This document shows, piece by piece, positions 1 to 64,000 of a DNA stretch of 64,000 nucleotides (positions within the stretch are counted from its first letter, which is position 1; every line of letters starts with the position of its first letter). The notes beneath the pieces were generated by a model that ran no database searches, had not been told where the DNA came from, and saw only the letters and a program-made list of their open reading frames with translations. Source of the stretch: Dyadobacter sp. 50-39 (GTDB taxonomy: Bacteria > Bacteroidota > Bacteroidia > Cytophagales > Spirosomataceae); contig MKSR01000001.1 in assembly GCA_001898145.1 (NCBI GenBank), forward strand, positions 173,242 through 237,241, given 5' to 3'. The position numbers were made by a program, and so were the translations under genes.

Positions 1-2
1 AT

Positions 3-548
3 CTGGAAACCAAGCCCACCGGTGCGCTGGGCGCCATCGTAGGCATGCCTATTGCGCCGGGAAACCTTTTCCTGGGAAGTTTCGATGCGGCTAAGGCGCT
101 GACTGCCCCGTTGGAAGCTACACTTTTCGGCATTCCGTTCAATAAAAAACCGCTGCGGCTCACAGGTTATTACAAATACGTTTCGGGTGGAGCCGTGACC
201 GATAAGACCGGCAAGCCCGTAACGCCGGCCCGGCAGGACCAATGCGACATTTACGCGGTGTTTTTCAAAGCTTCTCCCGAAAAGCCGTTCCTGAACGGCA
301 GTAACGTACTGACCGATCCAAGTGTCGCAGCGATTGCTCAACTCGCCTCGGGCGGCAGCACGCCGGGTGGCGGCTACCACGCTTTTAACCTCACATTCAC
401 TTACAAATCGGAAGTGAATGCGGACGACCTGGCTGCATTCGGCTATAAAATCGCGATCGTATATTCTTCCAGCAAGAACGGTGCAGTTTTTGAGGGAGCC
501 GTGGGCAGCAAATTATACATCGACGACGTGAAGATCGTAACGCAATAG
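3..548 (+). CDS. PCMD-domain (putative carbohydrate metabolism) protein, 3' part
   Basis: The reading frame is open from the first bases of the window, so this is the C-terminal part (about 181 residues) of a gene that begins upstream. The visible part looks like the jelly-roll C-terminal domain of Bacteroidota PCMD proteins (PF13201): a TGYYKY strand, the segment AIVYSSSKNGAVFEGAVGS and a terminal LYIDDVKIV strand. Such proteins are exported and are found near glycan-uptake genes; their biochemical role is not established. An internal ATG at 45 is not a likely start because the domain fold continues upstream of it. The next gene begins 9 bases downstream on the same strand, so the two may be cotranscribed. 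Confidence 0.7.
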   Translation: METKPTGALGAIVGMPIAPGNLFLGSFDAAKALTAPLEATLFGIPFNKKPLRLTGYYKYVSGGAVTDKTGKPVTPARQDQCDIYAVFFKASPEKPFLNGSNVLTDPSVAAIAQLASGGSTPGGGYHAFNLTFTYKSEVNADDLAAFGYKIAIVYSSSKNGAVFEGAVGSKLYIDDVKIVTQ

Positions 549-557
549 TATTCCGAC

Positions 558-1310
558 ATGACCCTGATAAAACGTCTCCACTGGCTGGTGTTTCTGCTGG
601 CCCTTGCGCTGGAAACCAAAGCCCAATCCGGGCAGAAGATCTCGTTCTACGCACGGGCGGGCACTTCCGTGGGTGCTGCCGCGCCGCTGGGCATCCCCGC
701 CTCGATCCGGAAAGTGGAATCTTACAATCCGGGATTTCAGCCGGCGCTGGAGGCTGGGCTGGGTTACCGTTTTGCCCCAAAACTCGGGTTGGCCGCCGCC
801 CTGCGCTTCGAACAAAAAGGGATGCGCACCGATGCGCGGGTGAAAGGCTACTACACCACTATCAATGAAGCCGGCAGCAATGGGATCGAAGCGGTAACGG
901 GCTATTTCACCGGTAGGGTCAGAACGAAAATCAGGAACCGGTATCTGACGCTTCCTTTGCACCTGACCTACCATTCCAATAACGACTTCACCCTCAAAGC
1001 GGGCGGATTTGTATCGCTGCTGCTTAACAGCCGCTTCACCGGCGACGCGCGCGACGGGTACATACGCAACGAGACGCCCGTCGGCGAGCGCGAAAATATT
1101 GACGCGGCCGGGTACGATTTTTCAGGGAATGTCCGGCGGGTCAATGCCGGTATCGAAATAGGGGCCGATTACCGCCTCAGCTCACTGCTCTTTGTTTCCG
1201 CAAACCTGAACTATGCACTGACGCCACTGATGGAGCCCGGCTTCCGGAGTATCGATTTTGGCATGCACAACATTTATCTTAATCTCGGAATCGGATACCG
1301 GTTTCACTGA
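558..1310 (+). CDS. outer-membrane beta-barrel protein (porin-family)
   Basis: This 250-residue protein starts with a cleavable signal peptide (hydrophobic LVFLLALALE core, then TKAQ). The rest alternates polar and hydrophobic residues with aromatic ends, as in small Bacteroidota barrels (OMP_b-brl_2 type): GLGYRFAPKLGLAAALRFEQKG near residues 70-90, TLPLHLTYHSN near 130, and a C-terminal strand ending in GIGYRFH with the aromatic residue used by the BAM machinery. It is expected in the outer membrane. It follows the PCMD gene by 9 bases and precedes the M61 peptidase by 17 bases. No substrate can be read from the sequence. Confidence 0.75.
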   Translation: MTLIKRLHWLVFLLALALETKAQSGQKISFYARAGTSVGAAAPLGIPASIRKVESYNPGFQPALEAGLGYRFAPKLGLAAALRFEQKGMRTDARVKGYYTTINEAGSNGIEAVTGYFTGRVRTKIRNRYLTLPLHLTYHSNNDFTLKAGGFVSLLLNSRFTGDARDGYIRNETPVGERENIDAAGYDFSGNVRRVNAGIEIGADYRLSSLLFVSANLNYALTPLMEPGFRSIDFGMHNIYLNLGIGYRFH

Positions 1311-1327
1311 ACGCTATCAAAACCATT

Positions 1328-3190
1328 ATGAAATCACATTTTTTGCCCGGCCTGCTGCTCACCGCTATTCTATATTCCTGCGCAGGCAGTAAACCCGGCC
1401 CCGGTTCCGGCTCCCAGGCTGTGGAAGTAGGTATAGACCTGATCAATGTCGACAACGACCGCGTTCGCGTGACCGTAAACCCGCCCGTACAAACCGGTGA
1501 GGTGGCTACCTACAATTTCCCCAAGATCATCCCCGGAACTTATGCCATTGCCGATTATGGACGGTATGTGCAGGATATCAAGGCTTTCGACAAGAAAGGC
1601 AAGCCCTTGCAGGTAACCCGCACCGACTCGAACACCGTTTCGATTTCACCTGCCCGGAAACTGGCACGCATTACCTACCTGGTGGGCGATACCTTCGACA
1701 CGGAGGTGGAAAGCGACCCGTTTTCGGAAAACAGCAAAACCATTTTCTCGCCCGCTGGGACCAATATCGAAGCTGGTAAGCATTTCCTGCTCAATATGGC
1801 CGGATTCGCCGGCTATTTTACCGGACAAACCGAGACGCCTTACCGCATTACCATTTCGCATCCTGAAACACTTTACGGTACCACGGCGCTCACCGACACC
1901 GACAATGATCCCCGCAGGGATGTCTTCCAGGTACCGAGGTATCCCGACGTGGTCGACAATCCCCTGATGTATGCAGCACCCGACACTTTTTCTTTCAAAG
2001 TCGATGGCATGGAAGTGCTTTTGGGCATTTATTCTCAGCGGGGTAAGATTCACGCTTCGGCATTGAAGCCCGACCTGGAAAGAATGATGCGCGCCCAGAA
2101 GAAATTCCTCGGAAAAATTAATGATACGCCCAAGTATGCGGTGCTCACCTATGTGTCCTCAGGCGCTCACGATGATGCCAAGGGTATCGGCGCACTCGAA
2201 CACAATGCATCCACGACGGCGGTTTTCAGGGAACCCATGAAAAGCAAAGACCTGATCCACGTGATCAGCCATGAATTCTTCCATACCATCACCCCATTGA
2301 AAGTGCATTCCAAGGAAATCCATTACTTCGATTTCAATGCGCCGAAAATGAGCCAGCACTTATGGTTTTACGAAGGGGTTACCGAGTATTTCTCCAACCT
2401 TTTTCAGGTAAACCAGGGGCTTATCGGTGCGGATGCATTTTATGATCTGATGGCCAAGAAGGTGGAGCAGTCGCAATCCTATTCCGACAGCCTGTCCTTC
2501 ACGGAAATGAGCCGCAACATCCTGGATCCGAAACTGAAACCCCAATATCCGAATGTGTACGAAAAAGGCGCTCTGATTGCCATGTGCCTGGATATTGTGA
2601 TCCGCGAGAAAAATCAGGGCCAGCGCGGGCTGCTTTGGCTCATGGGCGAGCTCTCTCAAAAATACGGCCCGCAAAAGCCGTTCGATGATGCCGAACTGAT
2701 TCCGGTGATCACGCAGATAGCGGGCCCGGAAGCGGGCGCGTTTCTGGACAAGCACGTAGTAATGGGCGAGCCGATCCGCTATGAGGATTTCCTGGCCAAA
2801 GTCGGGTTGAAAAAGCAGGCTATCCCCTTTCCCGAACCGATCGTTTTCCTGCGCAACGACGTCATTTACATCAAACCCGACGCTTCCCGCACCCACGTGC
2901 TCGCGCATGTGCCCGACGATCAGAATGCATTTTACAAAAGCCTGGGCATTCAGGATAACGACATTTTCGTGGAATTCAACGGAATACCCGTCGATCCGAA
3001 AAACCTGATGGCCCTTGTGTACCTCGGATACGACCTCGACGAGGGCAGCCCCATTACCGTTAAGGTGAACCGCAATGGCCAGGACCTGGAACTGAAAGGC
3101 GCTGTCAAGCTGAACTATAAGGACGGCGAAGGGTTCCGGTTCGGCGACGATTCCAAAAAGGCGCTTAACGAGGCCTGGCTAAAAAACTAG
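1328..3190 (+). CDS. M61-family (glycyl aminopeptidase-like) metallopeptidase lipoprotein
   Basis: A 620-residue exported zinc peptidase. The N-terminus carries a lipoprotein signal (LLLTAILYSCAGS, lipidated Cys at about residue 18). An N-terminal beta-domain of the M61 type covers roughly residues 30-200. The catalytic zinc motif HEFFH is at residues 315-319, followed by the downstream motif FYEGVTEYFSNL that supplies the third ligand. The last 100 residues, with DNDIFVEFNGIPVDPKNL, look like a PDZ domain, as is usual in this family. The length is normal. It probably sits in the periplasm or on the outer membrane. It may share a transcript with the two genes before it; it ends 27 bases from the convergent phosphotransferase gene. 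Confidence 0.88.
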   Translation: MKSHFLPGLLLTAILYSCAGSKPGPGSGSQAVEVGIDLINVDNDRVRVTVNPPVQTGEVATYNFPKIIPGTYAIADYGRYVQDIKAFDKKGKPLQVTRTDSNTVSISPARKLARITYLVGDTFDTEVESDPFSENSKTIFSPAGTNIEAGKHFLLNMAGFAGYFTGQTETPYRITISHPETLYGTTALTDTDNDPRRDVFQVPRYPDVVDNPLMYAAPDTFSFKVDGMEVLLGIYSQRGKIHASALKPDLERMMRAQKKFLGKINDTPKYAVLTYVSSGAHDDAKGIGALEHNASTTAVFREPMKSKDLIHVISHEFFHTITPLKVHSKEIHYFDFNAPKMSQHLWFYEGVTEYFSNLFQVNQGLIGADAFYDLMAKKVEQSQSYSDSLSFTEMSRNILDPKLKPQYPNVYEKGALIAMCLDIVIREKNQGQRGLLWLMGELSQKYGPQKPFDDAELIPVITQIAGPEAGAFLDKHVVMGEPIRYEDFLAKVGLKKQAIPFPEPIVFLRNDVIYIKPDASRTHVLAHVPDDQNAFYKSLGIQDNDIFVEFNGIPVDPKNLMALVYLGYDLDEGSPITVKVNRNGQDLELKGAVKLNYKDGEGFRFGDDSKKALNEAWLKN

Positions 3191-3217
3191 GCCCCGCCTG
3201 CCCTTATGCACGGCACG

Positions 3218-5833
3218 TCAGAGGAGCTCGATGTATCCTTCCGTGCCGTGCACGCGTATGATTTGCCCGTCGCAGATCAGCCGGGTGGCATCGTCCACGC
3301 CTACCACAGCCGGCAGACCGTACTCACGGGCGATTACCGCTCCGTGGGTCATTAACCCGCCGACTTCCGTCACCAAGCCGGCAATCGCCACAAACAGCGG
3401 CGTCCAGCTGGGATCGGTGAATGCGGTGACCAGGATGTCACCCGGCTCCAGGTCCGCATCTTCCATATTCATTACCAAGCGGGCCCGTCCCTCGATAGTC
3501 CCCGCCGAAACACCCAGGCCTGCGATGGCCCCGGCAGGCAGATTTTCATGGCTATGCCGGCCGGTGACCACCTCACCATCGGAAGTCATTACACGGGGCG
3601 GGGTCAGTTTTTCGAAGTACTTATAAGCCTCCTTCCGCTGATTAATCAACTCGTAATCTGCGCTTTGAGAAGAGATCACATCGCGTAATTCTTCATATCC
3701 GAGGTAGTAAATATCCTCCTTTTCGCGGATCACACCCGCACCGACCAGCTTCTCCGCTTCTTCCATTAATGCTTTTTTATATACCCAATACCGGCTTACG
3801 ATGGCATACTTCGGATATTCGCGGTAGCCTGCAAGTCCGCGCAGCAATCCGATCATCCGTTTGGTCTCTTCCACTTTTTGTTTCCCATCCGGCAAGTCGA
3901 TCAGCCGGTCCAGCAGCTCTGCTTCTTTGGTCGCGGCTTGCTGTTGCCCCTGCACGAATTTTCGTTTACCGGCACCCGGCTCCTGGTTTTTGATGTTACC
4001 CAGGATCAGCGGTATCAGGATCGACGGCCGTTCACTCCAGCGGGTTCTGGTGATATCAATTTCCCCGGCGCAGCGCATTCCGTATTTGTCCAGAAATCCC
4101 TGGATCACCTCCCATGCTTCCGCACCACCTTGCCGAGCGGTCAGTCCTTCCGGAAATTCCTCGCTGCCGGCTTCGCGCAGGTAACTTACAACTTCCGGGT
4201 AGGGCCGGATCGCGTCGGCCACATCCAGCAGCGCCAGGCCCATTTCCGAAGTGACATTGTTCGGCACCGACTGCGACAGTGTATCGGCCACATTCTTTTC
4301 CCCCAGCCACTCATTCATTTTTTCATTAATCCAGAAGGCAGCGTTCATGGAAGTGACGAGCACACCAAAACTTTCGCGGTCAGGCTGGTTTTTCCGCTCT
4401 TCGGAGTCTTCGAGTATAAAATCAATCAGATCCGTACCCGATTTCATCCGGATTTTTTCGGCGAGCGCTGCAACAGATGCTTCGCTGCGGCCGATCAACT
4501 CTTGTACAATCGAAGGATCGTAGGCATTGAGCGCGAAAAAATCGTGCTGGGCCGGCAGGTGAGCAGGTCGGCCGGCAGCTGGCTGACTTTCCGCAGTTTC
4601 CTCCGTAATATTTTTGATAAAATCACCCCTTCCCAGCACTTCCGTCACTGCTGCCTTCACCAACGGATCGGATTTGCCGAGTACCTCCATGACCACCTTC
4701 CTTCCAGACGGAGAAATAAGGTCCTGCGCAACGTCGACGAACATACGTCCGCCGGCGACGTGCATGCGCCGGACGCCTGTCAGCTGCCACGTCGCCAATC
4801 CCAGAGGTTTCAGGGCATCAGTCATCATCTGCTGGTGGCCCACAGATACATACAAATGATTCTCATTATCCTCCACCAGCGGAAGAGGAAACAGCGTCGT
4901 GATGGGCCGGCCCTGTACGACATAGAACCGGTCTTCGGCCAGGCACCATTCTATGTCCTGCGGATGACCGAAATGCGCTTCAATTCTCCTGCCGATTTGC
5001 TCCAATTGCAAAATCTGTTCGTCGTCAAGTGCCTGAACCGCCTGCTGATCGCGTGTTATGTCCTGCGATTCGGTACCACCTTCCGGCAATGCAAAAACAC
5101 CCAGCTTTTTGAGCGCCACCTTTTTTTCAATAATCTCTCCATTGCGAACTTTGTAGACATCCGCATTTACCAGGCCCGAGACAAGCGCCTCTCCCAGCCC
5201 GAAACCCGCATCGATCGAGGTCACTTTTCGGTTAGAATTTACCGGATCGGCGGTAAACAGAATACCCGACGCCTTTGGAAAGACCATCCGCTGGATTACC
5301 ACCGCAAGGCGTACGCTGAGATGCCCGAAGCCGTTCTGAATGCGGTAAATAATCGCGCGGTCGGTAAAAAGCGACGCCCAGCATTGGCTGACGCGGCTGC
5401 ATATCTCTTCCACGCCCCGAACATTCAGATAGGTATCCTGCTGGCCGGCAAATGAGGCATTCGGCAGATCCTCCGAAGTCGCGCTCGACCGTATGGCATA
5501 GGCACCCGCTGCTCCCAGCCTCGCCACGGCACCGGCAATGGCTTGGCGAATATCTTCGGGGATAACCGCGCCCTCAATGGCCGTGCGGATCTCGCGCGCT
5601 AACCTGGTGAGCTCGTTCCCGTCCGCCACGGTCAACGCCGCCAGCTGCTTCAACAAATCGTCGATTGAAGCCTCTTGCACAACCTTCCGGAACGCCTCGG
5701 TGGTGACACAAAATCCATCGGGCACGTCAATGCCTTCAATCCGGGCCACTTCTCCCAGGTTTGCCCCCTTCCCTCCCACCGCGTCAAACGCTTCCTGACC
5801 GATCTCCCGAAAACCAAGTACGTAAATGCTCAT
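3218..5833 (-). CDS. rph: rifampicin phosphotransferase-like PEP-utilising enzyme
   Basis: The 871-residue protein has the three-part layout of rifamycin phosphotransferases: an N-terminal ATP-grasp domain (VGGKGANLGE near residue 20, later IEWCLAEDRFYVVQGRPITT), a middle substrate domain beginning around YVSVGHQQMMTDALKPLG, and a C-terminal swivelling phosphohistidine domain. The catalytic His is about residue 830 in GGLMTHGAVIAREYG. Family members move the beta-phosphate of ATP to the C21 hydroxyl of rifampicin; that activity here is inferred. I chose ATG at 5833 because MSIYVLGFREI aligns with the family start; an upstream in-frame ATG would add 13 unrelated residues and run into the marR gene. 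It lies 7 bases downstream of marR on the same strand, so the two form an operon. An uncharacterised PEP-synthase-like role cannot be excluded. Confidence 0.82.
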   Translation of the reverse strand: MSIYVLGFREIGQEAFDAVGGKGANLGEVARIEGIDVPDGFCVTTEAFRKVVQEASIDDLLKQLAALTVADGNELTRLAREIRTAIEGAVIPEDIRQAIAGAVARLGAAGAYAIRSSATSEDLPNASFAGQQDTYLNVRGVEEICSRVSQCWASLFTDRAIIYRIQNGFGHLSVRLAVVIQRMVFPKASGILFTADPVNSNRKVTSIDAGFGLGEALVSGLVNADVYKVRNGEIIEKKVALKKLGVFALPEGGTESQDITRDQQAVQALDDEQILQLEQIGRRIEAHFGHPQDIEWCLAEDRFYVVQGRPITTLFPLPLVEDNENHLYVSVGHQQMMTDALKPLGLATWQLTGVRRMHVAGGRMFVDVAQDLISPSGRKVVMEVLGKSDPLVKAAVTEVLGRGDFIKNITEETAESQPAAGRPAHLPAQHDFFALNAYDPSIVQELIGRSEASVAALAEKIRMKSGTDLIDFILEDSEERKNQPDRESFGVLVTSMNAAFWINEKMNEWLGEKNVADTLSQSVPNNVTSEMGLALLDVADAIRPYPEVVSYLREAGSEEFPEGLTARQGGAEAWEVIQGFLDKYGMRCAGEIDITRTRWSERPSILIPLILGNIKNQEPGAGKRKFVQGQQQAATKEAELLDRLIDLPDGKQKVEETKRMIGLLRGLAGYREYPKYAIVSRYWVYKKALMEEAEKLVGAGVIREKEDIYYLGYEELRDVISSQSADYELINQRKEAYKYFEKLTPPRVMTSDGEVVTGRHSHENLPAGAIAGLGVSAGTIEGRARLVMNMEDADLEPGDILVTAFTDPSWTPLFVAIAGLVTEVGGLMTHGAVIAREYGLPAVVGVDDATRLICDGQIIRVHGTEGYIELL

Positions 5834-5840
5834 TGGAGTA

Positions 5841-6296
5841 TTATTTAGTCGTGAGTTTGCTTGTCGTTTCATTCATTACCTCAGTCGCCTTCAAAAAATA
5901 ACTTTCGATCACAGCCAGTTCCTGTTCAGAAAAAGAAGCGATGACCTGTTCCGTTTTGCTCCGGAAATCCTTGTAGAGCGGTTCAAAGACAGCCATAATC
6001 TTTTCGGTATTCGGTTCTACGATCACCTTCCGCCTGTCGCCCTCGCCATACCGTCTTCTGACGAGGTCCTTCTGCTCAAACCGGTCGATCAAACCCGTCA
6101 CCGCGCCTGTCGTCAGGCCCGTCAGGGCCGACAGCTCCCCGGCCGTCATTTGTCCTTTCTGGATGAGAAATCCCAGGTATTTGTGGTCGGTACCCGAAAG
6201 CCCCGCCTGCCGCCCTATGGCTTCATGCATCTGGATCGAATCGAAAGCATATTTCTGGCTGAGTTTTCTTACCCTTTCAAAAGTTTCCTGATTCAT
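5841..6296 (-). CDS. MarR-family transcriptional regulator
   Basis: The 151-residue protein has the winged-helix core of MarR repressors: KYLGFLIQKGQMTAGELS, then the recognition helix GLTTGAVTGLIDRFEQKDLVRR and the wing GEGDRRKVIV. MarR proteins act as dimers that leave DNA on binding small aromatic ligands. ATG at 6296 was chosen over upstream in-frame codons because MNQETFERVRKLSQKYA starts the expected dimerisation helix and because the predicted promoter and operator lie just upstream. The rifampicin phosphotransferase-like gene follows after 7 bases, so this is most likely its repressor and also represses itself (inference). The ligand could be a rifamycin or another aromatic compound. 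Confidence 0.9.
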   Translation of the reverse strand: MNQETFERVRKLSQKYAFDSIQMHEAIGRQAGLSGTDHKYLGFLIQKGQMTAGELSALTGLTTGAVTGLIDRFEQKDLVRRRYGEGDRRKVIVEPNTEKIMAVFEPLYKDFRSKTEQVIASFSEQELAVIESYFLKATEVMNETTSKLTTK

Positions 6297-6312
6297 ATTT
6301 ATCTTATTTTCT

Positions 6313-6337
6313 AAATATCTTAGTAACAAAGATATTT
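6313..6337 (-). promoter_or_regulatory. predicted MarR operator (9-bp inverted repeat)
   Basis: A perfect inverted repeat with arms AAATATCTT (6313-6321) and AAGATATTT (6329-6337) around a 7-base spacer, 16 bp centre to centre. It lies 17-41 bases upstream of the marR start codon and includes the -7 element of the predicted promoter. Size and position are typical of an autoregulatory MarR dimer site. Confidence 0.75.
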
Positions 6338-6357
6338 TATCCTGCATAAAAATCAAA
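6327..6357 (-). promoter_or_regulatory. predicted promoter of the marR-rph operon
   Basis: On the minus strand TTTG (6357-6354) is followed after exactly 19 bases by TATCTTTG (6334-6327). This matches the Bacteroidota housekeeping promoter TTTG-N19-TAnnTTTG. Transcription should start close to 6320, giving a leader of about 25 bases. The inverted repeat at 6313-6337 covers the -7 element, so a bound repressor would block polymerase. Confidence 0.75.
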
Positions 6358-6537
6358 TTGTAACCATGTTATTACCGGAAATCATTGCTCCGCATATACG
6401 GGCTGACGCAAGCCCGGCCGGGCATGCTACCAGCGCCATCTCACCAAATGCGACAAAAAAAAATAAAAATTTCACAAAACAACCGAGGGTAGCAAGCGAA
6501 CAAATCACTCTTATCAATAACCTACTACATCACCTGT

Positions 6538-7215
6538 ATGAACCAGAAGTATTCCGTAGAAAATAAAACGGGTGCGAATCCATCGGGCGGCCCCGCATCT
6601 GATTTTTCGGATGTCAGAAAGCTGCCGACAGACTTTGTCGACTCGGAATTGTTTATCAGGCAGGCATTTTCGACCGATCCTGTCAGGGGATACGAGTTGC
6701 TTTTCAAGCGCTATTACAAGCAGCTTTGCAGCCATGCTGTCCGTTTTGTGTATGCACGGGATGTTGCCGAGGACATCGTGGTGGAAGTGTTCAGCCAGTT
6801 CTGGTCAAAGCAGCTGCACACCGCTGTGACCACCTCTTACCGGTCGTATCTGTTCACGACCGTGCGGCATGCGGCGTTCCACCATATGAGAAGGAATTTT
6901 GGAAAGGAATCGCTCACCGAGGAACTGGGGGAGCTTCCGGTGCCCACGCAGGCGAGCTCCCCGCAGCAGGAGCTGCAATTTCAGGAATTGGTACTCAAAA
7001 TCGAGCAGGTGATCCGTTCGCTGTCGCCCCAGAACCAGAAGGTGTTCCTGATGAGCCGTTTTGAAGGAAAGCGGAATATGGCCATCGCCGAAGAGCTTGG
7101 GATTTCGGTCAAAACGGTCGAAGGACACATTACAAAGGGGCTCTCGATCCTGCGAAAAGCATTGCAGGACCATGGGCTGCTTTCACTGATCCAGATTTTA
7201 CTCCTATTCGTCTGA
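6538..7215 (+). CDS. ECF RNA polymerase sigma factor (Bacteroidota SusC-type)
   Basis: The 225-residue protein has sigma region 2 at about residues 45-90 (GYELLFKRYYKQLCSHAVRF, then AEDIVVEVFSQFW) and region 4 at about 160-210 (LSPQNQKVFLMSRFEG, AIAEELGISVKTVEGHI). There is no sigma region 1 or 3, as expected for an extracytoplasmic-function factor. The N-terminal extension of about 35 residues is polar and uninformative. A FecR anti-sigma gene and a SusC with an N-terminal signalling domain follow on the same strand, so it probably switches on the glycan-uptake locus when SusC binds its ligand. The 241-base divergent gap to marR (6297-6537) must hold its promoter, but I could not identify one with confidence. 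Confidence 0.92.
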   Translation: MNQKYSVENKTGANPSGGPASDFSDVRKLPTDFVDSELFIRQAFSTDPVRGYELLFKRYYKQLCSHAVRFVYARDVAEDIVVEVFSQFWSKQLHTAVTTSYRSYLFTTVRHAAFHHMRRNFGKESLTEELGELPVPTQASSPQQELQFQELVLKIEQVIRSLSPQNQKVFLMSRFEGKRNMAIAEELGISVKTVEGHITKGLSILRKALQDHGLLSLIQILLLFV

Positions 7216-7260
7216 GAGCATCACACTTTCGGATATATGTCATATTGAATTCTACGAAGC

Positions 7261-8280
7261 ATGAAGAAATCACTTCTCTCCAAACAGGTCATTCAGAACT
7301 TCTTCGAGGGTAAAACGACCCAGATGCAGAACATTCTGATCCAGGAATGGCTGGAAAACCCGGTCAATCGCGAGCTGTATTTTCAATGGCTCGACGAGTG
7401 GGAGACCGAAAATCCCCAGTTTACACCGGATGTGGAACAGGGCTACCGACGTTCACTGTATACCGTGCAGACTGACGCCCCCTCGCCCATGTCCGCGCGG
7501 GCCAATACGGGAGGCTGGCAGCGTCGCCTTTTTGTAATCCGATGGGCTGCGGCAGCCTCCGTTGCATTGCTGCTGACCGGCTACCTGCTTTCCGATTTCT
7601 GGCTTTACAAGCAGTACGAGACCGGTTACGGCGAGGTAAGAACGGTGGTGCTACCCGATAGCAGCCGCGTCACTTTGAATGCCAACTCCGTGCTTAGCAT
7701 CCCTCGTTTCGGCTTTGGCAGCGGCACGCGTGAGGTGCTGCTGAAAGGCGAGGCCGAATTTGCGGTGAAGCACACGGTCGACCACAGCAAATTCGTCGTC
7801 CGTACACCCGACAAGCTGGAAGTAAAAGTTCTGGGAACGGAGTTCATCGTTTACAGCCGCGAGCGCGGCTCCAAAGTGGTACTTAGCCAGGGGAGCGTAC
7901 AGCTCCGCGCACTCAACAAATTGAATTCCAAACCCATGCTTATGAAGCCTGGCGATGTGGCCACAATGTCGACACAGGGAACCCTCACGCTGAAACACAG
8001 CGAAAGCCTGCTGACGCACCAGGCCTGGAAGCAGCGCCGGTTTATGTTTGAAAATACACCGGTTTCGGAGATTGCTTACCAAATCAGCGAACATTTCGGG
8101 GTGAATGTGGTGGTGGCCGACTCCACCCTCGCCCGCCGCACCATAGGCGGCACGTTCAATGCCAACGACCCCGCCCATGTATTAAAAGTCCTCTCCGATG
8201 TGCTCAATGCCCGCGTAACCCACACCCCGCCGGGCGAGGACGGGGCCGAAACATTCGTGCTAGACTCGGATCACTTGTAA
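7261..8280 (+). CDS. FecR-family anti-sigma factor
   Basis: The 339-residue inner-membrane protein has a short cytoplasmic anti-sigma segment (residues 1-50), one membrane helix at about 91-111 (RWAAAASVALLLTGYLL), a periplasmic FecR domain at about 125-225 (RTVVLPDSSRVTLNANS, VLGTEFIVYSR) and a C-terminal DUF4974 domain at about 260-325 (FENTPVSEIAYQISEHFG). DUF4974 resembles the STN domain that it contacts on the transporter side. It should hold the upstream sigma factor until SusC signals. It lies 45 bases after the sigma gene and 20 bases before susC. Confidence 0.93.
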   Translation: MKKSLLSKQVIQNFFEGKTTQMQNILIQEWLENPVNRELYFQWLDEWETENPQFTPDVEQGYRRSLYTVQTDAPSPMSARANTGGWQRRLFVIRWAAAASVALLLTGYLLSDFWLYKQYETGYGEVRTVVLPDSSRVTLNANSVLSIPRFGFGSGTREVLLKGEAEFAVKHTVDHSKFVVRTPDKLEVKVLGTEFIVYSRERGSKVVLSQGSVQLRALNKLNSKPMLMKPGDVATMSTQGTLTLKHSESLLTHQAWKQRRFMFENTPVSEIAYQISEHFGVNVVVADSTLARRTIGGTFNANDPAHVLKVLSDVLNARVTHTPPGEDGAETFVLDSDHL

Positions 8281-8300
8281 TTCCTTAATCACCGATAATC

Positions 8301-11300
8301 ATGACGAAACTATTACACGTTAAAGTTCTGGCAACCTTAATGGTGGGAAGCCTGTGGGCCGGTGCACCGCTCAAAGCGCAGCTCATGGCTCAAAACCGTC
8401 CTAAAATGCAGACAGCACCCACCAGCATCCCCGGTAGCCGCATAGCCCTGCGGGATGCGCTGATGCAGGTCAAGAAGCATTACAAGGTGGATATTCTGTT
8501 TGAAGAAAAACTGCTCGAAGGTTTGTTTGTGGCGCCGCCCCAGGTCCAGTCCGGGCAGACGATCGAAACAAGGCTCAGCAATATCCTCCCTTCCGGCTTG
8601 CGCTATAAAAAGGTGAGCAAGCAAACCTACCTCATCCTGGCCACCGCCGAAGAAGCCAAACCAGGCGCCCAGCAGGAAATACAACAAAATGCCGGCGAAG
8701 CCCTGCCTTCCTCACAGCTCAACCTAGCCCTGGCGGGCCCGCAGCACGCTGCATCCATGGAGGTGGTGGCCAAGGCAGCCGACAGAACGATCGGCGGAAC
8801 AGTCAAAGGCGAAGGCGGCGAGTTGTTGCCGGGCGTGAGCGTGCTCATCAAAGGCACGACGCGCGGAAGTACCACTGGCGTGGATGGCAAGTACAGCATT
8901 GCCGTCAGCGACGAGCCCCAGGCGGCTGTCACGCTGGTTTTCTCCTACGTAGGGTATCAGAACCAGGAAATGACCGTAGGCAACCGGTCCTCGATTGACA
9001 TCACGCTCGCACCGGACCTCAAAAGCCTGGAAGAAGTGGTTGTGGTAGGTTATGGAACTCAAAAGCGCGAACAGATCACCAGCGCTATCGCGAGTGTCAA
9101 ATCCGAGGATTTTGTGAAAGGCCCCGTACAGGACGCCGCGCAGCTTATCAGGGGCAAAGTGGCGGGCCTGAGTGTGATCACGCCCAGCGGCGACCCTACC
9201 GCTACCGCGCAGATCACCCTGAGGGGTAATGCGACCATCAATGCCAGCTCGGAGCCCCTGGTGCTCATCGACGGCGTTCCCGGCGGACTGAATACCGTTG
9301 CGCCGGAGGATATCGAGTCGATCGACGTGCTGAAAGACGGTTCTGCCGCGGCCATTTACGGAACACGTGGTACCAACGGGGTAATCCTGATCACCACCCG
9401 GAAAGTGAAAGGGGAAACGCCTGCGACACTGGAAGTGAATTCCTATTTTACCACGCAAAGGCTCACCCGCAAGCTGGATTTTATGGACGTCAACCAGTAC
9501 CGCGCATTAGCTGCACAGGGCAAACCCGGCGCTATCGATTACGGCCACAACACCGACTGGCTGCAAGCTGTCACCCAGAAACCGCTTTCGCAGGTGCACA
9601 ATATCAGCCTCCGGGGCGGCTCCCGCTCCACCAACTACATTGTGAGCATGGAATACCGCCGGCTGAACGGGATCATGAAAAAATCAGACAATACGACCCT
9701 GTTTCCGCGCATCGAGATCAATCATTCGATGTTCAACGGGTTGCTGAAAGTGAATGCGAACCTGAGCGGCTACCAGCAGAAATACTTTTCGATCGACGGC
9801 GGCTCCTATTCGGGCCTGGTTTACCGCAATGCGCTCACATTCAACCCCACTGAGCCCATGAAGGACGAGAACGGCAAATGGACCGAGCGCACCGACAAAA
9901 CGGATTATATGAACCCGGTTGCCCTGGTGGAAGAAACCCACGGCCAGAACCGCAACAACAACCTGCGCACGTACGGCACGATTTCGCTTGCGCCTGTCGA
10001 AGGACTGGAAATCAAGGCATTGTTTGCCAGGGACATGTTCAACAGCACCCGGGGATACTACGAAACCAAAAACCATTATTCTACCAGCCGCAACGGGCGG
10101 AACGGCTTCGCTTCGCGCGGCACCACACGCTCCCAGGACGATCTGTTCGAATTTACAGCCAACTACAACAAATCCATCCAGGACCACAACTTCGTGATCC
10201 TAGCAGGGCACACATGGCGGCGGTACAACACCGAAGAGTATTGGATGCAGAACTGGGATTTCCCGACCGATAATTTCTCCTACAACAACATCGGCGCAGG
10301 TCTGGCGCTTCGCCGCGGGCAGGCTCCCGAGTCTTCGTTTCAATCGGAGAACAAGCTGATCAGCTATTTTTTCAGGGTGAATTACAGTTTTATGAATAAA
10401 TACCTGCTGTCGGCCAGTATACGCCACGAAGGTTCGTCTCGCTTCGGGGCCAATCACAAATGGGGCAGCTTCCCAGCTTTCTCGGTGGGCTGGAATTTAA
10501 AGAGAGAGGCATTTCTTGAAAACTCCCGCACAGTCTCGAACCTCAAACTCAGAGCAGGCTATGGCGTTACCGGTACAGAGCCGGGCAGTTCTTACATTTC
10601 TCTGAATAAAATCAATTTCAATACCAATGTGCTGATCAACGGCCAGTGGGTGCAGGCCATCAACCCGTCCAACAACGCCAATCCCGATCTCCGCTGGGAG
10701 CGCAAGGAAGAGGTGAACGTGGGTATCGACTACGGCCTGCTCAATGAACGCCTCTCCGGCTCGGTGGACCTCTACCGCCGCACTACCCGTGACCTGATCG
10801 CCAACTTTCCCGTGCCTACCCCGCCCTATTTATACAGCACCATTACGGCCAACGCCGCTTCCATGGAAAACAAAGGGATAGAAGTGCAGGTCAATGCGAT
10901 TCCCTTGCAGACGGCGGCATTCAGGTGGAGTACATCCGTGAACTTCTCGACCAATGCCAACAAGATCCTGTCGCTGTCGAACGACAAGTTTGCGCTGGCC
11001 AGCGGTTACTTCGACACCGGCAACACCGGCGAGCCCATCCAGCAAACCACGCACCGCGTGCAGGTGGGCCAGCCGCTGGGCAATTTCTGGGGATTCAAGA
11101 CCATCGATATCGACGAAGCCGGGCACTGGATCATCGAGGGCAAAAATGGCGAACCCAAGCCTATCGCACAGCAGCAGGCCGACGACAAGCAGGTCATCGG
11201 TAACGGCTTGCCCAAGCGCTATCTGAATTGGAACAACACTTTAACCTACAAAAACTTTGACCTCAACATCACCATGCGCGGCGCTTTCGGTTTCCAGATC

Positions 11301-11675
11301 CTGAATATGACCGAAATGTTCTGGAGTGCACCCGTGATGCTCACCCGAGGCAACCTGCGCTCAAACGCCTACGACCCGATCTACGGCAAACGCCCGCTCG
11401 CCGACGACCAGTCGCTCAACTATGTAAGCTATTACATCGAAAACGGCAACTACTGGAAGATCGACAACATTACAGCGGGCTATAATCTCCGCCTGAAGAA
11501 CAAGTACCTGCGGCATGCGCGTGTTTACCTGGCAGTTGCCAACCTATACACGATCACCGGCTACAAAGGCATCGACCCGGAGGTGGGTATCAGCGGGCTG
11601 TTCCCGGGTATCGACGACAAGAACCGCTACCCTGCCACCACCAGCTTTACGGCTGGCGTTTCACTCACATTCTAG
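8301..11675 (+). CDS. SusC/RagA TonB-linked outer-membrane transporter with STN signalling domain
   Basis: The 1124-residue transporter has a signal peptide, then an STN domain at about residues 45-115 (LRDALMQVKKHYKVDILFEE), a linker of about 50 residues, a carboxypeptidase-regulatory-like domain at about 163-240 (GGTVKGEGGELLPGVSVLI), the TonB-box region EEVVVVGYGTQKRE, a plug (VLIDGVPGGLNTV, SIDVLKDGSAAAIYGTRG) and a 22-strand-type barrel ending in TAGVSLTF. The STN domain marks it as a signalling transporter that talks to the FecR protein encoded just upstream. It imports oligosaccharides across the outer membrane with the SusD encoded next. The GH127 neighbours suggest an arabinofuranose-containing ligand. 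Confidence 0.95.
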   Translation: MTKLLHVKVLATLMVGSLWAGAPLKAQLMAQNRPKMQTAPTSIPGSRIALRDALMQVKKHYKVDILFEEKLLEGLFVAPPQVQSGQTIETRLSNILPSGLRYKKVSKQTYLILATAEEAKPGAQQEIQQNAGEALPSSQLNLALAGPQHAASMEVVAKAADRTIGGTVKGEGGELLPGVSVLIKGTTRGSTTGVDGKYSIAVSDEPQAAVTLVFSYVGYQNQEMTVGNRSSIDITLAPDLKSLEEVVVVGYGTQKREQITSAIASVKSEDFVKGPVQDAAQLIRGKVAGLSVITPSGDPTATAQITLRGNATINASSEPLVLIDGVPGGLNTVAPEDIESIDVLKDGSAAAIYGTRGTNGVILITTRKVKGETPATLEVNSYFTTQRLTRKLDFMDVNQYRALAAQGKPGAIDYGHNTDWLQAVTQKPLSQVHNISLRGGSRSTNYIVSMEYRRLNGIMKKSDNTTLFPRIEINHSMFNGLLKVNANLSGYQQKYFSIDGGSYSGLVYRNALTFNPTEPMKDENGKWTERTDKTDYMNPVALVEETHGQNRNNNLRTYGTISLAPVEGLEIKALFARDMFNSTRGYYETKNHYSTSRNGRNGFASRGTTRSQDDLFEFTANYNKSIQDHNFVILAGHTWRRYNTEEYWMQNWDFPTDNFSYNNIGAGLALRRGQAPESSFQSENKLISYFFRVNYSFMNKYLLSASIRHEGSSRFGANHKWGSFPAFSVGWNLKREAFLENSRTVSNLKLRAGYGVTGTEPGSSYISLNKINFNTNVLINGQWVQAINPSNNANPDLRWERKEEVNVGIDYGLLNERLSGSVDLYRRTTRDLIANFPVPTPPYLYSTITANAASMENKGIEVQVNAIPLQTAAFRWSTSVNFSTNANKILSLSNDKFALASGYFDTGNTGEPIQQTTHRVQVGQPLGNFWGFKTIDIDEAGHWIIEGKNGEPKPIAQQQADDKQVIGNGLPKRYLNWNNTLTYKNFDLNITMRGAFGFQILNMTEMFWSAPVMLTRGNLRSNAYDPIYGKRPLADDQSLNYVSYYIENGNYWKIDNITAGYNLRLKNKYLRHARVYLAVANLYTITGYKGIDPEVGISGLFPGIDDKNRYPATTSFTAGVSLTF

Positions 11676-11710
11676 TTTTTTACTCCCATTTTCCCCAAAT
11701 AAGATCCGAT

Positions 11711-13324
11711 ATGAAGCCATTGAAACCCTATATAGGCACGGCGGTGATGCTGATGATCGCTGCCAGCAGCTGCAACAACGACCTGACCGAAAAGATTTAC
11801 TCCGAGGTGACCGAGGACACCTATAACTATTCCAATGCCTACCAGGCCATGAGCGTCGCCTACGCCAATATGCGCAGCCTGATTTCACATACCCACTGGT
11901 ATATGGCGCAGGAATCCACCGCCGACGGCATTGTCATGCCCGCAAACGCATCGGGTTGGGACGACGGCGGCATTTACAAGCGCATGCACCTGCACACCTG
12001 GAACTCGGAAAACCCGCAGATCAACAGCATGTGGAATACCTTCTATTCGGGGGTGATCAATGCCAACCGTTTGATAGATCAGTTATCGAACGACAAAATT
12101 ACCATTCCGCCCGGCGTTACCCGTGAGGCGCTGATCTCCGAAATGCGGACCGTGCGCGCATTTTTTTACTGGCTGATCTGCGATAACTTCGGCGATGCAC
12201 CGCTGGTCACCAGCCGATCCGAGGAATTGCTGGAAAAAACCGGTAGAAAAGAGCTCTACCAATTTGTCGTAAAAGAACTGACCGAGTCTATTCCCAACCT
12301 GAGCGAAGAGCGCAACACCCTGCTGTATGCACGCTTTAACAAGTGGGCAGCCAAAACACTGCTGGCAAACGTTTATCTGAACGCAGGCATTTATAGCGGT
12401 GAAACCAAATGGCCGGAATGCCTAGCCCTATGCAACGAGGTCATTGCCTCGGGTAAATATCAGTTAGAAACCGGCCTTGCGGCGCCTTTTGTTACGGAAA
12501 ATCAAAATTCGCCCGAAATCGTGTTTGCAATCCCATTTGAAGAGAACCTGGCCGGCGGTTTCAGCGCACACATGTTTTCGTGGCACGCATCGCTGAAAAA
12601 CAAGGTCAATATGCTGGCAACGCCATGGGGGGCAGGCTCGGCCAAGGGCGTGCCGCAATTTATCAACTCCTACGATGCCGACGACCAGCGACTGAAAGCG
12701 ACGTGGATGATCGGCCCGCAGTTCGCCGCCGACGGCGTGACGCCCCTGAAAGGTTCCTATGACCAGGCCGGCAAGAATGTGGTGCTCACCAACGAATTGC
12801 CCGACGGCCTCTACACCGGAGAAGCAGAGGGTTACCGGATGAACAAGTTCGAAGTGAAAACGCAGGCGCAGGGAAGCCTGGGCAACGATTTCCCGGTGTT
12901 CCGCTACGCGCAGGTATTGATGATGAAGGCGGAATGTCTCCTGCGCACGGGCAAGGCGGATGACGCTGCTGCCGTGGTGATGCAGGTGCGCGCACGGGCG
13001 TTCGCGGCCAAACCCGCCAAGGCAACCGTGACCGGGGCCGACTTGCAGAAAGGCAGCAGCTACCAGTACGGCTTTGTCGAAAACTACAAAGTCGTGGACC
13101 CGGGCAATACGGCCGCGGTGCAGTACGGCAGGATGCTCGACGAACTGGGATGGGAATTTGCCTGGGAAGGCTTCCGACGCCGCGATATGGTCCGCTTCGG
13201 GGTTTATACCACCAAAAGCTGGCTGTCGCACAAGCCCAACGGCGCATTCAGGGCGGTGTTCCCGATCCCGCAGATTGCCATTAACTCCAACCCCAAACTG
13301 AAACAGAACCCGGATTACAACTAA
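11711..13324 (+). CDS. SusD/RagB-family glycan-binding outer-membrane lipoprotein
   Basis: The 537-residue protein begins with a lipoprotein signal (AVMLMIAASSCNND, lipidated Cys at about residue 18). The N-terminal TPR-like part has the family segments NRLIDQLSND and RTVRAFFYWLICDNFGDAPLV, and the C-terminus has ELGWEFAWEGFRRRDMVRFG and the terminal LKQNPDYN, all typical of SusD. It forms the lid over the SusC barrel encoded 35 bases upstream and binds the glycan at the cell surface. The next gene starts 2 bases after its stop codon, so the enzymes are in the same transcript. Confidence 0.95.
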   Translation: MKPLKPYIGTAVMLMIAASSCNNDLTEKIYSEVTEDTYNYSNAYQAMSVAYANMRSLISHTHWYMAQESTADGIVMPANASGWDDGGIYKRMHLHTWNSENPQINSMWNTFYSGVINANRLIDQLSNDKITIPPGVTREALISEMRTVRAFFYWLICDNFGDAPLVTSRSEELLEKTGRKELYQFVVKELTESIPNLSEERNTLLYARFNKWAAKTLLANVYLNAGIYSGETKWPECLALCNEVIASGKYQLETGLAAPFVTENQNSPEIVFAIPFEENLAGGFSAHMFSWHASLKNKVNMLATPWGAGSAKGVPQFINSYDADDQRLKATWMIGPQFAADGVTPLKGSYDQAGKNVVLTNELPDGLYTGEAEGYRMNKFEVKTQAQGSLGNDFPVFRYAQVLMMKAECLLRTGKADDAAAVVMQVRARAFAAKPAKATVTGADLQKGSSYQYGFVENYKVVDPGNTAAVQYGRMLDELGWEFAWEGFRRRDMVRFGVYTTKSWLSHKPNGAFRAVFPIPQIAINSNPKLKQNPDYN

Positions 13325-13326
13325 AT

Positions 13327-14400
13327 ATGAAGAAGCAAGTACTGATCGGATGTGTCTGGATGATTTCAGCGGGCTTTGGCTATGCTCAAAAGGGCGCAGC
13401 CAAAGTTTCGCAACAGGTCATGCAGCATATTTTTGAGGAAGTGAAAACCCCTTACAAATACGGCGTGGTCATCCCGCAGCCCGACAGCGGCCGCATGGTC
13501 GACAGCCCTACGGTGTTCCGCAAGAATGGGGCCTGGTACATGACCTACATTATTTTCGATGGCAAAGGCTATGAAACCTGGCTCGCAAAAAGCGATAACC
13601 TGCTGCAATGGAAGCATCTGGGTAAAATTATGTCCTTTACGGAAAATACCTGGGACGCCACCCAGAAAGCCGGCTACGTCGCGCTGGTGGACACCGAATG
13701 GGGCGGCAGCTATGAGGCCGAAAAGTTTGAAAACAAATACTGGCTTTCCTACCTCGGCGGCTCCGAAAGTGGCTACGAGGCAGGTAGGCTGGGGATCGGC
13801 ATCGCCACCAGCGCGGACCTGGCCCAACCGGATGAAGTGACGCGCATCCCGCAGCCCGTACTCTCGGCCGTAGACCAGGATGCCCGTTGGTACGACGACA
13901 AAACCATTTACAAAAGCCTGGTAATCCGCGACAAAGCCCGTAAAACCGGGCATCCGTTTGTGATGTACTACAATGCCAAAGGCGAAAAAGGCGATGATAA
14001 GGGCCAGGGATTCGAAAGCATCGCCATGGCCGTATCCGACGATATGATGCATTGGAATCGCGCCGCAGACAAGCCACTGATCACCAGAAACACCGGCATT
14101 TGCGGCGACGCGCAGATTGCCAAAATCGGCGGTGTGTATGTGATGTTCTATTTCGGGGCATTCTGGAAGCCCGGCGCATTCGAACGCTTTGCCTGCTCGT
14201 ACGACCTGCAAAACTGGACCGACTGGACCGGCCCGGACCTGATCGCTCCCGGCGAAGCTTATGACAAGACCTACGCCCACAAACCCTGGGTCATCAAATG
14301 GAATGGCGTAGTTTACCATTTCTACAACGCAGTAGGCGAGAACGGCCGGGTCATCGCACTGGCCACTTCCAAAGATCTAAAATCCAAAAACATCCCCTAG
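13327..14400 (+). CDS. five-bladed beta-propeller glycosidase (GH43/GH32/GH117-like)
   Basis: The 357-residue exported protein (signal peptide ending in GFGYAQ) carries repeats of the type found in five-bladed propeller glycosidases: MVDSPTVFRKNGAWYMTY near residues 58-75, WLAKSDNLLQWKHLGKI near 85-100, MAVSDDMMHWNRA, MFYFGAFWKPGAFERFACS and a final HKPWVIKWNGVVYHFYNA. The Asp of DSPTVF is a good candidate for an active-site acid. I cannot assign the CAZy family from sight; GH43-like, GH117-like and related clans share this fold. It lies 2 bases after susD and 68 bases before the first GH127 gene, so it most likely acts on the same glycan in the periplasm. Confidence 0.7.
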   Translation: MKKQVLIGCVWMISAGFGYAQKGAAKVSQQVMQHIFEEVKTPYKYGVVIPQPDSGRMVDSPTVFRKNGAWYMTYIIFDGKGYETWLAKSDNLLQWKHLGKIMSFTENTWDATQKAGYVALVDTEWGGSYEAEKFENKYWLSYLGGSESGYEAGRLGIGIATSADLAQPDEVTRIPQPVLSAVDQDARWYDDKTIYKSLVIRDKARKTGHPFVMYYNAKGEKGDDKGQGFESIAMAVSDDMMHWNRAADKPLITRNTGICGDAQIAKIGGVYVMFYFGAFWKPGAFERFACSYDLQNWTDWTGPDLIAPGEAYDKTYAHKPWVIKWNGVVYHFYNAVGENGRVIALATSKDLKSKNIP

Positions 14401-14468
14401 AAACTCGCGCAACACCTGACAATACCCGACAACACATCGCCATACCGGCACAAAAACTAAAACCGTCA

Positions 14469-16475
14469 ATGAAAAAACTCCTATTGGCCGCATTGATCGG
14501 CTTCCAGGCCACTGCCCAGCCTGACCGGGACGTAACCTACATCCCGGCCAAGGCGCCGCTTAGAAGTAACCCGTACAGCGAGCTCCCACTAGGTGCCATC
14601 AGGCCGCAAGGCTGGCTGAAAGAAATGCTTGTCCGCCAGAAAAACGGCTCCACCGGCAAGCTCGACGAGCTATACCCGCTGGTGATGGGCAAACGCAACG
14701 GATGGCTGGGGGGAGACGGCGACCAATGGGAACGCGGGCCCTACTGGATCGACGGCCTGCTGCCCCTCGCCTACATTCTGGGTGATCAGGAACTCATTGC
14801 TAAAACCAAGCCCTGGGTGGAATGGGCCATTGCCAGCCAGCAACCCGACGGCTATTTCGGCCCCTCGAAAGATTACGGCCACGAACCCGGCGTGCAGCGC
14901 GACAACAGCCGCGACTGGTGGCCCAAAATGGTCATGCTTAAAATCTTGAAACAATACTATTCGGCCACAGGGGACCAGCGTGTGATCTCCCTGATGACCA
15001 ACTACTTCCAATACCAATTGAAAGAACTGCCATCGAAACCACTCGATAACTGGACATTCTGGGCCAGGTACCGCGGCGCAGACAACCTGGCGGTGGTGTA
15101 CTGGCTCTACAATATCACCGGAGACAAATTCCTGCTCGACCTGGGCAATCTCATCCACCAGCAAACCTTTGATTACACCCACGCGTTCCTGAACACGGAT
15201 ATGCTCTCGACCCGCGGCAGCATTCACTGCGTGAACCTGGCACAGGGCATCAAAGCGCCGCTCATCTATTTCCAACATCACCCGGAACAGAAATACCTCG
15301 ACGCTACTAAAAAGGGCTTTGCAGATATCCGCAAGTTCAATGGCATGGCCCATGGCTTGTACGGAGGCGACGAAGCGCTGCATGGAAACGACCCCACCCA
15401 GGGATCGGAGCTGTGTTCGGCCGTGGAAATGATGTTCTCCCTTGAAAGCATCCTCGAAATCACGGGAGATGCAGGCTATGCGGATATGCTCGAAAAAGTG
15501 GCATTCAACGCCTTGCCGACGCAGCATTCCGATGATTTTATGAGCCGCCAGTATTTCCAGCAGGCCAACCAGGTGATGATGACCCGCCATCACCGCAATT
15601 TTGATGTGAACCACGGCGGTACCGACTTGTGCATGGGGCTGCTCACCGGTTACCCCTGCTGTACGTCCAACATGCACCAGGGATGGCCGAAATTTGTACA
15701 AAACCTTTGGTATGCTACCGCGGACAAAGGCATTGCGGCGCTGGCCTACTCCGCCAGCGAGGCGACGATCAAGCTGCCGGGCGGCGTCAGCGTGGCCGTG
15801 AAGGAGGAAACGTCCTACCCTTTTGAGGAAACCATTAAATTTACCCTTAACCCTTCTGCCAAAGCGGTTTTCCCATTCCACATGAGGATTCCGGGGTGGT
15901 GTAAAAAAGGGATGATCAAGGTAAACGGTAGGGCGTGGCTCGAACCGGAGGGCAACCAGGTCGTGAAACTGACCCGCGAATGGGAAAAAGGCGACGTGGT
16001 GGAACTTACCTTACCGATGCATATCTTCAAAAATACCTGGGTCGAGAACTCGATTTCGGTCGAGCGCGGACCGTTGACCTATGCATTGAAAATAGGCGAA
16101 ACTTCCAAACTGGTGAAAAATGATAAAGACCCGATTGACTACGGTTCGTCCTATACCGAAGTGCGCCCAACAACACCCTGGAATTACGGTCTGATCCTGA
16201 CGCCGGACAGCAAGCTCGACGAGCAATACAAATGGGAAATTGCCCAACCGGTTTCCAGCTACCCCTGGAATCCCGGGAATGCCCCGTTGCAGATCAAAAC
16301 CAAGGCGCGGCGTATCCCGTCTTGGGGCCTTTACAACGAAATGACCGGTCCGATTCCTTACAGTATGACTTATCAGCTGGAAACCGAAGACAAGGAAGAA
16401 GACATCGTGCTGATCCCCTACGGCTGTACGAACCTGCGCATTTCGCAGTTTCCCGTCGTTCACAGGAAGAAATGA
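14469..16475 (+). CDS. GH127-type beta-L-arabinofuranosidase-like enzyme (first copy)
   Basis: The 668-residue protein starts at ATG 14469 with signal peptide MKKLLLAALIGFQATAQ; the longer open frame upstream overlaps the previous gene and lacks a signal. It has the (alpha/alpha)6 core of the DUF1680/GH127 family (RQKNGSTGKLDELYPL, QQPDGYFG) and beta-sandwich domains at the C-terminus. The metal and nucleophile residues of GH127 are in place: Glu314-x-Cys316 in GSELCSAVEM and the Cys397-Cys398 pair in GYPCCTSNMHQGW. Family members remove terminal beta-L-arabinofuranose with a zinc-bound Cys as nucleophile. Its sequence around both motifs differs from the next gene, so the two probably cut different linkages; GH146 or another related family is possible. 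Confidence 0.82.
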   Translation: MKKLLLAALIGFQATAQPDRDVTYIPAKAPLRSNPYSELPLGAIRPQGWLKEMLVRQKNGSTGKLDELYPLVMGKRNGWLGGDGDQWERGPYWIDGLLPLAYILGDQELIAKTKPWVEWAIASQQPDGYFGPSKDYGHEPGVQRDNSRDWWPKMVMLKILKQYYSATGDQRVISLMTNYFQYQLKELPSKPLDNWTFWARYRGADNLAVVYWLYNITGDKFLLDLGNLIHQQTFDYTHAFLNTDMLSTRGSIHCVNLAQGIKAPLIYFQHHPEQKYLDATKKGFADIRKFNGMAHGLYGGDEALHGNDPTQGSELCSAVEMMFSLESILEITGDAGYADMLEKVAFNALPTQHSDDFMSRQYFQQANQVMMTRHHRNFDVNHGGTDLCMGLLTGYPCCTSNMHQGWPKFVQNLWYATADKGIAALAYSASEATIKLPGGVSVAVKEETSYPFEETIKFTLNPSAKAVFPFHMRIPGWCKKGMIKVNGRAWLEPEGNQVVKLTREWEKGDVVELTLPMHIFKNTWVENSISVERGPLTYALKIGETSKLVKNDKDPIDYGSSYTEVRPTTPWNYGLILTPDSKLDEQYKWEIAQPVSSYPWNPGNAPLQIKTKARRIPSWGLYNEMTGPIPYSMTYQLETEDKEEDIVLIPYGCTNLRISQFPVVHRKK

Positions 16476-16518
16476 GCCCAGAAACCAACAGGATTTTGAA
16501 TTAAAACCCAACCTTAAC

Positions 16519-18492
16519 ATGCATTTGATCCCCAAAACATATGCTGCCGCCACGCTCGCCTGCTGCCTGCAAGCGGCGTCGTTTCAGGCTAATGCCCAGC
16601 AGCGCATACAATCCGTGCAGTTTTCGCAGGTGAATATTACGGATGCCTTCTGGAAACCCAAACAAGAAAAAGTAGCGACAGCAACGCTGAATGCCTGTAT
16701 CATTCAAACCGAAGAAAAATCAGGCCGGATCCGGAATTTCGAGAAGGTCGCCCGCAAGCAGGGAGAGAAGCACGAGGGCATTTACTACGACGACAGCGAC
16801 GTGTACAAAGCCATTGAAGCCATTGCCTATTCGCTGAAAAACCGGCCGGATGCGGCGTTGGAAAGAAAAGCCGACGAATGGATCGATAAAATCGCAGCCG
16901 CCCAGCAGCCCGATGGCTACCTGAACACTTACTACACCCTCACCGACCTCAACCAGCGCTGGACCGACATGGAAAAGCATGAGGATTACTGCGCGGGGCA
17001 CCTGATGGAAGCCGCGGTGGCCTACTATAATACAACCGGCAAACGCAAATTGCTCGACGTGGCCATCCGCTTTGCCGACCATATCGATTCCACTTTCCGC
17101 GTCGCCAACCGCCCGTGGGTGTCGGGCCACCAGGAAATAGAGCTGGCACTGATGAAAATGTACCATTTGACCAACGAAGATCGCTACCTGAAACTGGCCG
17201 ACTGGTTTCTCGACCAGCGCGGCCACGGTTACGGCAAAGGCAAGATCTGGGACGAATGGAAAGACCCCAAATACTGCCAGGACGATGTGCCGGTTAAACA
17301 GCAGAAAGAAATCACCGGCCATGCCGTGCGTGCCATGTACCAATACACCGGCGCTGCCGATGTAGCATCGGTTACGCAGGACCCCGGCTACATGAATGCA
17401 ATGACCGCCGTGTGGGAAGATGTCGTTTACCGCAATATGTACCTGACCGGCGGCATTGGCTCCTCCGGTCATAATGAGGGATTCACCGACGACTATGATC
17501 TGCCCAATGGCAATGCGTACAGCGAAACCTGTGCATCGGTGGGGATGGTATTCTGGAACCAGCGCATGAACGCACTCACCGGCGATGCCAAGTATATAGA
17601 CGTCCTCGAACGAAGCCTGTACAATGGCGCCCTGGATGGGCTTAGTCTCAGCGGCGACACATTTTTCTACGGCAACCCGCTTTCGTCGGTCGGCAACAAT
17701 GCCCGCAGTGCATGGTTTGGAACAGCCTGCTGCCCTTCCAACATTGCCAGGCTGGTAGCTTCCGTGGGCGACTACATTTACGGCAAATCGGATGGAAAAA
17801 TCTGGGTAAATCTGTTTATAGGCAGCAACACCCAGTTTCAGATCGGCAAAACGGCCGTTCCATTGCAAATGACTACCAACTACCCCTGGGATGGGCATGT
17901 AAAAATCAGAGTAACACCTGCCCAGAAAGTCAAATATGCCTTGAACGTGCGCATTCCCGGTTGGGCCGGCAATATGCCCGTGCCCGGCGAGTTATACAGC
18001 TTCGCGTCTGCGGCCAGTGCCAAAATCGAAATACTGCTGAATGGTAAACCGGTAGCATATAAAACCGAAAAAGGCTACGCCATCATTGACCGCACCTGGC
18101 AGAATGGCGATGAAATCGAAATGAAATTACCCATGGAAGTACGGCAGATCAAAGCCCGTCAGGAAGTGAAGGCGGACGCCGATCGCGTCGCCCTTCAACG
18201 CGGGCCGATCGTCTACTGCGTGGAAGGCGCCGACAATGCAGGCGAAGTCTGGAACCTGCTTGTGCCCGAAAAGCCATCATTCAGCACCCGGACGAGCCAG
18301 ATCCTCAACGAGCCCGTCGTCTCGATCCAGGCCGATCTGCAGGTCGTCAAAGCCACGCCGGACGGGCTTAACGTAAAGCCGGAACCGAGGACCGTGACCG
18401 CGATACCGTATTATACATGGGCCAACCGTGGCCGCGGCCCTATGCAGGTTTGGCTGCCTGTGAAGATGAAAAACATCAGGATTGCGGAATAG
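16519..18492 (+). CDS. GH127 beta-L-arabinofuranosidase (second copy)
   Basis: The 657-residue exported enzyme (signal peptide ending near FQANAQ) is close in layout to characterised GH127 beta-L-arabinofuranosidases. The zinc and catalytic residues are readable as Glu336-x-Cys338 in YSETCASVGM and Cys404-Cys405 in TACCPSNIARLVAS. Other family signatures are the substrate helix segment AAAQQPDGYLNTYYTL, the GHLMEAAVAYY helix and GGIGSSGHNEGF. The C-terminal half has beta-sandwich segments (NYPWDGHVKIRV, LNVRIPGWAG). It is the last gene of the locus that begins with the ECF sigma gene; the gap to the first GH127 gene is 43 bases. Confidence 0.92.
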   Translation: MHLIPKTYAAATLACCLQAASFQANAQQRIQSVQFSQVNITDAFWKPKQEKVATATLNACIIQTEEKSGRIRNFEKVARKQGEKHEGIYYDDSDVYKAIEAIAYSLKNRPDAALERKADEWIDKIAAAQQPDGYLNTYYTLTDLNQRWTDMEKHEDYCAGHLMEAAVAYYNTTGKRKLLDVAIRFADHIDSTFRVANRPWVSGHQEIELALMKMYHLTNEDRYLKLADWFLDQRGHGYGKGKIWDEWKDPKYCQDDVPVKQQKEITGHAVRAMYQYTGAADVASVTQDPGYMNAMTAVWEDVVYRNMYLTGGIGSSGHNEGFTDDYDLPNGNAYSETCASVGMVFWNQRMNALTGDAKYIDVLERSLYNGALDGLSLSGDTFFYGNPLSSVGNNARSAWFGTACCPSNIARLVASVGDYIYGKSDGKIWVNLFIGSNTQFQIGKTAVPLQMTTNYPWDGHVKIRVTPAQKVKYALNVRIPGWAGNMPVPGELYSFASAASAKIEILLNGKPVAYKTEKGYAIIDRTWQNGDEIEMKLPMEVRQIKARQEVKADADRVALQRGPIVYCVEGADNAGEVWNLLVPEKPSFSTRTSQILNEPVVSIQADLQVVKATPDGLNVKPEPRTVTAIPYYTWANRGRGPMQVWLPVKMKNIRIAE

Positions 18493-18517
18493 CAGCGCAG
18501 CGTAAGCATCCGGTCAT

Positions 18518-18525
18518 TATCTTTG
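18518..18525 (+). promoter_or_regulatory. predicted -7 element upstream of Crp/Fnr gene 1
   Basis: TATCTTTG fits the Bacteroidota -7 consensus TAnnTTTG. No TTTG is present at the expected -33 spacing, so this is a weak or activator-dependent promoter call. Transcription from here would start around 18532, only a few bases before the GTG at 18536; the in-frame GTG at 18572 would give a normal leader. Confidence 0.4.
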
Positions 18526-18535
18526 GTACTGGCCG

Positions 18536-19150
18536 GTGCGGCCGCTTATTCACTATTCATCGCGAAATCCGGTGGTTGACCAATTCATTCAATACCTGAC
18601 CGACAAAATCACGCTTTCGGACCAGGAAAGGGCGCAGATAACCGAGGTATGTATTTTAAAAAAGATCCGCAAACGGCAATTGCTGTTGCAGGCGGGCGAC
18701 AGCTGGAAATACAATGCATTTGTATGCAATGGGTTTCTGAAAACCTATTCCATTGATAATAAGGGCAATGAACATATTCTCAGCTTTGCCCCGGAGAATT
18801 ATTGGTCGGGCGACCGGGAGAGCCTAATGACCGGCAACCCATCGCGGTTCAATATAGAGGCGGTAGAGGATACGGATGTGGTGTTGATATCCAAAGAAAA
18901 TTTTGACCATTTGTGCCGTACGATCCCACAACTGAACGATCTTGTCAATGCGCTGCTGCACAAAAGTTTCGTTGTATCCCAGGACCGCATCCACGCTGGC
19001 ATTAGCCTTTCGGCAGAAGAAAAGTATCAGAAATTCCTGGACCAATACCCGCAGATCGCTAACCGCATTCCCCAGCATATGATTGCTTCCTACATAGGCA
19101 TAACGCCCGAAACACTCACGCGGATCAGACGCAATAACGCCGCCAGATAG
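18536..19150 (+). CDS. Crp/Fnr-family transcriptional regulator 1
   Basis: A 204-residue protein (GTG start) with a cyclic-nucleotide-binding-like beta-roll (LLLQAGDSWKYNAFVCNGFLKT, NKGNEHILSFAPENYWSGD) and a C-terminal helix-turn-helix (IPQHMIASYIGITPETLTRIRR). The nucleotide-binding Arg-Ser motif of true Crp is not evident, which is usual in this Bacteroidota subgroup. Comparison with the second copy in this window suggests that GTG at 18572 (giving MVDQFIQYL) may be the true start, since its first residues align with that protein's N-terminus. It is followed by a short-chain dehydrogenase gene whose upstream region has a perfect inverted repeat, so that gene is its likely target (inference). 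Confidence 0.87.
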   Translation: MRPLIHYSSRNPVVDQFIQYLTDKITLSDQERAQITEVCILKKIRKRQLLLQAGDSWKYNAFVCNGFLKTYSIDNKGNEHILSFAPENYWSGDRESLMTGNPSRFNIEAVEDTDVVLISKENFDHLCRTIPQLNDLVNALLHKSFVVSQDRIHAGISLSAEEKYQKFLDQYPQIANRIPQHMIASYIGITPETLTRIRRNNAAR

Positions 19151-19165
19151 CTGTCTATGCCATTT

Positions 19166-19208
19166 CCATTGACATTTGTTTGTTATTTTTTCAAGCAAAT
19201 GTCAATGG
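19166..19208. promoter_or_regulatory. 13-bp perfect inverted repeat upstream of the SDR gene
   Basis: Arms CCATTGACATTTG (19166-19178) and CAAATGTCAATGG (19196-19208) are exact reverse complements, separated by a T-rich 17-base spacer. It lies between Crp/Fnr gene 1 (stop at 19150) and the dehydrogenase start at 19265, immediately before a -7-like CAACTTTG at 19229-19236. It may be an operator for the adjacent regulator or a hairpin attenuator. No T-run follows on the plus strand, so a simple terminator is less likely. Confidence 0.6.
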
Positions 19209-19264
19209 AGCACGGCACCCGCGTTGTGCAACTTTGCATCGTCAAACATTTAAAATTAAAGACG

Positions 19265-20122
19265 ATGAACAAGACAGTATTTATTACCGGAACCAGTACC
19301 GGTTTTGGTAAACTCACCGCAACTACATTGGCCGGCGCCGGCCTCACCGTGATAGCCGGCATGCGTAATACCGCAGGCAAAAACCGCACAGTGGCCGAAG
19401 AACTCGCCGCTATTCCGAATATCGAGGTAGTGGAAATAGACCTGACCGACGACGCTTCGGTGGCCGCGGCATTTGAAAAAGTACTTGCCAGACATGGAAA
19501 AATCGATGTGCTGGTTAACAATGCGGCTGTGAGCGGATTCGGCGTGTTCGAATCTTACAGCGTCGACCGCATCCGTGAAATGTTTGAGATCAATTTCTAT
19601 GGCGTCGTAAGGACCTACCAGGCTGTGCTTCCTGCCATGCGTGTTGCACGAAGCGGGCTTATCATCAACATTACCTCGGGTGCCAGCGGCCATACTTTGC
19701 CGTTTATGGTCCCTTACCTGGCATCCAAATTCGGAGTTGAAAGTATTACCGAGGGTTTGCAGGACGAGTTGAAGCAGTTCGGCATCGATAATGTGTCGAT
19801 ACAGCCCGGGGTGTACCCTACCGAAATGAACACAGGTGCCAAAGCCGGCATACACGGCGACAAACCGGAAATCTCCCTGGCGTACGATCCGCTTGCTTCG
19901 GAGCAGTTCAATGCGCTGGGCCAGGGCCTTTTCGGCAAGATGACCACTTTCGACATGAACCCCCAAACGATCGCCGACGGGGTGTTGAAACTGATCCAAA
20001 TGCCTGCCGGCCAACGCCCGCTGCGCTTCCCGCTCGACGCCATTGCCCAAGGCACGGACGTGGAATTCATCAACGCCCGCGCGGAAATCAAAGCCAAATG
20101 GGTAGCAGCATACATGGCTTAG
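19265..20122 (+). CDS. short-chain dehydrogenase/reductase (classical SDR)
   Basis: The 285-residue NAD(P)-dependent oxidoreductase shows the SDR motifs in order: cofactor loop TGTSTGFGK (residues 8-16), NNAAVSG, the catalytic Ser in INITSGASG, and YxxxK in YLASKFG. The chosen ATG at 19265 places the cofactor-binding strand at the N-terminus as usual; the longer open frame starts inside the inverted repeat region. The substrate is unknown. It follows Crp/Fnr gene 1 on the same strand with a 114-base gap that contains its own promoter-like elements. Confidence 0.9.
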   Translation: MNKTVFITGTSTGFGKLTATTLAGAGLTVIAGMRNTAGKNRTVAEELAAIPNIEVVEIDLTDDASVAAAFEKVLARHGKIDVLVNNAAVSGFGVFESYSVDRIREMFEINFYGVVRTYQAVLPAMRVARSGLIINITSGASGHTLPFMVPYLASKFGVESITEGLQDELKQFGIDNVSIQPGVYPTEMNTGAKAGIHGDKPEISLAYDPLASEQFNALGQGLFGKMTTFDMNPQTIADGVLKLIQMPAGQRPLRFPLDAIAQGTDVEFINARAEIKAKWVAAYMA

Positions 20123-20128
20123 GTGCGG

Positions 20129-22516
20129 CTACTCGCTTCGCAGGCTTTTGACCGGATCCAGCATCGCCGCGCGCACGCTCTGAAAGCTCACAGTGAGCAG
20201 CGCCACCAGGGTCATCAGTAGTCCGCCCACGAAAAACAGGGACCAGGATATGGATATCTTAAACTCGAAGTTTTGCAACCACTGGTTCATCAGGTACCAG
20301 GCAATGGGCAAAGCGACGATGATGGCCGGCAGCACCGGTTTCAGGAAATCCCGGGAAAGCAATGCCACGACATTGGCCACGGAAGCTCCCAGTACTTTTC
20401 GTACGCCAATTTCTTTCGTGCGTTGCTCGGCAGTGAATGTGGCAAGCCCGAAAAGTCCCATACTGGCAATCAGTACAGCTAAAATCGTGGCGAACTCGAT
20501 CAGCCGGGCTGTGCGTGTTTCGGATCGATAGGCTTTTGCAAGGGTCTCGTCCAGGAAACTATATTCGAAAACCTGGTCCGGAAATGTTCCGGTCCAGGCT
20601 TTTTCAATGTCAGCCAGCGCAGTACGGATGGAAGCTGCGTTTTGACTTTGCAGCTTGATACCGGCCTGATAGAAATTGTTAGGAACGACCTGAATAATGG
20701 TTGGATCGATCTTCTGGTGCAGCGAGTTGACATGAAAATTCTGCGCAACTCCCGCGATGGTGGCAAACTCGTCACTATCACCATAATACACTCTTCGTCC
20801 GAGCGCTGCCTGCGGGTGCGTAATCCCGACCCTGCCCAGGAACACTTCGTTGACGATGATTCTGAAATTGGCAGTATCGCTGTCTTTCAACGGCTCGCCA
20901 GCCAGCATCCGGATGCCATAGGTGTCGAGGTAATGCGAATCACCCATTTTCATCTGCGTTTTTATTTGAACGGTTTTCGGCCCCTCCCGGTACTCCATGG
21001 CCTGCATCCAGTTACTTTCCGCGGAAGCACTGTTGAACGAATAGCTGACATCCCTGATCTGCGCAGAGCGCATCAGCTGATTGCGGAGCATTTGCAGCTT
21101 TTCGGGCTTATTGTCTGGTATCCCCACCGTAATAATGGCCGTTTTGTTAAATCCCAGGTCGGCATTGCGAAAGAAATCCAGTTGCCGGTCAATCAGCAAT
21201 GCGCAGCAGATCAGTACCAGTGAAACCGTAAACTGTACGGCCACCAGCCCCTCACGCATGGAAAACCACTGGCCTGCCCTTGCCGCGGCATTGTCTTTCA
21301 GCGCCCAGATAGGTGCCATGCCCGATAAACGCATCGCGGGGTAAATGCCGGCCAGCAAGGTGGTCAGGATCAGCAGCAAACCCGAGAACAGCGCAGTTTG
21401 CGGCGAGTACAGGTCGTCCGTTGTAATGGGTATGGCAAGCGTCGATGCAAGGAGTGGGAGCATCGCCATACTGATAACCAGCGCGATAATCCCCGCAAAG
21501 CAGGTCATCAGACCCGCCTCGGCCAGAAACTGCCAGATCAGCGATTGACGGCTGCTGCCTACCGCTTTACGGATCCCCACTTCCTTCGCCCGCCGGAACG
21601 CCCGCGCGGTACTGAGGTTGATAAAATTGAAACAGGCAATCAGCAAGACGAGCGCCCCGATCACGGAGAGTGTTTTCAGCAGCCCTACATTGGCACTCCT
21701 GCCGCCAAGGTTACCTGCATAATGTATCTCGGACAGATGATTGAGCTTAAAACGTTTGTCGGACAATGCATCCTTACCCATGTATTTGAGCACAACAGTC
21801 TTGAACCGTCCAGCCAGCTGTTTTGCGTCTACGTCCTTTTTCAATACAACAAATACCTGGAAATTGTCATTCCAGCCATTCCATCTGTTTTCATCAAAAT
21901 TGGGGTCAACCTGTTTGACGGTTGCAAACGATACCAGCATATTAAATGGAAAGCTCGTAGTTTTCGGGTAGTCTTCCACAACACCGGTAACTGTCAGGTC
22001 ATGCCGGGTGTCCATGCGGATGATTTGACCGACAACGTCCGTCGTCCCGAAGTACTTCTGAGCGTACGTGCGCGTGAGCACAATGCTGTTGGGCTCAGAC
22101 AATGCACGGGCCGGAGTACCCGCCAGCCAGGTATAATCGAACGTTCGGAAGAGTGCATTGTCGGCGAATACAAACGACTCCCTGAATTTCTTTTCTCCGG
22201 AAGCGGCCATGGTTCGCCCACTCACCTGCATCAGCGGCGCGATGGTTTCCGCTTCGGGCATGTCGGCCCGAAGCGCATTGGCCATGCCGGTGTAAGTGCC
22301 CGGGTAAGTATGGTTTTCTTTGATATTTTCTGTTTCGACCCTGTAAATGCGGTCAATCTTTGACTGAGCCAGATCGTAGCTGGTCTCGTGCACTACGACA
22401 ACAAAGATCAGCACCGCGCAAGCCATTCCCATGGCAAGCCCGGTGACATTGATGAACGAATAGCCTTTCCCGTTTAAAAAGCTTCTGAAAGCGATGCTTA
22501 AGTGGTTTAAGATCAT
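20129..22516 (-). CDS. MacB/FtsX-type ABC transporter permease
   Basis: The 795-residue protein has the duplicated layout of Bacteroidota MacB-like permeases: an N-terminal membrane helix (GLAMGMACAVLIFVVVV, about residues 25-45), a large periplasmic MacB_PCD domain (about 45-250), three helices of an FtsX domain (near 285-430, including ARAFRRAKEVGIRKAVGSSRQSL), a second periplasmic domain and a second FtsX domain near the C-terminus (EQRTKEIGVRKVLGAS). The paired EVGIRKAVG/EIGVRKVLG coupling motifs are diagnostic. No ATPase gene is adjacent. Such orphan permeases are common in Cytophagales and are usually linked to efflux or cell-envelope stress; the substrate is unknown. It ends 6 bases from the convergent SDR gene. 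Confidence 0.9.
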   Translation of the reverse strand: MILNHLSIAFRSFLNGKGYSFINVTGLAMGMACAVLIFVVVVHETSYDLAQSKIDRIYRVETENIKENHTYPGTYTGMANALRADMPEAETIAPLMQVSGRTMAASGEKKFRESFVFADNALFRTFDYTWLAGTPARALSEPNSIVLTRTYAQKYFGTTDVVGQIIRMDTRHDLTVTGVVEDYPKTTSFPFNMLVSFATVKQVDPNFDENRWNGWNDNFQVFVVLKKDVDAKQLAGRFKTVVLKYMGKDALSDKRFKLNHLSEIHYAGNLGGRSANVGLLKTLSVIGALVLLIACFNFINLSTARAFRRAKEVGIRKAVGSSRQSLIWQFLAEAGLMTCFAGIIALVISMAMLPLLASTLAIPITTDDLYSPQTALFSGLLLILTTLLAGIYPAMRLSGMAPIWALKDNAAARAGQWFSMREGLVAVQFTVSLVLICCALLIDRQLDFFRNADLGFNKTAIITVGIPDNKPEKLQMLRNQLMRSAQIRDVSYSFNSASAESNWMQAMEYREGPKTVQIKTQMKMGDSHYLDTYGIRMLAGEPLKDSDTANFRIIVNEVFLGRVGITHPQAALGRRVYYGDSDEFATIAGVAQNFHVNSLHQKIDPTIIQVVPNNFYQAGIKLQSQNAASIRTALADIEKAWTGTFPDQVFEYSFLDETLAKAYRSETRTARLIEFATILAVLIASMGLFGLATFTAEQRTKEIGVRKVLGASVANVVALLSRDFLKPVLPAIIVALPIAWYLMNQWLQNFEFKISISWSLFFVGGLLMTLVALLTVSFQSVRAAMLDPVKSLRSE

Positions 22517-22687
22517 GACCGGCCTGGAAGTTTAGATTCGGTCAGCGCACCACTAATGGCATGCCACTTTTGCCGGAACCTCATCCTGAGGCGCTCTGCC
22601 ATTATTATGCTGCTTACGCCGGATAAAAATGTCCGCTTTCGAACGCCGGCGTGCCAATACGGACATTGCAAAGCCGAATCACTAACT

Positions 22688-22732
22688 AGTCAAGACCGGC
22701 GACGCCAAACTCACGCGGCGCCGGCCTTGACT
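22688..22732. repeat. 14-bp inverted repeat, possible hairpin downstream of the VOC gene
   Basis: Arms AGTCAAGACCGGCG (22688-22701) and CGCCGGCCTTGACT (22719-22732) pair with one G-U wobble around a 17-base loop. It begins 6 bases after the stop codon of the minus-strand VOC gene. No T-run follows, so if it ends transcription it is not a classical intrinsic terminator. The rest of the 221-base gap between VOC and permease genes holds nothing I recognise. Confidence 0.5.
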
Positions 22733-22737
22733 ATCTG

Positions 22738-23658
22738 TTATTTCCCTTCAAATGCACTTACCAACGGCGCTATTTCCAGCCTTTTCATCGGCAGCAGCGC
22801 CTGCGTGATGCGGTTAACCTCCTCCTGCGTGCCTTTGACCATCAGTTCTTCCAGCACGATCGGGGTGACCTGCCAGGAGACGCCGAATTTATCCTTCAAC
22901 CAGCCACACTGCTCCGCTTCCGGAACTGCCGACAGTTTTGGAAAAAAATAATCCAGCTCCTGCTGGTCCTCGCAGTTCACCACGATCGAAATACCTTCGT
23001 TAAAACCGAATTTGTGGGCATGCGCACTGTCCATGGCCGTAAACCACGAATCCTCCAATTTGAAATCGGCGAACATGACCGTACCAGGCTTGTCCGGCCC
23101 GGGACCGCCCTCCGGATAACGGTGAAGCGAGCCCAGCCGGGAGTTGGTAAAAACCGAGCAGTAAAAATTAATCGCCTCTTCGGCCCTTCCGCATTGATCT
23201 CCCACAAACAGCAGCGAGGTAATGATCGGGGGCCGGGGCTCGCCGTCGGGGTTGGTCAGAATCAGCTGCCACGAAATGCCATACTTGTCCTGGATCCAGC
23301 CGTACCGCTTACTGAACGGATATTCGTCGATCGGCATCAACGCATTTCCGCCCTGGGAAAGCTTGCTCCATACCTCGTCTATTTTCTCACGCGCAGACTC
23401 CTGCGAACCGTTGAAAAACAGCGGGTCGAAATTCACCATGAAAGATATCGATGGATTGGGCTTGAAGAGCGGCCCGGCGCTGACGGCCATGAATTTCTGG
23501 TTCCAGAGCTCAAAAATAACCATATCCGCGTCGCCCGATGGGGTACCCTCCATCCGGGTAATGCTGGTAACCCGCGATTCCGGGAATACCGATGCGTAAA
23601 ACTCAGCCGCCTCGGCAGCTTCCTTATCAAACCATAGATGCGGGACGATTTTCTGCAT
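22738..23658 (-). CDS. VOC-family protein with two PhnB-like (3-demethylubiquinone methyltransferase-like) domains
   Basis: The 306-residue protein is two copies of the PF06983 glyoxalase-like fold: the first starts MQKIVPHLWFDKEAAEAAE and has SISFMVNFDPLFFNG, the second starts PPIITSLLFVGDQCGRAEEA and has GISIVVNCEDQQELDYF. Each half ends in a W-x-DKYGxSWQ segment (GWIQDKYGISWQ, GWLKDKFGVSWQ). Despite the family name, these are not shown to be methyltransferases; reactions are unknown. ATG at 23658 is preferred over GTG at 23664, two codons upstream. It is alone on its strand between the permease and the DUF3574 gene. Confidence 0.85.
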   Translation of the reverse strand: MQKIVPHLWFDKEAAEAAEFYASVFPESRVTSITRMEGTPSGDADMVIFELWNQKFMAVSAGPLFKPNPSISFMVNFDPLFFNGSQESAREKIDEVWSKLSQGGNALMPIDEYPFSKRYGWIQDKYGISWQLILTNPDGEPRPPIITSLLFVGDQCGRAEEAINFYCSVFTNSRLGSLHRYPEGGPGPDKPGTVMFADFKLEDSWFTAMDSAHAHKFGFNEGISIVVNCEDQQELDYFFPKLSAVPEAEQCGWLKDKFGVSWQVTPIVLEELMVKGTQEEVNRITQALLPMKRLEIAPLVSAFEGK

Positions 23659-23783
23659 GACCACTTGATTTTAGGTGAGAATCCGAACGATGCACTGATA
23701 GCAGATATAAAGGTAGTAACTTGGGCTAAGTATGCGGGCACATGAGTCCGCTTCTTTAAACCTTTCATCTTACAACCTGAACG

Positions 23784-24188
23784 ATGGTCCGACTCAAACG
23801 ATTGCCCTATTACTACGCGATGGCCGGCTGCCTGGGCCTCGCCTCCTGCGCAAGCTACCAGCGCAGCGACCTTTATTTCGGCAGAGACATTCCTGGCGGC
23901 GGTGCCGTCAGCGAGCAGCAATGGAAAAATTTCAGCGACAGCGTCATCAGTACCTATTTTCCCGAAGGCTATACCGAATGGGATGCCAATGGGCGCTGGA
24001 AGGACACTGAAACAAAACAGACGATCACCGAGCCTACGAAAGTTGTGACATTCTTCGGAAGGAAAACCCGCGAAAGAAGCACCGCCATCGACAATGTAGC
24101 CCAAAGCTATCTCCGCCGCTTCCGCCAGCAAAGCGTGCTCAGGACCGATAGCAGATCCAGGGTAAAATTTATCAGCAAGGCGCCGTAA
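23784..24188 (+). CDS. DUF3574-family lipoprotein
   Basis: The 134-residue protein has a lipobox (LASCASY, Cys near residue 22) and then the DUF3574 core: DLYFGRDIPGGGAVSEQQW, YFPEGYTEWDANGRW, and the C-terminal SYLRRFRQQSVLR. The family is widespread and of unknown function; the spacing of these motifs fills the whole mature protein, so the length is normal. It stands alone, divergent from the VOC gene, with 125 bases between the two starts. Confidence 0.75.
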   Translation: MVRLKRLPYYYAMAGCLGLASCASYQRSDLYFGRDIPGGGAVSEQQWKNFSDSVISTYFPEGYTEWDANGRWKDTETKQTITEPTKVVTFFGRKTRERSTAIDNVAQSYLRRFRQQSVLRTDSRSRVKFISKAP

Positions 24189-24268
24189 GCAACGGGCAGA
24201 ATTGCAGTCTGCTGGCATGGTTTTGGTGGTCTGATGGGCACGAAATCAACAATTAAACCATCATCGAC

Positions 24269-24787
24269 ATGAAAAAATTAATGATCACTGCGGCAATGGC
24301 GCTGTTTTGTGCAGGTGCCACGACCTATGCGCAAAGCACAAGCAGCTCGACGGATAAGTCCAAAACGACCAAGGCCACGGGCCAGGGCCTAAAAACCCCT
24401 ACACCCAAGAATGAGCAAAAAAGCACCGACCAGGCGCAGGATAAGCAAGCGCAAGCGGCTCAGTCGAAAGATGCAAAAACAGACAAGCCCAACCCTACCG
24501 ACCAGGTAGCACAAAAGAGCAATGAAAATGACGGCAGTAACCGGCCGGGAGGTGCCACACACGAGAATGCCAATGATGTAGGGCGGTATTCCGACCGCGA
24601 ACACGCCGGATCCATGTTGTTTTCCAAAGAGGCCATCGCGATACGCCGCAAAAACCTGACCGAACCCGACAATACTGTAAAAGAAGGAAGTGGCTCTGCG
24701 CCCAAAAACACGAAGAACCATACCGGTACGACCGGCAATTACAGGAACCTGGCGACACAGACCAGCGGAATTCCATCCAGCGAATAG
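24269..24787 (+). CDS. low-complexity secreted protein
   Basis: The 172-residue protein has a signal peptide (MKKLMITAAMALFCAGATTYAQ). The mature part is almost entirely polar, rich in Lys, Thr, Gln, Asn, Ser and Asp, with runs such as QAQDKQAQAAQSKDAKTDK, and has no predicted fold that I recognise. It is probably disordered in the periplasm. It is followed by a strong hairpin terminator at 24811-24847, which supports its being a real transcription unit. Its function is unknown. Confidence 0.6.
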   Translation: MKKLMITAAMALFCAGATTYAQSTSSSTDKSKTTKATGQGLKTPTPKNEQKSTDQAQDKQAQAAQSKDAKTDKPNPTDQVAQKSNENDGSNRPGGATHENANDVGRYSDREHAGSMLFSKEAIAIRRKNLTEPDNTVKEGSGSAPKNTKNHTGTTGNYRNLATQTSGIPSSE

Positions 24788-24810
24788 AACCAGGGTTATC
24801 GTCCCCTTTA

Positions 24811-24847
24811 AAACCCCGGGGCAAGCTTGTCCAGGGGTTTATTTGTT
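24811..24847. terminator. intrinsic terminator between convergent genes
   Basis: AAACCCC (24811-24817) pairs with GGGGTTT (24834-24840), with an inner stem CAAG/CTTG, then a T-rich tail ATTTGTTT on the plus strand. On the minus strand the same stem is followed by TTTTAAA. It can serve both the low-complexity gene and the convergent glycosyltransferase gene. Confidence 0.7.
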
Positions 24848-24852
24848 TCACA

Positions 24853-25704
24853 TCACACGTTCCGGATAGGGTCCCGTTTAGCCAAAACTTCGAGAATCGT
24901 TAAGTCTTCGACCACATTGGATTCTGCGTCATGGTTGTGAAACTCTTCCAGTTTCCTTTTGCGCTTTGTGTCGCTGATGCCTCTGTCCACTTTCTGCCGG
25001 TACTCTGCCAGCGACCGGCAATAATAATGGTTCAGCTGAATCGTATCCACGCTCACGTCGGTCAGTGCCTCTTCAATTGGTACAAAATGCTCGTTCACAC
25101 AAAAGAAGCCGGGCTTGAATTTGAAATAATGTGATTTGAATGCTGACTGCACATGACGTGGCTGGACGATACTTTTGATATGCCGGTTGGGTGGAAAAGA
25201 AGCCTCCGACCGCCGCGTAAAATTCGCCAGTTGGCTGCCCGCAGGCTTTTCGATGTGACCATTGGAACCGAAGATCAGCCACGACACGCCGAGGCCTCCG
25301 TAACGCTCATATTTTTCAAGCAATTGCGACAAGCTCGCGCTTTCATTTTTGGGGACAATAAACTCGTCCATGTCGATAAATGCGATCCACCTTGACCGAT
25401 AACCGAAGTTATCAAGGCAATGCTGGTACGCTTTCACATGCATATTTTGTCCGGGAATGTCCGTTACAGTCGCAAGTTCGCCATATCCCAGCATTTGAAT
25501 TACTTCTCTGACCGGCTGCTTGCTGCCGTTATCATAAATGTAAAAGTGCTCCGCACCGATTTGCCGGTGATAATCCAGCCATTCCCGCAGGTAATCGTTT
25601 TCGTCCTTTACAATGCAGCAAACGGATAAATAATGCGCAGGTTCTCCTTCCACGGGCGCCTGGGTATTTCGGAATTTGGAGAGCAGGTTTTTAAATGAAA
25701 ACAT
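24853..25704 (-). CDS. glycosyltransferase (GT92 / DUF23-like, GT-A fold)
   Basis: The 283-residue protein starts its catalytic domain with YLSVCCIVKDENDYLREWL and FYIYDNGS, the signature of the GT92/Glyco_tranf_2_4 group, and has the metal-binding D-x-D type motif in AFIDMDEFIVP (near residue 110). No membrane segment is seen, so it is probably cytoplasmic. ATG at 25704 was chosen because it gives MFSFKNLLSKF directly before the domain; an upstream in-frame ATG adds 12 residues. The acceptor and sugar are unknown. It is a single gene, convergent with the low-complexity gene. Confidence 0.82.
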   Translation of the reverse strand: MFSFKNLLSKFRNTQAPVEGEPAHYLSVCCIVKDENDYLREWLDYHRQIGAEHFYIYDNGSKQPVREVIQMLGYGELATVTDIPGQNMHVKAYQHCLDNFGYRSRWIAFIDMDEFIVPKNESASLSQLLEKYERYGGLGVSWLIFGSNGHIEKPAGSQLANFTRRSEASFPPNRHIKSIVQPRHVQSAFKSHYFKFKPGFFCVNEHFVPIEEALTDVSVDTIQLNHYYCRSLAEYRQKVDRGISDTKRKRKLEEFHNHDAESNVVEDLTILEVLAKRDPIRNV

Positions 25705-25779
25705 AAATGCCTTGTCGGGTTTGCCGATGATGAATGCCAAAGTTATTGAAAATCGTGATCGGCCGACAAAGTCTACTAC

Positions 25780-26625
25780 TTAGAATTGCGCGGCCACAAG
25801 GCGGTCCAGGAGCGCCTCCGAATACTCCCACAGCTCTCGCGCCAATGCCCGGTTTCTTGCTTGGGCCGAGGGGCGTGCGGGCTTCGAATTCACGAAATAA
25901 AGCCCGGTTAAACCTTGCAGCTCAGGCGCGGTGGCTACATGTACGATGCCCGCGGCGGCTCGCTGGGGTGTGCGGAAAAAGCGCTTGAAATATTTCATAA
26001 ACAAGGCTGTCGCTCCGGTGCCATCGCCGGCAAAGTTGCTCGAAACGACACCGGGATGCACGGCGTTGGAAGTTATGCCAAATGGCGCGAGCCGCTCCGA
26101 AAGCTCATTGGAAAAAAGAATGTTTGCCAGTTTGGAACGGCTGTAAATGAGCAGGTCATGGTAACGCGGCGGGTTGGCCAGTTTGGAGGTCTGGTACCTG
26201 AGCGCGAGTAGATGCGCAGCCGAAGCGAGTGTAACAACCCTGGCCGATTCGGCTGATTTAAGGAGTTCAACCAGCCCGGTAGTTAGTAGGAATGGCCCCA
26301 GATGATTGGTCGCGAATGTGCGTTCTATACCGTCTACGGTGGTTTGCCGGTGCGGCACGATGGCCCCGGCGTTATTCACCAGCAGGTCGATGCGGTGGTA
26401 CCCGGCTTTGATCTCCTGCACAGCCCGGCCGACCGATCCCATGCTGGAAAGGTCGCATTGGATGAAAGCGGTGCTAACGGTATTACCTATCTCGCGTTGG
26501 AGTTCCCGGGCTTTCGCCTCGTTGCGGGCCACCAATATCAGATCATACCCTTTGCGGGCCAGTTCGAGGGCGGTAAAGCGGCCGATGCCCGATGTGGGCC
26601 CGGTAATCAGTGCTGTTTTACGCAT
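25780..26625 (-). CDS. short-chain dehydrogenase (retinol-dehydrogenase-like SDR)
   Basis: The 281-residue protein has the cofactor loop TGPTSGIGR (residues 8-16), NNAGAIVP, the catalytic YxxxK in YSRSKLAN and the following NAVHPGVV segment, placing it with the WWOX/retinol-dehydrogenase-like SDRs. The Arg in VARNEA near the end of strand 2 suggests NADPH preference. The start codon is preceded by the palindrome ATTAATTAAT. It is divergent from Crp/Fnr gene 2 with a 208-base gap, so that regulator could control it. The substrate is unknown. Confidence 0.9.
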   Translation of the reverse strand: MRKTALITGPTSGIGRFTALELARKGYDLILVARNEAKARELQREIGNTVSTAFIQCDLSSMGSVGRAVQEIKAGYHRIDLLVNNAGAIVPHRQTTVDGIERTFATNHLGPFLLTTGLVELLKSAESARVVTLASAAHLLALRYQTSKLANPPRYHDLLIYSRSKLANILFSNELSERLAPFGITSNAVHPGVVSSNFAGDGTGATALFMKYFKRFFRTPQRAAAGIVHVATAPELQGLTGLYFVNSKPARPSAQARNRALARELWEYSEALLDRLVAAQF

Positions 26626-26821
26626 TAATTAATCTGGTCGATTTACAAAGACTGCCGAAATGATCGCCAGCGGTGCGCCCAAGGTAAAAACAGAAACGGA
26701 TCAAAACCACCCGGACCGTCGGTTTTATTTGGCACGACGGGACCGGCAGTCAACCGTATCCTGCATAGTCAGCCCGATATCAGCATCACCAATGACGCCG
26801 TCAATCAGCCCGGATTTTTTA

Positions 26822-26829
26822 TAACTTTG
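26822..26829 (+). promoter_or_regulatory. predicted -7 element upstream of Crp/Fnr gene 2
   Basis: TAACTTTG matches TAnnTTTG and lies only 4 bases before the ATG at 26834. Transcription from it would start at or near the start codon, so the message may be leaderless. No -33 TTTG is present at the normal spacing. The same arrangement (TAnCTTTGGTA just before the start) occurs at Crp/Fnr gene 1. Confidence 0.4.
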
Positions 26830-26833
26830 GTAA

Positions 26834-27433
26834 ATGCATACCGAATTCGAAGATTATCTGGCTTCCCAAACCGATCTGCCAGCCGGGAAAATCCTGCAAA
26901 TCAGCAGCATGGCTACCCTGCGCCGTCTGAAAAGGAACGAAATGCTGCTGAGCGCAGGGGAAGTGTGCCGTTATAAGGTATTTGTCATAAACGGGCTTTT
27001 GCGCAACTTCCATATCAAACCGGACGGCAACGAGCACATCCTCCACTTTTCACCACAGCACACCTGGACACTCGATGTAGAAAGTTATGACAAGCATACC
27101 CCATCGCTGATCAACATCGAAGCGGTAGAAAAGAGTACGGTCCTGCTCTGGGCCAAACCGGACTTCGACCAGTTGCTGAGCGGTATTCCCGAACTTAAAA
27201 AGTTTTCAGAACGGCTTATTTCCCGCACCATTTACAACAACCGCAACCGCATTCTAACCATCCTGAGCAGCACCCCCGAGGAGCGCTACGCCGATTTTGT
27301 AAACGCCTACCCCGACTACCTGGCGCGCTTACCCCTGCGAATGGTAGCGGCCTACCTGGGCATTTCCCTCAAAACCCTTACACGGATCAGACACGCGCAG
27401 CTGCAACGTGAAGCCGGAATTATGGACAAATGA
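26834..27433 (+). CDS. Crp/Fnr-family transcriptional regulator 2
   Basis: The 199-residue protein has the same plan as the first copy: a cyclic-nucleotide-binding-like beta-roll (MLLSAGEVCRYKVFVINGLLRN, PDGNEHILHFSPQHTW) and a C-terminal helix-turn-helix (LPLRMVAAYLGISLKTLTRIR). The two proteins share many residues in the roll and the recognition helix, so they are paralogues. An epimerase/SDR gene follows after 56 bases on the same strand, mirroring the first regulator-dehydrogenase pair. Confidence 0.9.
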   Translation: MHTEFEDYLASQTDLPAGKILQISSMATLRRLKRNEMLLSAGEVCRYKVFVINGLLRNFHIKPDGNEHILHFSPQHTWTLDVESYDKHTPSLINIEAVEKSTVLLWAKPDFDQLLSGIPELKKFSERLISRTIYNNRNRILTILSSTPEERYADFVNAYPDYLARLPLRMVAAYLGISLKTLTRIRHAQLQREAGIMDK

Positions 27434-27489
27434 CCTTGTTTGCCCATTGGGCGGATGTCAATTTTGCATCAAACAAAATTGAAACCAAC

Positions 27490-28398
27490 ATGCGTGTATT
27501 TTTGACAGGAGCCTCCGGATTTGTAGGCTCCGCCATCCTGAATGAACTTTTGAACAACGGACACCAGGTGCTGGGCCTGGTACGCTCCGACGACGCAGTC
27601 CGAAAGCTGGAAGCCGCCGGAGCCTCCCCGCTGCAAGGGGACGTCAATGACACGGAACTGCTCCGGAAAGGGGCAGCAGCTTCCGACGCTGTCATCCACA
27701 CCGCTTTCAATCACGACTTCTCGCAGTTCAAAGCAAGCTGCGAGGCCGACCGTAAAGTAATCGAAACGCTTGGGCAAGCGCTTGCCGGCACGGACAAGCC
27801 ACTGGTGATCACAACCGGGATGGGCCTTTTGCGCTATGACCGGCCGGTCAACGAAGACGATGTGCTGAACGTGAAATCTGACCAGATTCCCCGCGCCGCC
27901 ACCGACGAGGCGGCACACGCAGCAGCTGCCAACGGGGTTGACGTGTACCTTATGCGCCTGCCGCCGAGCGTACACGGCGCCGGCGATCACGGCTTCGTGC
28001 CGATGGTGATTGGTATGGCCAAAGAGAAGGGCGAGTCTGCCTACATCGGCGATGGCAGTAACCAATGGCCGGCCGTCCACCGGTTCGACGCAGCGGTGCT
28101 CTACCGGCTCGTCGTCGAGCAACGTCCGTCGTTGAAAGTACTGCATGCGGTGGCCGAAGAGGGAATTCCTTTCCGGGAAATAGCGGCGGCAATCGGTGCC
28201 GGGCTCGGACTACCCGTGGTAAGCAAAACCGGTGAATCAGCGGCAGCACATTTCACGTGGTTTCAGCATTTTGCGTCGATTGGCTGCGTGGCGTCCAGTG
28301 AGCGAACCCGTGAGATACTTGGCTGGCAACCGGTTGAGCCGGGTCTTTTGGCCGACATCTATTCCGCCGGCTACCTTACAGCTCCCGCATCTCACTAG
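27490..28398 (+). CDS. NAD-dependent epimerase/extended SDR-like oxidoreductase
   Basis: The 302-residue protein begins with the Rossmann motif TGASGFVGS (residues 6-14) and NMR-type segment GHQVLGLVRSDDA. It belongs to the extended or atypical SDRs that act as nucleoside-diphosphate-sugar epimerase-like reductases. The usual YxxxK is not obvious at the expected place (the region around TDEAAHAAAANG lacks it), so the reaction may differ from classical epimerases. ATG at 27490 puts the cofactor strand at the N-terminus. It is 56 bases after Crp/Fnr gene 2, with a -7-like CAATTTTG at 27459-27466 in the gap. Confidence 0.83.
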   Translation: MRVFLTGASGFVGSAILNELLNNGHQVLGLVRSDDAVRKLEAAGASPLQGDVNDTELLRKGAAASDAVIHTAFNHDFSQFKASCEADRKVIETLGQALAGTDKPLVITTGMGLLRYDRPVNEDDVLNVKSDQIPRAATDEAAHAAAANGVDVYLMRLPPSVHGAGDHGFVPMVIGMAKEKGESAYIGDGSNQWPAVHRFDAAVLYRLVVEQRPSLKVLHAVAEEGIPFREIAAAIGAGLGLPVVSKTGESAAAHFTWFQHFASIGCVASSERTREILGWQPVEPGLLADIYSAGYLTAPASH

Positions 28399-28492
28399 CC
28401 GCCGGTTATGCTCCAAACCGATAATTTCAACGGGTAAAACCGGGCCGCTTGTACCGTAACTGGCTGACAGAGCATCGAAATAGATTTCTACT

Positions 28493-30877
<2,385 letters not shown>

Positions 30878-30900
30878 TTCCGTAATTCACCTTGAACATG

Positions 30901-30932
30901 AGCCGGTCGGAAGCAACTCCGGCCGGCTTTTT
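30901..30932 (+). terminator. intrinsic terminator of katG
   Basis: AGCCGGTCGG (30901-30910) pairs with CCGGCCGGCT (30919-30928) with one G-U pair and an 8-base loop, followed by five Ts. It is 23 bases after the katG stop codon and touches the 3' end of the convergent acyl-adenylating gene. Confidence 0.85.
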
Positions 30933-32463
30933 AATGCCTGCGGGATAGCAAAACTCGCAGCTTTTCGTAATCGATCTTTGAGTTGTGCCGCGGATCTCTG
31001 GGAATTTCAGACATGAAAACGACCTCAGTGAATGCATGCTCCATCACCGCCCGGACGGCACTTTGCCGGGAAGCGTCGCTGAGCTCGATCACGGCGGTAA
31101 GCTTTTCGTCAACAAGCATCATCGTCCCTATTTCCACGCCTTCTACGGATTGCAGACGATTCTCATAGAGGAACGTGGACAAAAAACCCTCCTGCGTGCG
31201 GATCAGCGATGAACACCTGCCGGTGAGATAAAGGCTCCCGTCCTCACCCAGGAAACCGCTGTCGCCGGTACGATGCCAGCATGTTGCCCCGACAAAAACC
31301 TTGTTACGTTTCAATGCTTCGGGATTATGCAGGTAGTCGCGCAGCACGTGAGGCCCCGAAACGATGATCTCGCCGATTTCACCCGCTCGCACTTCCAGTT
31401 GCGCGAGCGCTTCGTCATCGGCTGCGGAAATGCTCTCATCGGCGATTTCAATAATCCTGATACTGGCGGCCGCCTCAGTTTTTCCAACATTCAATCCCCT
31501 TTCCGTGTCCGAGCCGATCAGATCGTCCGCAGTAATCATGCTCATCGGTTCGGCTTCGGTGGAGCCATACACGATGCCGATGTGCGCGTCGGGAAATGCG
31601 GCCCGGTAGGCTTTCGCCTCGGAGGGAAAAACGGGTGCGCCGCCTGTCAGTATTTTTTGAATCCCATTCAAAAACAATTGCTTGTTCAGCAAATGCCGGG
31701 ATAACTGTCTTATAAAAAAGGGCGATGCGATGATCGAACTGACTTTGTGCCGGCTGATCTGTGATGCTATTCTCGCCGGGTCCATGGTATTGGGCTTTCT
31801 CGGATTGAAGTCGGCAAGGACAGATGTGGTACCGGCACCCAGGTTCATCAGCAAAACAATGGGTAACACCGGCATGCAAATGTCAGCGACAGTGGAGTTA
31901 AGAAGCGGGATCAATGCCTGAAACTGCTCAAAGAGGAGGCCGTGCGTCCGGATAGCCGCCTTGGGAACGCCCGTGCTGCCGGTGGTGAAGGTAATGAGCG
32001 CGGTATCGTCCGGGCTGGTGTCCGGAAAAGCCGACACCGGTAGGCTGGCATCGAATTTCAAGCCCATATGCAACGGGATCGATCGCAAACCGGGTAGCAG
32101 CCGGGCCAGCACGCGCCCTCTGAAAGTCCCGATGAAGGCCGCACATTGTGCCAGCCGACAGCATTCGCCCAGCCTTTTCACGCTCACCCATTCATCCAGG
32201 AATACCGCCACGGCCCCGATCCTGAATAATGCCAGCACAGTGCGGTACAGATCGCTGCTCATAGGTGCGAACACCAGCACACGATCACCCTTGCGGATGC
32301 CCTTGTGCAGGAAATACGTTGCTGTATGCACGACGGCACTTTCCAGGTCAACGAAAGAAATCGATTTTTCAAGATCGATAATGGCCGGACGGTCTGCATT
32401 CCGCCGGACGGCAGCATGGAAAAGATCGACGATGTTGAAGCGGTCAGCCAAGTTGTTTTCCAT
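30931..32463 (-). CDS. acyl-adenylating enzyme (OleC-like AMP-dependent synthetase/ligase)
   Basis: The 510-residue protein is an ANL-superfamily enzyme. It has the phosphate loop TFTTGSTGVPKAAIRT (about residues 155-170), the adenine motif GIVYGSTEAEPMS, the ribose motif LYLTGRCSSLI and the catalytic Lys in RDPRHNSKIDYEKLR. The RHNxKI tail is characteristic of OleC-like beta-lactone synthetases and related fatty-acyl ligases, so it adenylates a carboxylic acid; thioester formation or beta-lactone closure cannot be told apart here. ATG at 32463 starts before the domain and overlaps the upstream GNAT-like gene by 20 bases. It is the last gene of the seven-gene operon, just before the katG terminator on the other strand. 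Confidence 0.83.
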   Translation of the reverse strand: MENNLADRFNIVDLFHAAVRRNADRPAIIDLEKSISFVDLESAVVHTATYFLHKGIRKGDRVLVFAPMSSDLYRTVLALFRIGAVAVFLDEWVSVKRLGECCRLAQCAAFIGTFRGRVLARLLPGLRSIPLHMGLKFDASLPVSAFPDTSPDDTALITFTTGSTGVPKAAIRTHGLLFEQFQALIPLLNSTVADICMPVLPIVLLMNLGAGTTSVLADFNPRKPNTMDPARIASQISRHKVSSIIASPFFIRQLSRHLLNKQLFLNGIQKILTGGAPVFPSEAKAYRAAFPDAHIGIVYGSTEAEPMSMITADDLIGSDTERGLNVGKTEAAASIRIIEIADESISAADDEALAQLEVRAGEIGEIIVSGPHVLRDYLHNPEALKRNKVFVGATCWHRTGDSGFLGEDGSLYLTGRCSSLIRTQEGFLSTFLYENRLQSVEGVEIGTMMLVDEKLTAVIELSDASRQSAVRAVMEHAFTEVVFMSEIPRDPRHNSKIDYEKLRVLLSRRH

Positions 32464-33454
32464 ACAAAACGTAGTTTCGGTAACGGATACCCGAAAAATT
32501 GGCCGACAGCTTCGTCGAAGTGCCCTGCTCGTAAATAAATGAATGAATGGCGCTGGCATAACCCAGCTCCGCAGCTTTGCGGTAAATCACATTGCCGATC
32601 ACATGTCCCAGGCCTCTCCATACCGGATCGGGATGCCGGGCGAGCGTCTTGACGATCAGGGACTTATTTTTCACATTGTAAAAATCATGGATGCAAAAGA
32701 AGTAGCCGATCAGATTACCTGCCGCGTCCTCAGCCAGCAATGTCAGTTCGGGATTGATGTAGTCTTTCGTTTGCCTGTACTTTTTCATAAATGCCTCCCT
32801 GCTGATGGGGGTGTATAGAAAATTTTTCCTGAAAGCCAGCAGGTTAAAATCAAAAACCCGACCGATTTCCGTTTCGAAGTCAGCCAGGTCAATGGCCCTG
32901 ATCCTCACTCCCAGCGCACGTAATTCCCGCTCGCGAAGCAGAATCTCTGGGCTGTCGGGCTCCAATCCGTAGTCGATGTTGCTATAATATTGCGCGATGG
33001 GTTCGAAACCGGCCATTCTGAACTGTGCATTATAATACAAGTGATGGCAGGGCTCGGTAAAAAACAACGGATTTTGATGATCAGCCAGGAAACGATAGGC
33101 CTCCCAGGTGCTGCCGTTCATTGGCCCGACGAGCTGCTTGCCACCCCAGGATTTGACCGTCGAAACCATGTGTGCCAGCAGTTCGGACGCATACTCGTCG
33201 CAGTCGGCACATTCATAGTTCCCGATTGCAAAGGCGTGCTCACCCTGGTATTTCAGCAATGGGTTGTCATAAATACTCGCCCTGGCTACTGCATGGTCCC
33301 CGTCCTTTAATACGTAACACGCCCTGAGAAAGTCGATAGGAATGCTATCCGGCATTCTGAATCGCAGGCTGTCCGGCGGGTAAATGCGGCTAGGCAATCC
33401 GGTGAACATGTGAAAGTCCTGATCGCCCGGCCGGGTGGAAGTGATTGTGATCAT
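32444..33454 (-). CDS. GNAT-like N-acyltransferase protein
   Basis: The 336-residue protein resembles the large two-lobed GNAT relatives of unknown substrate. The N-terminal lobe has EHAFAIGNYECADCDEYA and GPMNGSTWEAYRF, typical of conserved proteins found near lipid or natural-product genes. The C-terminal lobe has a GNAT-like core: LTLLAEDAAGNLIGYFFCI, then the acyl-CoA-loop candidate RHPDPVWRGLGHVIGNVIY. It should be cytoplasmic and might transfer an acyl group to an amine. It starts inside the upstream kinase-like gene (ATGA overlap at 33451-33454) and overlaps the next gene by 20 bases. The assignment is by general pattern only. Confidence 0.65.
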   Translation of the reverse strand: MITITSTRPGDQDFHMFTGLPSRIYPPDSLRFRMPDSIPIDFLRACYVLKDGDHAVARASIYDNPLLKYQGEHAFAIGNYECADCDEYASELLAHMVSTVKSWGGKQLVGPMNGSTWEAYRFLADHQNPLFFTEPCHHLYYNAQFRMAGFEPIAQYYSNIDYGLEPDSPEILLRERELRALGVRIRAIDLADFETEIGRVFDFNLLAFRKNFLYTPISREAFMKKYRQTKDYINPELTLLAEDAAGNLIGYFFCIHDFYNVKNKSLIVKTLARHPDPVWRGLGHVIGNVIYRKAAELGYASAIHSFIYEQGTSTKLSANFSGIRYRNYVLYGKQLG

Positions 33455-34107
33455 AAGAGCAGACAGAGGGATGAAACGACACTGGCCGGAATGGTGAAAT
33501 TATCCATTCCCTTCACTCCCACCCCCTCGGCCGCAGTAGCCGCAAGGGATATCAGCAGCGCCGGGAATGCGCCTGGCAACGGAGCGCCCAAAGCAGGTAT
33601 TGCCACCACCGTCACCAGCAAGGCACTCGTGAAAAATGCCAGCGAACCGGTCGCCGACTTTCCGCACCCCATTATCCGGTACCTGCCAAAAGGGAAACGT
33701 TTGCCGGCAAGCGCCGCAACCGGATCGCAAATAGCCAGGATCAGGATCGGCAGGTAAAAGATAATGAGCCCCCTGCCTGCCATCTGATATACCAGAAAAA
33801 GCAGGTAGACGATTACCGGAAACAAAATGCTGCCATACGAAAACCGGTCGATCGCGTTGATGGATGGAAGCCATCCGAATTTCAGGCTCGCCAGCAGGAT
33901 CACCAGGAAGCTGGAACACAGAAACAGCACCTGCCAATGGCTGGTAAGTACGACCGGAAAAAGCAAGGTCAGCAGTCCGGTGCCGATATGAACGATCTTG
34001 CGCGTCCATTCAGCCCTGATTTTTCCAAAATGGTAGAGCAATTCTGCCAGAGCGAACAGCGCCAGAAAGCAGCAGGCAAGCAAAAGCGGTTGAATGATCT
34101 CTTTCAT
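33451..34107 (-). CDS. dolichol/phytol kinase-like membrane protein (diacylglycerol kinase DGK1/SEC59/VTE5 type)
   Basis: The 218-residue protein is made of about six to seven membrane helices. Family signatures are EWTRKIVHIGTGL after the first helix, LAICDPVAALAGKRFPFGR in the middle and the C-terminal AATAAEGVGVKGMDNFTIP, which match CTP-dependent dolichol, phytol and diacylglycerol kinases. In those enzymes a lipid alcohol is phosphorylated at the membrane. It sits in the operon with a prenyltransferase and an HMG-CoA reductase, which favours a polyprenol or terpenoid alcohol as substrate (inference). It is 18 bases downstream of the DUF3419 gene and shares an ATGA overlap with the next gene. 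Confidence 0.75.
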   Translation of the reverse strand: MKEIIQPLLLACCFLALFALAELLYHFGKIRAEWTRKIVHIGTGLLTLLFPVVLTSHWQVLFLCSSFLVILLASLKFGWLPSINAIDRFSYGSILFPVIVYLLFLVYQMAGRGLIIFYLPILILAICDPVAALAGKRFPFGRYRIMGCGKSATGSLAFFTSALLVTVVAIPALGAPLPGAFPALLISLAATAAEGVGVKGMDNFTIPASVVSSLCLLL

Positions 34108-34125
34108 AGCTAATGTGATAGTGCG

Positions 34126-35211
34126 TTACCGGATTTGGTCGACGATGAAGCTTTTGTAAAAAAAGCCTTTGTCGACTGCTGTCAAACGTTCGGCTTCCTG
34201 CTGTCTGAACTCAGAGATTCCGGGCAGTATCTCCGAAATGCGGCGCGGTACCATCAGGTTCCAGTAAGCGAGCCGCCCGGCCGGCTCCGTGCCAGCGACG
34301 AGCGCCTGCGCCGTTTCAAGGAACAGGTCCGGGGCCATGTACTCGAAGATATCAGAGAGGTTCATGCAGTGAAATTTTCCGTATTGCCCGATCGCGTGCT
34401 GGGCAAATCCCTCCTTCAAATGCAGCCGGCCCAGATTCTCGCGAACGAGCGCATAATTTGCCTTTTGAAGGTAATGCGGCAAAAGGCCATCGAAACTACC
34501 GGTGAGTGTGTAGCGTAAAATGAAGTTATCCTGGGCCGCCACCGAGGTGAGATGTGCCTCGGCCTTTTCAAAGATAAACCGTGAAACGGAGCCCTGTACC
34601 TGCTTCTGAAACTCGGGATCACGCCCATATTTGCCCATGACATATTTGCTGAAAAAGATACGGAACAGCAGCCGCCAGCGCCAGGTATTCCAGCGGGTAT
34701 CATAAAAATGCCGCTGCCCGTCGGCCGTCATGTTTGCAAACAGCGCCTGCACGACCTTCCTTGAATGAATCCAGGGTAATATTTTTCCGCTGAAAAGCTG
34801 GAAATACTTTTCAAACTTCCCCTGGTGAATTACACCGCCTTCGATCATTTGCTGGTTGGATTCCCAATATGCGCGGCAGCCGCTACTTAGCTGGCTTTTG
34901 AGCAGATGGAAACATTTGATCCTGTCTTCGGAGGGCGAAAACCCCAGGAAAGCCAGCGCCTCTTCCCATTCCAGGTTTTGAATGCATACCTTCTTCAACT
35001 CAATCAGAAAGAGCTGTATGCGGTTAATGTCCACTGCAACGACCAGCACGGGATCGGTCACCAGAAACGAAAAGCTATTGTCCCCCGCAGACCCGATCGA
35101 CAGGATTTTGCTTCCCGGCGCAGGCGATAAGCCGGCCAGCAGGATATCCGCATCCTCCCAGCAGTTGGCGTACCGGATGATTTCAAAATTGACCTTTTGG
35201 GTTAAATCCAT
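34126..35211 (-). CDS. DUF3419 family protein (BtaA-like S-adenosylmethionine-dependent transferase)
   Basis: The 361-residue protein begins with FEIIRYANCWEDADILL, the DUF3419 signature, followed by a Rossmann SAM-binding loop at residues 36-48 (ILSIGSAGDNSFSFL) and VAVDINRIQLFLIELKK. The C-terminal part has FHCMNLSDIFEYM and LAYWNLMVPR. Characterised family members (BtaA) move the 3-amino-3-carboxypropyl group of SAM onto diacylglycerol, making the betaine-lipid head group. No BtaB-like N-methyltransferase follows here, so the product would remain unmethylated or differ from DGTS. It is 4 bases downstream of the PEP-synthase-like gene. Confidence 0.82.
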   Translation of the reverse strand: MDLTQKVNFEIIRYANCWEDADILLAGLSPAPGSKILSIGSAGDNSFSFLVTDPVLVVAVDINRIQLFLIELKKVCIQNLEWEEALAFLGFSPSEDRIKCFHLLKSQLSSGCRAYWESNQQMIEGGVIHQGKFEKYFQLFSGKILPWIHSRKVVQALFANMTADGQRHFYDTRWNTWRWRLLFRIFFSKYVMGKYGRDPEFQKQVQGSVSRFIFEKAEAHLTSVAAQDNFILRYTLTGSFDGLLPHYLQKANYALVRENLGRLHLKEGFAQHAIGQYGKFHCMNLSDIFEYMAPDLFLETAQALVAGTEPAGRLAYWNLMVPRRISEILPGISEFRQQEAERLTAVDKGFFYKSFIVDQIR

Positions 35212-35215
35212 TTTG

Positions 35216-37696
35216 TCATTGGGAAATGGTCCTGATTATACCCGTACTGCCATCCATTTCAATTACATCTCCTGTTTTCAATGATTTCAGCAAACCGGTT
35301 ACACCCACAATACAAGGCTTACCCATTTCGCGGGACACAATCGCCGAGTGACTGAGCAAACTCCCGCGCTCTACGATAATGCCCGATGCACCCGGAAAAA
35401 GCGTTACCCATCCCGGGTCGGTGCTGGTCGTGACGAGAATGTCCCCATGCAGCGAATGTACCTCTGCCGGGTCGGTCACCACCTTTACGCGCCCGGTAAC
35501 TTTGCCGGGCGAGCATCCGATACCCTTTAAATCGCCCTCCGGCATTCCTACCCGCTCCGTGCTGAAAAAATCGTTGCCGTAGTAGGGCATTCCAAAGGTT
35601 GCAAACCGCTCCGAAAGCGGGCCCAGCCGGGTATAACTTTCGAATTCCTGCCGCCGCAATGCCACCAGCGCCCTTGTGTCCTGGGTAACCGCAGTGCCCT
35701 CGATGCAGGCAAAAATTTCCTCCTTGGTCAGGTAAAATATGTCCCTCGCATGATCCAGCACCCCATCGGCATGGAACCGCTTTCCTATGAAGGTAAAAAT
35801 CTCGCGCACGATCCCGAAAGCACGCGTACGCTCGTAACGCAGGTTCTCACGGGCGCTCACCAGCTCACGTGTGTAGCGTAGCGTGAGCCGCATCTGCCAG
35901 CGCCGCAGCGGCCTACCTTTCAAACGCCTCGCCACTTCCTGCTCCGCATTCCTGCGGATCATATCTTCCCGGTCGCCCGAAAACTGTGCTCCGGTGATGC
36001 CGGTTTCGACGTAGGATTTGAGCACTTTCACAAACCTGGCGGGCTCCTGGCCGTATGAGATCGTTTCCAGTTTCAGCTCGCCCACACAGCGTTCGCCGAA
36101 ATCGGCGATATAGCGGTCGATGGCATCCTTTACCTGCACCGCTGCCGCATCGGTACCGGCGTTCAGCGCATCGAGAATAGCGTATTCGTTTTGTTGTAAA
36201 AACAGGCTTTTCAATGCCGGAACAGCCGCAATACTTGCCGCAATGGCGATGCTGCGGTGCACCGGCTGCACCGAAATAATGTCATTGCTCCCGCACAGCA
36301 GGTCGTTGTGCAGGTTGGGATTACCGCCGCCGGTCAATTGCCCGCATTGTTTCTGCAGCATACCAAACCAGATCATGGCAAAAAAGTCGTTCAGTAGCGG
36401 CGCCTTCCATTCCAGCAGCAGTTTCCGCTCGAAATCAAGATAGAGCTGCATCAGTTCTTCGGCGCTTTTTTCACCGAACGGAATGGCTTTGTAAACGCCG
36501 ATGGTACGATCCACCAGCTGCATGAATTCACGGCGCTTTTGCGGCAGTGCCCTGAACCGGAAGAGCATTTGCACGGCCATTTTCAAGATGCTCCACCACG
36601 CTTTCCCTTTCGGTAAACGGTAGGATTCAGGAATGTCGAACTGCTCCTTTACGCCCATCATTTTCTCCATATACCGGGCATTGATGCTGTATCCCGGCAG
36701 CATGGCCAGCATATGGTACCAGGTTTTAAGGTTATAGTAAACCCGCCCGTTCAGAAAACCGAGCGTGTTGGCAAATACCCTCTCATTTTTCCTGATAACC
36801 GGTTCACTGACGCCCAGGTAGGCGCTGAAAAGCTTGTAGGCCACCTCGTAGGATTTGCTGATAAATGAGAATGTCAGCGGTGTGGTAACGCCCGGGTATG
36901 ACTCGATGATATTGCTGTTATCCCAAAGTATATAATTGCCCTCGGGCCTGGCCGCCAACGTGGTGATCGGCCTGGTCTGAAGCAAATAGATCTGATCATT
37001 CCGGACGGCGAATTCAATGTCCTGCGGTTGGCCCAGCGCCTCTTCGAGCATATCAAGTATTTCGCCAAGGCGGTAAATTTGCGCGTCAGTCAGAGCAGGC
37101 CGGGCATTTGTCGGACCGGCTAACACGGCTTGTATCCGGGTTCCCGTCAATGTAAACTGATCGGCATTGACTTCACCGGAAACCAGTTTGTCGCCCAGTC
37201 CGAAAACCGCATTGATCACCTTCTGCTGCCGGTTACCGGTAAGCGGGTTAGCGCCGAATGCCACGCCTGCCGCCTGGGCGTCGATCATTTCCTGTACGAT
37301 CACCCCGACGCCCTCCACAGCTGCCAGCCCATGATGCTTGCGATAGGCTGCTACCCGTTCCGAGCATACCGACTGCCGAACGGCCTCGATCCGCTCTGCC
37401 AGTTCATCAGGCAAAACAGACAAGTAGCTCTCGAATTGTCCGGCGAATGAAAATGCGGCCCCGTCTTCGCCGGCCGCCGAGGAACGCACGGCAAGCTGCC
37501 GCGTTCCTTCGAAAAATTCCAGCAGGCTGGCAGTCAGCCCGGGCATTGTACCTTTGGACAATGTCTCCCAGGGGATAACCACGAAGCGCGGCACAGGCAT
37601 CCCGAGGGCTTTCAGACGGAAAAGGTTTGCTGCCTTGCCGCCAATGATGGCGCCCGTCGTTCTCTGCGGCTCTGTATCGGGAATGAAATGCATCAA
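35216..37696 (-). CDS. PEP-synthase-like / phosphotransferase with ATP-grasp and phosphohistidine domains
   Basis: The 826-residue protein has an N-terminal ATP-grasp domain (IIGGKAANLFRLKALGMPVP, SSAAGEDGAAFSFAGQFESYL, IEFAVRNDQIYLLQTRPITT), a middle domain starting at ILWDNSNIIESYPGVTTPLTF and a C-terminal swivelling domain with the catalytic His at about residue 783 in RGSLLSHSAIVSREMGKP. The layout equals that of rifampicin phosphotransferase, but the middle substrate domain is quite different from the other copy in this window. It most likely phosphorylates a hydroxyl on the intermediate made by its operon (inference). Its start overlaps the stop of the UbiA gene (ATGA at 37693-37696); a second ATG follows immediately. 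Confidence 0.8.
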   Translation of the reverse strand: MMHFIPDTEPQRTTGAIIGGKAANLFRLKALGMPVPRFVVIPWETLSKGTMPGLTASLLEFFEGTRQLAVRSSAAGEDGAAFSFAGQFESYLSVLPDELAERIEAVRQSVCSERVAAYRKHHGLAAVEGVGVIVQEMIDAQAAGVAFGANPLTGNRQQKVINAVFGLGDKLVSGEVNADQFTLTGTRIQAVLAGPTNARPALTDAQIYRLGEILDMLEEALGQPQDIEFAVRNDQIYLLQTRPITTLAARPEGNYILWDNSNIIESYPGVTTPLTFSFISKSYEVAYKLFSAYLGVSEPVIRKNERVFANTLGFLNGRVYYNLKTWYHMLAMLPGYSINARYMEKMMGVKEQFDIPESYRLPKGKAWWSILKMAVQMLFRFRALPQKRREFMQLVDRTIGVYKAIPFGEKSAEELMQLYLDFERKLLLEWKAPLLNDFFAMIWFGMLQKQCGQLTGGGNPNLHNDLLCGSNDIISVQPVHRSIAIAASIAAVPALKSLFLQQNEYAILDALNAGTDAAAVQVKDAIDRYIADFGERCVGELKLETISYGQEPARFVKVLKSYVETGITGAQFSGDREDMIRRNAEQEVARRLKGRPLRRWQMRLTLRYTRELVSARENLRYERTRAFGIVREIFTFIGKRFHADGVLDHARDIFYLTKEEIFACIEGTAVTQDTRALVALRRQEFESYTRLGPLSERFATFGMPYYGNDFFSTERVGMPEGDLKGIGCSPGKVTGRVKVVTDPAEVHSLHGDILVTTSTDPGWVTLFPGASGIIVERGSLLSHSAIVSREMGKPCIVGVTGLLKSLKTGDVIEMDGSTGIIRTISQ

Positions 37697-38664
37697 TGGA
37701 AAACCAGTTTTGAGATCATTGGTCCGGCACCCAGTGCGAGATACATGGAAATCGTCCAGAGTGCCGATGCGTATTCAATCATTTTGGAAAATTTTGCAGT
37801 CTTGTTTCGCCAGAAAAGCAGTGCCGGTAAAGCGCAAATGACAAATACCACGCCCAGCACCAGCAGCACCGCCTGGCCATAGCCCGCAAATACCGAAGCG
37901 GCGATGCTTGCCAGCAGCGTTGCCACCAGCACTGCCAGCCATAGGCCGATGGCCCCGGAGGCACCGAGCATGGAAGTATAGGTCACTACCCCGTCCGATT
38001 CCTTCCCAGGTGCGCGGATCTTGCGACCTACTTCCAGTACTATGCCGTTCATATAGGACACGGCAAAAAAGAAAAACAGGCCGGCTGGTGCGGGAACCCC
38101 TGCCAGAAGCCAATCCAGGCCGCTGGCATAAATGTCGATAAGCGGAATGATGAACATATGCGATGTGACATACCAGAACTGGTGCTTTTTCAGCCATTCG
38201 GCCACGAAAAATTCTTTTCCCATCAACGACAGATACCCGATCACCACCACATATATCCACAGCATTCTAGGGAAGAAAACAAGGTTCAGCAGCACCTGCA
38301 TACACACAAGCACCACGCCCAGGATAGCCAGTTCCCGAAAGGTAACCAGCCCGCGGGGAACCGCCAGCTCTTTCCGGAACCGGGCGTCGTCTTCGGCGTC
38401 TTTGAACTCGTCGAAAATCCGGACCAGCAGGAAAAGGGATATGGTTGTAAATACGCCGACGGCGAATGTTGGCGCATCGACGAACCCTTCCGCACCCCGA
38501 CAGATCCTTGAATAGGAAATGGCAGAAAAGCTGAAAGCCGCCACCAGCAGCCCATGCCCCAGCAACGGGAAACGCTCTTTCTGATAAATATAGAACCGGC
38601 GGACAAACGGCGCACCGTTCTCTGCGGCATTGCTGAACGCATTTCCCTGAACCGGTAGCTTCAT
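37693..38664 (-). CDS. UbiA-family prenyltransferase-like membrane protein
   Basis: The 323-residue protein is predicted to have about eight to nine membrane helices. The Asp-rich loop LLVRIFDEFKDAEDDARFRKE (residues 80-100) matches the first metal/diphosphate motif of UbiA enzymes, and the later loop EVGRKIRAPGKESDG is at the place of the second. UbiA enzymes join a prenyl diphosphate to an acceptor inside the membrane. Because both loops deviate from the canonical NDxxDxxxD form, acceptor and donor cannot be guessed from sequence. ATGA overlaps connect it to HMG-CoA reductase (38661-38664) and to the next gene (37693-37696). Confidence 0.78.
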   Translation of the reverse strand: MKLPVQGNAFSNAAENGAPFVRRFYIYQKERFPLLGHGLLVAAFSFSAISYSRICRGAEGFVDAPTFAVGVFTTISLFLLVRIFDEFKDAEDDARFRKELAVPRGLVTFRELAILGVVLVCMQVLLNLVFFPRMLWIYVVVIGYLSLMGKEFFVAEWLKKHQFWYVTSHMFIIPLIDIYASGLDWLLAGVPAPAGLFFFFAVSYMNGIVLEVGRKIRAPGKESDGVVTYTSMLGASGAIGLWLAVLVATLLASIAASVFAGYGQAVLLVLGVVFVICALPALLFWRNKTAKFSKMIEYASALWTISMYLALGAGPMISKLVFH

Positions 38665-39938
38665 TTTTTACGACCGAATTTCTGGTGTGCTGCCGTAAAC
38701 CGGCCCGCCGATAGCGCCGCCGCAATGGAAATTTCGCCTGCCAGCACCAATGCGCCGCATATCTCGGCAAACTTGCGGGTTTTGCCCGCGCCATAGCAGC
38801 CCAGCATTTCCAGGCACTCTTTCTGGGTAGGCAGCGAAGTGCCCCCGCCTACGGTCCCGACGATCAGGTTCGGCAAGGTTACCGACACATACAAGCCCCC
38901 ATCGTCCAGCAGTTCCATGCGTGTGATGCCAACTGATGCTTCCGACACGCACGCAACGTCCTGCCCGGTTGCTATAAACAAGGCAGTAAGCCCATTGGCG
39001 TAATGGCCCTGCGCCCCTATCGCGCCGCTTTGAATGCTTCCGATGGTGGATGACCGCCAGTAGTCGGCCATGGCTGCCGGGCTGGTTTTGAGTACATCAC
39101 GGACAATATCCTGCGGCAGCGCAATTTCAGCGGTTATCTTTTTGCCCCGGACGTTTGCAAATGACTGGGAAGTAGCCTTTTTATCGCCTGAGAAATTGCT
39201 TTCGATAAACCAGAACTGAGGCTTCACCGGCGCATTCTCGATGATATACCGGCATATGGCGTCGGTGCAGATCGTGACCATATTTTGTCCGGCCGCATCG
39301 CCGGTGTGGTATTCGAATGTGAGAATAAGGTGATTGCCCTCCACATTTGATTTCATGTCGATCAGCTTCGCATAGCGGCTGGCCGACTCGGTAATGCGGT
39401 GAAAAGCTTCAAGCTGGCCCAGAATCCAGACCAGAAAAGTGCCCAGATTGCCCAGGTTGTCGAACTTGAAAACCGGCGAACGCTGTACACCATCGATGAG
39501 GCATACCGACGTTGCCCCGCCGGCCAGGTAGCAGGCCCTCGCGCCGCGATGGTAAGAGGCCAGTAAAGCGCCCTCACTGGTGGCCATGGGTATGTAAAAG
39601 TCCCCTTTGGCCACAGAACCCAGTACCGACACCGGCCCGATAACGCCTGTGGGCACCATCGACATCCCGATGTAGTTTTCGATATTGCCTTCCAGTCGCG
39701 AGACGTCCGAAAATGGCTGTTGCCCGCTCAGGTAAGGGAGCTCATTATTTGTTTTTTCCAAAAGGAAATCGAGTCTTTTCCGGACACCCTGGACCGAAAC
39801 AGGTATTTCGGCCGGGAGACTTTCCGGCAGCGGTTTACTGGCCGGTTTGTTCTTAATGTCTTCCAGTAACTGTTCAAGATCTTGCAGGGCGCTCATGGCG
39901 TGAAGCGCCTTTTTGGTGGTTTCGCTGGTTGAAGACAT
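38661..39938 (-). CDS. hydroxymethylglutaryl-CoA reductase, class I-like
   Basis: The 425-residue enzyme should reduce HMG-CoA to mevalonate with two NADPH. Catalytic residues are all present: Glu122 in ATSEGALLAS, Lys253 in FSGDKKATSQ, Asp327 in ATGQDVACVSE and His418 in FTAAHQKFGRK. The cofactor motif GDAAGQNMV and the glycine-rich LIVGTVGGGTSLPTQ are also there. The alignment is nearer to archaeal/eukaryotic class I enzymes than to the class II enzymes of Gram-positive bacteria. It has no sterol-sensing membrane part. ATG at 39938 was chosen over a TTG eight codons upstream. It is the first gene of the seven-gene operon. No other mevalonate-pathway gene is in this window. Confidence 0.9.
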   Translation of the reverse strand: MSSTSETTKKALHAMSALQDLEQLLEDIKNKPASKPLPESLPAEIPVSVQGVRKRLDFLLEKTNNELPYLSGQQPFSDVSRLEGNIENYIGMSMVPTGVIGPVSVLGSVAKGDFYIPMATSEGALLASYHRGARACYLAGGATSVCLIDGVQRSPVFKFDNLGNLGTFLVWILGQLEAFHRITESASRYAKLIDMKSNVEGNHLILTFEYHTGDAAGQNMVTICTDAICRYIIENAPVKPQFWFIESNFSGDKKATSQSFANVRGKKITAEIALPQDIVRDVLKTSPAAMADYWRSSTIGSIQSGAIGAQGHYANGLTALFIATGQDVACVSEASVGITRMELLDDGGLYVSVTLPNLIVGTVGGGTSLPTQKECLEMLGCYGAGKTRKFAEICGALVLAGEISIAAALSAGRFTAAHQKFGRKK

Positions 39939-40042
39939 AGGATGTACGGTTGTTTGAAGCAAACGGGTTTACACCAATGAATGCGTCAATTGGTCCCCGC
40001 TAACATACTAAATTTCATATACCTATCATATTTAAGCGCGAT

Positions 40043-41362
40043 TCACTTATTAAACAGGAAAGTTTGTCCAGCCTGTGTAAGACTAAACTCACCCTGCGCG
40101 GGCCGGAATTCTATCACCACACCTGCCGCATCAATTTTAAAAACGTCCTTTTTTACGGGCGCCAGCCAAAAATTCGGCTGACCGGTCGGTTGAGCGTAGA
40201 GCTTGCCATTGACGTGGGTGACTGTCATTTTCAACGGGATTTGCTTGCTGGAATACACTCCTGCATACAGCGCCAGTACCTCCGGGCTGAGCTGCATCGC
40301 ACGTAAGTCGGGGATGGTAACGGGGATTTTATAGTAGGCGCTCAGCAAAGCGATGATGATGTCATTGACCGGGTAATCCACGCCGTTGGAAAAAACCGCG
40401 GCTGCAAGGCTATCGGACGGATAGTAGGCTACCGATGTTACGAACCCATCCAGGCCACCGGTATGCCCGAAGCCCTTTTTGGCGTAAAAAGGGGCAGGTG
40501 CCAGCCCTATGCCGAATATGTCGACGGTCCTGGTCATTTCGGCCAGGCTCGCCTTCGATACCAGCTTGCCTTCAAACAGCGCATGATAGAATGCAGTCAC
40601 ATCACCCGGGGTTGAAACGATCGCCCCGGCACCCGCCGGTTGGCTGGGGTCGGTCTCCTCGCGTTTTTGCCATCCGCTTGCCATAGTATAGGAATACGCT
40701 TCGCCTTTCGCCGGGTCGATTTTACCGCCGAAACTCGTGTTTTTCAATTTGACACGGCTGAGAATGCGCTCCTGAAGATTCTTTGCGTAAGATTCGCGCG
40801 TCACATCTTCTATGATATAGCCAAGCAGGATGTAGCCGGTATTGCTGTATTTCGTCTCGGTGCCGGGCGTGAAGTCTGACTTATTCCCGGCGAAAATAGC
40901 AAGCATTTCGCTGCGGGTCTTTGGCTTGGTTTGCGCTTCCCAGTAAGCATCGTCGTCGGTAAAATTGTGGATGCCGCTGCGATGACGCAGGATCATTTCA
41001 AGGGTAATCTGGTCCGCATTAGGAATGGAAGGAAAGTATTGATCCAAATGCGTGTTCAATGCGAGTTTTTTTTCCTCCACCAGCTGCATGATCATCGTCG
41101 CGGTGAAAGTCTTGGTGATGGAACCGATGCGGTATCGCGTGGCGGGAGTCGCTTTCACGCCGTGCGCGCTGTCCACGACCGCGTACCCGATCGCTCTTTC
41201 GTAAATTTTTTGTCCTTTGTGCGTTACAATTACGCTTGCCATCGACTTCTGGTGCACTTCCAGCGAGTCGAAAAGCCGGTCGAGGTCGGCGCTGTTGATT
41301 TGCTGGGCCGAAGCGGAAAACGCGAAAAGCAATGCGGCGGTCAGTATCAGTGGGAGTTTCAT
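40043..41362 (-). CDS. beta-lactamase-like serine hydrolase (class C / PBP4*-type)
   Basis: The 439-residue exported protein (signal peptide ending AFSASAQ) has the active-site triad of penicillin-recognising enzymes: Ser81-x-x-Lys84 in GSITKTFTA, Tyr172-Ser-Asn in KYSNTGYILLGY and the HTGG box in GFGHTGGLDGFV. The C-terminal 100 residues form a small beta-domain common in these peptidase/esterase relatives. It may be a D-amino-acid peptidase, esterase or beta-lactamase; resistance cannot be inferred. ATG at 41362 gives a proper signal peptide, the upstream ATG does not. It is flanked by the HMG-CoA reductase operon and the S8 protease gene on the same strand, with separate gaps of 104 and 81 bases. 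Confidence 0.88.
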   Translation of the reverse strand: MKLPLILTAALLFAFSASAQQINSADLDRLFDSLEVHQKSMASVIVTHKGQKIYERAIGYAVVDSAHGVKATPATRYRIGSITKTFTATMIMQLVEEKKLALNTHLDQYFPSIPNADQITLEMILRHRSGIHNFTDDDAYWEAQTKPKTRSEMLAIFAGNKSDFTPGTETKYSNTGYILLGYIIEDVTRESYAKNLQERILSRVKLKNTSFGGKIDPAKGEAYSYTMASGWQKREETDPSQPAGAGAIVSTPGDVTAFYHALFEGKLVSKASLAEMTRTVDIFGIGLAPAPFYAKKGFGHTGGLDGFVTSVAYYPSDSLAAAVFSNGVDYPVNDIIIALLSAYYKIPVTIPDLRAMQLSPEVLALYAGVYSSKQIPLKMTVTHVNGKLYAQPTGQPNFWLAPVKKDVFKIDAAGVVIEFRPAQGEFSLTQAGQTFLFNK

Positions 41363-41443
41363 AGGAGGATATGATCTTTTTTGCAAATAAACCACATCGT
41401 CCGGATCTAAGGTAACCGATCGTCACATTTTACGTTACAAAAA

Positions 41444-44400
41444 TCAATGCACCACCACAATTTTGTGAACGCTGCGGGAGCCGTCGGCATAGTGGATGGT
41501 AACCCAATGCAGCCCGGGCACCAGTTTGGCAACGTCCAGCTCCGCCTGGTTTTCACCGGAAGCGTAGGTTATGGCTCCGGCGAGCGAATGCAGCTGTACT
41601 TTCAGAAACCGGCGGTTCCCACTGTGAATGTGCAGCTTGTCGGCTACCGGGTTGGGATAAAGCACCACCCGGGCATTGCCGGCGGTGCCGAAGTCAACGG
41701 AGACAATCCGGCTGTAAGCAAAAGGCGCGTTAGGCTGATCTGTCGCAAAATCGACCATTTTAAGCCTGTAATAGCCCACACCCTCCAATGGCGACGCGTC
41801 CACAGCCTCATACCGGTGCCCGCCTTCCCCTACCGCCGGGACACTGATGGGTAATGTCGTCCAGGTCTTCGCGTCGGGACTGCGCTGTACTTCGAAATGA
41901 CTCGCATTTTCCTCTTCTGCCGTTTGCCATTCCAGCAGTGTAGTGCCTTCTGCGGGTGTGGCCGAAAACGCCGCCAATCGAACGGGAAGTGCAGTACCGG
42001 ACCCAATGAATTCTTTGGCGAACCAGAATTCAGAAAAGCTTTTGGTAGTAAATTCCAAATAATATCCCTGTGCGTAAGGAACTTTTCGTACACTGCTTTT
42101 GGGATAAAAAGTCCATGACGCACTGCTGTTGTTGGTGATATCGCCGTCTTCATTGCTGCCTGAATACTTGGTAATGGCCAGTTCATAAGCCGACGTGGGT
42201 TTGGCGATACCCGCCTTGGTGGGCGCCGAAAGGAGCTTCTCGCATTCTTCGTCGGTAACATAAAGCCGCACCCCAACCGGCTGTGCGAAGTCGGACCGGG
42301 AAGCAGATATGGTAAAACTCCTGCCCAGAAAGTACTGCTTGTTGGCGATCCGCATGGGGCCATTATCCAAATAAGGGCGCACCGAAACCTGCCCTAATGA
42401 CTGTCCATTCGCATTGATAGCGGCCACAACCGAATTATGCAGCCGGAAAGGGACCCAATTGCTGACCTGCACATCGGCAGAGGCGGTTGAGTTGTCCGGC
42501 AGGGCATTGGCATACACCATTGCCTGTGAATCGTACAGATGGATATCGTCTATTGCGATCCCCGCGCGCCCGGCCGATTTGCTTTTGATCACAAAACGGA
42601 ACCTGACGTATCCGCCGGGAAAGTAGTTCGGGATCGGCACGGTAGCTACATGCCATCGGGTGTAGTCCTGCGCATTCCAGGCATCGGCATTATCCAGCCT
42701 CGCATTATACCAGTTGGTGCCGCTATTGACCGCCCCCAGCCGCATCCAGGTATTTCCGCTTACATTAAATTCTACATAGGCCATATCGCAAGCTCCGCCC
42801 GAACAGGCCGCCAGGTCCACCGAAGCGCTGAAACTGAGGGAGGGCTGAACCATACCTGTCATAGCAAAGCAGGGAGAATACAGGTAGGATGTCGTTTCGC
42901 CGGAACGCGACCCGCCAAGGTTGGTCGCCCAGGCGTTCGTGCCGCTGGCCGCTTCTGCAACCTTTGCGTTACGAGGCTGGCCGAAAGTCCACAAGCCGCT
43001 TGCTTCGGTCAGATACCATCCACCTTGGCCATTTTCGAAGTCTTCCAGGTAAGGAAAGCTGGAAATCATCTGTGCGGCCTTCGCAAGCGTCTCTCCGAAA
43101 TCATTGCCCCCGTTCTGGTCGAATGCTTTTTTTACCACAATCTTCACATTCCGGTCACTATTGAGCAATCTGGTCGAGGAAAAATGGAAAGTAAACAACG
43201 TATCGGCTCCGGCACGAACCACAGGCACATAGCCCTGATGCACAAGCTCATCGTTAATCAATGCCTCAAAGGGTATCCGGTAGCAATCCTCGTTACTATT
43301 GTTTTTGAAGACAACACTGTATTCCTGATAACCGTTGCTGTCGCAGGAAGGAATGGCGGACGTACTGACCTGCCTGACTTGCAGATCGCTCATGCTGGTA
43401 TAAAGGCGGATATCGTCTATGGTGGAGCCGTCCGTTTGCGCGGGATACCTGAAACTCTGCGCCCACCTCACCTGAAAACTGGTCGTAAATTCTTTACCGG
43501 CCCGTTTCAGCAAATCGCTCACTTCTATGGACATGAGCAGGTAGTTGTTGTTCCGGGTAAAATAAGGGACAATGCTGCTTTCCAAAGCTGGTATCCACGG
43601 CTCGGCGTCGTTCGCCCGGACGTACACTTGCAGGGGCCAAGCAGGCGGGTTCGCATCGTAGAGCCGGTACCGGAACGACAGACGGATCTCGTCCCTGCCG
43701 GTATGGTAAGCGGCAAGGTTGTAAGTGGCATCCAAATAGGTGGGGTATTGCGAATTCAACTGATTGTTCGCATCTACGGTAAAGGCTTTGGAACCCGAGT
43801 ACGCCTGCCCGGCCGACGTCCGCAACCGGCCCAGATCGCGGTCCTGTGAGAAATCGAACCGGTCGGCACCAGCTAACCCGATTGTATTCGCAGTCACCTC
43901 GGCGCCTTGAAGCGATTCGAGATCATCTGAAAAGGGCAGCGTTACCGGCGCGTTGGCTAACTGCCGTACCACCACCGACTTCTGGTTGTTCGCAGCGACC
44001 AGGTCGCCATCCAGCTTCACCTGCACGGTAAGCGCGTAGGTGCCCGGATTGTGCAGGTCGATCGTCTCGATGAAAGTATAGTCCAGGTATCCGTTCGCAC
44101 CGACATCGGAAGTGACCGTTTCCCAGTGTACAGCCACATCGCCACCGCCCAAAGAATAGCCCACCTGAAACGACTGGGTTACCGGCTGGTCATCGAAATT
44201 CCGCAACCGTATTTTGATTGCCTGAAATTGCCCCAGGCCGGTGGAAGTGAGCGCCCTGCCCGATCCGGACGGAGAGACGATCGCGTCCACTGCCAGGTCG
44301 CCGTCCAGCATAAAACCCTGGCACGTTCCCGAATCGGGCTTCCGGATCACCGCCACCGATCTTCGTCCGGGCAACCCGTCTTTTCTCGGCCTAACGGCTA

Positions 44401-46780
44401 TGTAATAGGTGGAATCTCGGGAGAGGCCATTGAGCACGTATTTCAGATCGGTCGTGGTAGCCACCGATCGCATCTCGCGGCTTTGCAAACGCATGACCTC
44501 GTAGTCGGTAGCGCCATTCACGGCCGTCCACTGCACTGCCGCATAGCCCTCACACTGGTTCGCCGAAAGCGTCATCACAGGGAGCCCCAGGATCGTAAAC
44601 GCCGCACTTTCCCTGGTCACACCTGTGCTGTTTTGGATGATGCGGACTTTTGCCGTCGTAGTGAATGCGTCGGGCACTGTCCAACTGAGCTGGTTGGTAC
44701 CTGCCGGCACGACATTGTTGAGACTGGTCCAGGAACCTCCGTCATTAAGCGAATACGAAACCGAAAATGTGCTGGCCGCATTACCGTAGCTATCCCAATT
44801 GATATCAATCACATCGCCTTTGGTGAGCCGCTCGCCTCCCGCGGGATAGGTGAGATCCGTGGAAGTTTCGATCACATCATAGACAACAAAATATTCTTGC
44901 GGGCCACTAGGAACCTTCCTGCCAAGGACATTGATCACATAGCTACCTGCCTCGGGGCCTTCGAGTACGATCTGCTCGGCGTTGTTTACGCTGTCCACGC
45001 CCGGCTCGGCAGCCGTATGCGGGGTGGCCGCCCTGGGAAAAGAGGGCAGCATCTCCGGTTTGCCTGTCCTGAGCACTTTCAGGTCCAGGTCATTGACGAG
45101 GCTCTGCTTTCCGGTAACCGCCGCGGGTGCCGGGTCATTCCAATACAGCATTATTTTGACCAGCGCGGTATTCGGCGGGACTGTTATTTCGTAACCATCC
45201 CTTCCCAGGTGGGCCAGGTTGCCATGAAAGTACTGTCCCTTTTCCATCATCGACACCGACCGCACCAGGTTCATCAGCCCGAACCCATACGTAAAATCCG
45301 GTCCCGAAAGTCCTTTGTCGGTCGCACCATTACACAGCAATGCCTTCATCAGCATATTTTTGGGGTTGCCGCCGCCATTCAGCTGCCGGTACCGCTGGTA
45401 CAACAACGCCAGCCCGCCCGCCACCGCGGGTGCGGCCATACTCGTTCCGGATGCCGACTGGTAGGTGTTTCCCGGAAGCGTCGAGAAAATGGACGTACCG
45501 GGAGCGACGATATCCGGCTTGATGCGGCCGTCCTGGGTAGGACCTTTGCTGGAAGAGGAAGAAATAAGGCCGTTGGCGCCCGTGCGGCCGGTGCTGATCA
45601 CATTCTTTGCTGAAATGCTGCCGCCGATGATGTTCCCGAAACCGGCAGCGACACCTTCACAAGATGCTTCGAGGCCGCTGTTACCGGCTGCAAAAACATG
45701 TTGCAGGTTGGGCAGATCACCGGCCTGCCGGTCCAGGATGTATGAATCGAAATTGTAAGAGCCGTAGTCGGGGCAGACGCTGCCGCCGTACGAGTTGTTG
45801 GTCACCATCATCCCGTAGTCGCGGGAGAGCGCCGAAGCCTGCTTCCATATTTCGGAGTTAATGCGTTTGACAATCGACGCTCCCGGCGCATACCCCTTGA
45901 ATTTCTCATTCATAAGCCCCCCACCGGCCGCAGTTCCGGAAACGTGCACGCCATGCCAGTAGGTACTTTCCACATCGTAGCTGAGAAGCCTGGTCGCTAC
46001 GTCGATGTGCTCGGTCAGGTTCCCGCTATCCCCTATCCCGATCGTCACCCCCTCGCCCGTGAGCTGTCTTTGCCCGGGCAAGGCCGAGGTAAGCAGGTTC
46101 GCCCGCGTTGCAGCCTCGCTTTTGTCGTTGAGCGGCTCGTCGCGCGGCGGTACGGCCTCGATGAACTGGACCCAGGGCAGCCCAGCCAGTGCAAGCAGGC
46201 TATCGGCAGCCACTCTTACTTCGATGAGTTGGTATGCACTCAGATCACTAGGGATCACCTGAACCTGACGGTCAGCGAGTTCTTTTAATACCTCCGCGGC
46301 GGGCATTGTCTTTACGAAGCTGATGCGCACGTCGATCTGGCCTGGCTGACTTAAAGCATGGGGCGGAATAGCAGGTCCCAGCAGGGCGGGCTGGATCTTC
46401 TGTGCTGGTTCCAGTTGCACGATCGTCCTGACGCCGGCAGCCCGCAATATTTCCCTGTCAGGCTCTGCCGGCACGACAGCGGTATAGGCATGCTCCGGGA
46501 CGTAGTCGAGCAAGGTGATGCCGGCACCTTTCAGCACCGCGGTCTCTCTTGCGCCCGGGATCCTGAAAAATTGGATTATTACAAATTTAAACTCTTCACT
46601 TTTCGCAGTTCTAAGCGTCTTATCCGGGCGGTTTTGGGGGAGTGAAATACCCGGCAAAGGGGTAATTGTACCACTTTTAATGAACAGGTCGTAATCCCTG
46701 TTACTTTGAGCCGTAACGTTTGTTAGGTGCTGTACCAGTAGTACTACTACAAGAGCACAGCGATACTTTAACATACGCAT
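41444..46780 (-). CDS. giant subtilisin-like (S8) protease with type IX secretion C-terminal domain
   Basis: The 1778-residue exported protein has a signal peptide ending near NVTAQ, then an S8 domain at about residues 230-520 with the catalytic Asp in GIGDSGNLTEH, His in HGVHVSGTAAGGG and Ser in ASGTSMAAPAVAGG. A P-domain-like jelly roll follows (IMLYWNDPAPAAV), then an Ig/T9SS-type domain, a fibronectin type III domain (WTAVNGATDYEVMRLQ), two MAM-like adhesion domains and, in the last 80 residues, a type IX sorting domain (VVLYPNPVADKLHIHSG ... SVHKIVVVH). It is expected to be secreted or attached to the cell surface. The HGVHVSGT in place of the common HGTHVAGT is a small deviation. It may degrade proteins or act with adhesins. 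Confidence 0.9.
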   Translation of the reverse strand: MRMLKYRCALVVVLLVQHLTNVTAQSNRDYDLFIKSGTITPLPGISLPQNRPDKTLRTAKSEEFKFVIIQFFRIPGARETAVLKGAGITLLDYVPEHAYTAVVPAEPDREILRAAGVRTIVQLEPAQKIQPALLGPAIPPHALSQPGQIDVRISFVKTMPAAEVLKELADRQVQVIPSDLSAYQLIEVRVAADSLLALAGLPWVQFIEAVPPRDEPLNDKSEAATRANLLTSALPGQRQLTGEGVTIGIGDSGNLTEHIDVATRLLSYDVESTYWHGVHVSGTAAGGGLMNEKFKGYAPGASIVKRINSEIWKQASALSRDYGMMVTNNSYGGSVCPDYGSYNFDSYILDRQAGDLPNLQHVFAAGNSGLEASCEGVAAGFGNIIGGSISAKNVISTGRTGANGLISSSSSKGPTQDGRIKPDIVAPGTSIFSTLPGNTYQSASGTSMAAPAVAGGLALLYQRYRQLNGGGNPKNMLMKALLCNGATDKGLSGPDFTYGFGLMNLVRSVSMMEKGQYFHGNLAHLGRDGYEITVPPNTALVKIMLYWNDPAPAAVTGKQSLVNDLDLKVLRTGKPEMLPSFPRAATPHTAAEPGVDSVNNAEQIVLEGPEAGSYVINVLGRKVPSGPQEYFVVYDVIETSTDLTYPAGGERLTKGDVIDINWDSYGNAASTFSVSYSLNDGGSWTSLNNVVPAGTNQLSWTVPDAFTTTAKVRIIQNSTGVTRESAAFTILGLPVMTLSANQCEGYAAVQWTAVNGATDYEVMRLQSREMRSVATTTDLKYVLNGLSRDSTYYIAVRPRKDGLPGRRSVAVIRKPDSGTCQGFMLDGDLAVDAIVSPSGSGRALTSTGLGQFQAIKIRLRNFDDQPVTQSFQVGYSLGGGDVAVHWETVTSDVGANGYLDYTFIETIDLHNPGTYALTVQVKLDGDLVAANNQKSVVVRQLANAPVTLPFSDDLESLQGAEVTANTIGLAGADRFDFSQDRDLGRLRTSAGQAYSGSKAFTVDANNQLNSQYPTYLDATYNLAAYHTGRDEIRLSFRYRLYDANPPAWPLQVYVRANDAEPWIPALESSIVPYFTRNNNYLLMSIEVSDLLKRAGKEFTTSFQVRWAQSFRYPAQTDGSTIDDIRLYTSMSDLQVRQVSTSAIPSCDSNGYQEYSVVFKNNSNEDCYRIPFEALINDELVHQGYVPVVRAGADTLFTFHFSSTRLLNSDRNVKIVVKKAFDQNGGNDFGETLAKAAQMISSFPYLEDFENGQGGWYLTEASGLWTFGQPRNAKVAEAASGTNAWATNLGGSRSGETTSYLYSPCFAMTGMVQPSLSFSASVDLAACSGGACDMAYVEFNVSGNTWMRLGAVNSGTNWYNARLDNADAWNAQDYTRWHVATVPIPNYFPGGYVRFRFVIKSKSAGRAGIAIDDIHLYDSQAMVYANALPDNSTASADVQVSNWVPFRLHNSVVAAINANGQSLGQVSVRPYLDNGPMRIANKQYFLGRSFTISASRSDFAQPVGVRLYVTDEECEKLLSAPTKAGIAKPTSAYELAITKYSGSNEDGDITNNSSASWTFYPKSSVRKVPYAQGYYLEFTTKSFSEFWFAKEFIGSGTALPVRLAAFSATPAEGTTLLEWQTAEEENASHFEVQRSPDAKTWTTLPISVPAVGEGGHRYEAVDASPLEGVGYYRLKMVDFATDQPNAPFAYSRIVSVDFGTAGNARVVLYPNPVADKLHIHSGNRRFLKVQLHSLAGAITYASGENQAELDVAKLVPGLHWVTIHYADGSRSVHKIVVVH

Positions 46781-47195
46781 ATAGAGGAGGAATGATTAGG
46801 TCTTTTTTTACATCTTTATATCGAATGTAATCCTTTTCAGAACATTTCAAACCCCTATAACTACGTGTTTTTCAGTTGGAAAACTTCTCATCATTGCCAA
46901 AAGAACAGAAACCGGCCATTCATCGGGCAAGGCCGGGGGAAACATCATCGACCCAGTGCAAAACCAATGGACATTTCGACTTTTCAATGTCAAAAACCGC
47001 CTTTTAATGCCTTGGAAAATGGAGGCGCGATCGTCACGTTTTTTGGCAAGCCTGGGGGTCGAAAATCTTATTAAGCGGTACAATCCGGAGCCGGTACCCG
47101 CTAACACAGCACTGGTTTCAGTGCACTAAGGAGTAAATCAAAAGAAGGAATTAAATTAGAATAATACAATTTTCAACCCAAGAACAGCTCTGCAA
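46781..47195. other. 415-base intergenic region, no gene recognised
   Basis: This gap lies between the S8 protease start and the end of the deacetylase-like gene. It includes T- and A-rich stretches and a short perfect hairpin GCACTG-gttt-CAGTGC at 47109-47124. An 86-codon open frame on the minus strand (46847-47107) shows no signal peptide, domain or composition to support it. It probably holds the promoter of the protease gene, but I could not find a convincing -33/-7 pair. Confidence 0.5.
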
Positions 47196-48098
47196 TCAAC
47201 CGTAAATCTGCCTGGCAACCCGGTAAGTATTGGCATGGGCTTCGATGATCGTTTTGAGCTGGGGAGAGTAGCCCCCGCCCATGCTGCATTGAACCGGTAT
47301 GCCGTGCCGGTGGGCTGTCAGGAGGACCAATTCATCGCGCCGGCGGCAGCCATCGATCGTGCAGGACAGCCTGCCCAGTTTATCGGTCGCAAGAATATCG
47401 ACGCCAGCCTGGTAGAAAATAAAGTCGGGCTTGACGCGTTCGATCAGGCCCGGCAAGGTTTCGCGGAGCAGCGTCAGGTAGAGATTATCATCGGCCCGGT
47501 CGGGCAGCTCGACGTCCAGGTCGCTCTTCTTCTTCCGAAAGGGATAGTTGTTCTTCGCGTGCACAGAGCAGGTGAACACGCGCGGTTCATTGGCGAAAAT
47601 ATCTGCCGTCCCATTGCCCTGATGCACGTCGAGATCGATGATCAGCACCTGACCGGCTTTACCGTGATCTACCAGATATTGCGCCGCAACGGCCTGATCG
47701 TTGATCATGCAGAAACCTTCGCCGGTGTCACGCGAGGCGTGATGCGTACCTCCGGCGATATTGAATGCAATGCCGCTCTGAAACGCCCTGAGCGCCCCTT
47801 CCAAAGTCCCGCTGGCGATGCGGAGTTCCCGCTCTACCAGCAGGGGTGTCTGCTCGAAACCAATGCGCCGCGTTTCCTGCCGGCTCAGTTCACCGGCCAC
47901 AAAGCGGTCTGCATACGTGCGGTCGTGCGCCGCGTACACCGAAGGCATGTCCACGGGCTCGGGACTAAAGAAATCGGACTCCTCGGCAATGCCCTCCCGG
48001 AGAAGCTGCAAGGGTAACAACTCGTACTTATCCATCGGAAAGCGGTGGCTTTCCGGAACGGGATATCTGAAAACGGGATGAAAAGCAATAGGGAACAT
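47196..48098 (-). CDS. histone-deacetylase-family hydrolase
   Basis: The 300-residue protein has the class I/II deacetylase fold with metal and charge-relay residues visible: GGTHHASRDTGEGFC (the paired catalytic His), IDLDVHQGNGT (metal Asp and His) and the second metal Asp and glycines in YQAGVDILATDKLG. The Tyr-type motif near the C-terminus is GGGYSPQ. Bacterial members remove acetyl groups from small amines, polyamines or lysines. ATG at 48098 starts MFPIAFHPVFRYPVPESHRFPMDKY, which matches the family N-terminus; the longer open frame reaches into the susD terminator. It is a single gene with the terminator of the SusC/SusD operon just upstream. Confidence 0.9.
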   Translation of the reverse strand: MFPIAFHPVFRYPVPESHRFPMDKYELLPLQLLREGIAEESDFFSPEPVDMPSVYAAHDRTYADRFVAGELSRQETRRIGFEQTPLLVERELRIASGTLEGALRAFQSGIAFNIAGGTHHASRDTGEGFCMINDQAVAAQYLVDHGKAGQVLIIDLDVHQGNGTADIFANEPRVFTCSVHAKNNYPFRKKKSDLDVELPDRADDNLYLTLLRETLPGLIERVKPDFIFYQAGVDILATDKLGRLSCTIDGCRRRDELVLLTAHRHGIPVQCSMGGGYSPQLKTIIEAHANTYRVARQIYG

Positions 48099-48128
48099 GC
48101 AAAGCGGCGATACTGACGCGTAAATTTG

Positions 48129-48165
48129 CAAAAAAGAAAGCGACCCTCCGAAAAGGGCCGCTTTC
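48129..48165 (-). terminator. intrinsic terminator downstream of SusC/SusD pair 2
   Basis: The arms at 48136-48147 and 48154-48165 (GAAAGCGACCCT / AGGGCCGCTTTC, one mismatch, 6-base loop) are followed on the minus strand by CTTTTTT. It is about 160 bases past the susD stop codon; no gene is evident in between. Confidence 0.8.
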
Positions 48166-48323
48166 AAAAACGGGTGCTGGATTATTCATTGTCACCGGCA
48201 AGTACGCCAAACTCCGGGAATTCAGCATAATTAATTCGACAGTATGGGGCAAATCACCGCTGCCATGGGGCGAACGAGCGGAAACGTGGGATCAAAAAAT
48301 CCAACGCCTCACCGAAATACATT

Positions 48324-50036
48324 CTACCATGGTTTACCGGTTCCCTGCACCAGCCATGGCTTGGACCACTGACTGTTTTTCTTGCGCGGGCCCGAGAAAT
48401 TGGTCTCTTCCAGCTTGTCGATCGCGCTGCGCGTATTGTCGCCGTTGTTGTTCAGCTCGTTGTTGCTGTAAATGAAACGCAGCGGCAATGCGCGTGAAAC
48501 AGGCGCCAGGCCCGGTACCAATGCAGGCAATGCCGTACGGCGGTAGTCAAACCATGCTTCGGTTGCTGCCGTCCAGCTTGCTATCCACTTCTGCTCCATG
48601 ATTTGCGCCAATGTACCTTTGTAGGCCACCGCTTTCACATAAGCATCGTACTGGTCGGCCACGCCCCAGGTTTGCAGCGATTGTTTGATACCGTTGTTGT
48701 AATGCGCTTCGGCACCGCCGGCCGCCCATCCTTTCTGCGCAGCTTCCGCCAGGATAAACGCTGTTTCAGCCGCCGAAGCCAGGCGCGCTTTCAACAAACC
48801 GCCTTTGGATGCCTGGTAAGCATAACTCAGCTGCGACGCATGCTGGTTTTGTACCTGCTGGCCGGTGGTCGGGTTTTCGTTGTAATAGGTCGGGTCGATC
48901 ATACCAGCCGGGACGCCTACGTATTCGCCGGTGTTCAGCGGTCCATTGAACAAATCCGCACGCGTCGGCTTATAAAGAGCAGGGTTGAAATGGCGGGTAA
49001 ACTTATGTCCGGCAGAGATTTCCGCACGCAGTTCCTGCTCAGTAAGCGCCTTCACGCCTGTCTGGATCACACCATCTTTGCGGATAAACTCATCCATACC
49101 GGTTTTCAGGGTTGCATCCGACACCCACCGCACATGCACCGGCTGAAACCACACTTTCATCCGCGGGTCGTTGCTGGCTGTCATCGTATTGATCAGTGCC
49201 GCGGCGGGTCTTCTTCTGCGCCAGTTTGACTGGCTCACGTCAAATGCAACGGCAGTAGGCCAAGAATCGCCCGAAGCCGCGCCGATGTAATCCATTACCG
49301 CATCCTCAGATGCGTCTTTCAGGTAAATACCCGAAGTGTATATCTGCTCGATACCCGCTTTGGCCACATCGGGGAGTTTGGAAGAAACGCGCATATAATA
49401 ACGCAGAAGCAGCGAGTTGGCAAATTTCTGCCATTTTAGCTTATCACCGTTGTAAAACACGTCATAACCCGGCGCGTAAGTTGACACGTCGGCGCTGGCA
49501 AACAGTGAAGACGCCTGTTTCAAATCTTCGATAATACCTTTGTAGATCACCTCCTGGCTATCGAACGCAGGCAGCATTTCACCCTGATCGCCCTTCAAAG
49601 CATTGGTATACGGGGCGTCCCCCCACAAATCGGCAATGGTACCGAATATGAAGGCCTTCATCGTCAACGCCACGCCTTGGTGAAAGGTAAATCCGAGCTC
49701 GACCGACCGCTTGTAGAGCAGGTCATTGTTGCGCAGGAAGCCGTACCATGCTTTCCATTCGTCGTCTTCTTCGGTCCAGTTATAATCATTAAAACCGTCT
49801 TTCCAGGCATCTTCCTGCGTGTGCTGCACCACGCCCGCAATGCGGCCGTAGCCCAGTTTCAGGTATTGCGTGCCCACGCCGGTCATCACCGTAGGCATCA
49901 ACAGGTTCGGGTTGGCGGAATTGGGATCGACGCCATTGGGGTTTTCATTGATCTCCGTCAGGCTCTCCTTGCAGGAGGAAGCCACCAGCACAGCCAGTAT
50001 GAAAACGACTTTGGGAATATATTGAAGGATTTTCAT
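48324..50036 (-). CDS. SusD/RagB-like outer-membrane lipoprotein (SusD-like_2 type)
   Basis: The 570-residue protein has a lipobox (LVASSCKES, Cys near residue 22), the family segments NPNLLMPTVMTGVGTQYLKLGYGRIAG near the N-terminus, TMKAFIFGTIADLWGDAPYTNAL and a C-terminal WIASWTAATEAWFDYRRTALPAL. It belongs to the SusD-like_2 branch, which pairs with SusC proteins of the type encoded 22 bases upstream. It should bind an oligosaccharide, peptide or other polymer at the surface. No degrading enzyme is in the same operon, so the ligand is not readable. Confidence 0.93.
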   Translation of the reverse strand: MKILQYIPKVVFILAVLVASSCKESLTEINENPNGVDPNSANPNLLMPTVMTGVGTQYLKLGYGRIAGVVQHTQEDAWKDGFNDYNWTEEDDEWKAWYGFLRNNDLLYKRSVELGFTFHQGVALTMKAFIFGTIADLWGDAPYTNALKGDQGEMLPAFDSQEVIYKGIIEDLKQASSLFASADVSTYAPGYDVFYNGDKLKWQKFANSLLLRYYMRVSSKLPDVAKAGIEQIYTSGIYLKDASEDAVMDYIGAASGDSWPTAVAFDVSQSNWRRRRPAAALINTMTASNDPRMKVWFQPVHVRWVSDATLKTGMDEFIRKDGVIQTGVKALTEQELRAEISAGHKFTRHFNPALYKPTRADLFNGPLNTGEYVGVPAGMIDPTYYNENPTTGQQVQNQHASQLSYAYQASKGGLLKARLASAAETAFILAEAAQKGWAAGGAEAHYNNGIKQSLQTWGVADQYDAYVKAVAYKGTLAQIMEQKWIASWTAATEAWFDYRRTALPALVPGLAPVSRALPLRFIYSNNELNNNGDNTRSAIDKLEETNFSGPRKKNSQWSKPWLVQGTGKPW

Positions 50037-50058
50037 CGCTTATATTGTCAGGATTGTA

Positions 50059-53000
50059 TCAGAAATCGAAATTGAGCTTGAAACCGAACGGAATCGTCCA
50101 CGGCATGACGTTCTGCCGCTCGATGCCCTGGCGGAAACCGCCTTTGCTGGGGTCGGCCCAGAATGCGCGCTCGGGATCGATACCGATTTTGGCAGCATTC
50201 CAGAGCATAATGTTCCGGGTGTAGAGCGACAAGCTCGCGTTGCGCACCGAGTTGAACAGCGTAGGGATTTTGTAGGTAAACGTAATTTCACGCAGTTTGA
50301 CGAATGATGCGTCGAAGGTTACCTGCTGGTTGAAGCTCCAAGGGTACATGGCCGTGATCGGCATGTATTTTGTGCCTGCGCCACCAAGCCATTCATGGTA
50401 GTTACCTTCTTCGTCTTCCCAAACACCCGGGATAAACGCACCATCACCATCAGCCCCGAAGCCACCGGTTGCGGCAGTATGCCCTCCTACCCGCGGGAAG
50501 TTCCCATTTTGCGGGATAATGTATTTTTCAGGATCGGATTTAAGCAGCGCAACGAGCTGGTCGGGTGAGTAAAGGCTTCCCGGGATGAGCTTGTCAATCT
50601 GACGCTGCGATTTCCAGTCGGACTCGCCATAGCGGTAGGTGAACGACATAAACTCACCACCCTGGCGCCAGTCAAGGCTCAAACCGAGTGAGAAGCGCTT
50701 GTAAGACAGGTTAACCTGGCCGCCCACCATGAAGTCGGGGTTATAGTTACCTACTTTCACGTTGTTATCCCGGCCTCCCAGCGACTGCCAGTCCATATCA
50801 CCGCCTTCACCATCATATGCGATGATCGGCCAGCGGTAGTAAGGAGAGTTCGGGTCGGTAACCGTCGCGAAGCCGCGGCTATAAATATTACCGATCTGCT
50901 CACCCACGTAGGTGTAGGCGCCGGCGCCGTTTTCACTCCATTGTTCGAAATAGGGAAAGTTCGGTGCCAGCTCTTTCACAGTTACGCGGTTGCGGCTAAA
51001 ATTGGCATTCACGTCCAGCGTCCAGCCATTGAGGTTGCTGACAGGCGTCCCTCCGATACCGATCTCCCAACCGCGGCTCACGAGCTTACCGGCATTGATA
51101 TTCTTGTTTTCCCAGCCTGTGGAAGGCGCCATCGGCACAGTAAAGATCTGGTTGGTATTGGCACGGTCGTAGTAGGTCAGATCAAAACGCAGGCGGTTGT
51201 TGAACATATTCAGGTCCACACCACCTTCCGTAGAAGTAGCGATCTCGGGTAGCAAAGTTGGGTTCAACAGCGTACCACCCAGGTTGGCAGTCACGAGGTT
51301 CCCCCAGTTACCGGTCCCGAGATTGGGATACAGCTGATACGGATCGGTGTCGTTACCCACCTGCGCCCATCCTCCGCGGAATTTCAGCATCGAGATAGAC
51401 GACGGCATATTGAATGTCGTGCTCGCAAGCCAGCTAAGTGATGCCGAAGGATAGAAGTAAGAGCGGTTAGCTGCGGGCAATGTACTCGACCAGTCATTGC
51501 GTGCGGTCAAATCCAGGTAAAGCTGGTTTTTGAAACCAAATGAACCCAGTGCATACAAGCTGTAAATCGCTTTCTTATAGCTGCCATTACCCACTACGCG
51601 GTTGGCCACAGGGATATTGGAGATATTGTACAGACCCGGTACGGAAAGGTCGCGACCTCCCAGGTTGGAGCTGTTTCCTTTCTGTCTCATGATGTTACCA
51701 CCGCCCGAAATGCTGATGTCGAAATCACCTGCCTTGATGGTCTTGGTCACCAGGAAATCAGCATTGCCTTCATTACGGCCTACGTTTTCAAGGTAATAAC
51801 CACCCTTGGCCATGCTTTTATAACTCCATGGGATTTTGGTTTCGCGGTCTTCATCGTACATATCGTGCGCGTAACGGACGAATGCGGTGAGTCCTGGCGC
51901 AATGGTCCAGTCCAGTTTCAGGTTCCCGTACAGGCGGTCGCGCACATAGGCGTTGGTGAGGTGTTTGGCAAGAAAGTACGGGTTATCGGTTTCACCCGGC
52001 GCCACAGTCAGCTGCTCGATCTCCTCGCGGCCGGGCTTCCATACGCCTTTCAGATCGCGCACATCATAGCTCGGCGAATAATAAACGGCCTGCAAAGGGT
52101 TACCATCGCGCTCGGAAGTCTGCGGACGGCTGTTGGAGTTGGAACGTACGAAATTGAGATTGGTGCTCAGCTTTACGTTTTTGGCCATATCAAATGTCAA
52201 AGCCGAGCTCAGCGAGTTGCGGTACAGATCCGAATTCGGGATCAGTCCGCGGTTACTCATATTATTATACGAAACCCGGTAGGTCGCTTTGTCTGTCGAG
52301 CCGGAAACCGTCAGGTTATTGGTAGAAGTGATCCCTGTCTGCAGGAAGTTCTTCATGTTGTCTTTATGCGATTTCAGCTCGGTGGGCACGGGCTTTCCGT
52401 CCGCCCCGATCGGTGAATTCCATTGCACTTCTTTCAAGCCTGCATCCAGCGGCAATCCGCCCCAGTAGGCCGACGATTCGTCCATTTGAAAAGGGCGCTC
52501 GCCATTGGCGTATTTATAGTGCAGATCCAGAAAGCGGTAAGGCTTCTCAAACACATTGGAAGTAGAGAATGAAACGCCCAGGCCTTTGCCTTTTTTACCG
52601 GATTTGGTCGTGATCAGGATCACGCCGTTACCTGCACGCGACCCGTACAAAGCAGCCGCACTAGGCCCTTTGAGTACCGACATGCTTTCGATATCGTCGG
52701 GATTGATGTCGGAGATCGCATTACCGTAATCGACTTTATTCCCGCTTCCTTTAGTATCGCTCACGTTTGCAAGGCTGTTGGCCAGCGGCACCCCGTCGAC
52801 CACGAAAAGCGGCTGGTTGTTTTTCAGGGAAGCAGCACCGCGGATCACAATGCTGATTGACGAGCCCACACCGCTGGTCTGGTTGATCGAGACACCCGAG
52901 ACGCGGCCGGACAGCGAGGTCAGCACGTTTTCATTGGCCACATTGGCCACATCGCGGCCTTCGATCTTACCCACATTGTACCCCAGCGAACGCGTGTCCC

Positions 53001-53442
53001 GCTTGATACCGAGCGCAGTCACAACCGCTTCCTGTAAGGTGGCAACGTTTTCGGAAAGTACTACATCCACCACACTCTTGCCGCCTACCGGCACTTCGGT
53101 GGTGTTAAACCCGATGTAAGAAAACACCAGCACCGCATTTTTAGAATCCACATCGAGGGAGAAACCCCCTTCTGCATCGGTAGTGGTACCCACCTGGGTG
53201 CCTTTGACAAGCACGTTCACACCCGGGATTGCAGTACCGTCGACGGCCGACGTTACTTTACCTTTGATCCTGTCGGCAGCAGGAAAAAGTGCTTTTAGTC
53301 CGTTTCCGGTCGCCGGAGCGCCGGTCGCCGGAGCGCCGGCCGCCGGAGCGCCGGCCGCCAGGGCATCGGCCGCCGGGACGGACAGACAGAGTGCGGCCAA
53401 CATACATCGTGCCGCCATTTTAAGGGTAGCTTTTGGTCTCAT
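50059..53442 (-). CDS. SusC/RagA TonB-linked outer-membrane transporter (pair 2)
   Basis: The 1127-residue transporter has a signal peptide, then a short Ala-Gly-Pro repeat at about residues 29-46, a carboxypeptidase-regulatory-like domain (GKVTSAVDGTAIPGVNVLV), the TonB-box region EAVVTALGIKRDTR, a plug (FVVDGVPLANSLAN, VLKGPSAAALYGSRAG) and the barrel ending in FGFKLNFDF. There is no STN domain, so it should not signal through a FecR pathway as the first SusC does. The Ala-rich repeat after the signal peptide is encoded by 15-bp tandem repeats. It is 50 bases downstream of a 63-residue FecR-N-terminus-like gene. Confidence 0.95.
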   Translation of the reverse strand: MRPKATLKMAARCMLAALCLSVPAADALAAGAPAAGAPATGAPATGNGLKALFPAADRIKGKVTSAVDGTAIPGVNVLVKGTQVGTTTDAEGGFSLDVDSKNAVLVFSYIGFNTTEVPVGGKSVVDVVLSENVATLQEAVVTALGIKRDTRSLGYNVGKIEGRDVANVANENVLTSLSGRVSGVSINQTSGVGSSISIVIRGAASLKNNQPLFVVDGVPLANSLANVSDTKGSGNKVDYGNAISDINPDDIESMSVLKGPSAAALYGSRAGNGVILITTKSGKKGKGLGVSFSTSNVFEKPYRFLDLHYKYANGERPFQMDESSAYWGGLPLDAGLKEVQWNSPIGADGKPVPTELKSHKDNMKNFLQTGITSTNNLTVSGSTDKATYRVSYNNMSNRGLIPNSDLYRNSLSSALTFDMAKNVKLSTNLNFVRSNSNSRPQTSERDGNPLQAVYYSPSYDVRDLKGVWKPGREEIEQLTVAPGETDNPYFLAKHLTNAYVRDRLYGNLKLDWTIAPGLTAFVRYAHDMYDEDRETKIPWSYKSMAKGGYYLENVGRNEGNADFLVTKTIKAGDFDISISGGGNIMRQKGNSSNLGGRDLSVPGLYNISNIPVANRVVGNGSYKKAIYSLYALGSFGFKNQLYLDLTARNDWSSTLPAANRSYFYPSASLSWLASTTFNMPSSISMLKFRGGWAQVGNDTDPYQLYPNLGTGNWGNLVTANLGGTLLNPTLLPEIATSTEGGVDLNMFNNRLRFDLTYYDRANTNQIFTVPMAPSTGWENKNINAGKLVSRGWEIGIGGTPVSNLNGWTLDVNANFSRNRVTVKELAPNFPYFEQWSENGAGAYTYVGEQIGNIYSRGFATVTDPNSPYYRWPIIAYDGEGGDMDWQSLGGRDNNVKVGNYNPDFMVGGQVNLSYKRFSLGLSLDWRQGGEFMSFTYRYGESDWKSQRQIDKLIPGSLYSPDQLVALLKSDPEKYIIPQNGNFPRVGGHTAATGGFGADGDGAFIPGVWEDEEGNYHEWLGGAGTKYMPITAMYPWSFNQQVTFDASFVKLREITFTYKIPTLFNSVRNASLSLYTRNIMLWNAAKIGIDPERAFWADPSKGGFRQGIERQNVMPWTIPFGFKLNFDF
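53308..53359 (-). repeat. 15-bp in-frame tandem repeat in susC (about 3.5 copies)
   Basis: Units of 15 bases (forward strand ggtcgccggagcgcc or ggccgccggagcgcc) begin at 53308, 53323 and 53338, with a partial fourth. They encode GAPAA/GAPAT just after the signal peptide of the transporter. Slippage would change length by five residues without a frameshift. Confidence 0.85.
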
Positions 53443-53492
53443 AGTATTAGTATTAGGCGAGTAGGTAATAAATACAGTCTTTTTATACCGTT

Positions 53493-53684
53493 CTAGTCGG
53501 ACAGGTTCTGCCGTTTGCCGGACTCCTCAGCGAGCAGTCGATTGAAATACACTTCCAGCGCATCCGAATAAGCCTGCTGCACGGCCTCATCGTGCGTGCC
53601 TGCAAGCAATTCAGATAGTTCATCCGCCGAGAGACGGTTGCTGATCAGCTTTTCAATCAATATTTGAGCCCTTGAAACTGACAT
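53493..53684 (-). CDS. 63-residue protein resembling a FecR N-terminal anti-sigma segment
   Basis: The small protein (MSVSRAQILIEKLISNRL, then LSADELSELLAGTHDEAVQQ) is predicted mostly alpha-helical and has the general pattern of the cytoplasmic N-terminus of FecR proteins: a helix, an acidic LSxxELxELL helix and a third amphipathic helix. It has no membrane segment and no FecR domain. It is placed directly before susC, where a full FecR gene often stands. It could be a remnant of one or an independent soluble regulator. It lacks a recognisable sigma gene nearby. The similarity is by pattern only. Confidence 0.5.
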   Translation of the reverse strand: MSVSRAQILIEKLISNRLSADELSELLAGTHDEAVQQAYSDALEVYFNRLLAEESGKRQNLSD

Positions 53685-53798
53685 CCTGTATGACTGGCGC
53701 GGTATATGAAAGATACTTTACCTCTTCCGTAACGGACTACTACAAGGATTGTCTTTCGTGTTAAATAAATATTATGAAGACTCCAAAAATGGCTTAAA

Positions 53799-55082
53799 TC
53801 AAAGGGAATGAGGCTTTTCAAAGCTGTACAGAATGGTACCGTCGGCCCCTTTCAGCTCTACGTTTTCGAATTCGCACAGGCCGTTGGACATGATGCCCAG
53901 GCCGGTGATAAGCCGCGAGCTCTCCTGGTAAGAACCGGCGTATACCTTCTTCCGGTTGAGGAAAATGGTGACGTTGCGCTGCCTGACGCGGAGTTCCACC
54001 TGCGTGGTTTGCCGCACGTCACATCCGAGAAAACCCAGGTCGGTCGTCTGGCCGCTGATGAATTGCTCGCCCAACTGCATGGAAGCCTCATTAACACACC
54101 CTCCGGGGGTAATTTTTAAAAACAGCGGATAGCGTTGGGTGTAGATTTCGAAGGAAATGTAGGGGCAAAAATTGCTTTTGACCTCCTTCACCCTGGCTGT
54201 CGCGGTAAAGGTAAAATCGTCACTATTGAGCTGCATTTTGCCTGGAAAGAAAGTCGATGTGTACTCCTTTTCCTTAGTGATATCGATTTTGCTGGATAGA
54301 AGGTCGGCCCTGGTCAGCGTCAGGTCACCTGGTGATTGGCCGGGTCTGCGACGGATGTATTCGGGATTACTCGTGGGCTTTTCCTTCGCGAAAAAGAACC
54401 ATCCGTTTGTCGGAATATACACATCGACCGCCCGGATTACCGATTCATTGGCAATCAGTTTGGCGATGTGATAACCCGGCTCATAGTAAATGTCGGTGAG
54501 CGTGTGACTGTCCTGATCAATCCTGATGCGCCGGTTTTTGTCCCATGACTGCTGGATAAAAAAACTGTCGGCGGTGACGCCTTTGACATCGTAGCTGAAC
54601 ACCACCGTGTTGGGAATATCGCTGGTCGTTGTTTTGCGAAATGTAAAGGACGCTTTACCAAAGTCTCCGGGCCGCCTTGAAAGCTGTACGAATGCCGCCA
54701 GGGCAACGGCAATCACGCAGGCCGTCGATACCGCTTTCCAATACCTGGAAAGCCAGCCCCGCCCGCGAGGTGAATGCACCGGCTTGTGTGAATCCGCATC
54801 CGGCAATTCGATAGTCGTTAATGCCCCAATTTTATACTCCTGCCAGTTTCGGAAACCCAGGTAGCGCGAAACGGCGTCGAGCGTGGCGATCTGTGGTGAG
54901 CGGCTGAACCGCCCGCTGGCGAGTCGTTTGATCGTAGTACCGCTCACGAGAATGCCCGTTGCGCGATCAATTTCCTGGCTGATGTGGTCAAAGTCGCGCT
55001 GTGTGAGCGCTTCCGGATCGTGGTAGCCGTTCCTTCTGAAAATCTCGGTCAGGCTCGCTTTGACTATTTCCTGTTCATTCAT
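53799..55082 (-). CDS. membrane-anchored HTH regulator with periplasmic sensor region
   Basis: The 427-residue protein has a cytoplasmic N-terminal region (residues 1-85) with a helix-turn-helix-like block TGILVSGTTIKRLASGRFSRSPQIATLDAVSRYLGFRNWQEY, which recurs in many Bacteroidota sensors. One membrane helix follows at about 116-134 (KAVSTACVIAVALAAFVQL). The periplasmic part contains a PKD-like beta-domain (about 145-240) and a jelly-roll at the C-terminus (DFTFTATARVKEV, VTIFLNRKKVYAG) similar to LamG or DUF1080-type carbohydrate-binding folds. It therefore looks like a one-component transmembrane sensor. ATG at 55082 was chosen as the first before the HTH region. It is upstream of the FecR-like gene and SusC/SusD pair 2 on the same strand. 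Confidence 0.65.
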   Translation of the reverse strand: MNEQEIVKASLTEIFRRNGYHDPEALTQRDFDHISQEIDRATGILVSGTTIKRLASGRFSRSPQIATLDAVSRYLGFRNWQEYKIGALTTIELPDADSHKPVHSPRGRGWLSRYWKAVSTACVIAVALAAFVQLSRRPGDFGKASFTFRKTTTSDIPNTVVFSYDVKGVTADSFFIQQSWDKNRRIRIDQDSHTLTDIYYEPGYHIAKLIANESVIRAVDVYIPTNGWFFFAKEKPTSNPEYIRRRPGQSPGDLTLTRADLLSSKIDITKEKEYTSTFFPGKMQLNSDDFTFTATARVKEVKSNFCPYISFEIYTQRYPLFLKITPGGCVNEASMQLGEQFISGQTTDLGFLGCDVRQTTQVELRVRQRNVTIFLNRKKVYAGSYQESSRLITGLGIMSNGLCEFENVELKGADGTILYSFEKPHSL

Positions 55083-55102
55083 GGCTGCGGATCGAATTTG
55101 TA

Positions 55103-55151
55103 GGCTTTTGCCGGACTTTGACCGGCTTTTGATTACAAAGATCGGCTTTTC
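55103..55151. promoter_or_regulatory. three phased GGCTTTT direct repeats in divergent promoter region
   Basis: GGCTTTTG at 55103-55110 and 55124-55131 and GGCTTTTC at 55144-55151 are spaced 21 and 20 bases apart, about two helical turns. On the minus strand they read CAAAAGCC and flank a -7-like GATCTTTG. They lie between the start of the membrane-anchored HTH regulator and the divergent membrane protein, a good place for an autoregulatory operator. Confidence 0.5.
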
Positions 55152-55186
55152 GGAATCTACCTTCAACTTAAAACCAACCGCAAAAA

Positions 55187-55999
55187 ATGATGAGGATTTC
55201 CATTAAAACCGGCCATGTCCTGTATGGCCTGGCCATGATCGTCTATGGTGTACAACAATTTCTGTACGGCAATTTCCGCGCTGTGCAGCTACCCGCCTGG
55301 CAATCACATCTGCCATTCCTTCCCGCATGGGCCTACGTTACAGGCGCGGGGCTCATCGCGGCAGGCACAGGCATTATTGCCGGCAAAAAAGGCAGGGAAA
55401 TCGCTTTATTGCTGGGCAGCATTTTCCTGTCGCTGTTCCTTTTTGTACAAATCCCTTTTCAGATTTTCGCCGAGCAATACCACCTCCATCTGGCCGTCTG
55501 GACCGATGCCTTGAAGGAACTCGCATTGGCTGGCGGCGCATTTGTCGTGGCCGGCACATCCGGCCGGGGTGTGGCACCACCAGCGGGCATTTTCCGCACA
55601 CTGGACAAGGCCATCCCGTTTGGTCCGATACTGTTTTCCATCACTATGACCAGCTTCGGGATCGACCATTTTCTGTATGCCGAACGGCTAGCCGGTATCG
55701 TGCCGTCCTACATGCCCGACCGGGCTTTCTGGATGTATCTGACGGGCGTCGTCCTCATCGGCTCGGGGTTTTCGATTGCACTCAACATCCGGCGCGGCGC
55801 GGTTGCAGCCTTGTTCAGCGTCACCCTTTTCCTATGGGTTATCCTGCTGCACATTCCCAGGGCTATGGCCGATCCGTCCGGTTCGAGGAGCAATGAAGTG
55901 TCAAGTGTTTTTGATGCACTCGCATTTTGCGGCACCGCGCTGATTATCGCCTCATGCAGTCTGCAAAGGAATATTGGAGAAATATTTGCGAAAGAGTGA
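55187..55999 (+). CDS. integral membrane protein with duplicated four-helix unit (DoxX-like)
   Basis: The 270-residue protein has about eight membrane helices. Two similar halves are visible: GHVLYGLAMIVYGVQQFLYG ... AYVTGAGLIAAGTGIIAG in the first and PILFSITMTSFGIDHFLYA ... MYLTGVVLIGSGFSIAL in the second, so it arose by internal duplication. Each half resembles the DoxX/DUF6790-like four-helix bundle, but I do not recognise the exact family and its role is unknown. It is divergent from the HTH sensor gene with 104 bases between the starts, and is followed by a strong terminator, so it is a single-gene unit. Confidence 0.75.
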   Translation: MMRISIKTGHVLYGLAMIVYGVQQFLYGNFRAVQLPAWQSHLPFLPAWAYVTGAGLIAAGTGIIAGKKGREIALLLGSIFLSLFLFVQIPFQIFAEQYHLHLAVWTDALKELALAGGAFVVAGTSGRGVAPPAGIFRTLDKAIPFGPILFSITMTSFGIDHFLYAERLAGIVPSYMPDRAFWMYLTGVVLIGSGFSIALNIRRGAVAALFSVTLFLWVILLHIPRAMADPSGSRSNEVSSVFDALAFCGTALIIASCSLQRNIGEIFAKE

Positions 56000-56394
56000 A
56001 TTACCTGCAGGGCCCGCCGGATCGGCGGGCTCATTTTTTTTTCAGCAGTTTCGCCCGGCAATTCACTGCCCTTCAACCGCGCGCTTCCTCCCGGCGCTGT
56101 TGAAGCTAACCCGTTCCCTGTCAGCTCAAAGCCAAAACTTAAAACAATCCAATTAGAATATATCAAATTTTTTAATCTATAAATCCGATAGATAATAATC
56201 TTTTTAATTTATTTTTAATACATTTACAAAATATTTAATAATAAAATCTTAACAAAAACCTCATTTTGACCCGTTCTGCGGAATTTAATTTCATAAAATC
56301 AAGTTCAACAAAAATCATTATTAATATCAGCCAGTCAGAACCAATAGAAAATTCCAGGACAGTCAATTTTAAAATCCCCACCAAAGTACAATTC
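56000..56394. other. 395-base AT-rich leader upstream of SusC pair 3
   Basis: After the terminator at 56012-56042 the sequence becomes strikingly AT-rich (about 56150-56260), unlike the GC-rich surroundings. A perfect inverted repeat ATCTAT (56175-56180) / ATAGAT (56188-56193) with a 7-base spacer is inside. It must hold the promoter of the third susC gene, but no clean TTTG-N19-TAnnTTTG pair was found. An in-frame extension of susC from 56266 is rejected because it lacks a signal peptide. Confidence 0.5.
56012..56042 (+). terminator. intrinsic terminator of the membrane protein gene
   Basis: GCCCGCCG (56012-56019) and CGGCGGGC (56023-56030) form a perfect 8-bp stem with a 3-base loop, followed by TCA and eight or more Ts. 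It begins 12 bases after the stop codon. Confidence 0.92.
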
Positions 56395-59300
56395 ATGAGA
56401 ACGAAATTTATCTACTTCATCCTGCTGACCCTGCTTGCGACCGGGCTCACGCATGCGCAGCAGCGGACCATTACCGGTACAGTCACCGACGCTACCGACG
56501 CCAGCGGACTTCCCGGCGCGTCGGTCACCATCAAGGGATCATCCACAGGTACATTGACCGACGCCAATGGGTCGTTCAGCCTGGACGTCAACACCGAATC
56601 GCCCGTGCTGGTGATTTCATTTATCGGCTACCTGACCCAGGAGGTGACTGTGGGCAGCACAGACAAGATCACCGTTGCATTGAAGCAGGACGCTAAAATC
56701 CTCAACGAAGTGGTAGTAACCGCTCTGGGCATCTCACGCGAGAAGCGGGCATTGGGTTATGCCGTCCAGGAGGTAAAAGGCGAGGCATTGCAAACCCGCC
56801 CCACCAATGCATTGAGCGCATTGTCGGGCCGGGTGGCCGGTATGCAGGTGGTATCGTCGGGCGGCAATATGGGCGGATCATCACGCGTGTTGCTGCGGGG
56901 CATCAACTCTATCTCTGGCAACAACCAGCCTTTGTATGTGATCGACGGTACGCCGATCGACAATGCCGACCTCAACAGCGCGACCACCAGCGCGGGGAGC
57001 GGCGGAAAGGATGTGGGCAATATGATCCAGGACCTTAACCCCGACGATATCGAGAATGTGTCCGTACTGAAAGGACCTTCTGCGGCAGCACTTTACGGTA
57101 CCCGTGCAGCGAACGGTGTGATCCTGATCACCACCAAAAAAGGCAAAGAGAATAGCAAAGTGAACATTACGCTGAACACCGGCGTCGAGTTCGAGAACAT
57201 TGTACGGCTTCCCAAGCGCCAGAAGTTGTACGGCGGCGGCTTTTCCAATACATTCCAGAAAGCCAACATCGGCGGCACCGACTACAATATTGTAGAATAC
57301 GCCGTGGATGAAAGCTGGGGCCCTAAACTGGATGGCACACCTGTGCTGCACTGGTACAACCTCGACCCGGAAAACGCAGCCGAATACCTGAAACCGCAGC
57401 CATGGATTTATCCTAAAAACGACGTGCACACCTTTTTTGAAACCGGCGTATCGAATACCAACAGCCTTGCGGTGAGCGGCGGTAATGCGAATTCGACTTA
57501 CCGCATTTCATTCACCAACAAGAATGTAAAAGGTACCGTACCCAATTCTTCGCTGAAACGTAATTCGATCAACTTCTCGGGCTCCACACAGGCGGGCAAG
57601 TTTAAGTTTTACAACAACTTCAACTATATCAAAAACCAGTCGACGGGACGGCCGTGGACGGGCGCTACCAACCGGAACATTATCCTCGAAGCATTCCAGT
57701 GGGGCCAGGTGCAGGTCGACTACGAGAAACTGAAAAATTACAAGCGCGCCGACGGCAGCCAGATCCTCTGGAACCGCTCGGGGTACCAGGATACACCGGC
57801 CGGAGAAGCCGCCAAATTTATCGATAACCCGTACTGGTCGGCTTACCAAAGCTACCTGGAAGAAAACCGCGATCGTTTCTACGGCAACGTGGGCGTGGTT
57901 TACGACGTTAACAGCTGGCTGAAACTGAGCGGAAAAGTGAATGCGGACGTGTATCAGTACCAATACCAGGACCGCATTGCCGTGTATTCGCGGACACAGT
58001 CGCAGTACCAGGAGTATAACAACAATTTCAGCGAGTTCAACTACGAATTGCTTGCGTCGGCGACCAAAAGCTGGGGAGATATTTCCTTGAATGTAAATGC
58101 AGGGGGTAACATCATGAGCCAGCGCCGCCGCATCAGCGACGCGGTGACCCAGGGCGGGCTGATCATTCCTGAGTACTACAATTTGAAAAATGCCAGCTCG
58201 GTGCTCGTCAACTCGAATGCCTACCGCAAGCAGATCAGCTCCATTTTCGGAAGCTTCTCCCTTGGCTGGAAGAGCCTGCTGTTCCTCGACGGAACGCTGC
58301 GTAACGACTGGTCTTCTACCCTGCCGTTGAACCGCAACTCATTTGCATATCCTTCCCTGACGACGAGTCTGATCCTGAGTGAATTGAATGGGGTCAAAGA
58401 CATCAACTGGCTGGATTTCGCCAAAGTGCGGCTAGGCTGGGCACAAGTAGGTAACGATACTGATCCATACCAGCTGCAGCGCGCTTATGAAGCCAGCCAG
58501 TCGTTTGACGGGCTGCCATCGTACAAGTTGCCCGCGCAGCTGAACAACCAGGCACTGAAACCCGAGATTACCAGCTCCTGGGAGGCCGGTCTGAACATCC
58601 AGGCATTGAAGAACCGCATTGGCCTCGACATTACCTATTATGACAATGTAAGCCGCAACCAGATCATCAACATTCCCGTGTCGTCGGCATTTGGCTACGA
58701 CTCCAAGGTGATCAATGCGGGAAAGATCAATAACAAGGGAATAGAAGTGACGCTTACCGGTACGCCGGTCCGCTCGAATGGTTTTGAATGGAATTCAAGC
58801 CTGAACTGGTCGCGTAATCGCAATAAAGTGATTGAACTGGCGCCGGGTGTGAATACTTTCCAGCTGGCGAACAGCCTGGTGACGCTCGTGGCGCGCGAGG
58901 GCCAACCTTACGGGCAGTTGCTCGGCAACGACTTTGTGTACGCTTCCGACGGCCAGAAGGTGATCAAGGCAGATGGTACCTACGAGCGGGCACAGCAACT
59001 TACGCCGCTGGGCAGCGTGCTGCCCAAATACCTCTTCGGTTTCCAGAACAATTTTACCTACAAGAATTTCAACCTGGGCTTCCTCGTTGACGGACGCGTA
59101 GGCGGCAAATTTTTCTCGCAAACCTACAAAGTGGCGATGTACGCCGGTGTGCTGGACAAAACTGCCGCCAACAACATCCGCGAAACAGGCGTTGTACTGG
59201 ACGGTGTGAAAGGAACCGTTACCTACAATGCCGACGGCACCTACCAGGTAACCAACACCACCCAAAACGATACCCGCATTACCGCACAGGCCTGGGCCCG

Positions 59301-59574
59301 TGGCGAATACAGCGGCCCTACCCCGCAGACCATTTTCGACGCGACGTTCGTGAAGCTGCGTGAGATCACATTCGGCTACAACCTGGCACTGAATGCGAAG
59401 GCCGTGAAATCGGTGTATTTCGGGATTTACGGTCGTAACCTGGCTAATATCTACACGGCCAGCAAATATATAGACCCCGAGTTCGCCAACAGCGGCGGTA
59501 ACATCCAGGGCCTCGAAGGCGGTAACATTCCGGTACCTGCCACCTATGGCCTGAACGTAAATGTGAAGTTCTAA
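56395..59574 (+). CDS. SusC/RagA TonB-linked outer-membrane transporter (pair 3)
   Basis: The 1059-residue transporter starts at ATG 56395 with signal peptide MRTKFIYFILLTLLATGLTHAQ. A carboxypeptidase-regulatory-like domain (TGTVTDATDASGLPGASVTI) is followed by the TonB-box region NEVVVTALGISREKR, a plug (YVIDGTPIDNADLNS, VLKGPSAAALYGTRAA) and the barrel ending in TYGLNVNVKF. No STN domain is present. The SusD-like partner starts 10 bases downstream. Together with a GH28 enzyme 2 kb further on, a pectic oligosaccharide is a reasonable guess for the ligand (inference). Confidence 0.95.
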   Translation: MRTKFIYFILLTLLATGLTHAQQRTITGTVTDATDASGLPGASVTIKGSSTGTLTDANGSFSLDVNTESPVLVISFIGYLTQEVTVGSTDKITVALKQDAKILNEVVVTALGISREKRALGYAVQEVKGEALQTRPTNALSALSGRVAGMQVVSSGGNMGGSSRVLLRGINSISGNNQPLYVIDGTPIDNADLNSATTSAGSGGKDVGNMIQDLNPDDIENVSVLKGPSAAALYGTRAANGVILITTKKGKENSKVNITLNTGVEFENIVRLPKRQKLYGGGFSNTFQKANIGGTDYNIVEYAVDESWGPKLDGTPVLHWYNLDPENAAEYLKPQPWIYPKNDVHTFFETGVSNTNSLAVSGGNANSTYRISFTNKNVKGTVPNSSLKRNSINFSGSTQAGKFKFYNNFNYIKNQSTGRPWTGATNRNIILEAFQWGQVQVDYEKLKNYKRADGSQILWNRSGYQDTPAGEAAKFIDNPYWSAYQSYLEENRDRFYGNVGVVYDVNSWLKLSGKVNADVYQYQYQDRIAVYSRTQSQYQEYNNNFSEFNYELLASATKSWGDISLNVNAGGNIMSQRRRISDAVTQGGLIIPEYYNLKNASSVLVNSNAYRKQISSIFGSFSLGWKSLLFLDGTLRNDWSSTLPLNRNSFAYPSLTTSLILSELNGVKDINWLDFAKVRLGWAQVGNDTDPYQLQRAYEASQSFDGLPSYKLPAQLNNQALKPEITSSWEAGLNIQALKNRIGLDITYYDNVSRNQIINIPVSSAFGYDSKVINAGKINNKGIEVTLTGTPVRSNGFEWNSSLNWSRNRNKVIELAPGVNTFQLANSLVTLVAREGQPYGQLLGNDFVYASDGQKVIKADGTYERAQQLTPLGSVLPKYLFGFQNNFTYKNFNLGFLVDGRVGGKFFSQTYKVAMYAGVLDKTAANNIRETGVVLDGVKGTVTYNADGTYQVTNTTQNDTRITAQAWARGEYSGPTPQTIFDATFVKLREITFGYNLALNAKAVKSVYFGIYGRNLANIYTASKYIDPEFANSGGNIQGLEGGNIPVPATYGLNVNVKF

Positions 59575-59584
59575 CCACCTCAAA

Positions 59585-61141
59585 ATGAAAATCATGCAAA
59601 AGTTCATATATCAAAAAGGCATTTTGGCCCTGGGCATCGGCACATTGCTCGCCAGCTGCTCCGACAGCCATTTCGAGGATATCAACAAGGACCCGAACCG
59701 TCCTCAAAACGTGACCACGACAACTATCCTGCTCTCGGCGGAAAAACAGGTGATCGATAATATCCGCAATGAGAACAGCTCGCTGCGCGGATCACAGCTT
59801 TTTGCCCAATATTACAGCCAGAACATTTACAGTGACCAGTCTCGCTACGACATACCACGCTCATATTCAGACACTTATTGGAGCAATGCCTACAAGGCGC
59901 TGAACAACCTCAATGAAATCATCAAATTAAATTCCGATCCGACGACCAGAAACATCGCTGCTGCCGGAACTGCCGGTAGCAATGCCAACCAGATCGCCAT
60001 TGCCCGGATCCTGAAAGCCTATGCTTTCCAGAACCTGACCGACATGTTCGGCAACGTTCCCTACCAATCCTACGGCAATCAGGACCCGGATTTCCAGGCA
60101 TTGCAGCAGGATCCTGAGAACCTGAGCCCTGCGTATGCCAGTCAGCAGAAGATCTACCTGGATGTTCTGAACGAGCTGAAAGCCGCAGGCGACACGCTGA
60201 TCAAGTACAAAACCGCTACGACGTTTGGCAACTACGATGTGATCTACAAGGGCAAGAATGAGCTTTGGGCCAGGTTTGCCAACTCCCTGCGCCTGCGTGT
60301 AGCGACGCGCATCCGCAAGCAACAGCCGGCCGATTCGAAGACGCATTTTGACGACGCATTGGCCAAAGGCGTTTTCACTTCCAATGCCGACAATGCAGTG
60401 TTCAAATACCAGTCGCTTGCGCCGAACGAGGCGCCGCTGTACCGCGCTACCGTTACGGCCAACCGCAAGGATTTCGCCGTATCCCATGTGATCATCAATG
60501 TACTGAAAGGCGAGATCGGAACGGTGAAGGTGCAGGACCCGCGCCTGCCGGTATATGCCGCTAAAAATGCCGCCGGCAATTATGTCGGGCAGCCTTACGG
60601 ATTGCCCGTTGCGGCGGCCGGTTTGCTGACGGCGACCGATGTGAGCCTCCCGGGCGCTTCTGTGAATGCGGCCAACTTCGGAGAGGTATTGCAGGAATAC
60701 GCAGAAGTGGCTTTCCTCATTTCAGAATACAAAAACTGGGACCAGCAGGAATACATCAACGGTGTGACCGCTTCCCTGCAAAAATGGGGTGTCGCGCAAG
60801 CTGACATTACCACATACCTGGCCGCGCTGCCCAAGGCCGATAAAGCCAATGTACTCAACCAGAAATACCTTGCGCTTTACACTCAGGGCGATGAGGCCTG
60901 GGCGGAAATACGCCGCACCGGCTACCCGACCTTCCTCGTCAAACCGGGAGACGTCGTGTGGAGCCGCACCGTGGATGGCAAAACTACCGATTACAAATTC
61001 CAGCCGCTATTCGGCGATGGCGTTCCGCAGCGCTTGTACTACCCGCCCAAAGAGCAAAGCGTGAACCTGGTCAACTACCAAAACTCGGTAAAGGCGCAGG
61101 GGAACGACGATATTACCACGACTTTGTGGTGGAATAAGTAA
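59585..61141 (+). CDS. SusD/RagB-like outer-membrane lipoprotein (SusD-like_2 type, pair 3)
   Basis: The 518-residue protein has a lipobox (IGTLLASCSDSH, Cys near residue 22), the N-terminal family segment INKDPNRPQNVTTTTILLSAEKQV, IARILKAYAFQNLTDMFGNVPY and a C-terminal LYTQGDEAWAEIRRTGYPTFL. It is the SusD-like_2 lid of the SusC encoded just upstream. ATG at 59594 is an alternative start three codons later. A strong terminator follows 18 bases after the stop codon, so the operon contains only these two genes. Confidence 0.94.
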   Translation: MKIMQKFIYQKGILALGIGTLLASCSDSHFEDINKDPNRPQNVTTTTILLSAEKQVIDNIRNENSSLRGSQLFAQYYSQNIYSDQSRYDIPRSYSDTYWSNAYKALNNLNEIIKLNSDPTTRNIAAAGTAGSNANQIAIARILKAYAFQNLTDMFGNVPYQSYGNQDPDFQALQQDPENLSPAYASQQKIYLDVLNELKAAGDTLIKYKTATTFGNYDVIYKGKNELWARFANSLRLRVATRIRKQQPADSKTHFDDALAKGVFTSNADNAVFKYQSLAPNEAPLYRATVTANRKDFAVSHVIINVLKGEIGTVKVQDPRLPVYAAKNAAGNYVGQPYGLPVAAAGLLTATDVSLPGASVNAANFGEVLQEYAEVAFLISEYKNWDQQEYINGVTASLQKWGVAQADITTYLAALPKADKANVLNQKYLALYTQGDEAWAEIRRTGYPTFLVKPGDVVWSRTVDGKTTDYKFQPLFGDGVPQRLYYPPKEQSVNLVNYQNSVKAQGNDDITTTLWWNK

Positions 61142-61158
61142 CTGAATTCCGACTCCGC

Positions 61159-61198
61159 AACAGGCTGCTCACCGTCAAAAGTGAGCAGCCTGTTTTTT
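61159..61198 (+). terminator. intrinsic terminator of SusC/SusD pair 3
   Basis: A perfect 14-bp stem, AACAGGCTGCTCAC (61159-61172) with GTGAGCAGCCTGTT (61181-61194), an 8-base loop, then Ts to 61198. It is a textbook rho-independent terminator. Confidence 0.96.
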
Positions 61199-61220
61199 CG
61201 AATATTCAATTTTCGTGGCC

Positions 61221-61264
61221 TATATTTGTGGTACAACTTTTATCTATTTGTAGAATAAGTTGTA
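61221..61264 (+). promoter_or_regulatory. promoter-like -7 element and 8-bp inverted repeat before the 40-residue gene
   Basis: TATATTTG (61221-61228) fits the -7 consensus TAnnTTTG; a TTTC at 61196-61199 is a weak -33 candidate. Immediately downstream an inverted repeat TACAACTT (61232-61239) / AAGTTGTA (61257-61264) with a 17-base spacer lies across the expected start point and leader. It could be an operator or a leader hairpin. Confidence 0.45.
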
Positions 61265-61279
61265 TTAAAATATTCGGAG

Positions 61280-61402
61280 ATGAAAAAATTTACCCATGAC
61301 GACATCCTGAAAGTGGCCGTTTTCCTGCCGGTGCTGGTGCCGATTTATCTCGCATATGCGTGTTTTAAAGCACTGAAAGCATTACTCGAATTTCAGGACT
61401 GA
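61280..61402 (+). CDS. 40-residue single-span membrane protein
   Basis: An ATG at 61280 opens a 40-codon frame: a short polar start (MKKFTHDDILK), one hydrophobic span (VAVFLPVLVPIYLAYACF, about residues 12-30) and a short polar end. A GGAG stretch lies just before the start codon, and a -7-like element and inverted repeat precede it. It is below the usual length cut-off for gene calling. It follows the terminator of the SusC/SusD pair, so it would be its own transcription unit. Its role is unknown; small one-span proteins like this often modify a larger membrane complex. Confidence 0.55.
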   Translation: MKKFTHDDILKVAVFLPVLVPIYLAYACFKALKALLEFQD

Positions 61403-61512
61403 AAGCCGCGCATAGGCCGCATTCATGCCAGGCTAGCCGGCCCTAAACTGACCGTAGCATTTACTCCACGTATTGAGTATCTGCGATTTAAGACTACTCC
61501 ACGCCGGATTCC

Positions 61513-63084
61513 CTAATCCAGCCCATCAGGCTTTGCCGGTACGCAATCCACAAACCGGATATTTCGAGATCGCTCGCCCTGGACGTCGATGTCCATCTTC
61601 TTGCCGGGGGTGTTGAAGTACACTTTTTCAAAAAGCATATTCCGGACGTCCAGCACGCGCATGAGCGTATCCGTGACCGTGATCGACGCCGCCCGTACCG
61701 TGATACCATCGGCATCGCTCGCCTTCAATGCCGTCCTCGCATTTACAAGGGCATTTTCAATCAGCAGGTTTGCCGCCGGCGATTCCGGAATGCCCGTAAT
61801 ATCAATGAAAGTCCGGGCCTTCTGGACGAGGATGAACCGGGCTGTTATGTTGCGGTATGCCGGGGTAAGCTTATCTATCGGGCGGGCCGGAAGCCGGCTG
61901 GCGAGCTCACCCACATATTGCGGGCTTCCCAGCATATCAAACTTCACCGCGTCACCGCGCAGGATCATACGTATGCGCTCATACACGAGGTTTTCGCCGC
62001 CTCCCGCCCGCGAGCGGCGCGTCTTGAAGCGCAGCCCCGTGTCCGTATCGTCGAAGACACAGTCATGGACGTATACATTCCGGATCATCCCGGCTGTCTC
62101 ACTTCCGCACGTGATGCCCCCATGTCCCTCGCGGGCGAGGCAGTGGCGGATTACTACATTTTCCGTCGGTTTATTCACCCTCACACCGTCCTCTCCCCGC
62201 CCGGCCTTGATCGTAAAGCAATCATCTCCGCAGCTCAGCGTGCAGTATTCGATGAGCACATTCTTCGACGACTCGATATCGATCCCGTCACCGCGCGGAA
62301 CGCCTACCGAGCGCACAGTAATGCCCCGGATTATGACGTGGTCGCAATAGACCGGCACCACATTCCAGAATGGCGTGTTTTCGAGCGTAATGCCTTCGAT
62401 GTAAACCTTCCTGCAGTTGATCGGAGAGATGAACATCGGCGGAAATATAAAGCCGCCGTCCTTGCCCTCGTACACCCGTTCCTGCACGGGCTTATCGGCC
62501 GGTACCACCTTTTCGATCACGTTCACATTCATGTAGCGTTTCCTCAGCGGCCCGTCTGGCGGCCCGACCAGCTTACCCTTCCCGGTAATGGCGATATTCT
62601 CCTGGCCATTGGCATATATCAGCGCCCCGAGAGACATCAGCTCCACGCCTTCGTTCCGCGTGAATACAGCGGGAAGGTAATCCTCGATTTCTGCGCTGAA
62701 ATGCAGCTCGGCGCCCTCGCTCAAATGCAGGTTCACATTACTTTTCAAACTGATGCGCCCCGTTTTCCACACCCCGCGAGGTATGATCACCGTGCCGCCC
62801 TTCTTTTTACTTACCTCATCAATAGCAGCCTGAATCGTTTTCGTGACCATTCTACCCTCGCTGGCGCCTTTGTCCGCAATATGAATGGTCAGTTTTGGGA
62901 AAACCGGCTTTTCGAATGCAGGCATCGGAAACGGCGCTTTCACTGGCGCTATCTGCTCCGGCAATTTGGCCGCACCGACGTCCCCGGGAATAGTGTATGT
63001 ATCCAGCGGCGTTTGCCCCATCACAACCTGCGTGCATACCAGGGTTGCCAAAATAAAAACCAGGAATCTTAAATGTTTGCTCAT
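61513..63084 (-). CDS. GH28-family glycosidase (polygalacturonase-like)
   Basis: The 523-residue exported protein (signal peptide ending VVMGQ) is a right-handed beta-helix enzyme of the GH28 type. The three active-site Asp are in RGDGIDIESS (residues 264-272) and CGDDCFTI (Asp287 and Asp288), and the catalytic-site His is in REGHGGITCGSE (His321). The N-terminal TIQAAIDEVSKKKGGTVIIPRG is the usual pectate-lyase-like start. It should hydrolyse galacturonan or rhamnogalacturonan oligosaccharides; exo or endo action cannot be told. It is transcribed towards the SusC/SusD pair 3 and separated from the divergent last gene by 133 bases. Confidence 0.9.
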   Translation of the reverse strand: MSKHLRFLVFILATLVCTQVVMGQTPLDTYTIPGDVGAAKLPEQIAPVKAPFPMPAFEKPVFPKLTIHIADKGASEGRMVTKTIQAAIDEVSKKKGGTVIIPRGVWKTGRISLKSNVNLHLSEGAELHFSAEIEDYLPAVFTRNEGVELMSLGALIYANGQENIAITGKGKLVGPPDGPLRKRYMNVNVIEKVVPADKPVQERVYEGKDGGFIFPPMFISPINCRKVYIEGITLENTPFWNVVPVYCDHVIIRGITVRSVGVPRGDGIDIESSKNVLIEYCTLSCGDDCFTIKAGRGEDGVRVNKPTENVVIRHCLAREGHGGITCGSETAGMIRNVYVHDCVFDDTDTGLRFKTRRSRAGGGENLVYERIRMILRGDAVKFDMLGSPQYVGELASRLPARPIDKLTPAYRNITARFILVQKARTFIDITGIPESPAANLLIENALVNARTALKASDADGITVRAASITVTDTLMRVLDVRNMLFEKVYFNTPGKKMDIDVQGERSRNIRFVDCVPAKPDGLD

Positions 63085-63217
63085 GTCTGCGTACCATTGC
63101 CAAAATCTTCACCGGGAAGACGAGGGTCGCCTGTAACTACTCTTAAAAAGCAGTCATATTACTCGGCAATAAATCCGGATGACATTGATACATTGGGTAA
63201 CCTGCAAATGAAGATCT

Positions 63218-63949
63218 ATGGAGAAAAGTGAACATCAGTTGAATGTGGAATCCATTCGGGAGACCTATCATTACCTCGACCTGACCTTTTCGCAGGCCGA
63301 AAAAGTCCTTAAATATGAGGAGCTCCGAAAAGCGCCGCTTTCCAAACACATCATTTCTATATGGGAAGAATGGGATTATGAACTCCTTGTTTTTGAGGGA
63401 ATACTAAATGAGAACCAAAGAGTACGCTTCGACGGGGTAAGAAACGAATTGTACACACAATATGTCAAGAATTGCACAGTACAGGACGAAGAAATTGCCC
63501 GATGGACCGATTTTCACCGCGCGAAGAATGACTATCTTAAAAATAATCTGATACCAACTCTGCTTACCTATCCATCCCCCGTATTTCCCCCGGTTTTCCA
63601 CGCCGAGCGCAATAAAATTGATTACCTGAAAGCATCCTACAAAGCGTTTCTCCACGAAAGTGGGAAGGAAGCCGTGGTGACGCACGTTCGGTTATTCAAG
63701 ACCTACGCCCCGAGCAGGTGGAAGCAAACCTTGCTCGCCCATTATACAAAATGCCTGCTGCCCGATTACTGGGCGTTTGAATGTGCGATGGATGTGCCGA
63801 CCAAAGCAGTAGCACAGTATCTGAAGAAGCAACTTTACCGGCAGACAGCCGAACTTGTGACATTCCAGAACCAGAAACTACAAGATTATAAGAATGTGTT
63901 TGAGAATTATATTTTGTCTGTAGGGAAAGTTCGCTGTAACATCAATTGA
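63218..63949 (+). CDS. hypothetical protein, no family recognised
   Basis: The 243-residue protein has no signal peptide and no obvious membrane span. It is predicted mainly alpha-helical, rich in Lys, Glu, Tyr and Phe, with repeated amphipathic stretches such as QAEKVLKYEELRKA and TKAVAQYLKKQLYRQTAE, so it may be a helical-bundle protein. The gene is more AT-rich than its neighbours. It is divergent from the GH28 gene and I see no relation to it. The last 50 bases of the window hold nothing I recognise. Confidence 0.6.
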   Translation: MEKSEHQLNVESIRETYHYLDLTFSQAEKVLKYEELRKAPLSKHIISIWEEWDYELLVFEGILNENQRVRFDGVRNELYTQYVKNCTVQDEEIARWTDFHRAKNDYLKNNLIPTLLTYPSPVFPPVFHAERNKIDYLKASYKAFLHESGKEAVVTHVRLFKTYAPSRWKQTLLAHYTKCLLPDYWAFECAMDVPTKAVAQYLKKQLYRQTAELVTFQNQKLQDYKNVFENYILSVGKVRCNIN

Positions 63950-64000
63950 ATGTTGGCAAGAATGATCCAAGCGACCGAAGAAGATACTGTATATTCGTAA

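Follow-up and report, generated by a model that had tools for sequence, protein, structure and literature searches.

A conserved seven-gene operon around an HMG-CoA reductase homologue that looks like an undescribed lipid-making pathway

What could a bacterium make with an HMG-CoA reductase homologue encoded side by side with a prenyltransferase, a phosphotransferase, a BtaA-like protein, a putative lipid kinase, an acyltransferase-like protein and an acyl ligase? These genes lie in the genome of Dyadobacter sp. 50-39, in a window of 64,000 nt (the whole stretch of DNA analysed), as seven closely packed open reading frames on the minus strand at 30931-39938. The cluster looks like an undescribed lipid-making pathway. 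We assign a probability of about one half to the reading that all seven genes belong to a single pathway dedicated to an unusual lipid, and that this pathway converts an activated carboxyl group into an alcohol and then a phosphate. A full-text literature search gave no description of the seven-gene set among the matches listed, in agreement with the preliminary description, which knew of no system with this set.

Profile matches identify gene 1 (38661-39938, 425 aa) as a class I-type HMG-CoA reductase homologue (PF00368, HMG-CoA_red, E = 3e-114), gene 2 (37693-38664, 323 aa) as a UbiA-type prenyltransferase (PF01040, E = 4e-7), gene 3 (35216-37693, 825 aa) as a PEP-synthase-like phosphotransferase (PF01326, PPDK_N, and PF00391, PEP-utilizers), gene 4 (34126-35211, 361 aa) as a DUF3419 (BtaA-like) protein (PF11899, E = 1.2e-60) and gene 7 (30931-32463, 510 aa) as an AMP-forming acyl ligase (PF00501, AMP-binding, E = 7e-45). 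Structure models and homologues tentatively place gene 5 (33451-34107, 218 aa), a membrane protein, in the CdsA/CTP-dependent lipid-kinase superfamily, and place gene 6 (32444-33454, 336 aa) among tandem-GNAT N-acyltransferase-like proteins. The seven reading frames and families named in the preliminary description are supported, as are its gaps of 4 bases between genes 3 and 4 (35212-35215) and 18 bases between genes 4 and 5 (34108-34125) and its 20-base overlap of genes 6 and 7 (32444-32463). Two of the three ATGA overlaps that it listed were found, between genes 1 and 2 (38661-38664) and genes 5 and 6 (33451-33454); at the third, 37693-37696, genes 2 and 3 are instead joined by TTGATG, in which the ATG at 37693 overlaps the TGA by one base.

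Conservation of this arrangement was examined in the best 80 loci of 320 relatives. All seven genes are present in 57/80 loci, including L056, in which the ligase match is weak and lies about 7 kb away. Because order and strand agree in 57/57 complete loci, the grouping is not due to chance, and the synteny on which the earlier proposal depended is borne out. Across these loci the seven proteins show correlated pairwise distances (r = 0.71-0.93), and the operon is intact in named Dyadobacter and Sphingobacterium isolates. A plasmid of the alphaproteobacterium Roseinatronobacter carries the same seven genes in the same order; our initial reading that it lacks the reductase was wrong, as this gene spans the start of the record. 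The seven genes are thus one real unit, with an order shared by many Bacteroidota and a single proteobacterial plasmid. The spread is patchy: a close DUF3419 homologue occurs in 7/200 family genomes, and a GNAT with an operon-like score of at least 240 bits in 9/392 phylum genomes, synteny having been checked only in the window genome, with the next score at 130. GNAT-profile matches at E = 0.001, found in 380/392 phylum genomes, were accordingly rejected as a count of operons. A scan of the inserts that separate operon genes covered L054, L077, L100 and L120, but not L055; the inserts encode a methyltransferase, a peptidase, an oxidoreductase, Fic and a secreted protein, and look like isolated cases. 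More distant DUF3419 loci (L033-L037) have other gene contexts. Two peptide patterns run against viral contigs gave no confirmed relative; gene 3 has partial matches in 28 phage records, none covering more than 80% of it.

Gene 1 keeps the catalytic residues E122, K253, D327 and H418. In human numbering, taken with the HMG contacts from the excerpt of PMC9500038, the corresponding Glu559, Lys691, Asp767 and His866 are kept in 65/65 operon copies. According to the same excerpt, Lys735 forms a salt bridge with the terminal carboxylate of HMG and Ser684 makes a polar contact (PMC9500038). Ser684 is replaced by Glu in all 65 copies (E246 in gene 1), and Lys735 by Ser in 50, Thr in 9 and Ala in 6 (S296 in gene 1). 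Both residues are retained in the human and Methanothermococcus reductases used as controls, and likewise in a Streptomyces reductase encoded beside mvaD, phosphomevalonate kinase, fni and HMG-CoA synthase. The Glu substitution is also present in HMG-CoA reductase homologues outside the operon and therefore does not by itself define the substrate of the operon.

The window genome (G000) has DXR, while searches of it found neither diphosphomevalonate decarboxylase (MDD) nor a second HMG-CoA reductase; five GHMP kinase matches were also observed there. MDD was found in 7/15 operon genomes, only in those that also have a second reductase of another type in a lower score band, one of which passes TIGR00532. 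HMG-CoA synthase (PF01154, PF08540) has no match in the window genome either; this absence was dropped as evidence since the two models match in just 1/7 MDD-bearing genomes. With the HMG contacts changed in every operon copy and MDD not found in the window genome, we rejected mevalonate production by gene 1 as the main reading, and the supply of mevalonate for isoprenoids proposed in the preliminary description is not supported. Gene 1 is a relative of HMG-CoA reductase that has probably turned to another substrate.

The window copy of gene 5 has no Pfam match, and CTP_transf_1 matches 15/48 of its homologues weakly (best E = 5e-5). The closest fold to its structure model (pLDDT 95.6) is the CDP-DAG synthetase 4q2e (E = 0.016, probability 0.99), with a TM-score of just 0.31-0.36. 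We read gene 5 as a putative lipid-alcohol kinase of the DGK1/SEC59/VTE5 type. Among 66 assessable loci, reductase and kinase occur together in 60, the kinase alone in three, neither in three and the reductase alone in none (Fisher p = 4.4e-4, uncorrected for relatedness), so the kinase is missing only where the reductase is missing. Fusions of a reductase carrying the Glu substitution to an APH kinase were found in two MAGs and one complete Streptomyces plasmid; in G228 and G229 the fusion is followed by CarS-like and CDP-alcohol transferase genes. The Streptomyces fusion adjoins genes that look biosynthetic, as named by eye.

Strict coupling of kinase and reductase is weakened by L059, L079 and L106 and by a distant version of the cluster. 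Three genomes have the kinase without an adjacent reductase: G217 has no HMG-CoA reductase, the sole one of G230 belongs to the lower score band, and G204 has a Glu-type one elsewhere. The distant version, found in five genomes that contain no HMG-CoA reductase match anywhere, keeps a ligase and a kinase, the latter encoded by an APH-type gene in the place of gene 5, which has no match there. An MMPL-type exporter gene flanks 4/5 of these loci, and the fifth ends at a contig edge. Together with the 3/66 loci in which the kinase stands without a neighbouring reductase, this version indicates that kinase and ligase have reductase-independent work.

Genes for a cytidylyltransferase (a separate CTP_transf_1 protein accompanying gene 5) and a CDP-alcohol transferase join the cluster in 15/80 loci, which supports the lipid context put forward earlier. 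All 15 also hold reductase and kinase; seven are near-identical Sphingobacterium-type neighbourhoods. No close copy of the CDP-alcohol transferase was found in Dyadobacter genomes, the match in the window genome scoring 39.7 bits.

Genes 2 and 3 travel as a pair, being directly adjacent in 71/74 loci that hold both, and paired paralogues recur in a second locus of G215. Gene 2 scores below the cut-offs of PF01040 (30.1 of 34.2 bits; the Roseinatronobacter homologue reaches 43.9) and PRK13592 (88.7 of 443 bits); its first Asp-rich motif, RxxDExKDxxxD, is kept, and its residues show conservation of at least 97% across 73 sequences. Gene 3 consists of an ATP-binding domain and a swivelling-His domain; a PEP-binding barrel is not among its Pfam matches, and H782 is invariant in an alignment of seven sequences. 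Its nearest PDB chains are 5hv2, 5fbs and 5hv1, which we take to be rifampin phosphotransferase.

Gene 4 aligns to positions 5-382 of the 385 in PF11899, and neither gene 4 nor gene 6 has a PDB match by sequence at E up to 1. The window copy of gene 6 has no Pfam match; Acetyltransf_1 matches 27/47 of its homologues (best E = 6e-7), and its structure model (pLDDT 95.1) is a tandem GNAT fold with a Foldseek match to 7q3a (E = 8e-15). Gene 7 keeps the adenylation motifs and the C-terminal Lys, K496, which shows conservation of at least 97% across 64 sequences.

In the pathway we propose, the gene 7 ligase would most likely convert a carboxylic acid into a CoA thioester, which gene 1, with a pocket unsuited to HMG, would reduce to a primary alcohol for phosphorylation by the gene 5 membrane kinase. 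The phosphate would pass through a CDP-lipid to a head group, using the extra genes where present or housekeeping enzymes. The UbiA enzyme may supply a prenyl chain, the phosphotransferase a phosphoryl or ligation step in lipid assembly, the DUF3419 protein an amino-carboxypropyl group from SAM and the GNAT an N-acyl group. It is the family names that suggest amino-carboxypropyl transfer, acylation of an amine and an isoprenoid product. Substrates, step order and product are what we infer from the gene set, and the proposed order assumes that the acyl-CoA used by the reductase derives from the acid activated by the ligase. The reductase-kinase fusion predicts reduction followed by phosphorylation. 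A specific, quite unlikely form of the product is a phospholipid that resembles ceramide and whose synthesis bypasses serine palmitoyltransferase. A prenyl or alkyl alcohol would receive a homoserine unit from DUF3419, and the amine of this unit would be acylated by the GNAT. Its carboxyl would become CH2OH through ligase and reductase, and the phospho head group would be added by kinase, cytidylyltransferase and CDP-alcohol transferase. If true, this would be a third route to a two-chain phospholipid, next to the acylation of glycerol phosphate and sphingoid condensation, and one that could cross phyla on plasmids.

Three other readings were weighed against the dedicated lipid pathway. In plants, tocopherol salvage provides a model for a route from prenyl alcohol to diphosphate, and the operon could recover a prenyl donor in this manner: a VTE5-like kinase and the PEP-synthase-like enzyme would act in series on a prenyl or allylic alcohol to give a diphosphate for UbiA, and the reductase would make the alcohol from the ligase's acyl-CoA. 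The lipid-alcohol kinases in the gene 5 superfamily and the pairing of UbiA with the phosphotransferase are consistent with such salvage, but it leaves the fusions and the cytidylyltransferase and CDP-alcohol transferase genes near the reductase unexplained, and dikinase-type enzymes yield monophosphates; we regard it as unlikely. It appears very unlikely that gene 1 acts as a true HMG-CoA reductase and gives mevalonate as a building block or for isoprenoids. The full-length Pfam match and the retention of every catalytic residue favour this reading, and HMG-CoA could arise from leucine breakdown without HMG-CoA synthase; the two altered HMG contacts, a TIGR00533 score of 333.8 bits under a cut-off of 441.8, DXR without MDD in the window genome and the second reductase in all seven MDD-bearing operon genomes argue against it.

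The product might also be a secreted small molecule, such as a signal, a siderophore-like compound or an antibiotic, rather than a membrane lipid. The patchy spread, the surroundings of the Streptomyces fusion and the exporter beside the distant version would fit secretion, but phospholipid chemistry is what the CTP_transf_1, CarS-like and CDP-alcohol transferase genes found as partners suggest, and we consider a secreted product unlikely. As a lipid pathway, the operon offers a self-contained target for new-lipid discovery.

OleC beta-lactone synthetase and PRK09274 ligases are among the nearest models to gene 7, which scores 198 bits on the first (cut-off 900) and 342 bits on the second (cut-off 478), and the seven genes include no other olefin-pathway gene. 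Gene 3 shares its two domains with the rifampin phosphotransferase and prodigiosin ligase PigC type but, for each of the 25 models listed, scores less than the curated cut-off. The ebo cluster, as presented in the excerpt of PMC9235831, is also a conserved set around a UbiA enzyme (EboC/UbiA-297) in Bacteroidota; gene 2, however, scores 18.8 bits against the EboC cut-off of 250, and profile searches of the seven genes found no Ebo family among the other six. The archaeal-type ether lipid genes of the FCB group likewise include a UbiA-family enzyme, and in some relatives the operon is accompanied by genes for CDP activation and a CDP-alcohol transferase; compared with the set in the excerpt of PMC7852524, the operon adds kinase, reductase, DUF3419, GNAT and ligase, and has no GGGP synthase among its seven genes. 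Gene 4 matches the DUF3419 of BtaA-type betaine-lipid synthesis over nearly its full length, but its partners here are UbiA, phosphotransferase, GNAT and reductase; the seven genes include no N-methyltransferase, and one locus, L054, has a methyltransferase gene beside DUF3419. Gene 1 agrees with class I HMG-CoA reductase of the mevalonate pathway in family, length and catalytic Glu, Lys, Asp and His, and differs in the replaced Ser684 and Lys735 equivalents, in its lipid-type operon, in a window genome without MDD and in relatives fused to an APH kinase. If our reading is correct, HMG-CoA reductase, heavily studied in medicine as a cholesterol-drug target, has a bacterial branch acting on another acyl-CoA, and a two-residue mark separates this branch in genomes that would annotate it as HMG-CoA reductase.

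The seven minus-strand genes of the operon fill positions 30931-39938 as the preliminary description had them, and a base-by-base reading agreed with its claimed junctions except that between UbiA (gene 2) and the PEP-synthase-like phosphotransferase (gene 3), where the sequence TTGATG gives a one-base overlap. The G+C content of the operon is like that of the window (54.0% vs. 53.7%). Pfam matched each of the families HMG-CoA reductase (gene 1), PPDK_N plus PEP-utilizers (gene 3), DUF3419 (gene 4) and AMP-binding (gene 7) that had been proposed, and the window copy of UbiA scores slightly below the Pfam cut-off. No Pfam match was obtained with the window copies of genes 5 and 6 alone. Homologues of gene 5, the putative membrane kinase, match the CdsA/CTP-transferase superfamily weakly in 15 of 48 cases, and its best fold match is CdsA (E = 0.016, low TM-score), which places gene 5 near this superfamily. 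Gene 6 is a tandem GNAT according to its homologues and fold comparison. Upstream on the same strand, positions 40043-46780 encode a hydrolase of the beta-lactamase family and a subtilase of 1778 aa, whose homologues are each found upstream in 7 of 80 loci.

A search for DUF3419 in 200 genomes of the window's family returned a match of any kind in 18, a close copy (at least 58% identity) in seven including the window genome, and none in at least 20 members of the window's genus. Five of the 200 carry a distant version of the cluster, with a ligase and an APH-type kinase and without a gene 5 match. All seven genes are ordered alike in five of the six close neighbours, the sixth being broken by a contig end. 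Scanning a species-genome collection with an alignment of phosphotransferase sequences gave 320 relatives; the best 80 of these, many of them MAGs, are presumably all Bacteroidota, and we take them to include Dyadobacter, Rhabdobacter, Sphingobacterium, Parapedobacter, Fluviicola, Saprospiraceae, Portibacter, Flavobacteriales and others. Among these best 80, 57 loci are complete (one, L056, by a weak and distant ligase match), and conserved synteny over Bacteroidota was borne out by identical gene order and strand in 57/57. No further ORF of at least 90 aa lies between the operon genes in 31 of the 57, and the 23 incomplete loci are mostly broken by contig ends; one locus (L096) has the phosphotransferase without the other operon genes. 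Pairwise distances of the seven proteins correlate with r of 0.71 to 0.93 between proteins (n = 57 loci). The GNAT scores at least 240 bits in only 9 of 392 phylum genomes, the next score being 130, and by this count the operon looks uncommon within the phylum. GNAT matches of any strength occur in 380 of the 392, mostly weaker ones only, of the kind of a gene 6 relative of roughly 380 residues in the window genome (L166:1630-2751).

Outside Bacteroidota, plasmid and phage collections were searched. In the alphaproteobacterium Roseinatronobacter sp. S2, one plasmid has genes for UbiA, phosphotransferase, DUF3419, kinase, GNAT and ligase, arranged as in the operon. Its reductase is missing from the gene table because the gene spans the record start; tblastn and profile searches found the halves at both record ends, and a complete unit is therefore present in a second phylum. 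This reductase has Glu and Val at the sites of human Ser684 and Lys735, which according to PMC9500038 contact HMG, Ser684 through a polar contact and Lys735 through a salt bridge to the terminal carboxylate.

Gene 1 had been proposed to make mevalonate, a role that its active site and genomic context speak against. In 65 operon copies aligned in human numbering, the catalytic Glu559, Lys691, Asp767 and His866 are invariant, as are Arg590, Asn686, Asp690, Lys692 and Asn755. Both HMG contacts are changed in all 65: Ser684 is Glu in every copy (E246 in gene 1), and Lys735 is Ser in 50 (S296 in gene 1), Thr in nine and Ala in six. The human and Methanothermococcus enzymes and a Streptomyces enzyme within a mevalonate cluster retain Ser684 and Lys735. 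The window genome has DXR, gene 1 is the sole reductase found in it, and a search of 15 operon genomes for diphosphomevalonate decarboxylase (MDD) found this enzyme in seven and not in the window genome. Reductases were counted in 12 of the 15 (G196, G166 and G024 left out): all seven genomes with MDD have a second reductase, scoring 279 to 307 bits, and of the five without MDD, four have one reductase and G213 has two, both in the high band. One second reductase passes the class II model TIGR00532, another (L153) was compared by eye, and the other five were classed by score and length. As a pathway test, the models for HMG-CoA synthase were useless because they matched in just one of the seven MDD genomes. 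Judged by these residues, gene 1 is predicted not to be a normal HMG-CoA reductase, and it very probably lies outside the mevalonate pathway. As a suggestion only, the negative charge of Glu246 at the HMG contact would fit a substrate with an amine or neutral group there.

Glu-type reductases also occur outside the operon. A tree was built from 64 sequences with the human enzyme as root and Methanothermococcus as the sole other reference; in it, 62 Glu-type reductases form a single group (support 1.0), within which the 58 operon copies are nested as a single group (support 0.957). Two genomes encode 517-518 aa homologues that are extended at the N-terminus and have Glu and Val at these two positions (L155:7512-9065 and L156:8373-9929), and no operon-type gene lies by them in the fetched stretches. 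Reductase-kinase fusions, also non-operon members, have Glu and Pro. Among relatives outside the tree, those of Vibrio and Photobacterium (L195, L199, L200) have Asp and Met, share up to 52% identity with gene 1 across 80% of its length, and have no other operon-type gene within 10 kb on each side; an Alteromonas relative has Ala and Tyr, and in a Sinorhizobium relative Arg590 is changed as well.

The reductase and kinase belong together. Among 66 assessable loci, 60 have both, none the reductase alone, three the kinase alone and three neither (Fisher p = 4.4e-4, kinship not corrected for); another locus (L062) is without the kinase, its reductase not being assessable. Two genomes (G228 and G229) have the operon without these two genes and a Glu-type reductase fused to an APH-type kinase (kinase profile E of 1e-36 and 5e-34), both domains being matched by Pfam in G228; G231 has only a contig-edge fragment of a Glu-type reductase. 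A complete Streptomyces plasmid likewise encodes such a fusion, 958 residues long from stop to stop (343.6 and 191.5 bits), next to a gene read by eye as GH3-type acyl-activating. The fused kinase is homologous to the APH-type kinase gene in all five distant-version loci (Pfam on one). Strict coupling is counted against because none of the five distant-version genomes, one of them 71% complete, has an HMGR match.

A cytidylyltransferase and a CDP-alcohol phosphatidyltransferase (the former assigned to CTP_transf_1, each by Pfam on two) occur together inside or next to the operon in 15 of the best 80 loci, at least seven of them close kin. The pair lies between reductase and UbiA in 12 of the 15, and reductase and kinase are present in 15/15. 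After the fusions of G228 and G229 come a CarS-like gene and a CDP-alcohol transferase gene; the CarS match is over the cut-off in G228, and in G229, which has no match, the gene was called by similarity to that of G228. In G213 (Microscilla) the pair is found by itself on a different contig, the transferase match having one internal stop. No close transferase copy was found in Dyadobacter, and the final step in the window genome would therefore be absent or performed by housekeeping enzymes. Of the best 80 loci, 14 also have a START-type (SRPBCC) gene alongside.

Related genes also occur in other settings. G215 has a second set of a CarS-like gene, UbiA and PEP-synthase-like paralogues and a CDP-alcohol transferase (L189, 9001-14863). 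Desaturase and ICMT-like genes lie near the fusions of G229 and G228 (L167 and L168), with a PEP-synthase-like paralogue in G229; two Streptomyces loci (L192, L193) combine a PEP-synthase-like gene with AfsA-type and ICMT-like genes. A further DUF3419 gene of the window genome lies in a separate cluster with UbiA and an AIR-synthase-like gene (contig C47, L036:4465-9449). An MMPL-type exporter gene adjoins UbiA in four of the five distant-version loci (L028, L030, L031, L032), and in the fifth the contig stops within UbiA.

Activation, reduction and phosphorylation of a carboxyl group is the reading that covers most facts; we infer every substrate in it and give it a probability of about 0.5. 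UbiA, phosphotransferase, DUF3419 and GNAT would build a carboxyl-bearing lipid. BtaA-type DUF3419 enzymes attach an amino-carboxypropyl group, and this addition would provide the carboxyl, plus an amine for the GNAT. Gene 7 would activate the carboxyl, gene 1 convert it to an alcohol and gene 5 phosphorylate that alcohol; where the extra genes are present, CTP activation and transfer to a head group may follow.

The claim that no described system has this set agrees with a full-text literature search, to which subscription journals and preprints were mostly external and which gave no description among the papers listed; the operon was not found in the portions seen of PMC9235831, PMC12419801, PMC3875450, PMC9500038 and PMC7852524. 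The seven genes are a real, conserved biosynthetic operon and probably encode a lipid pathway.
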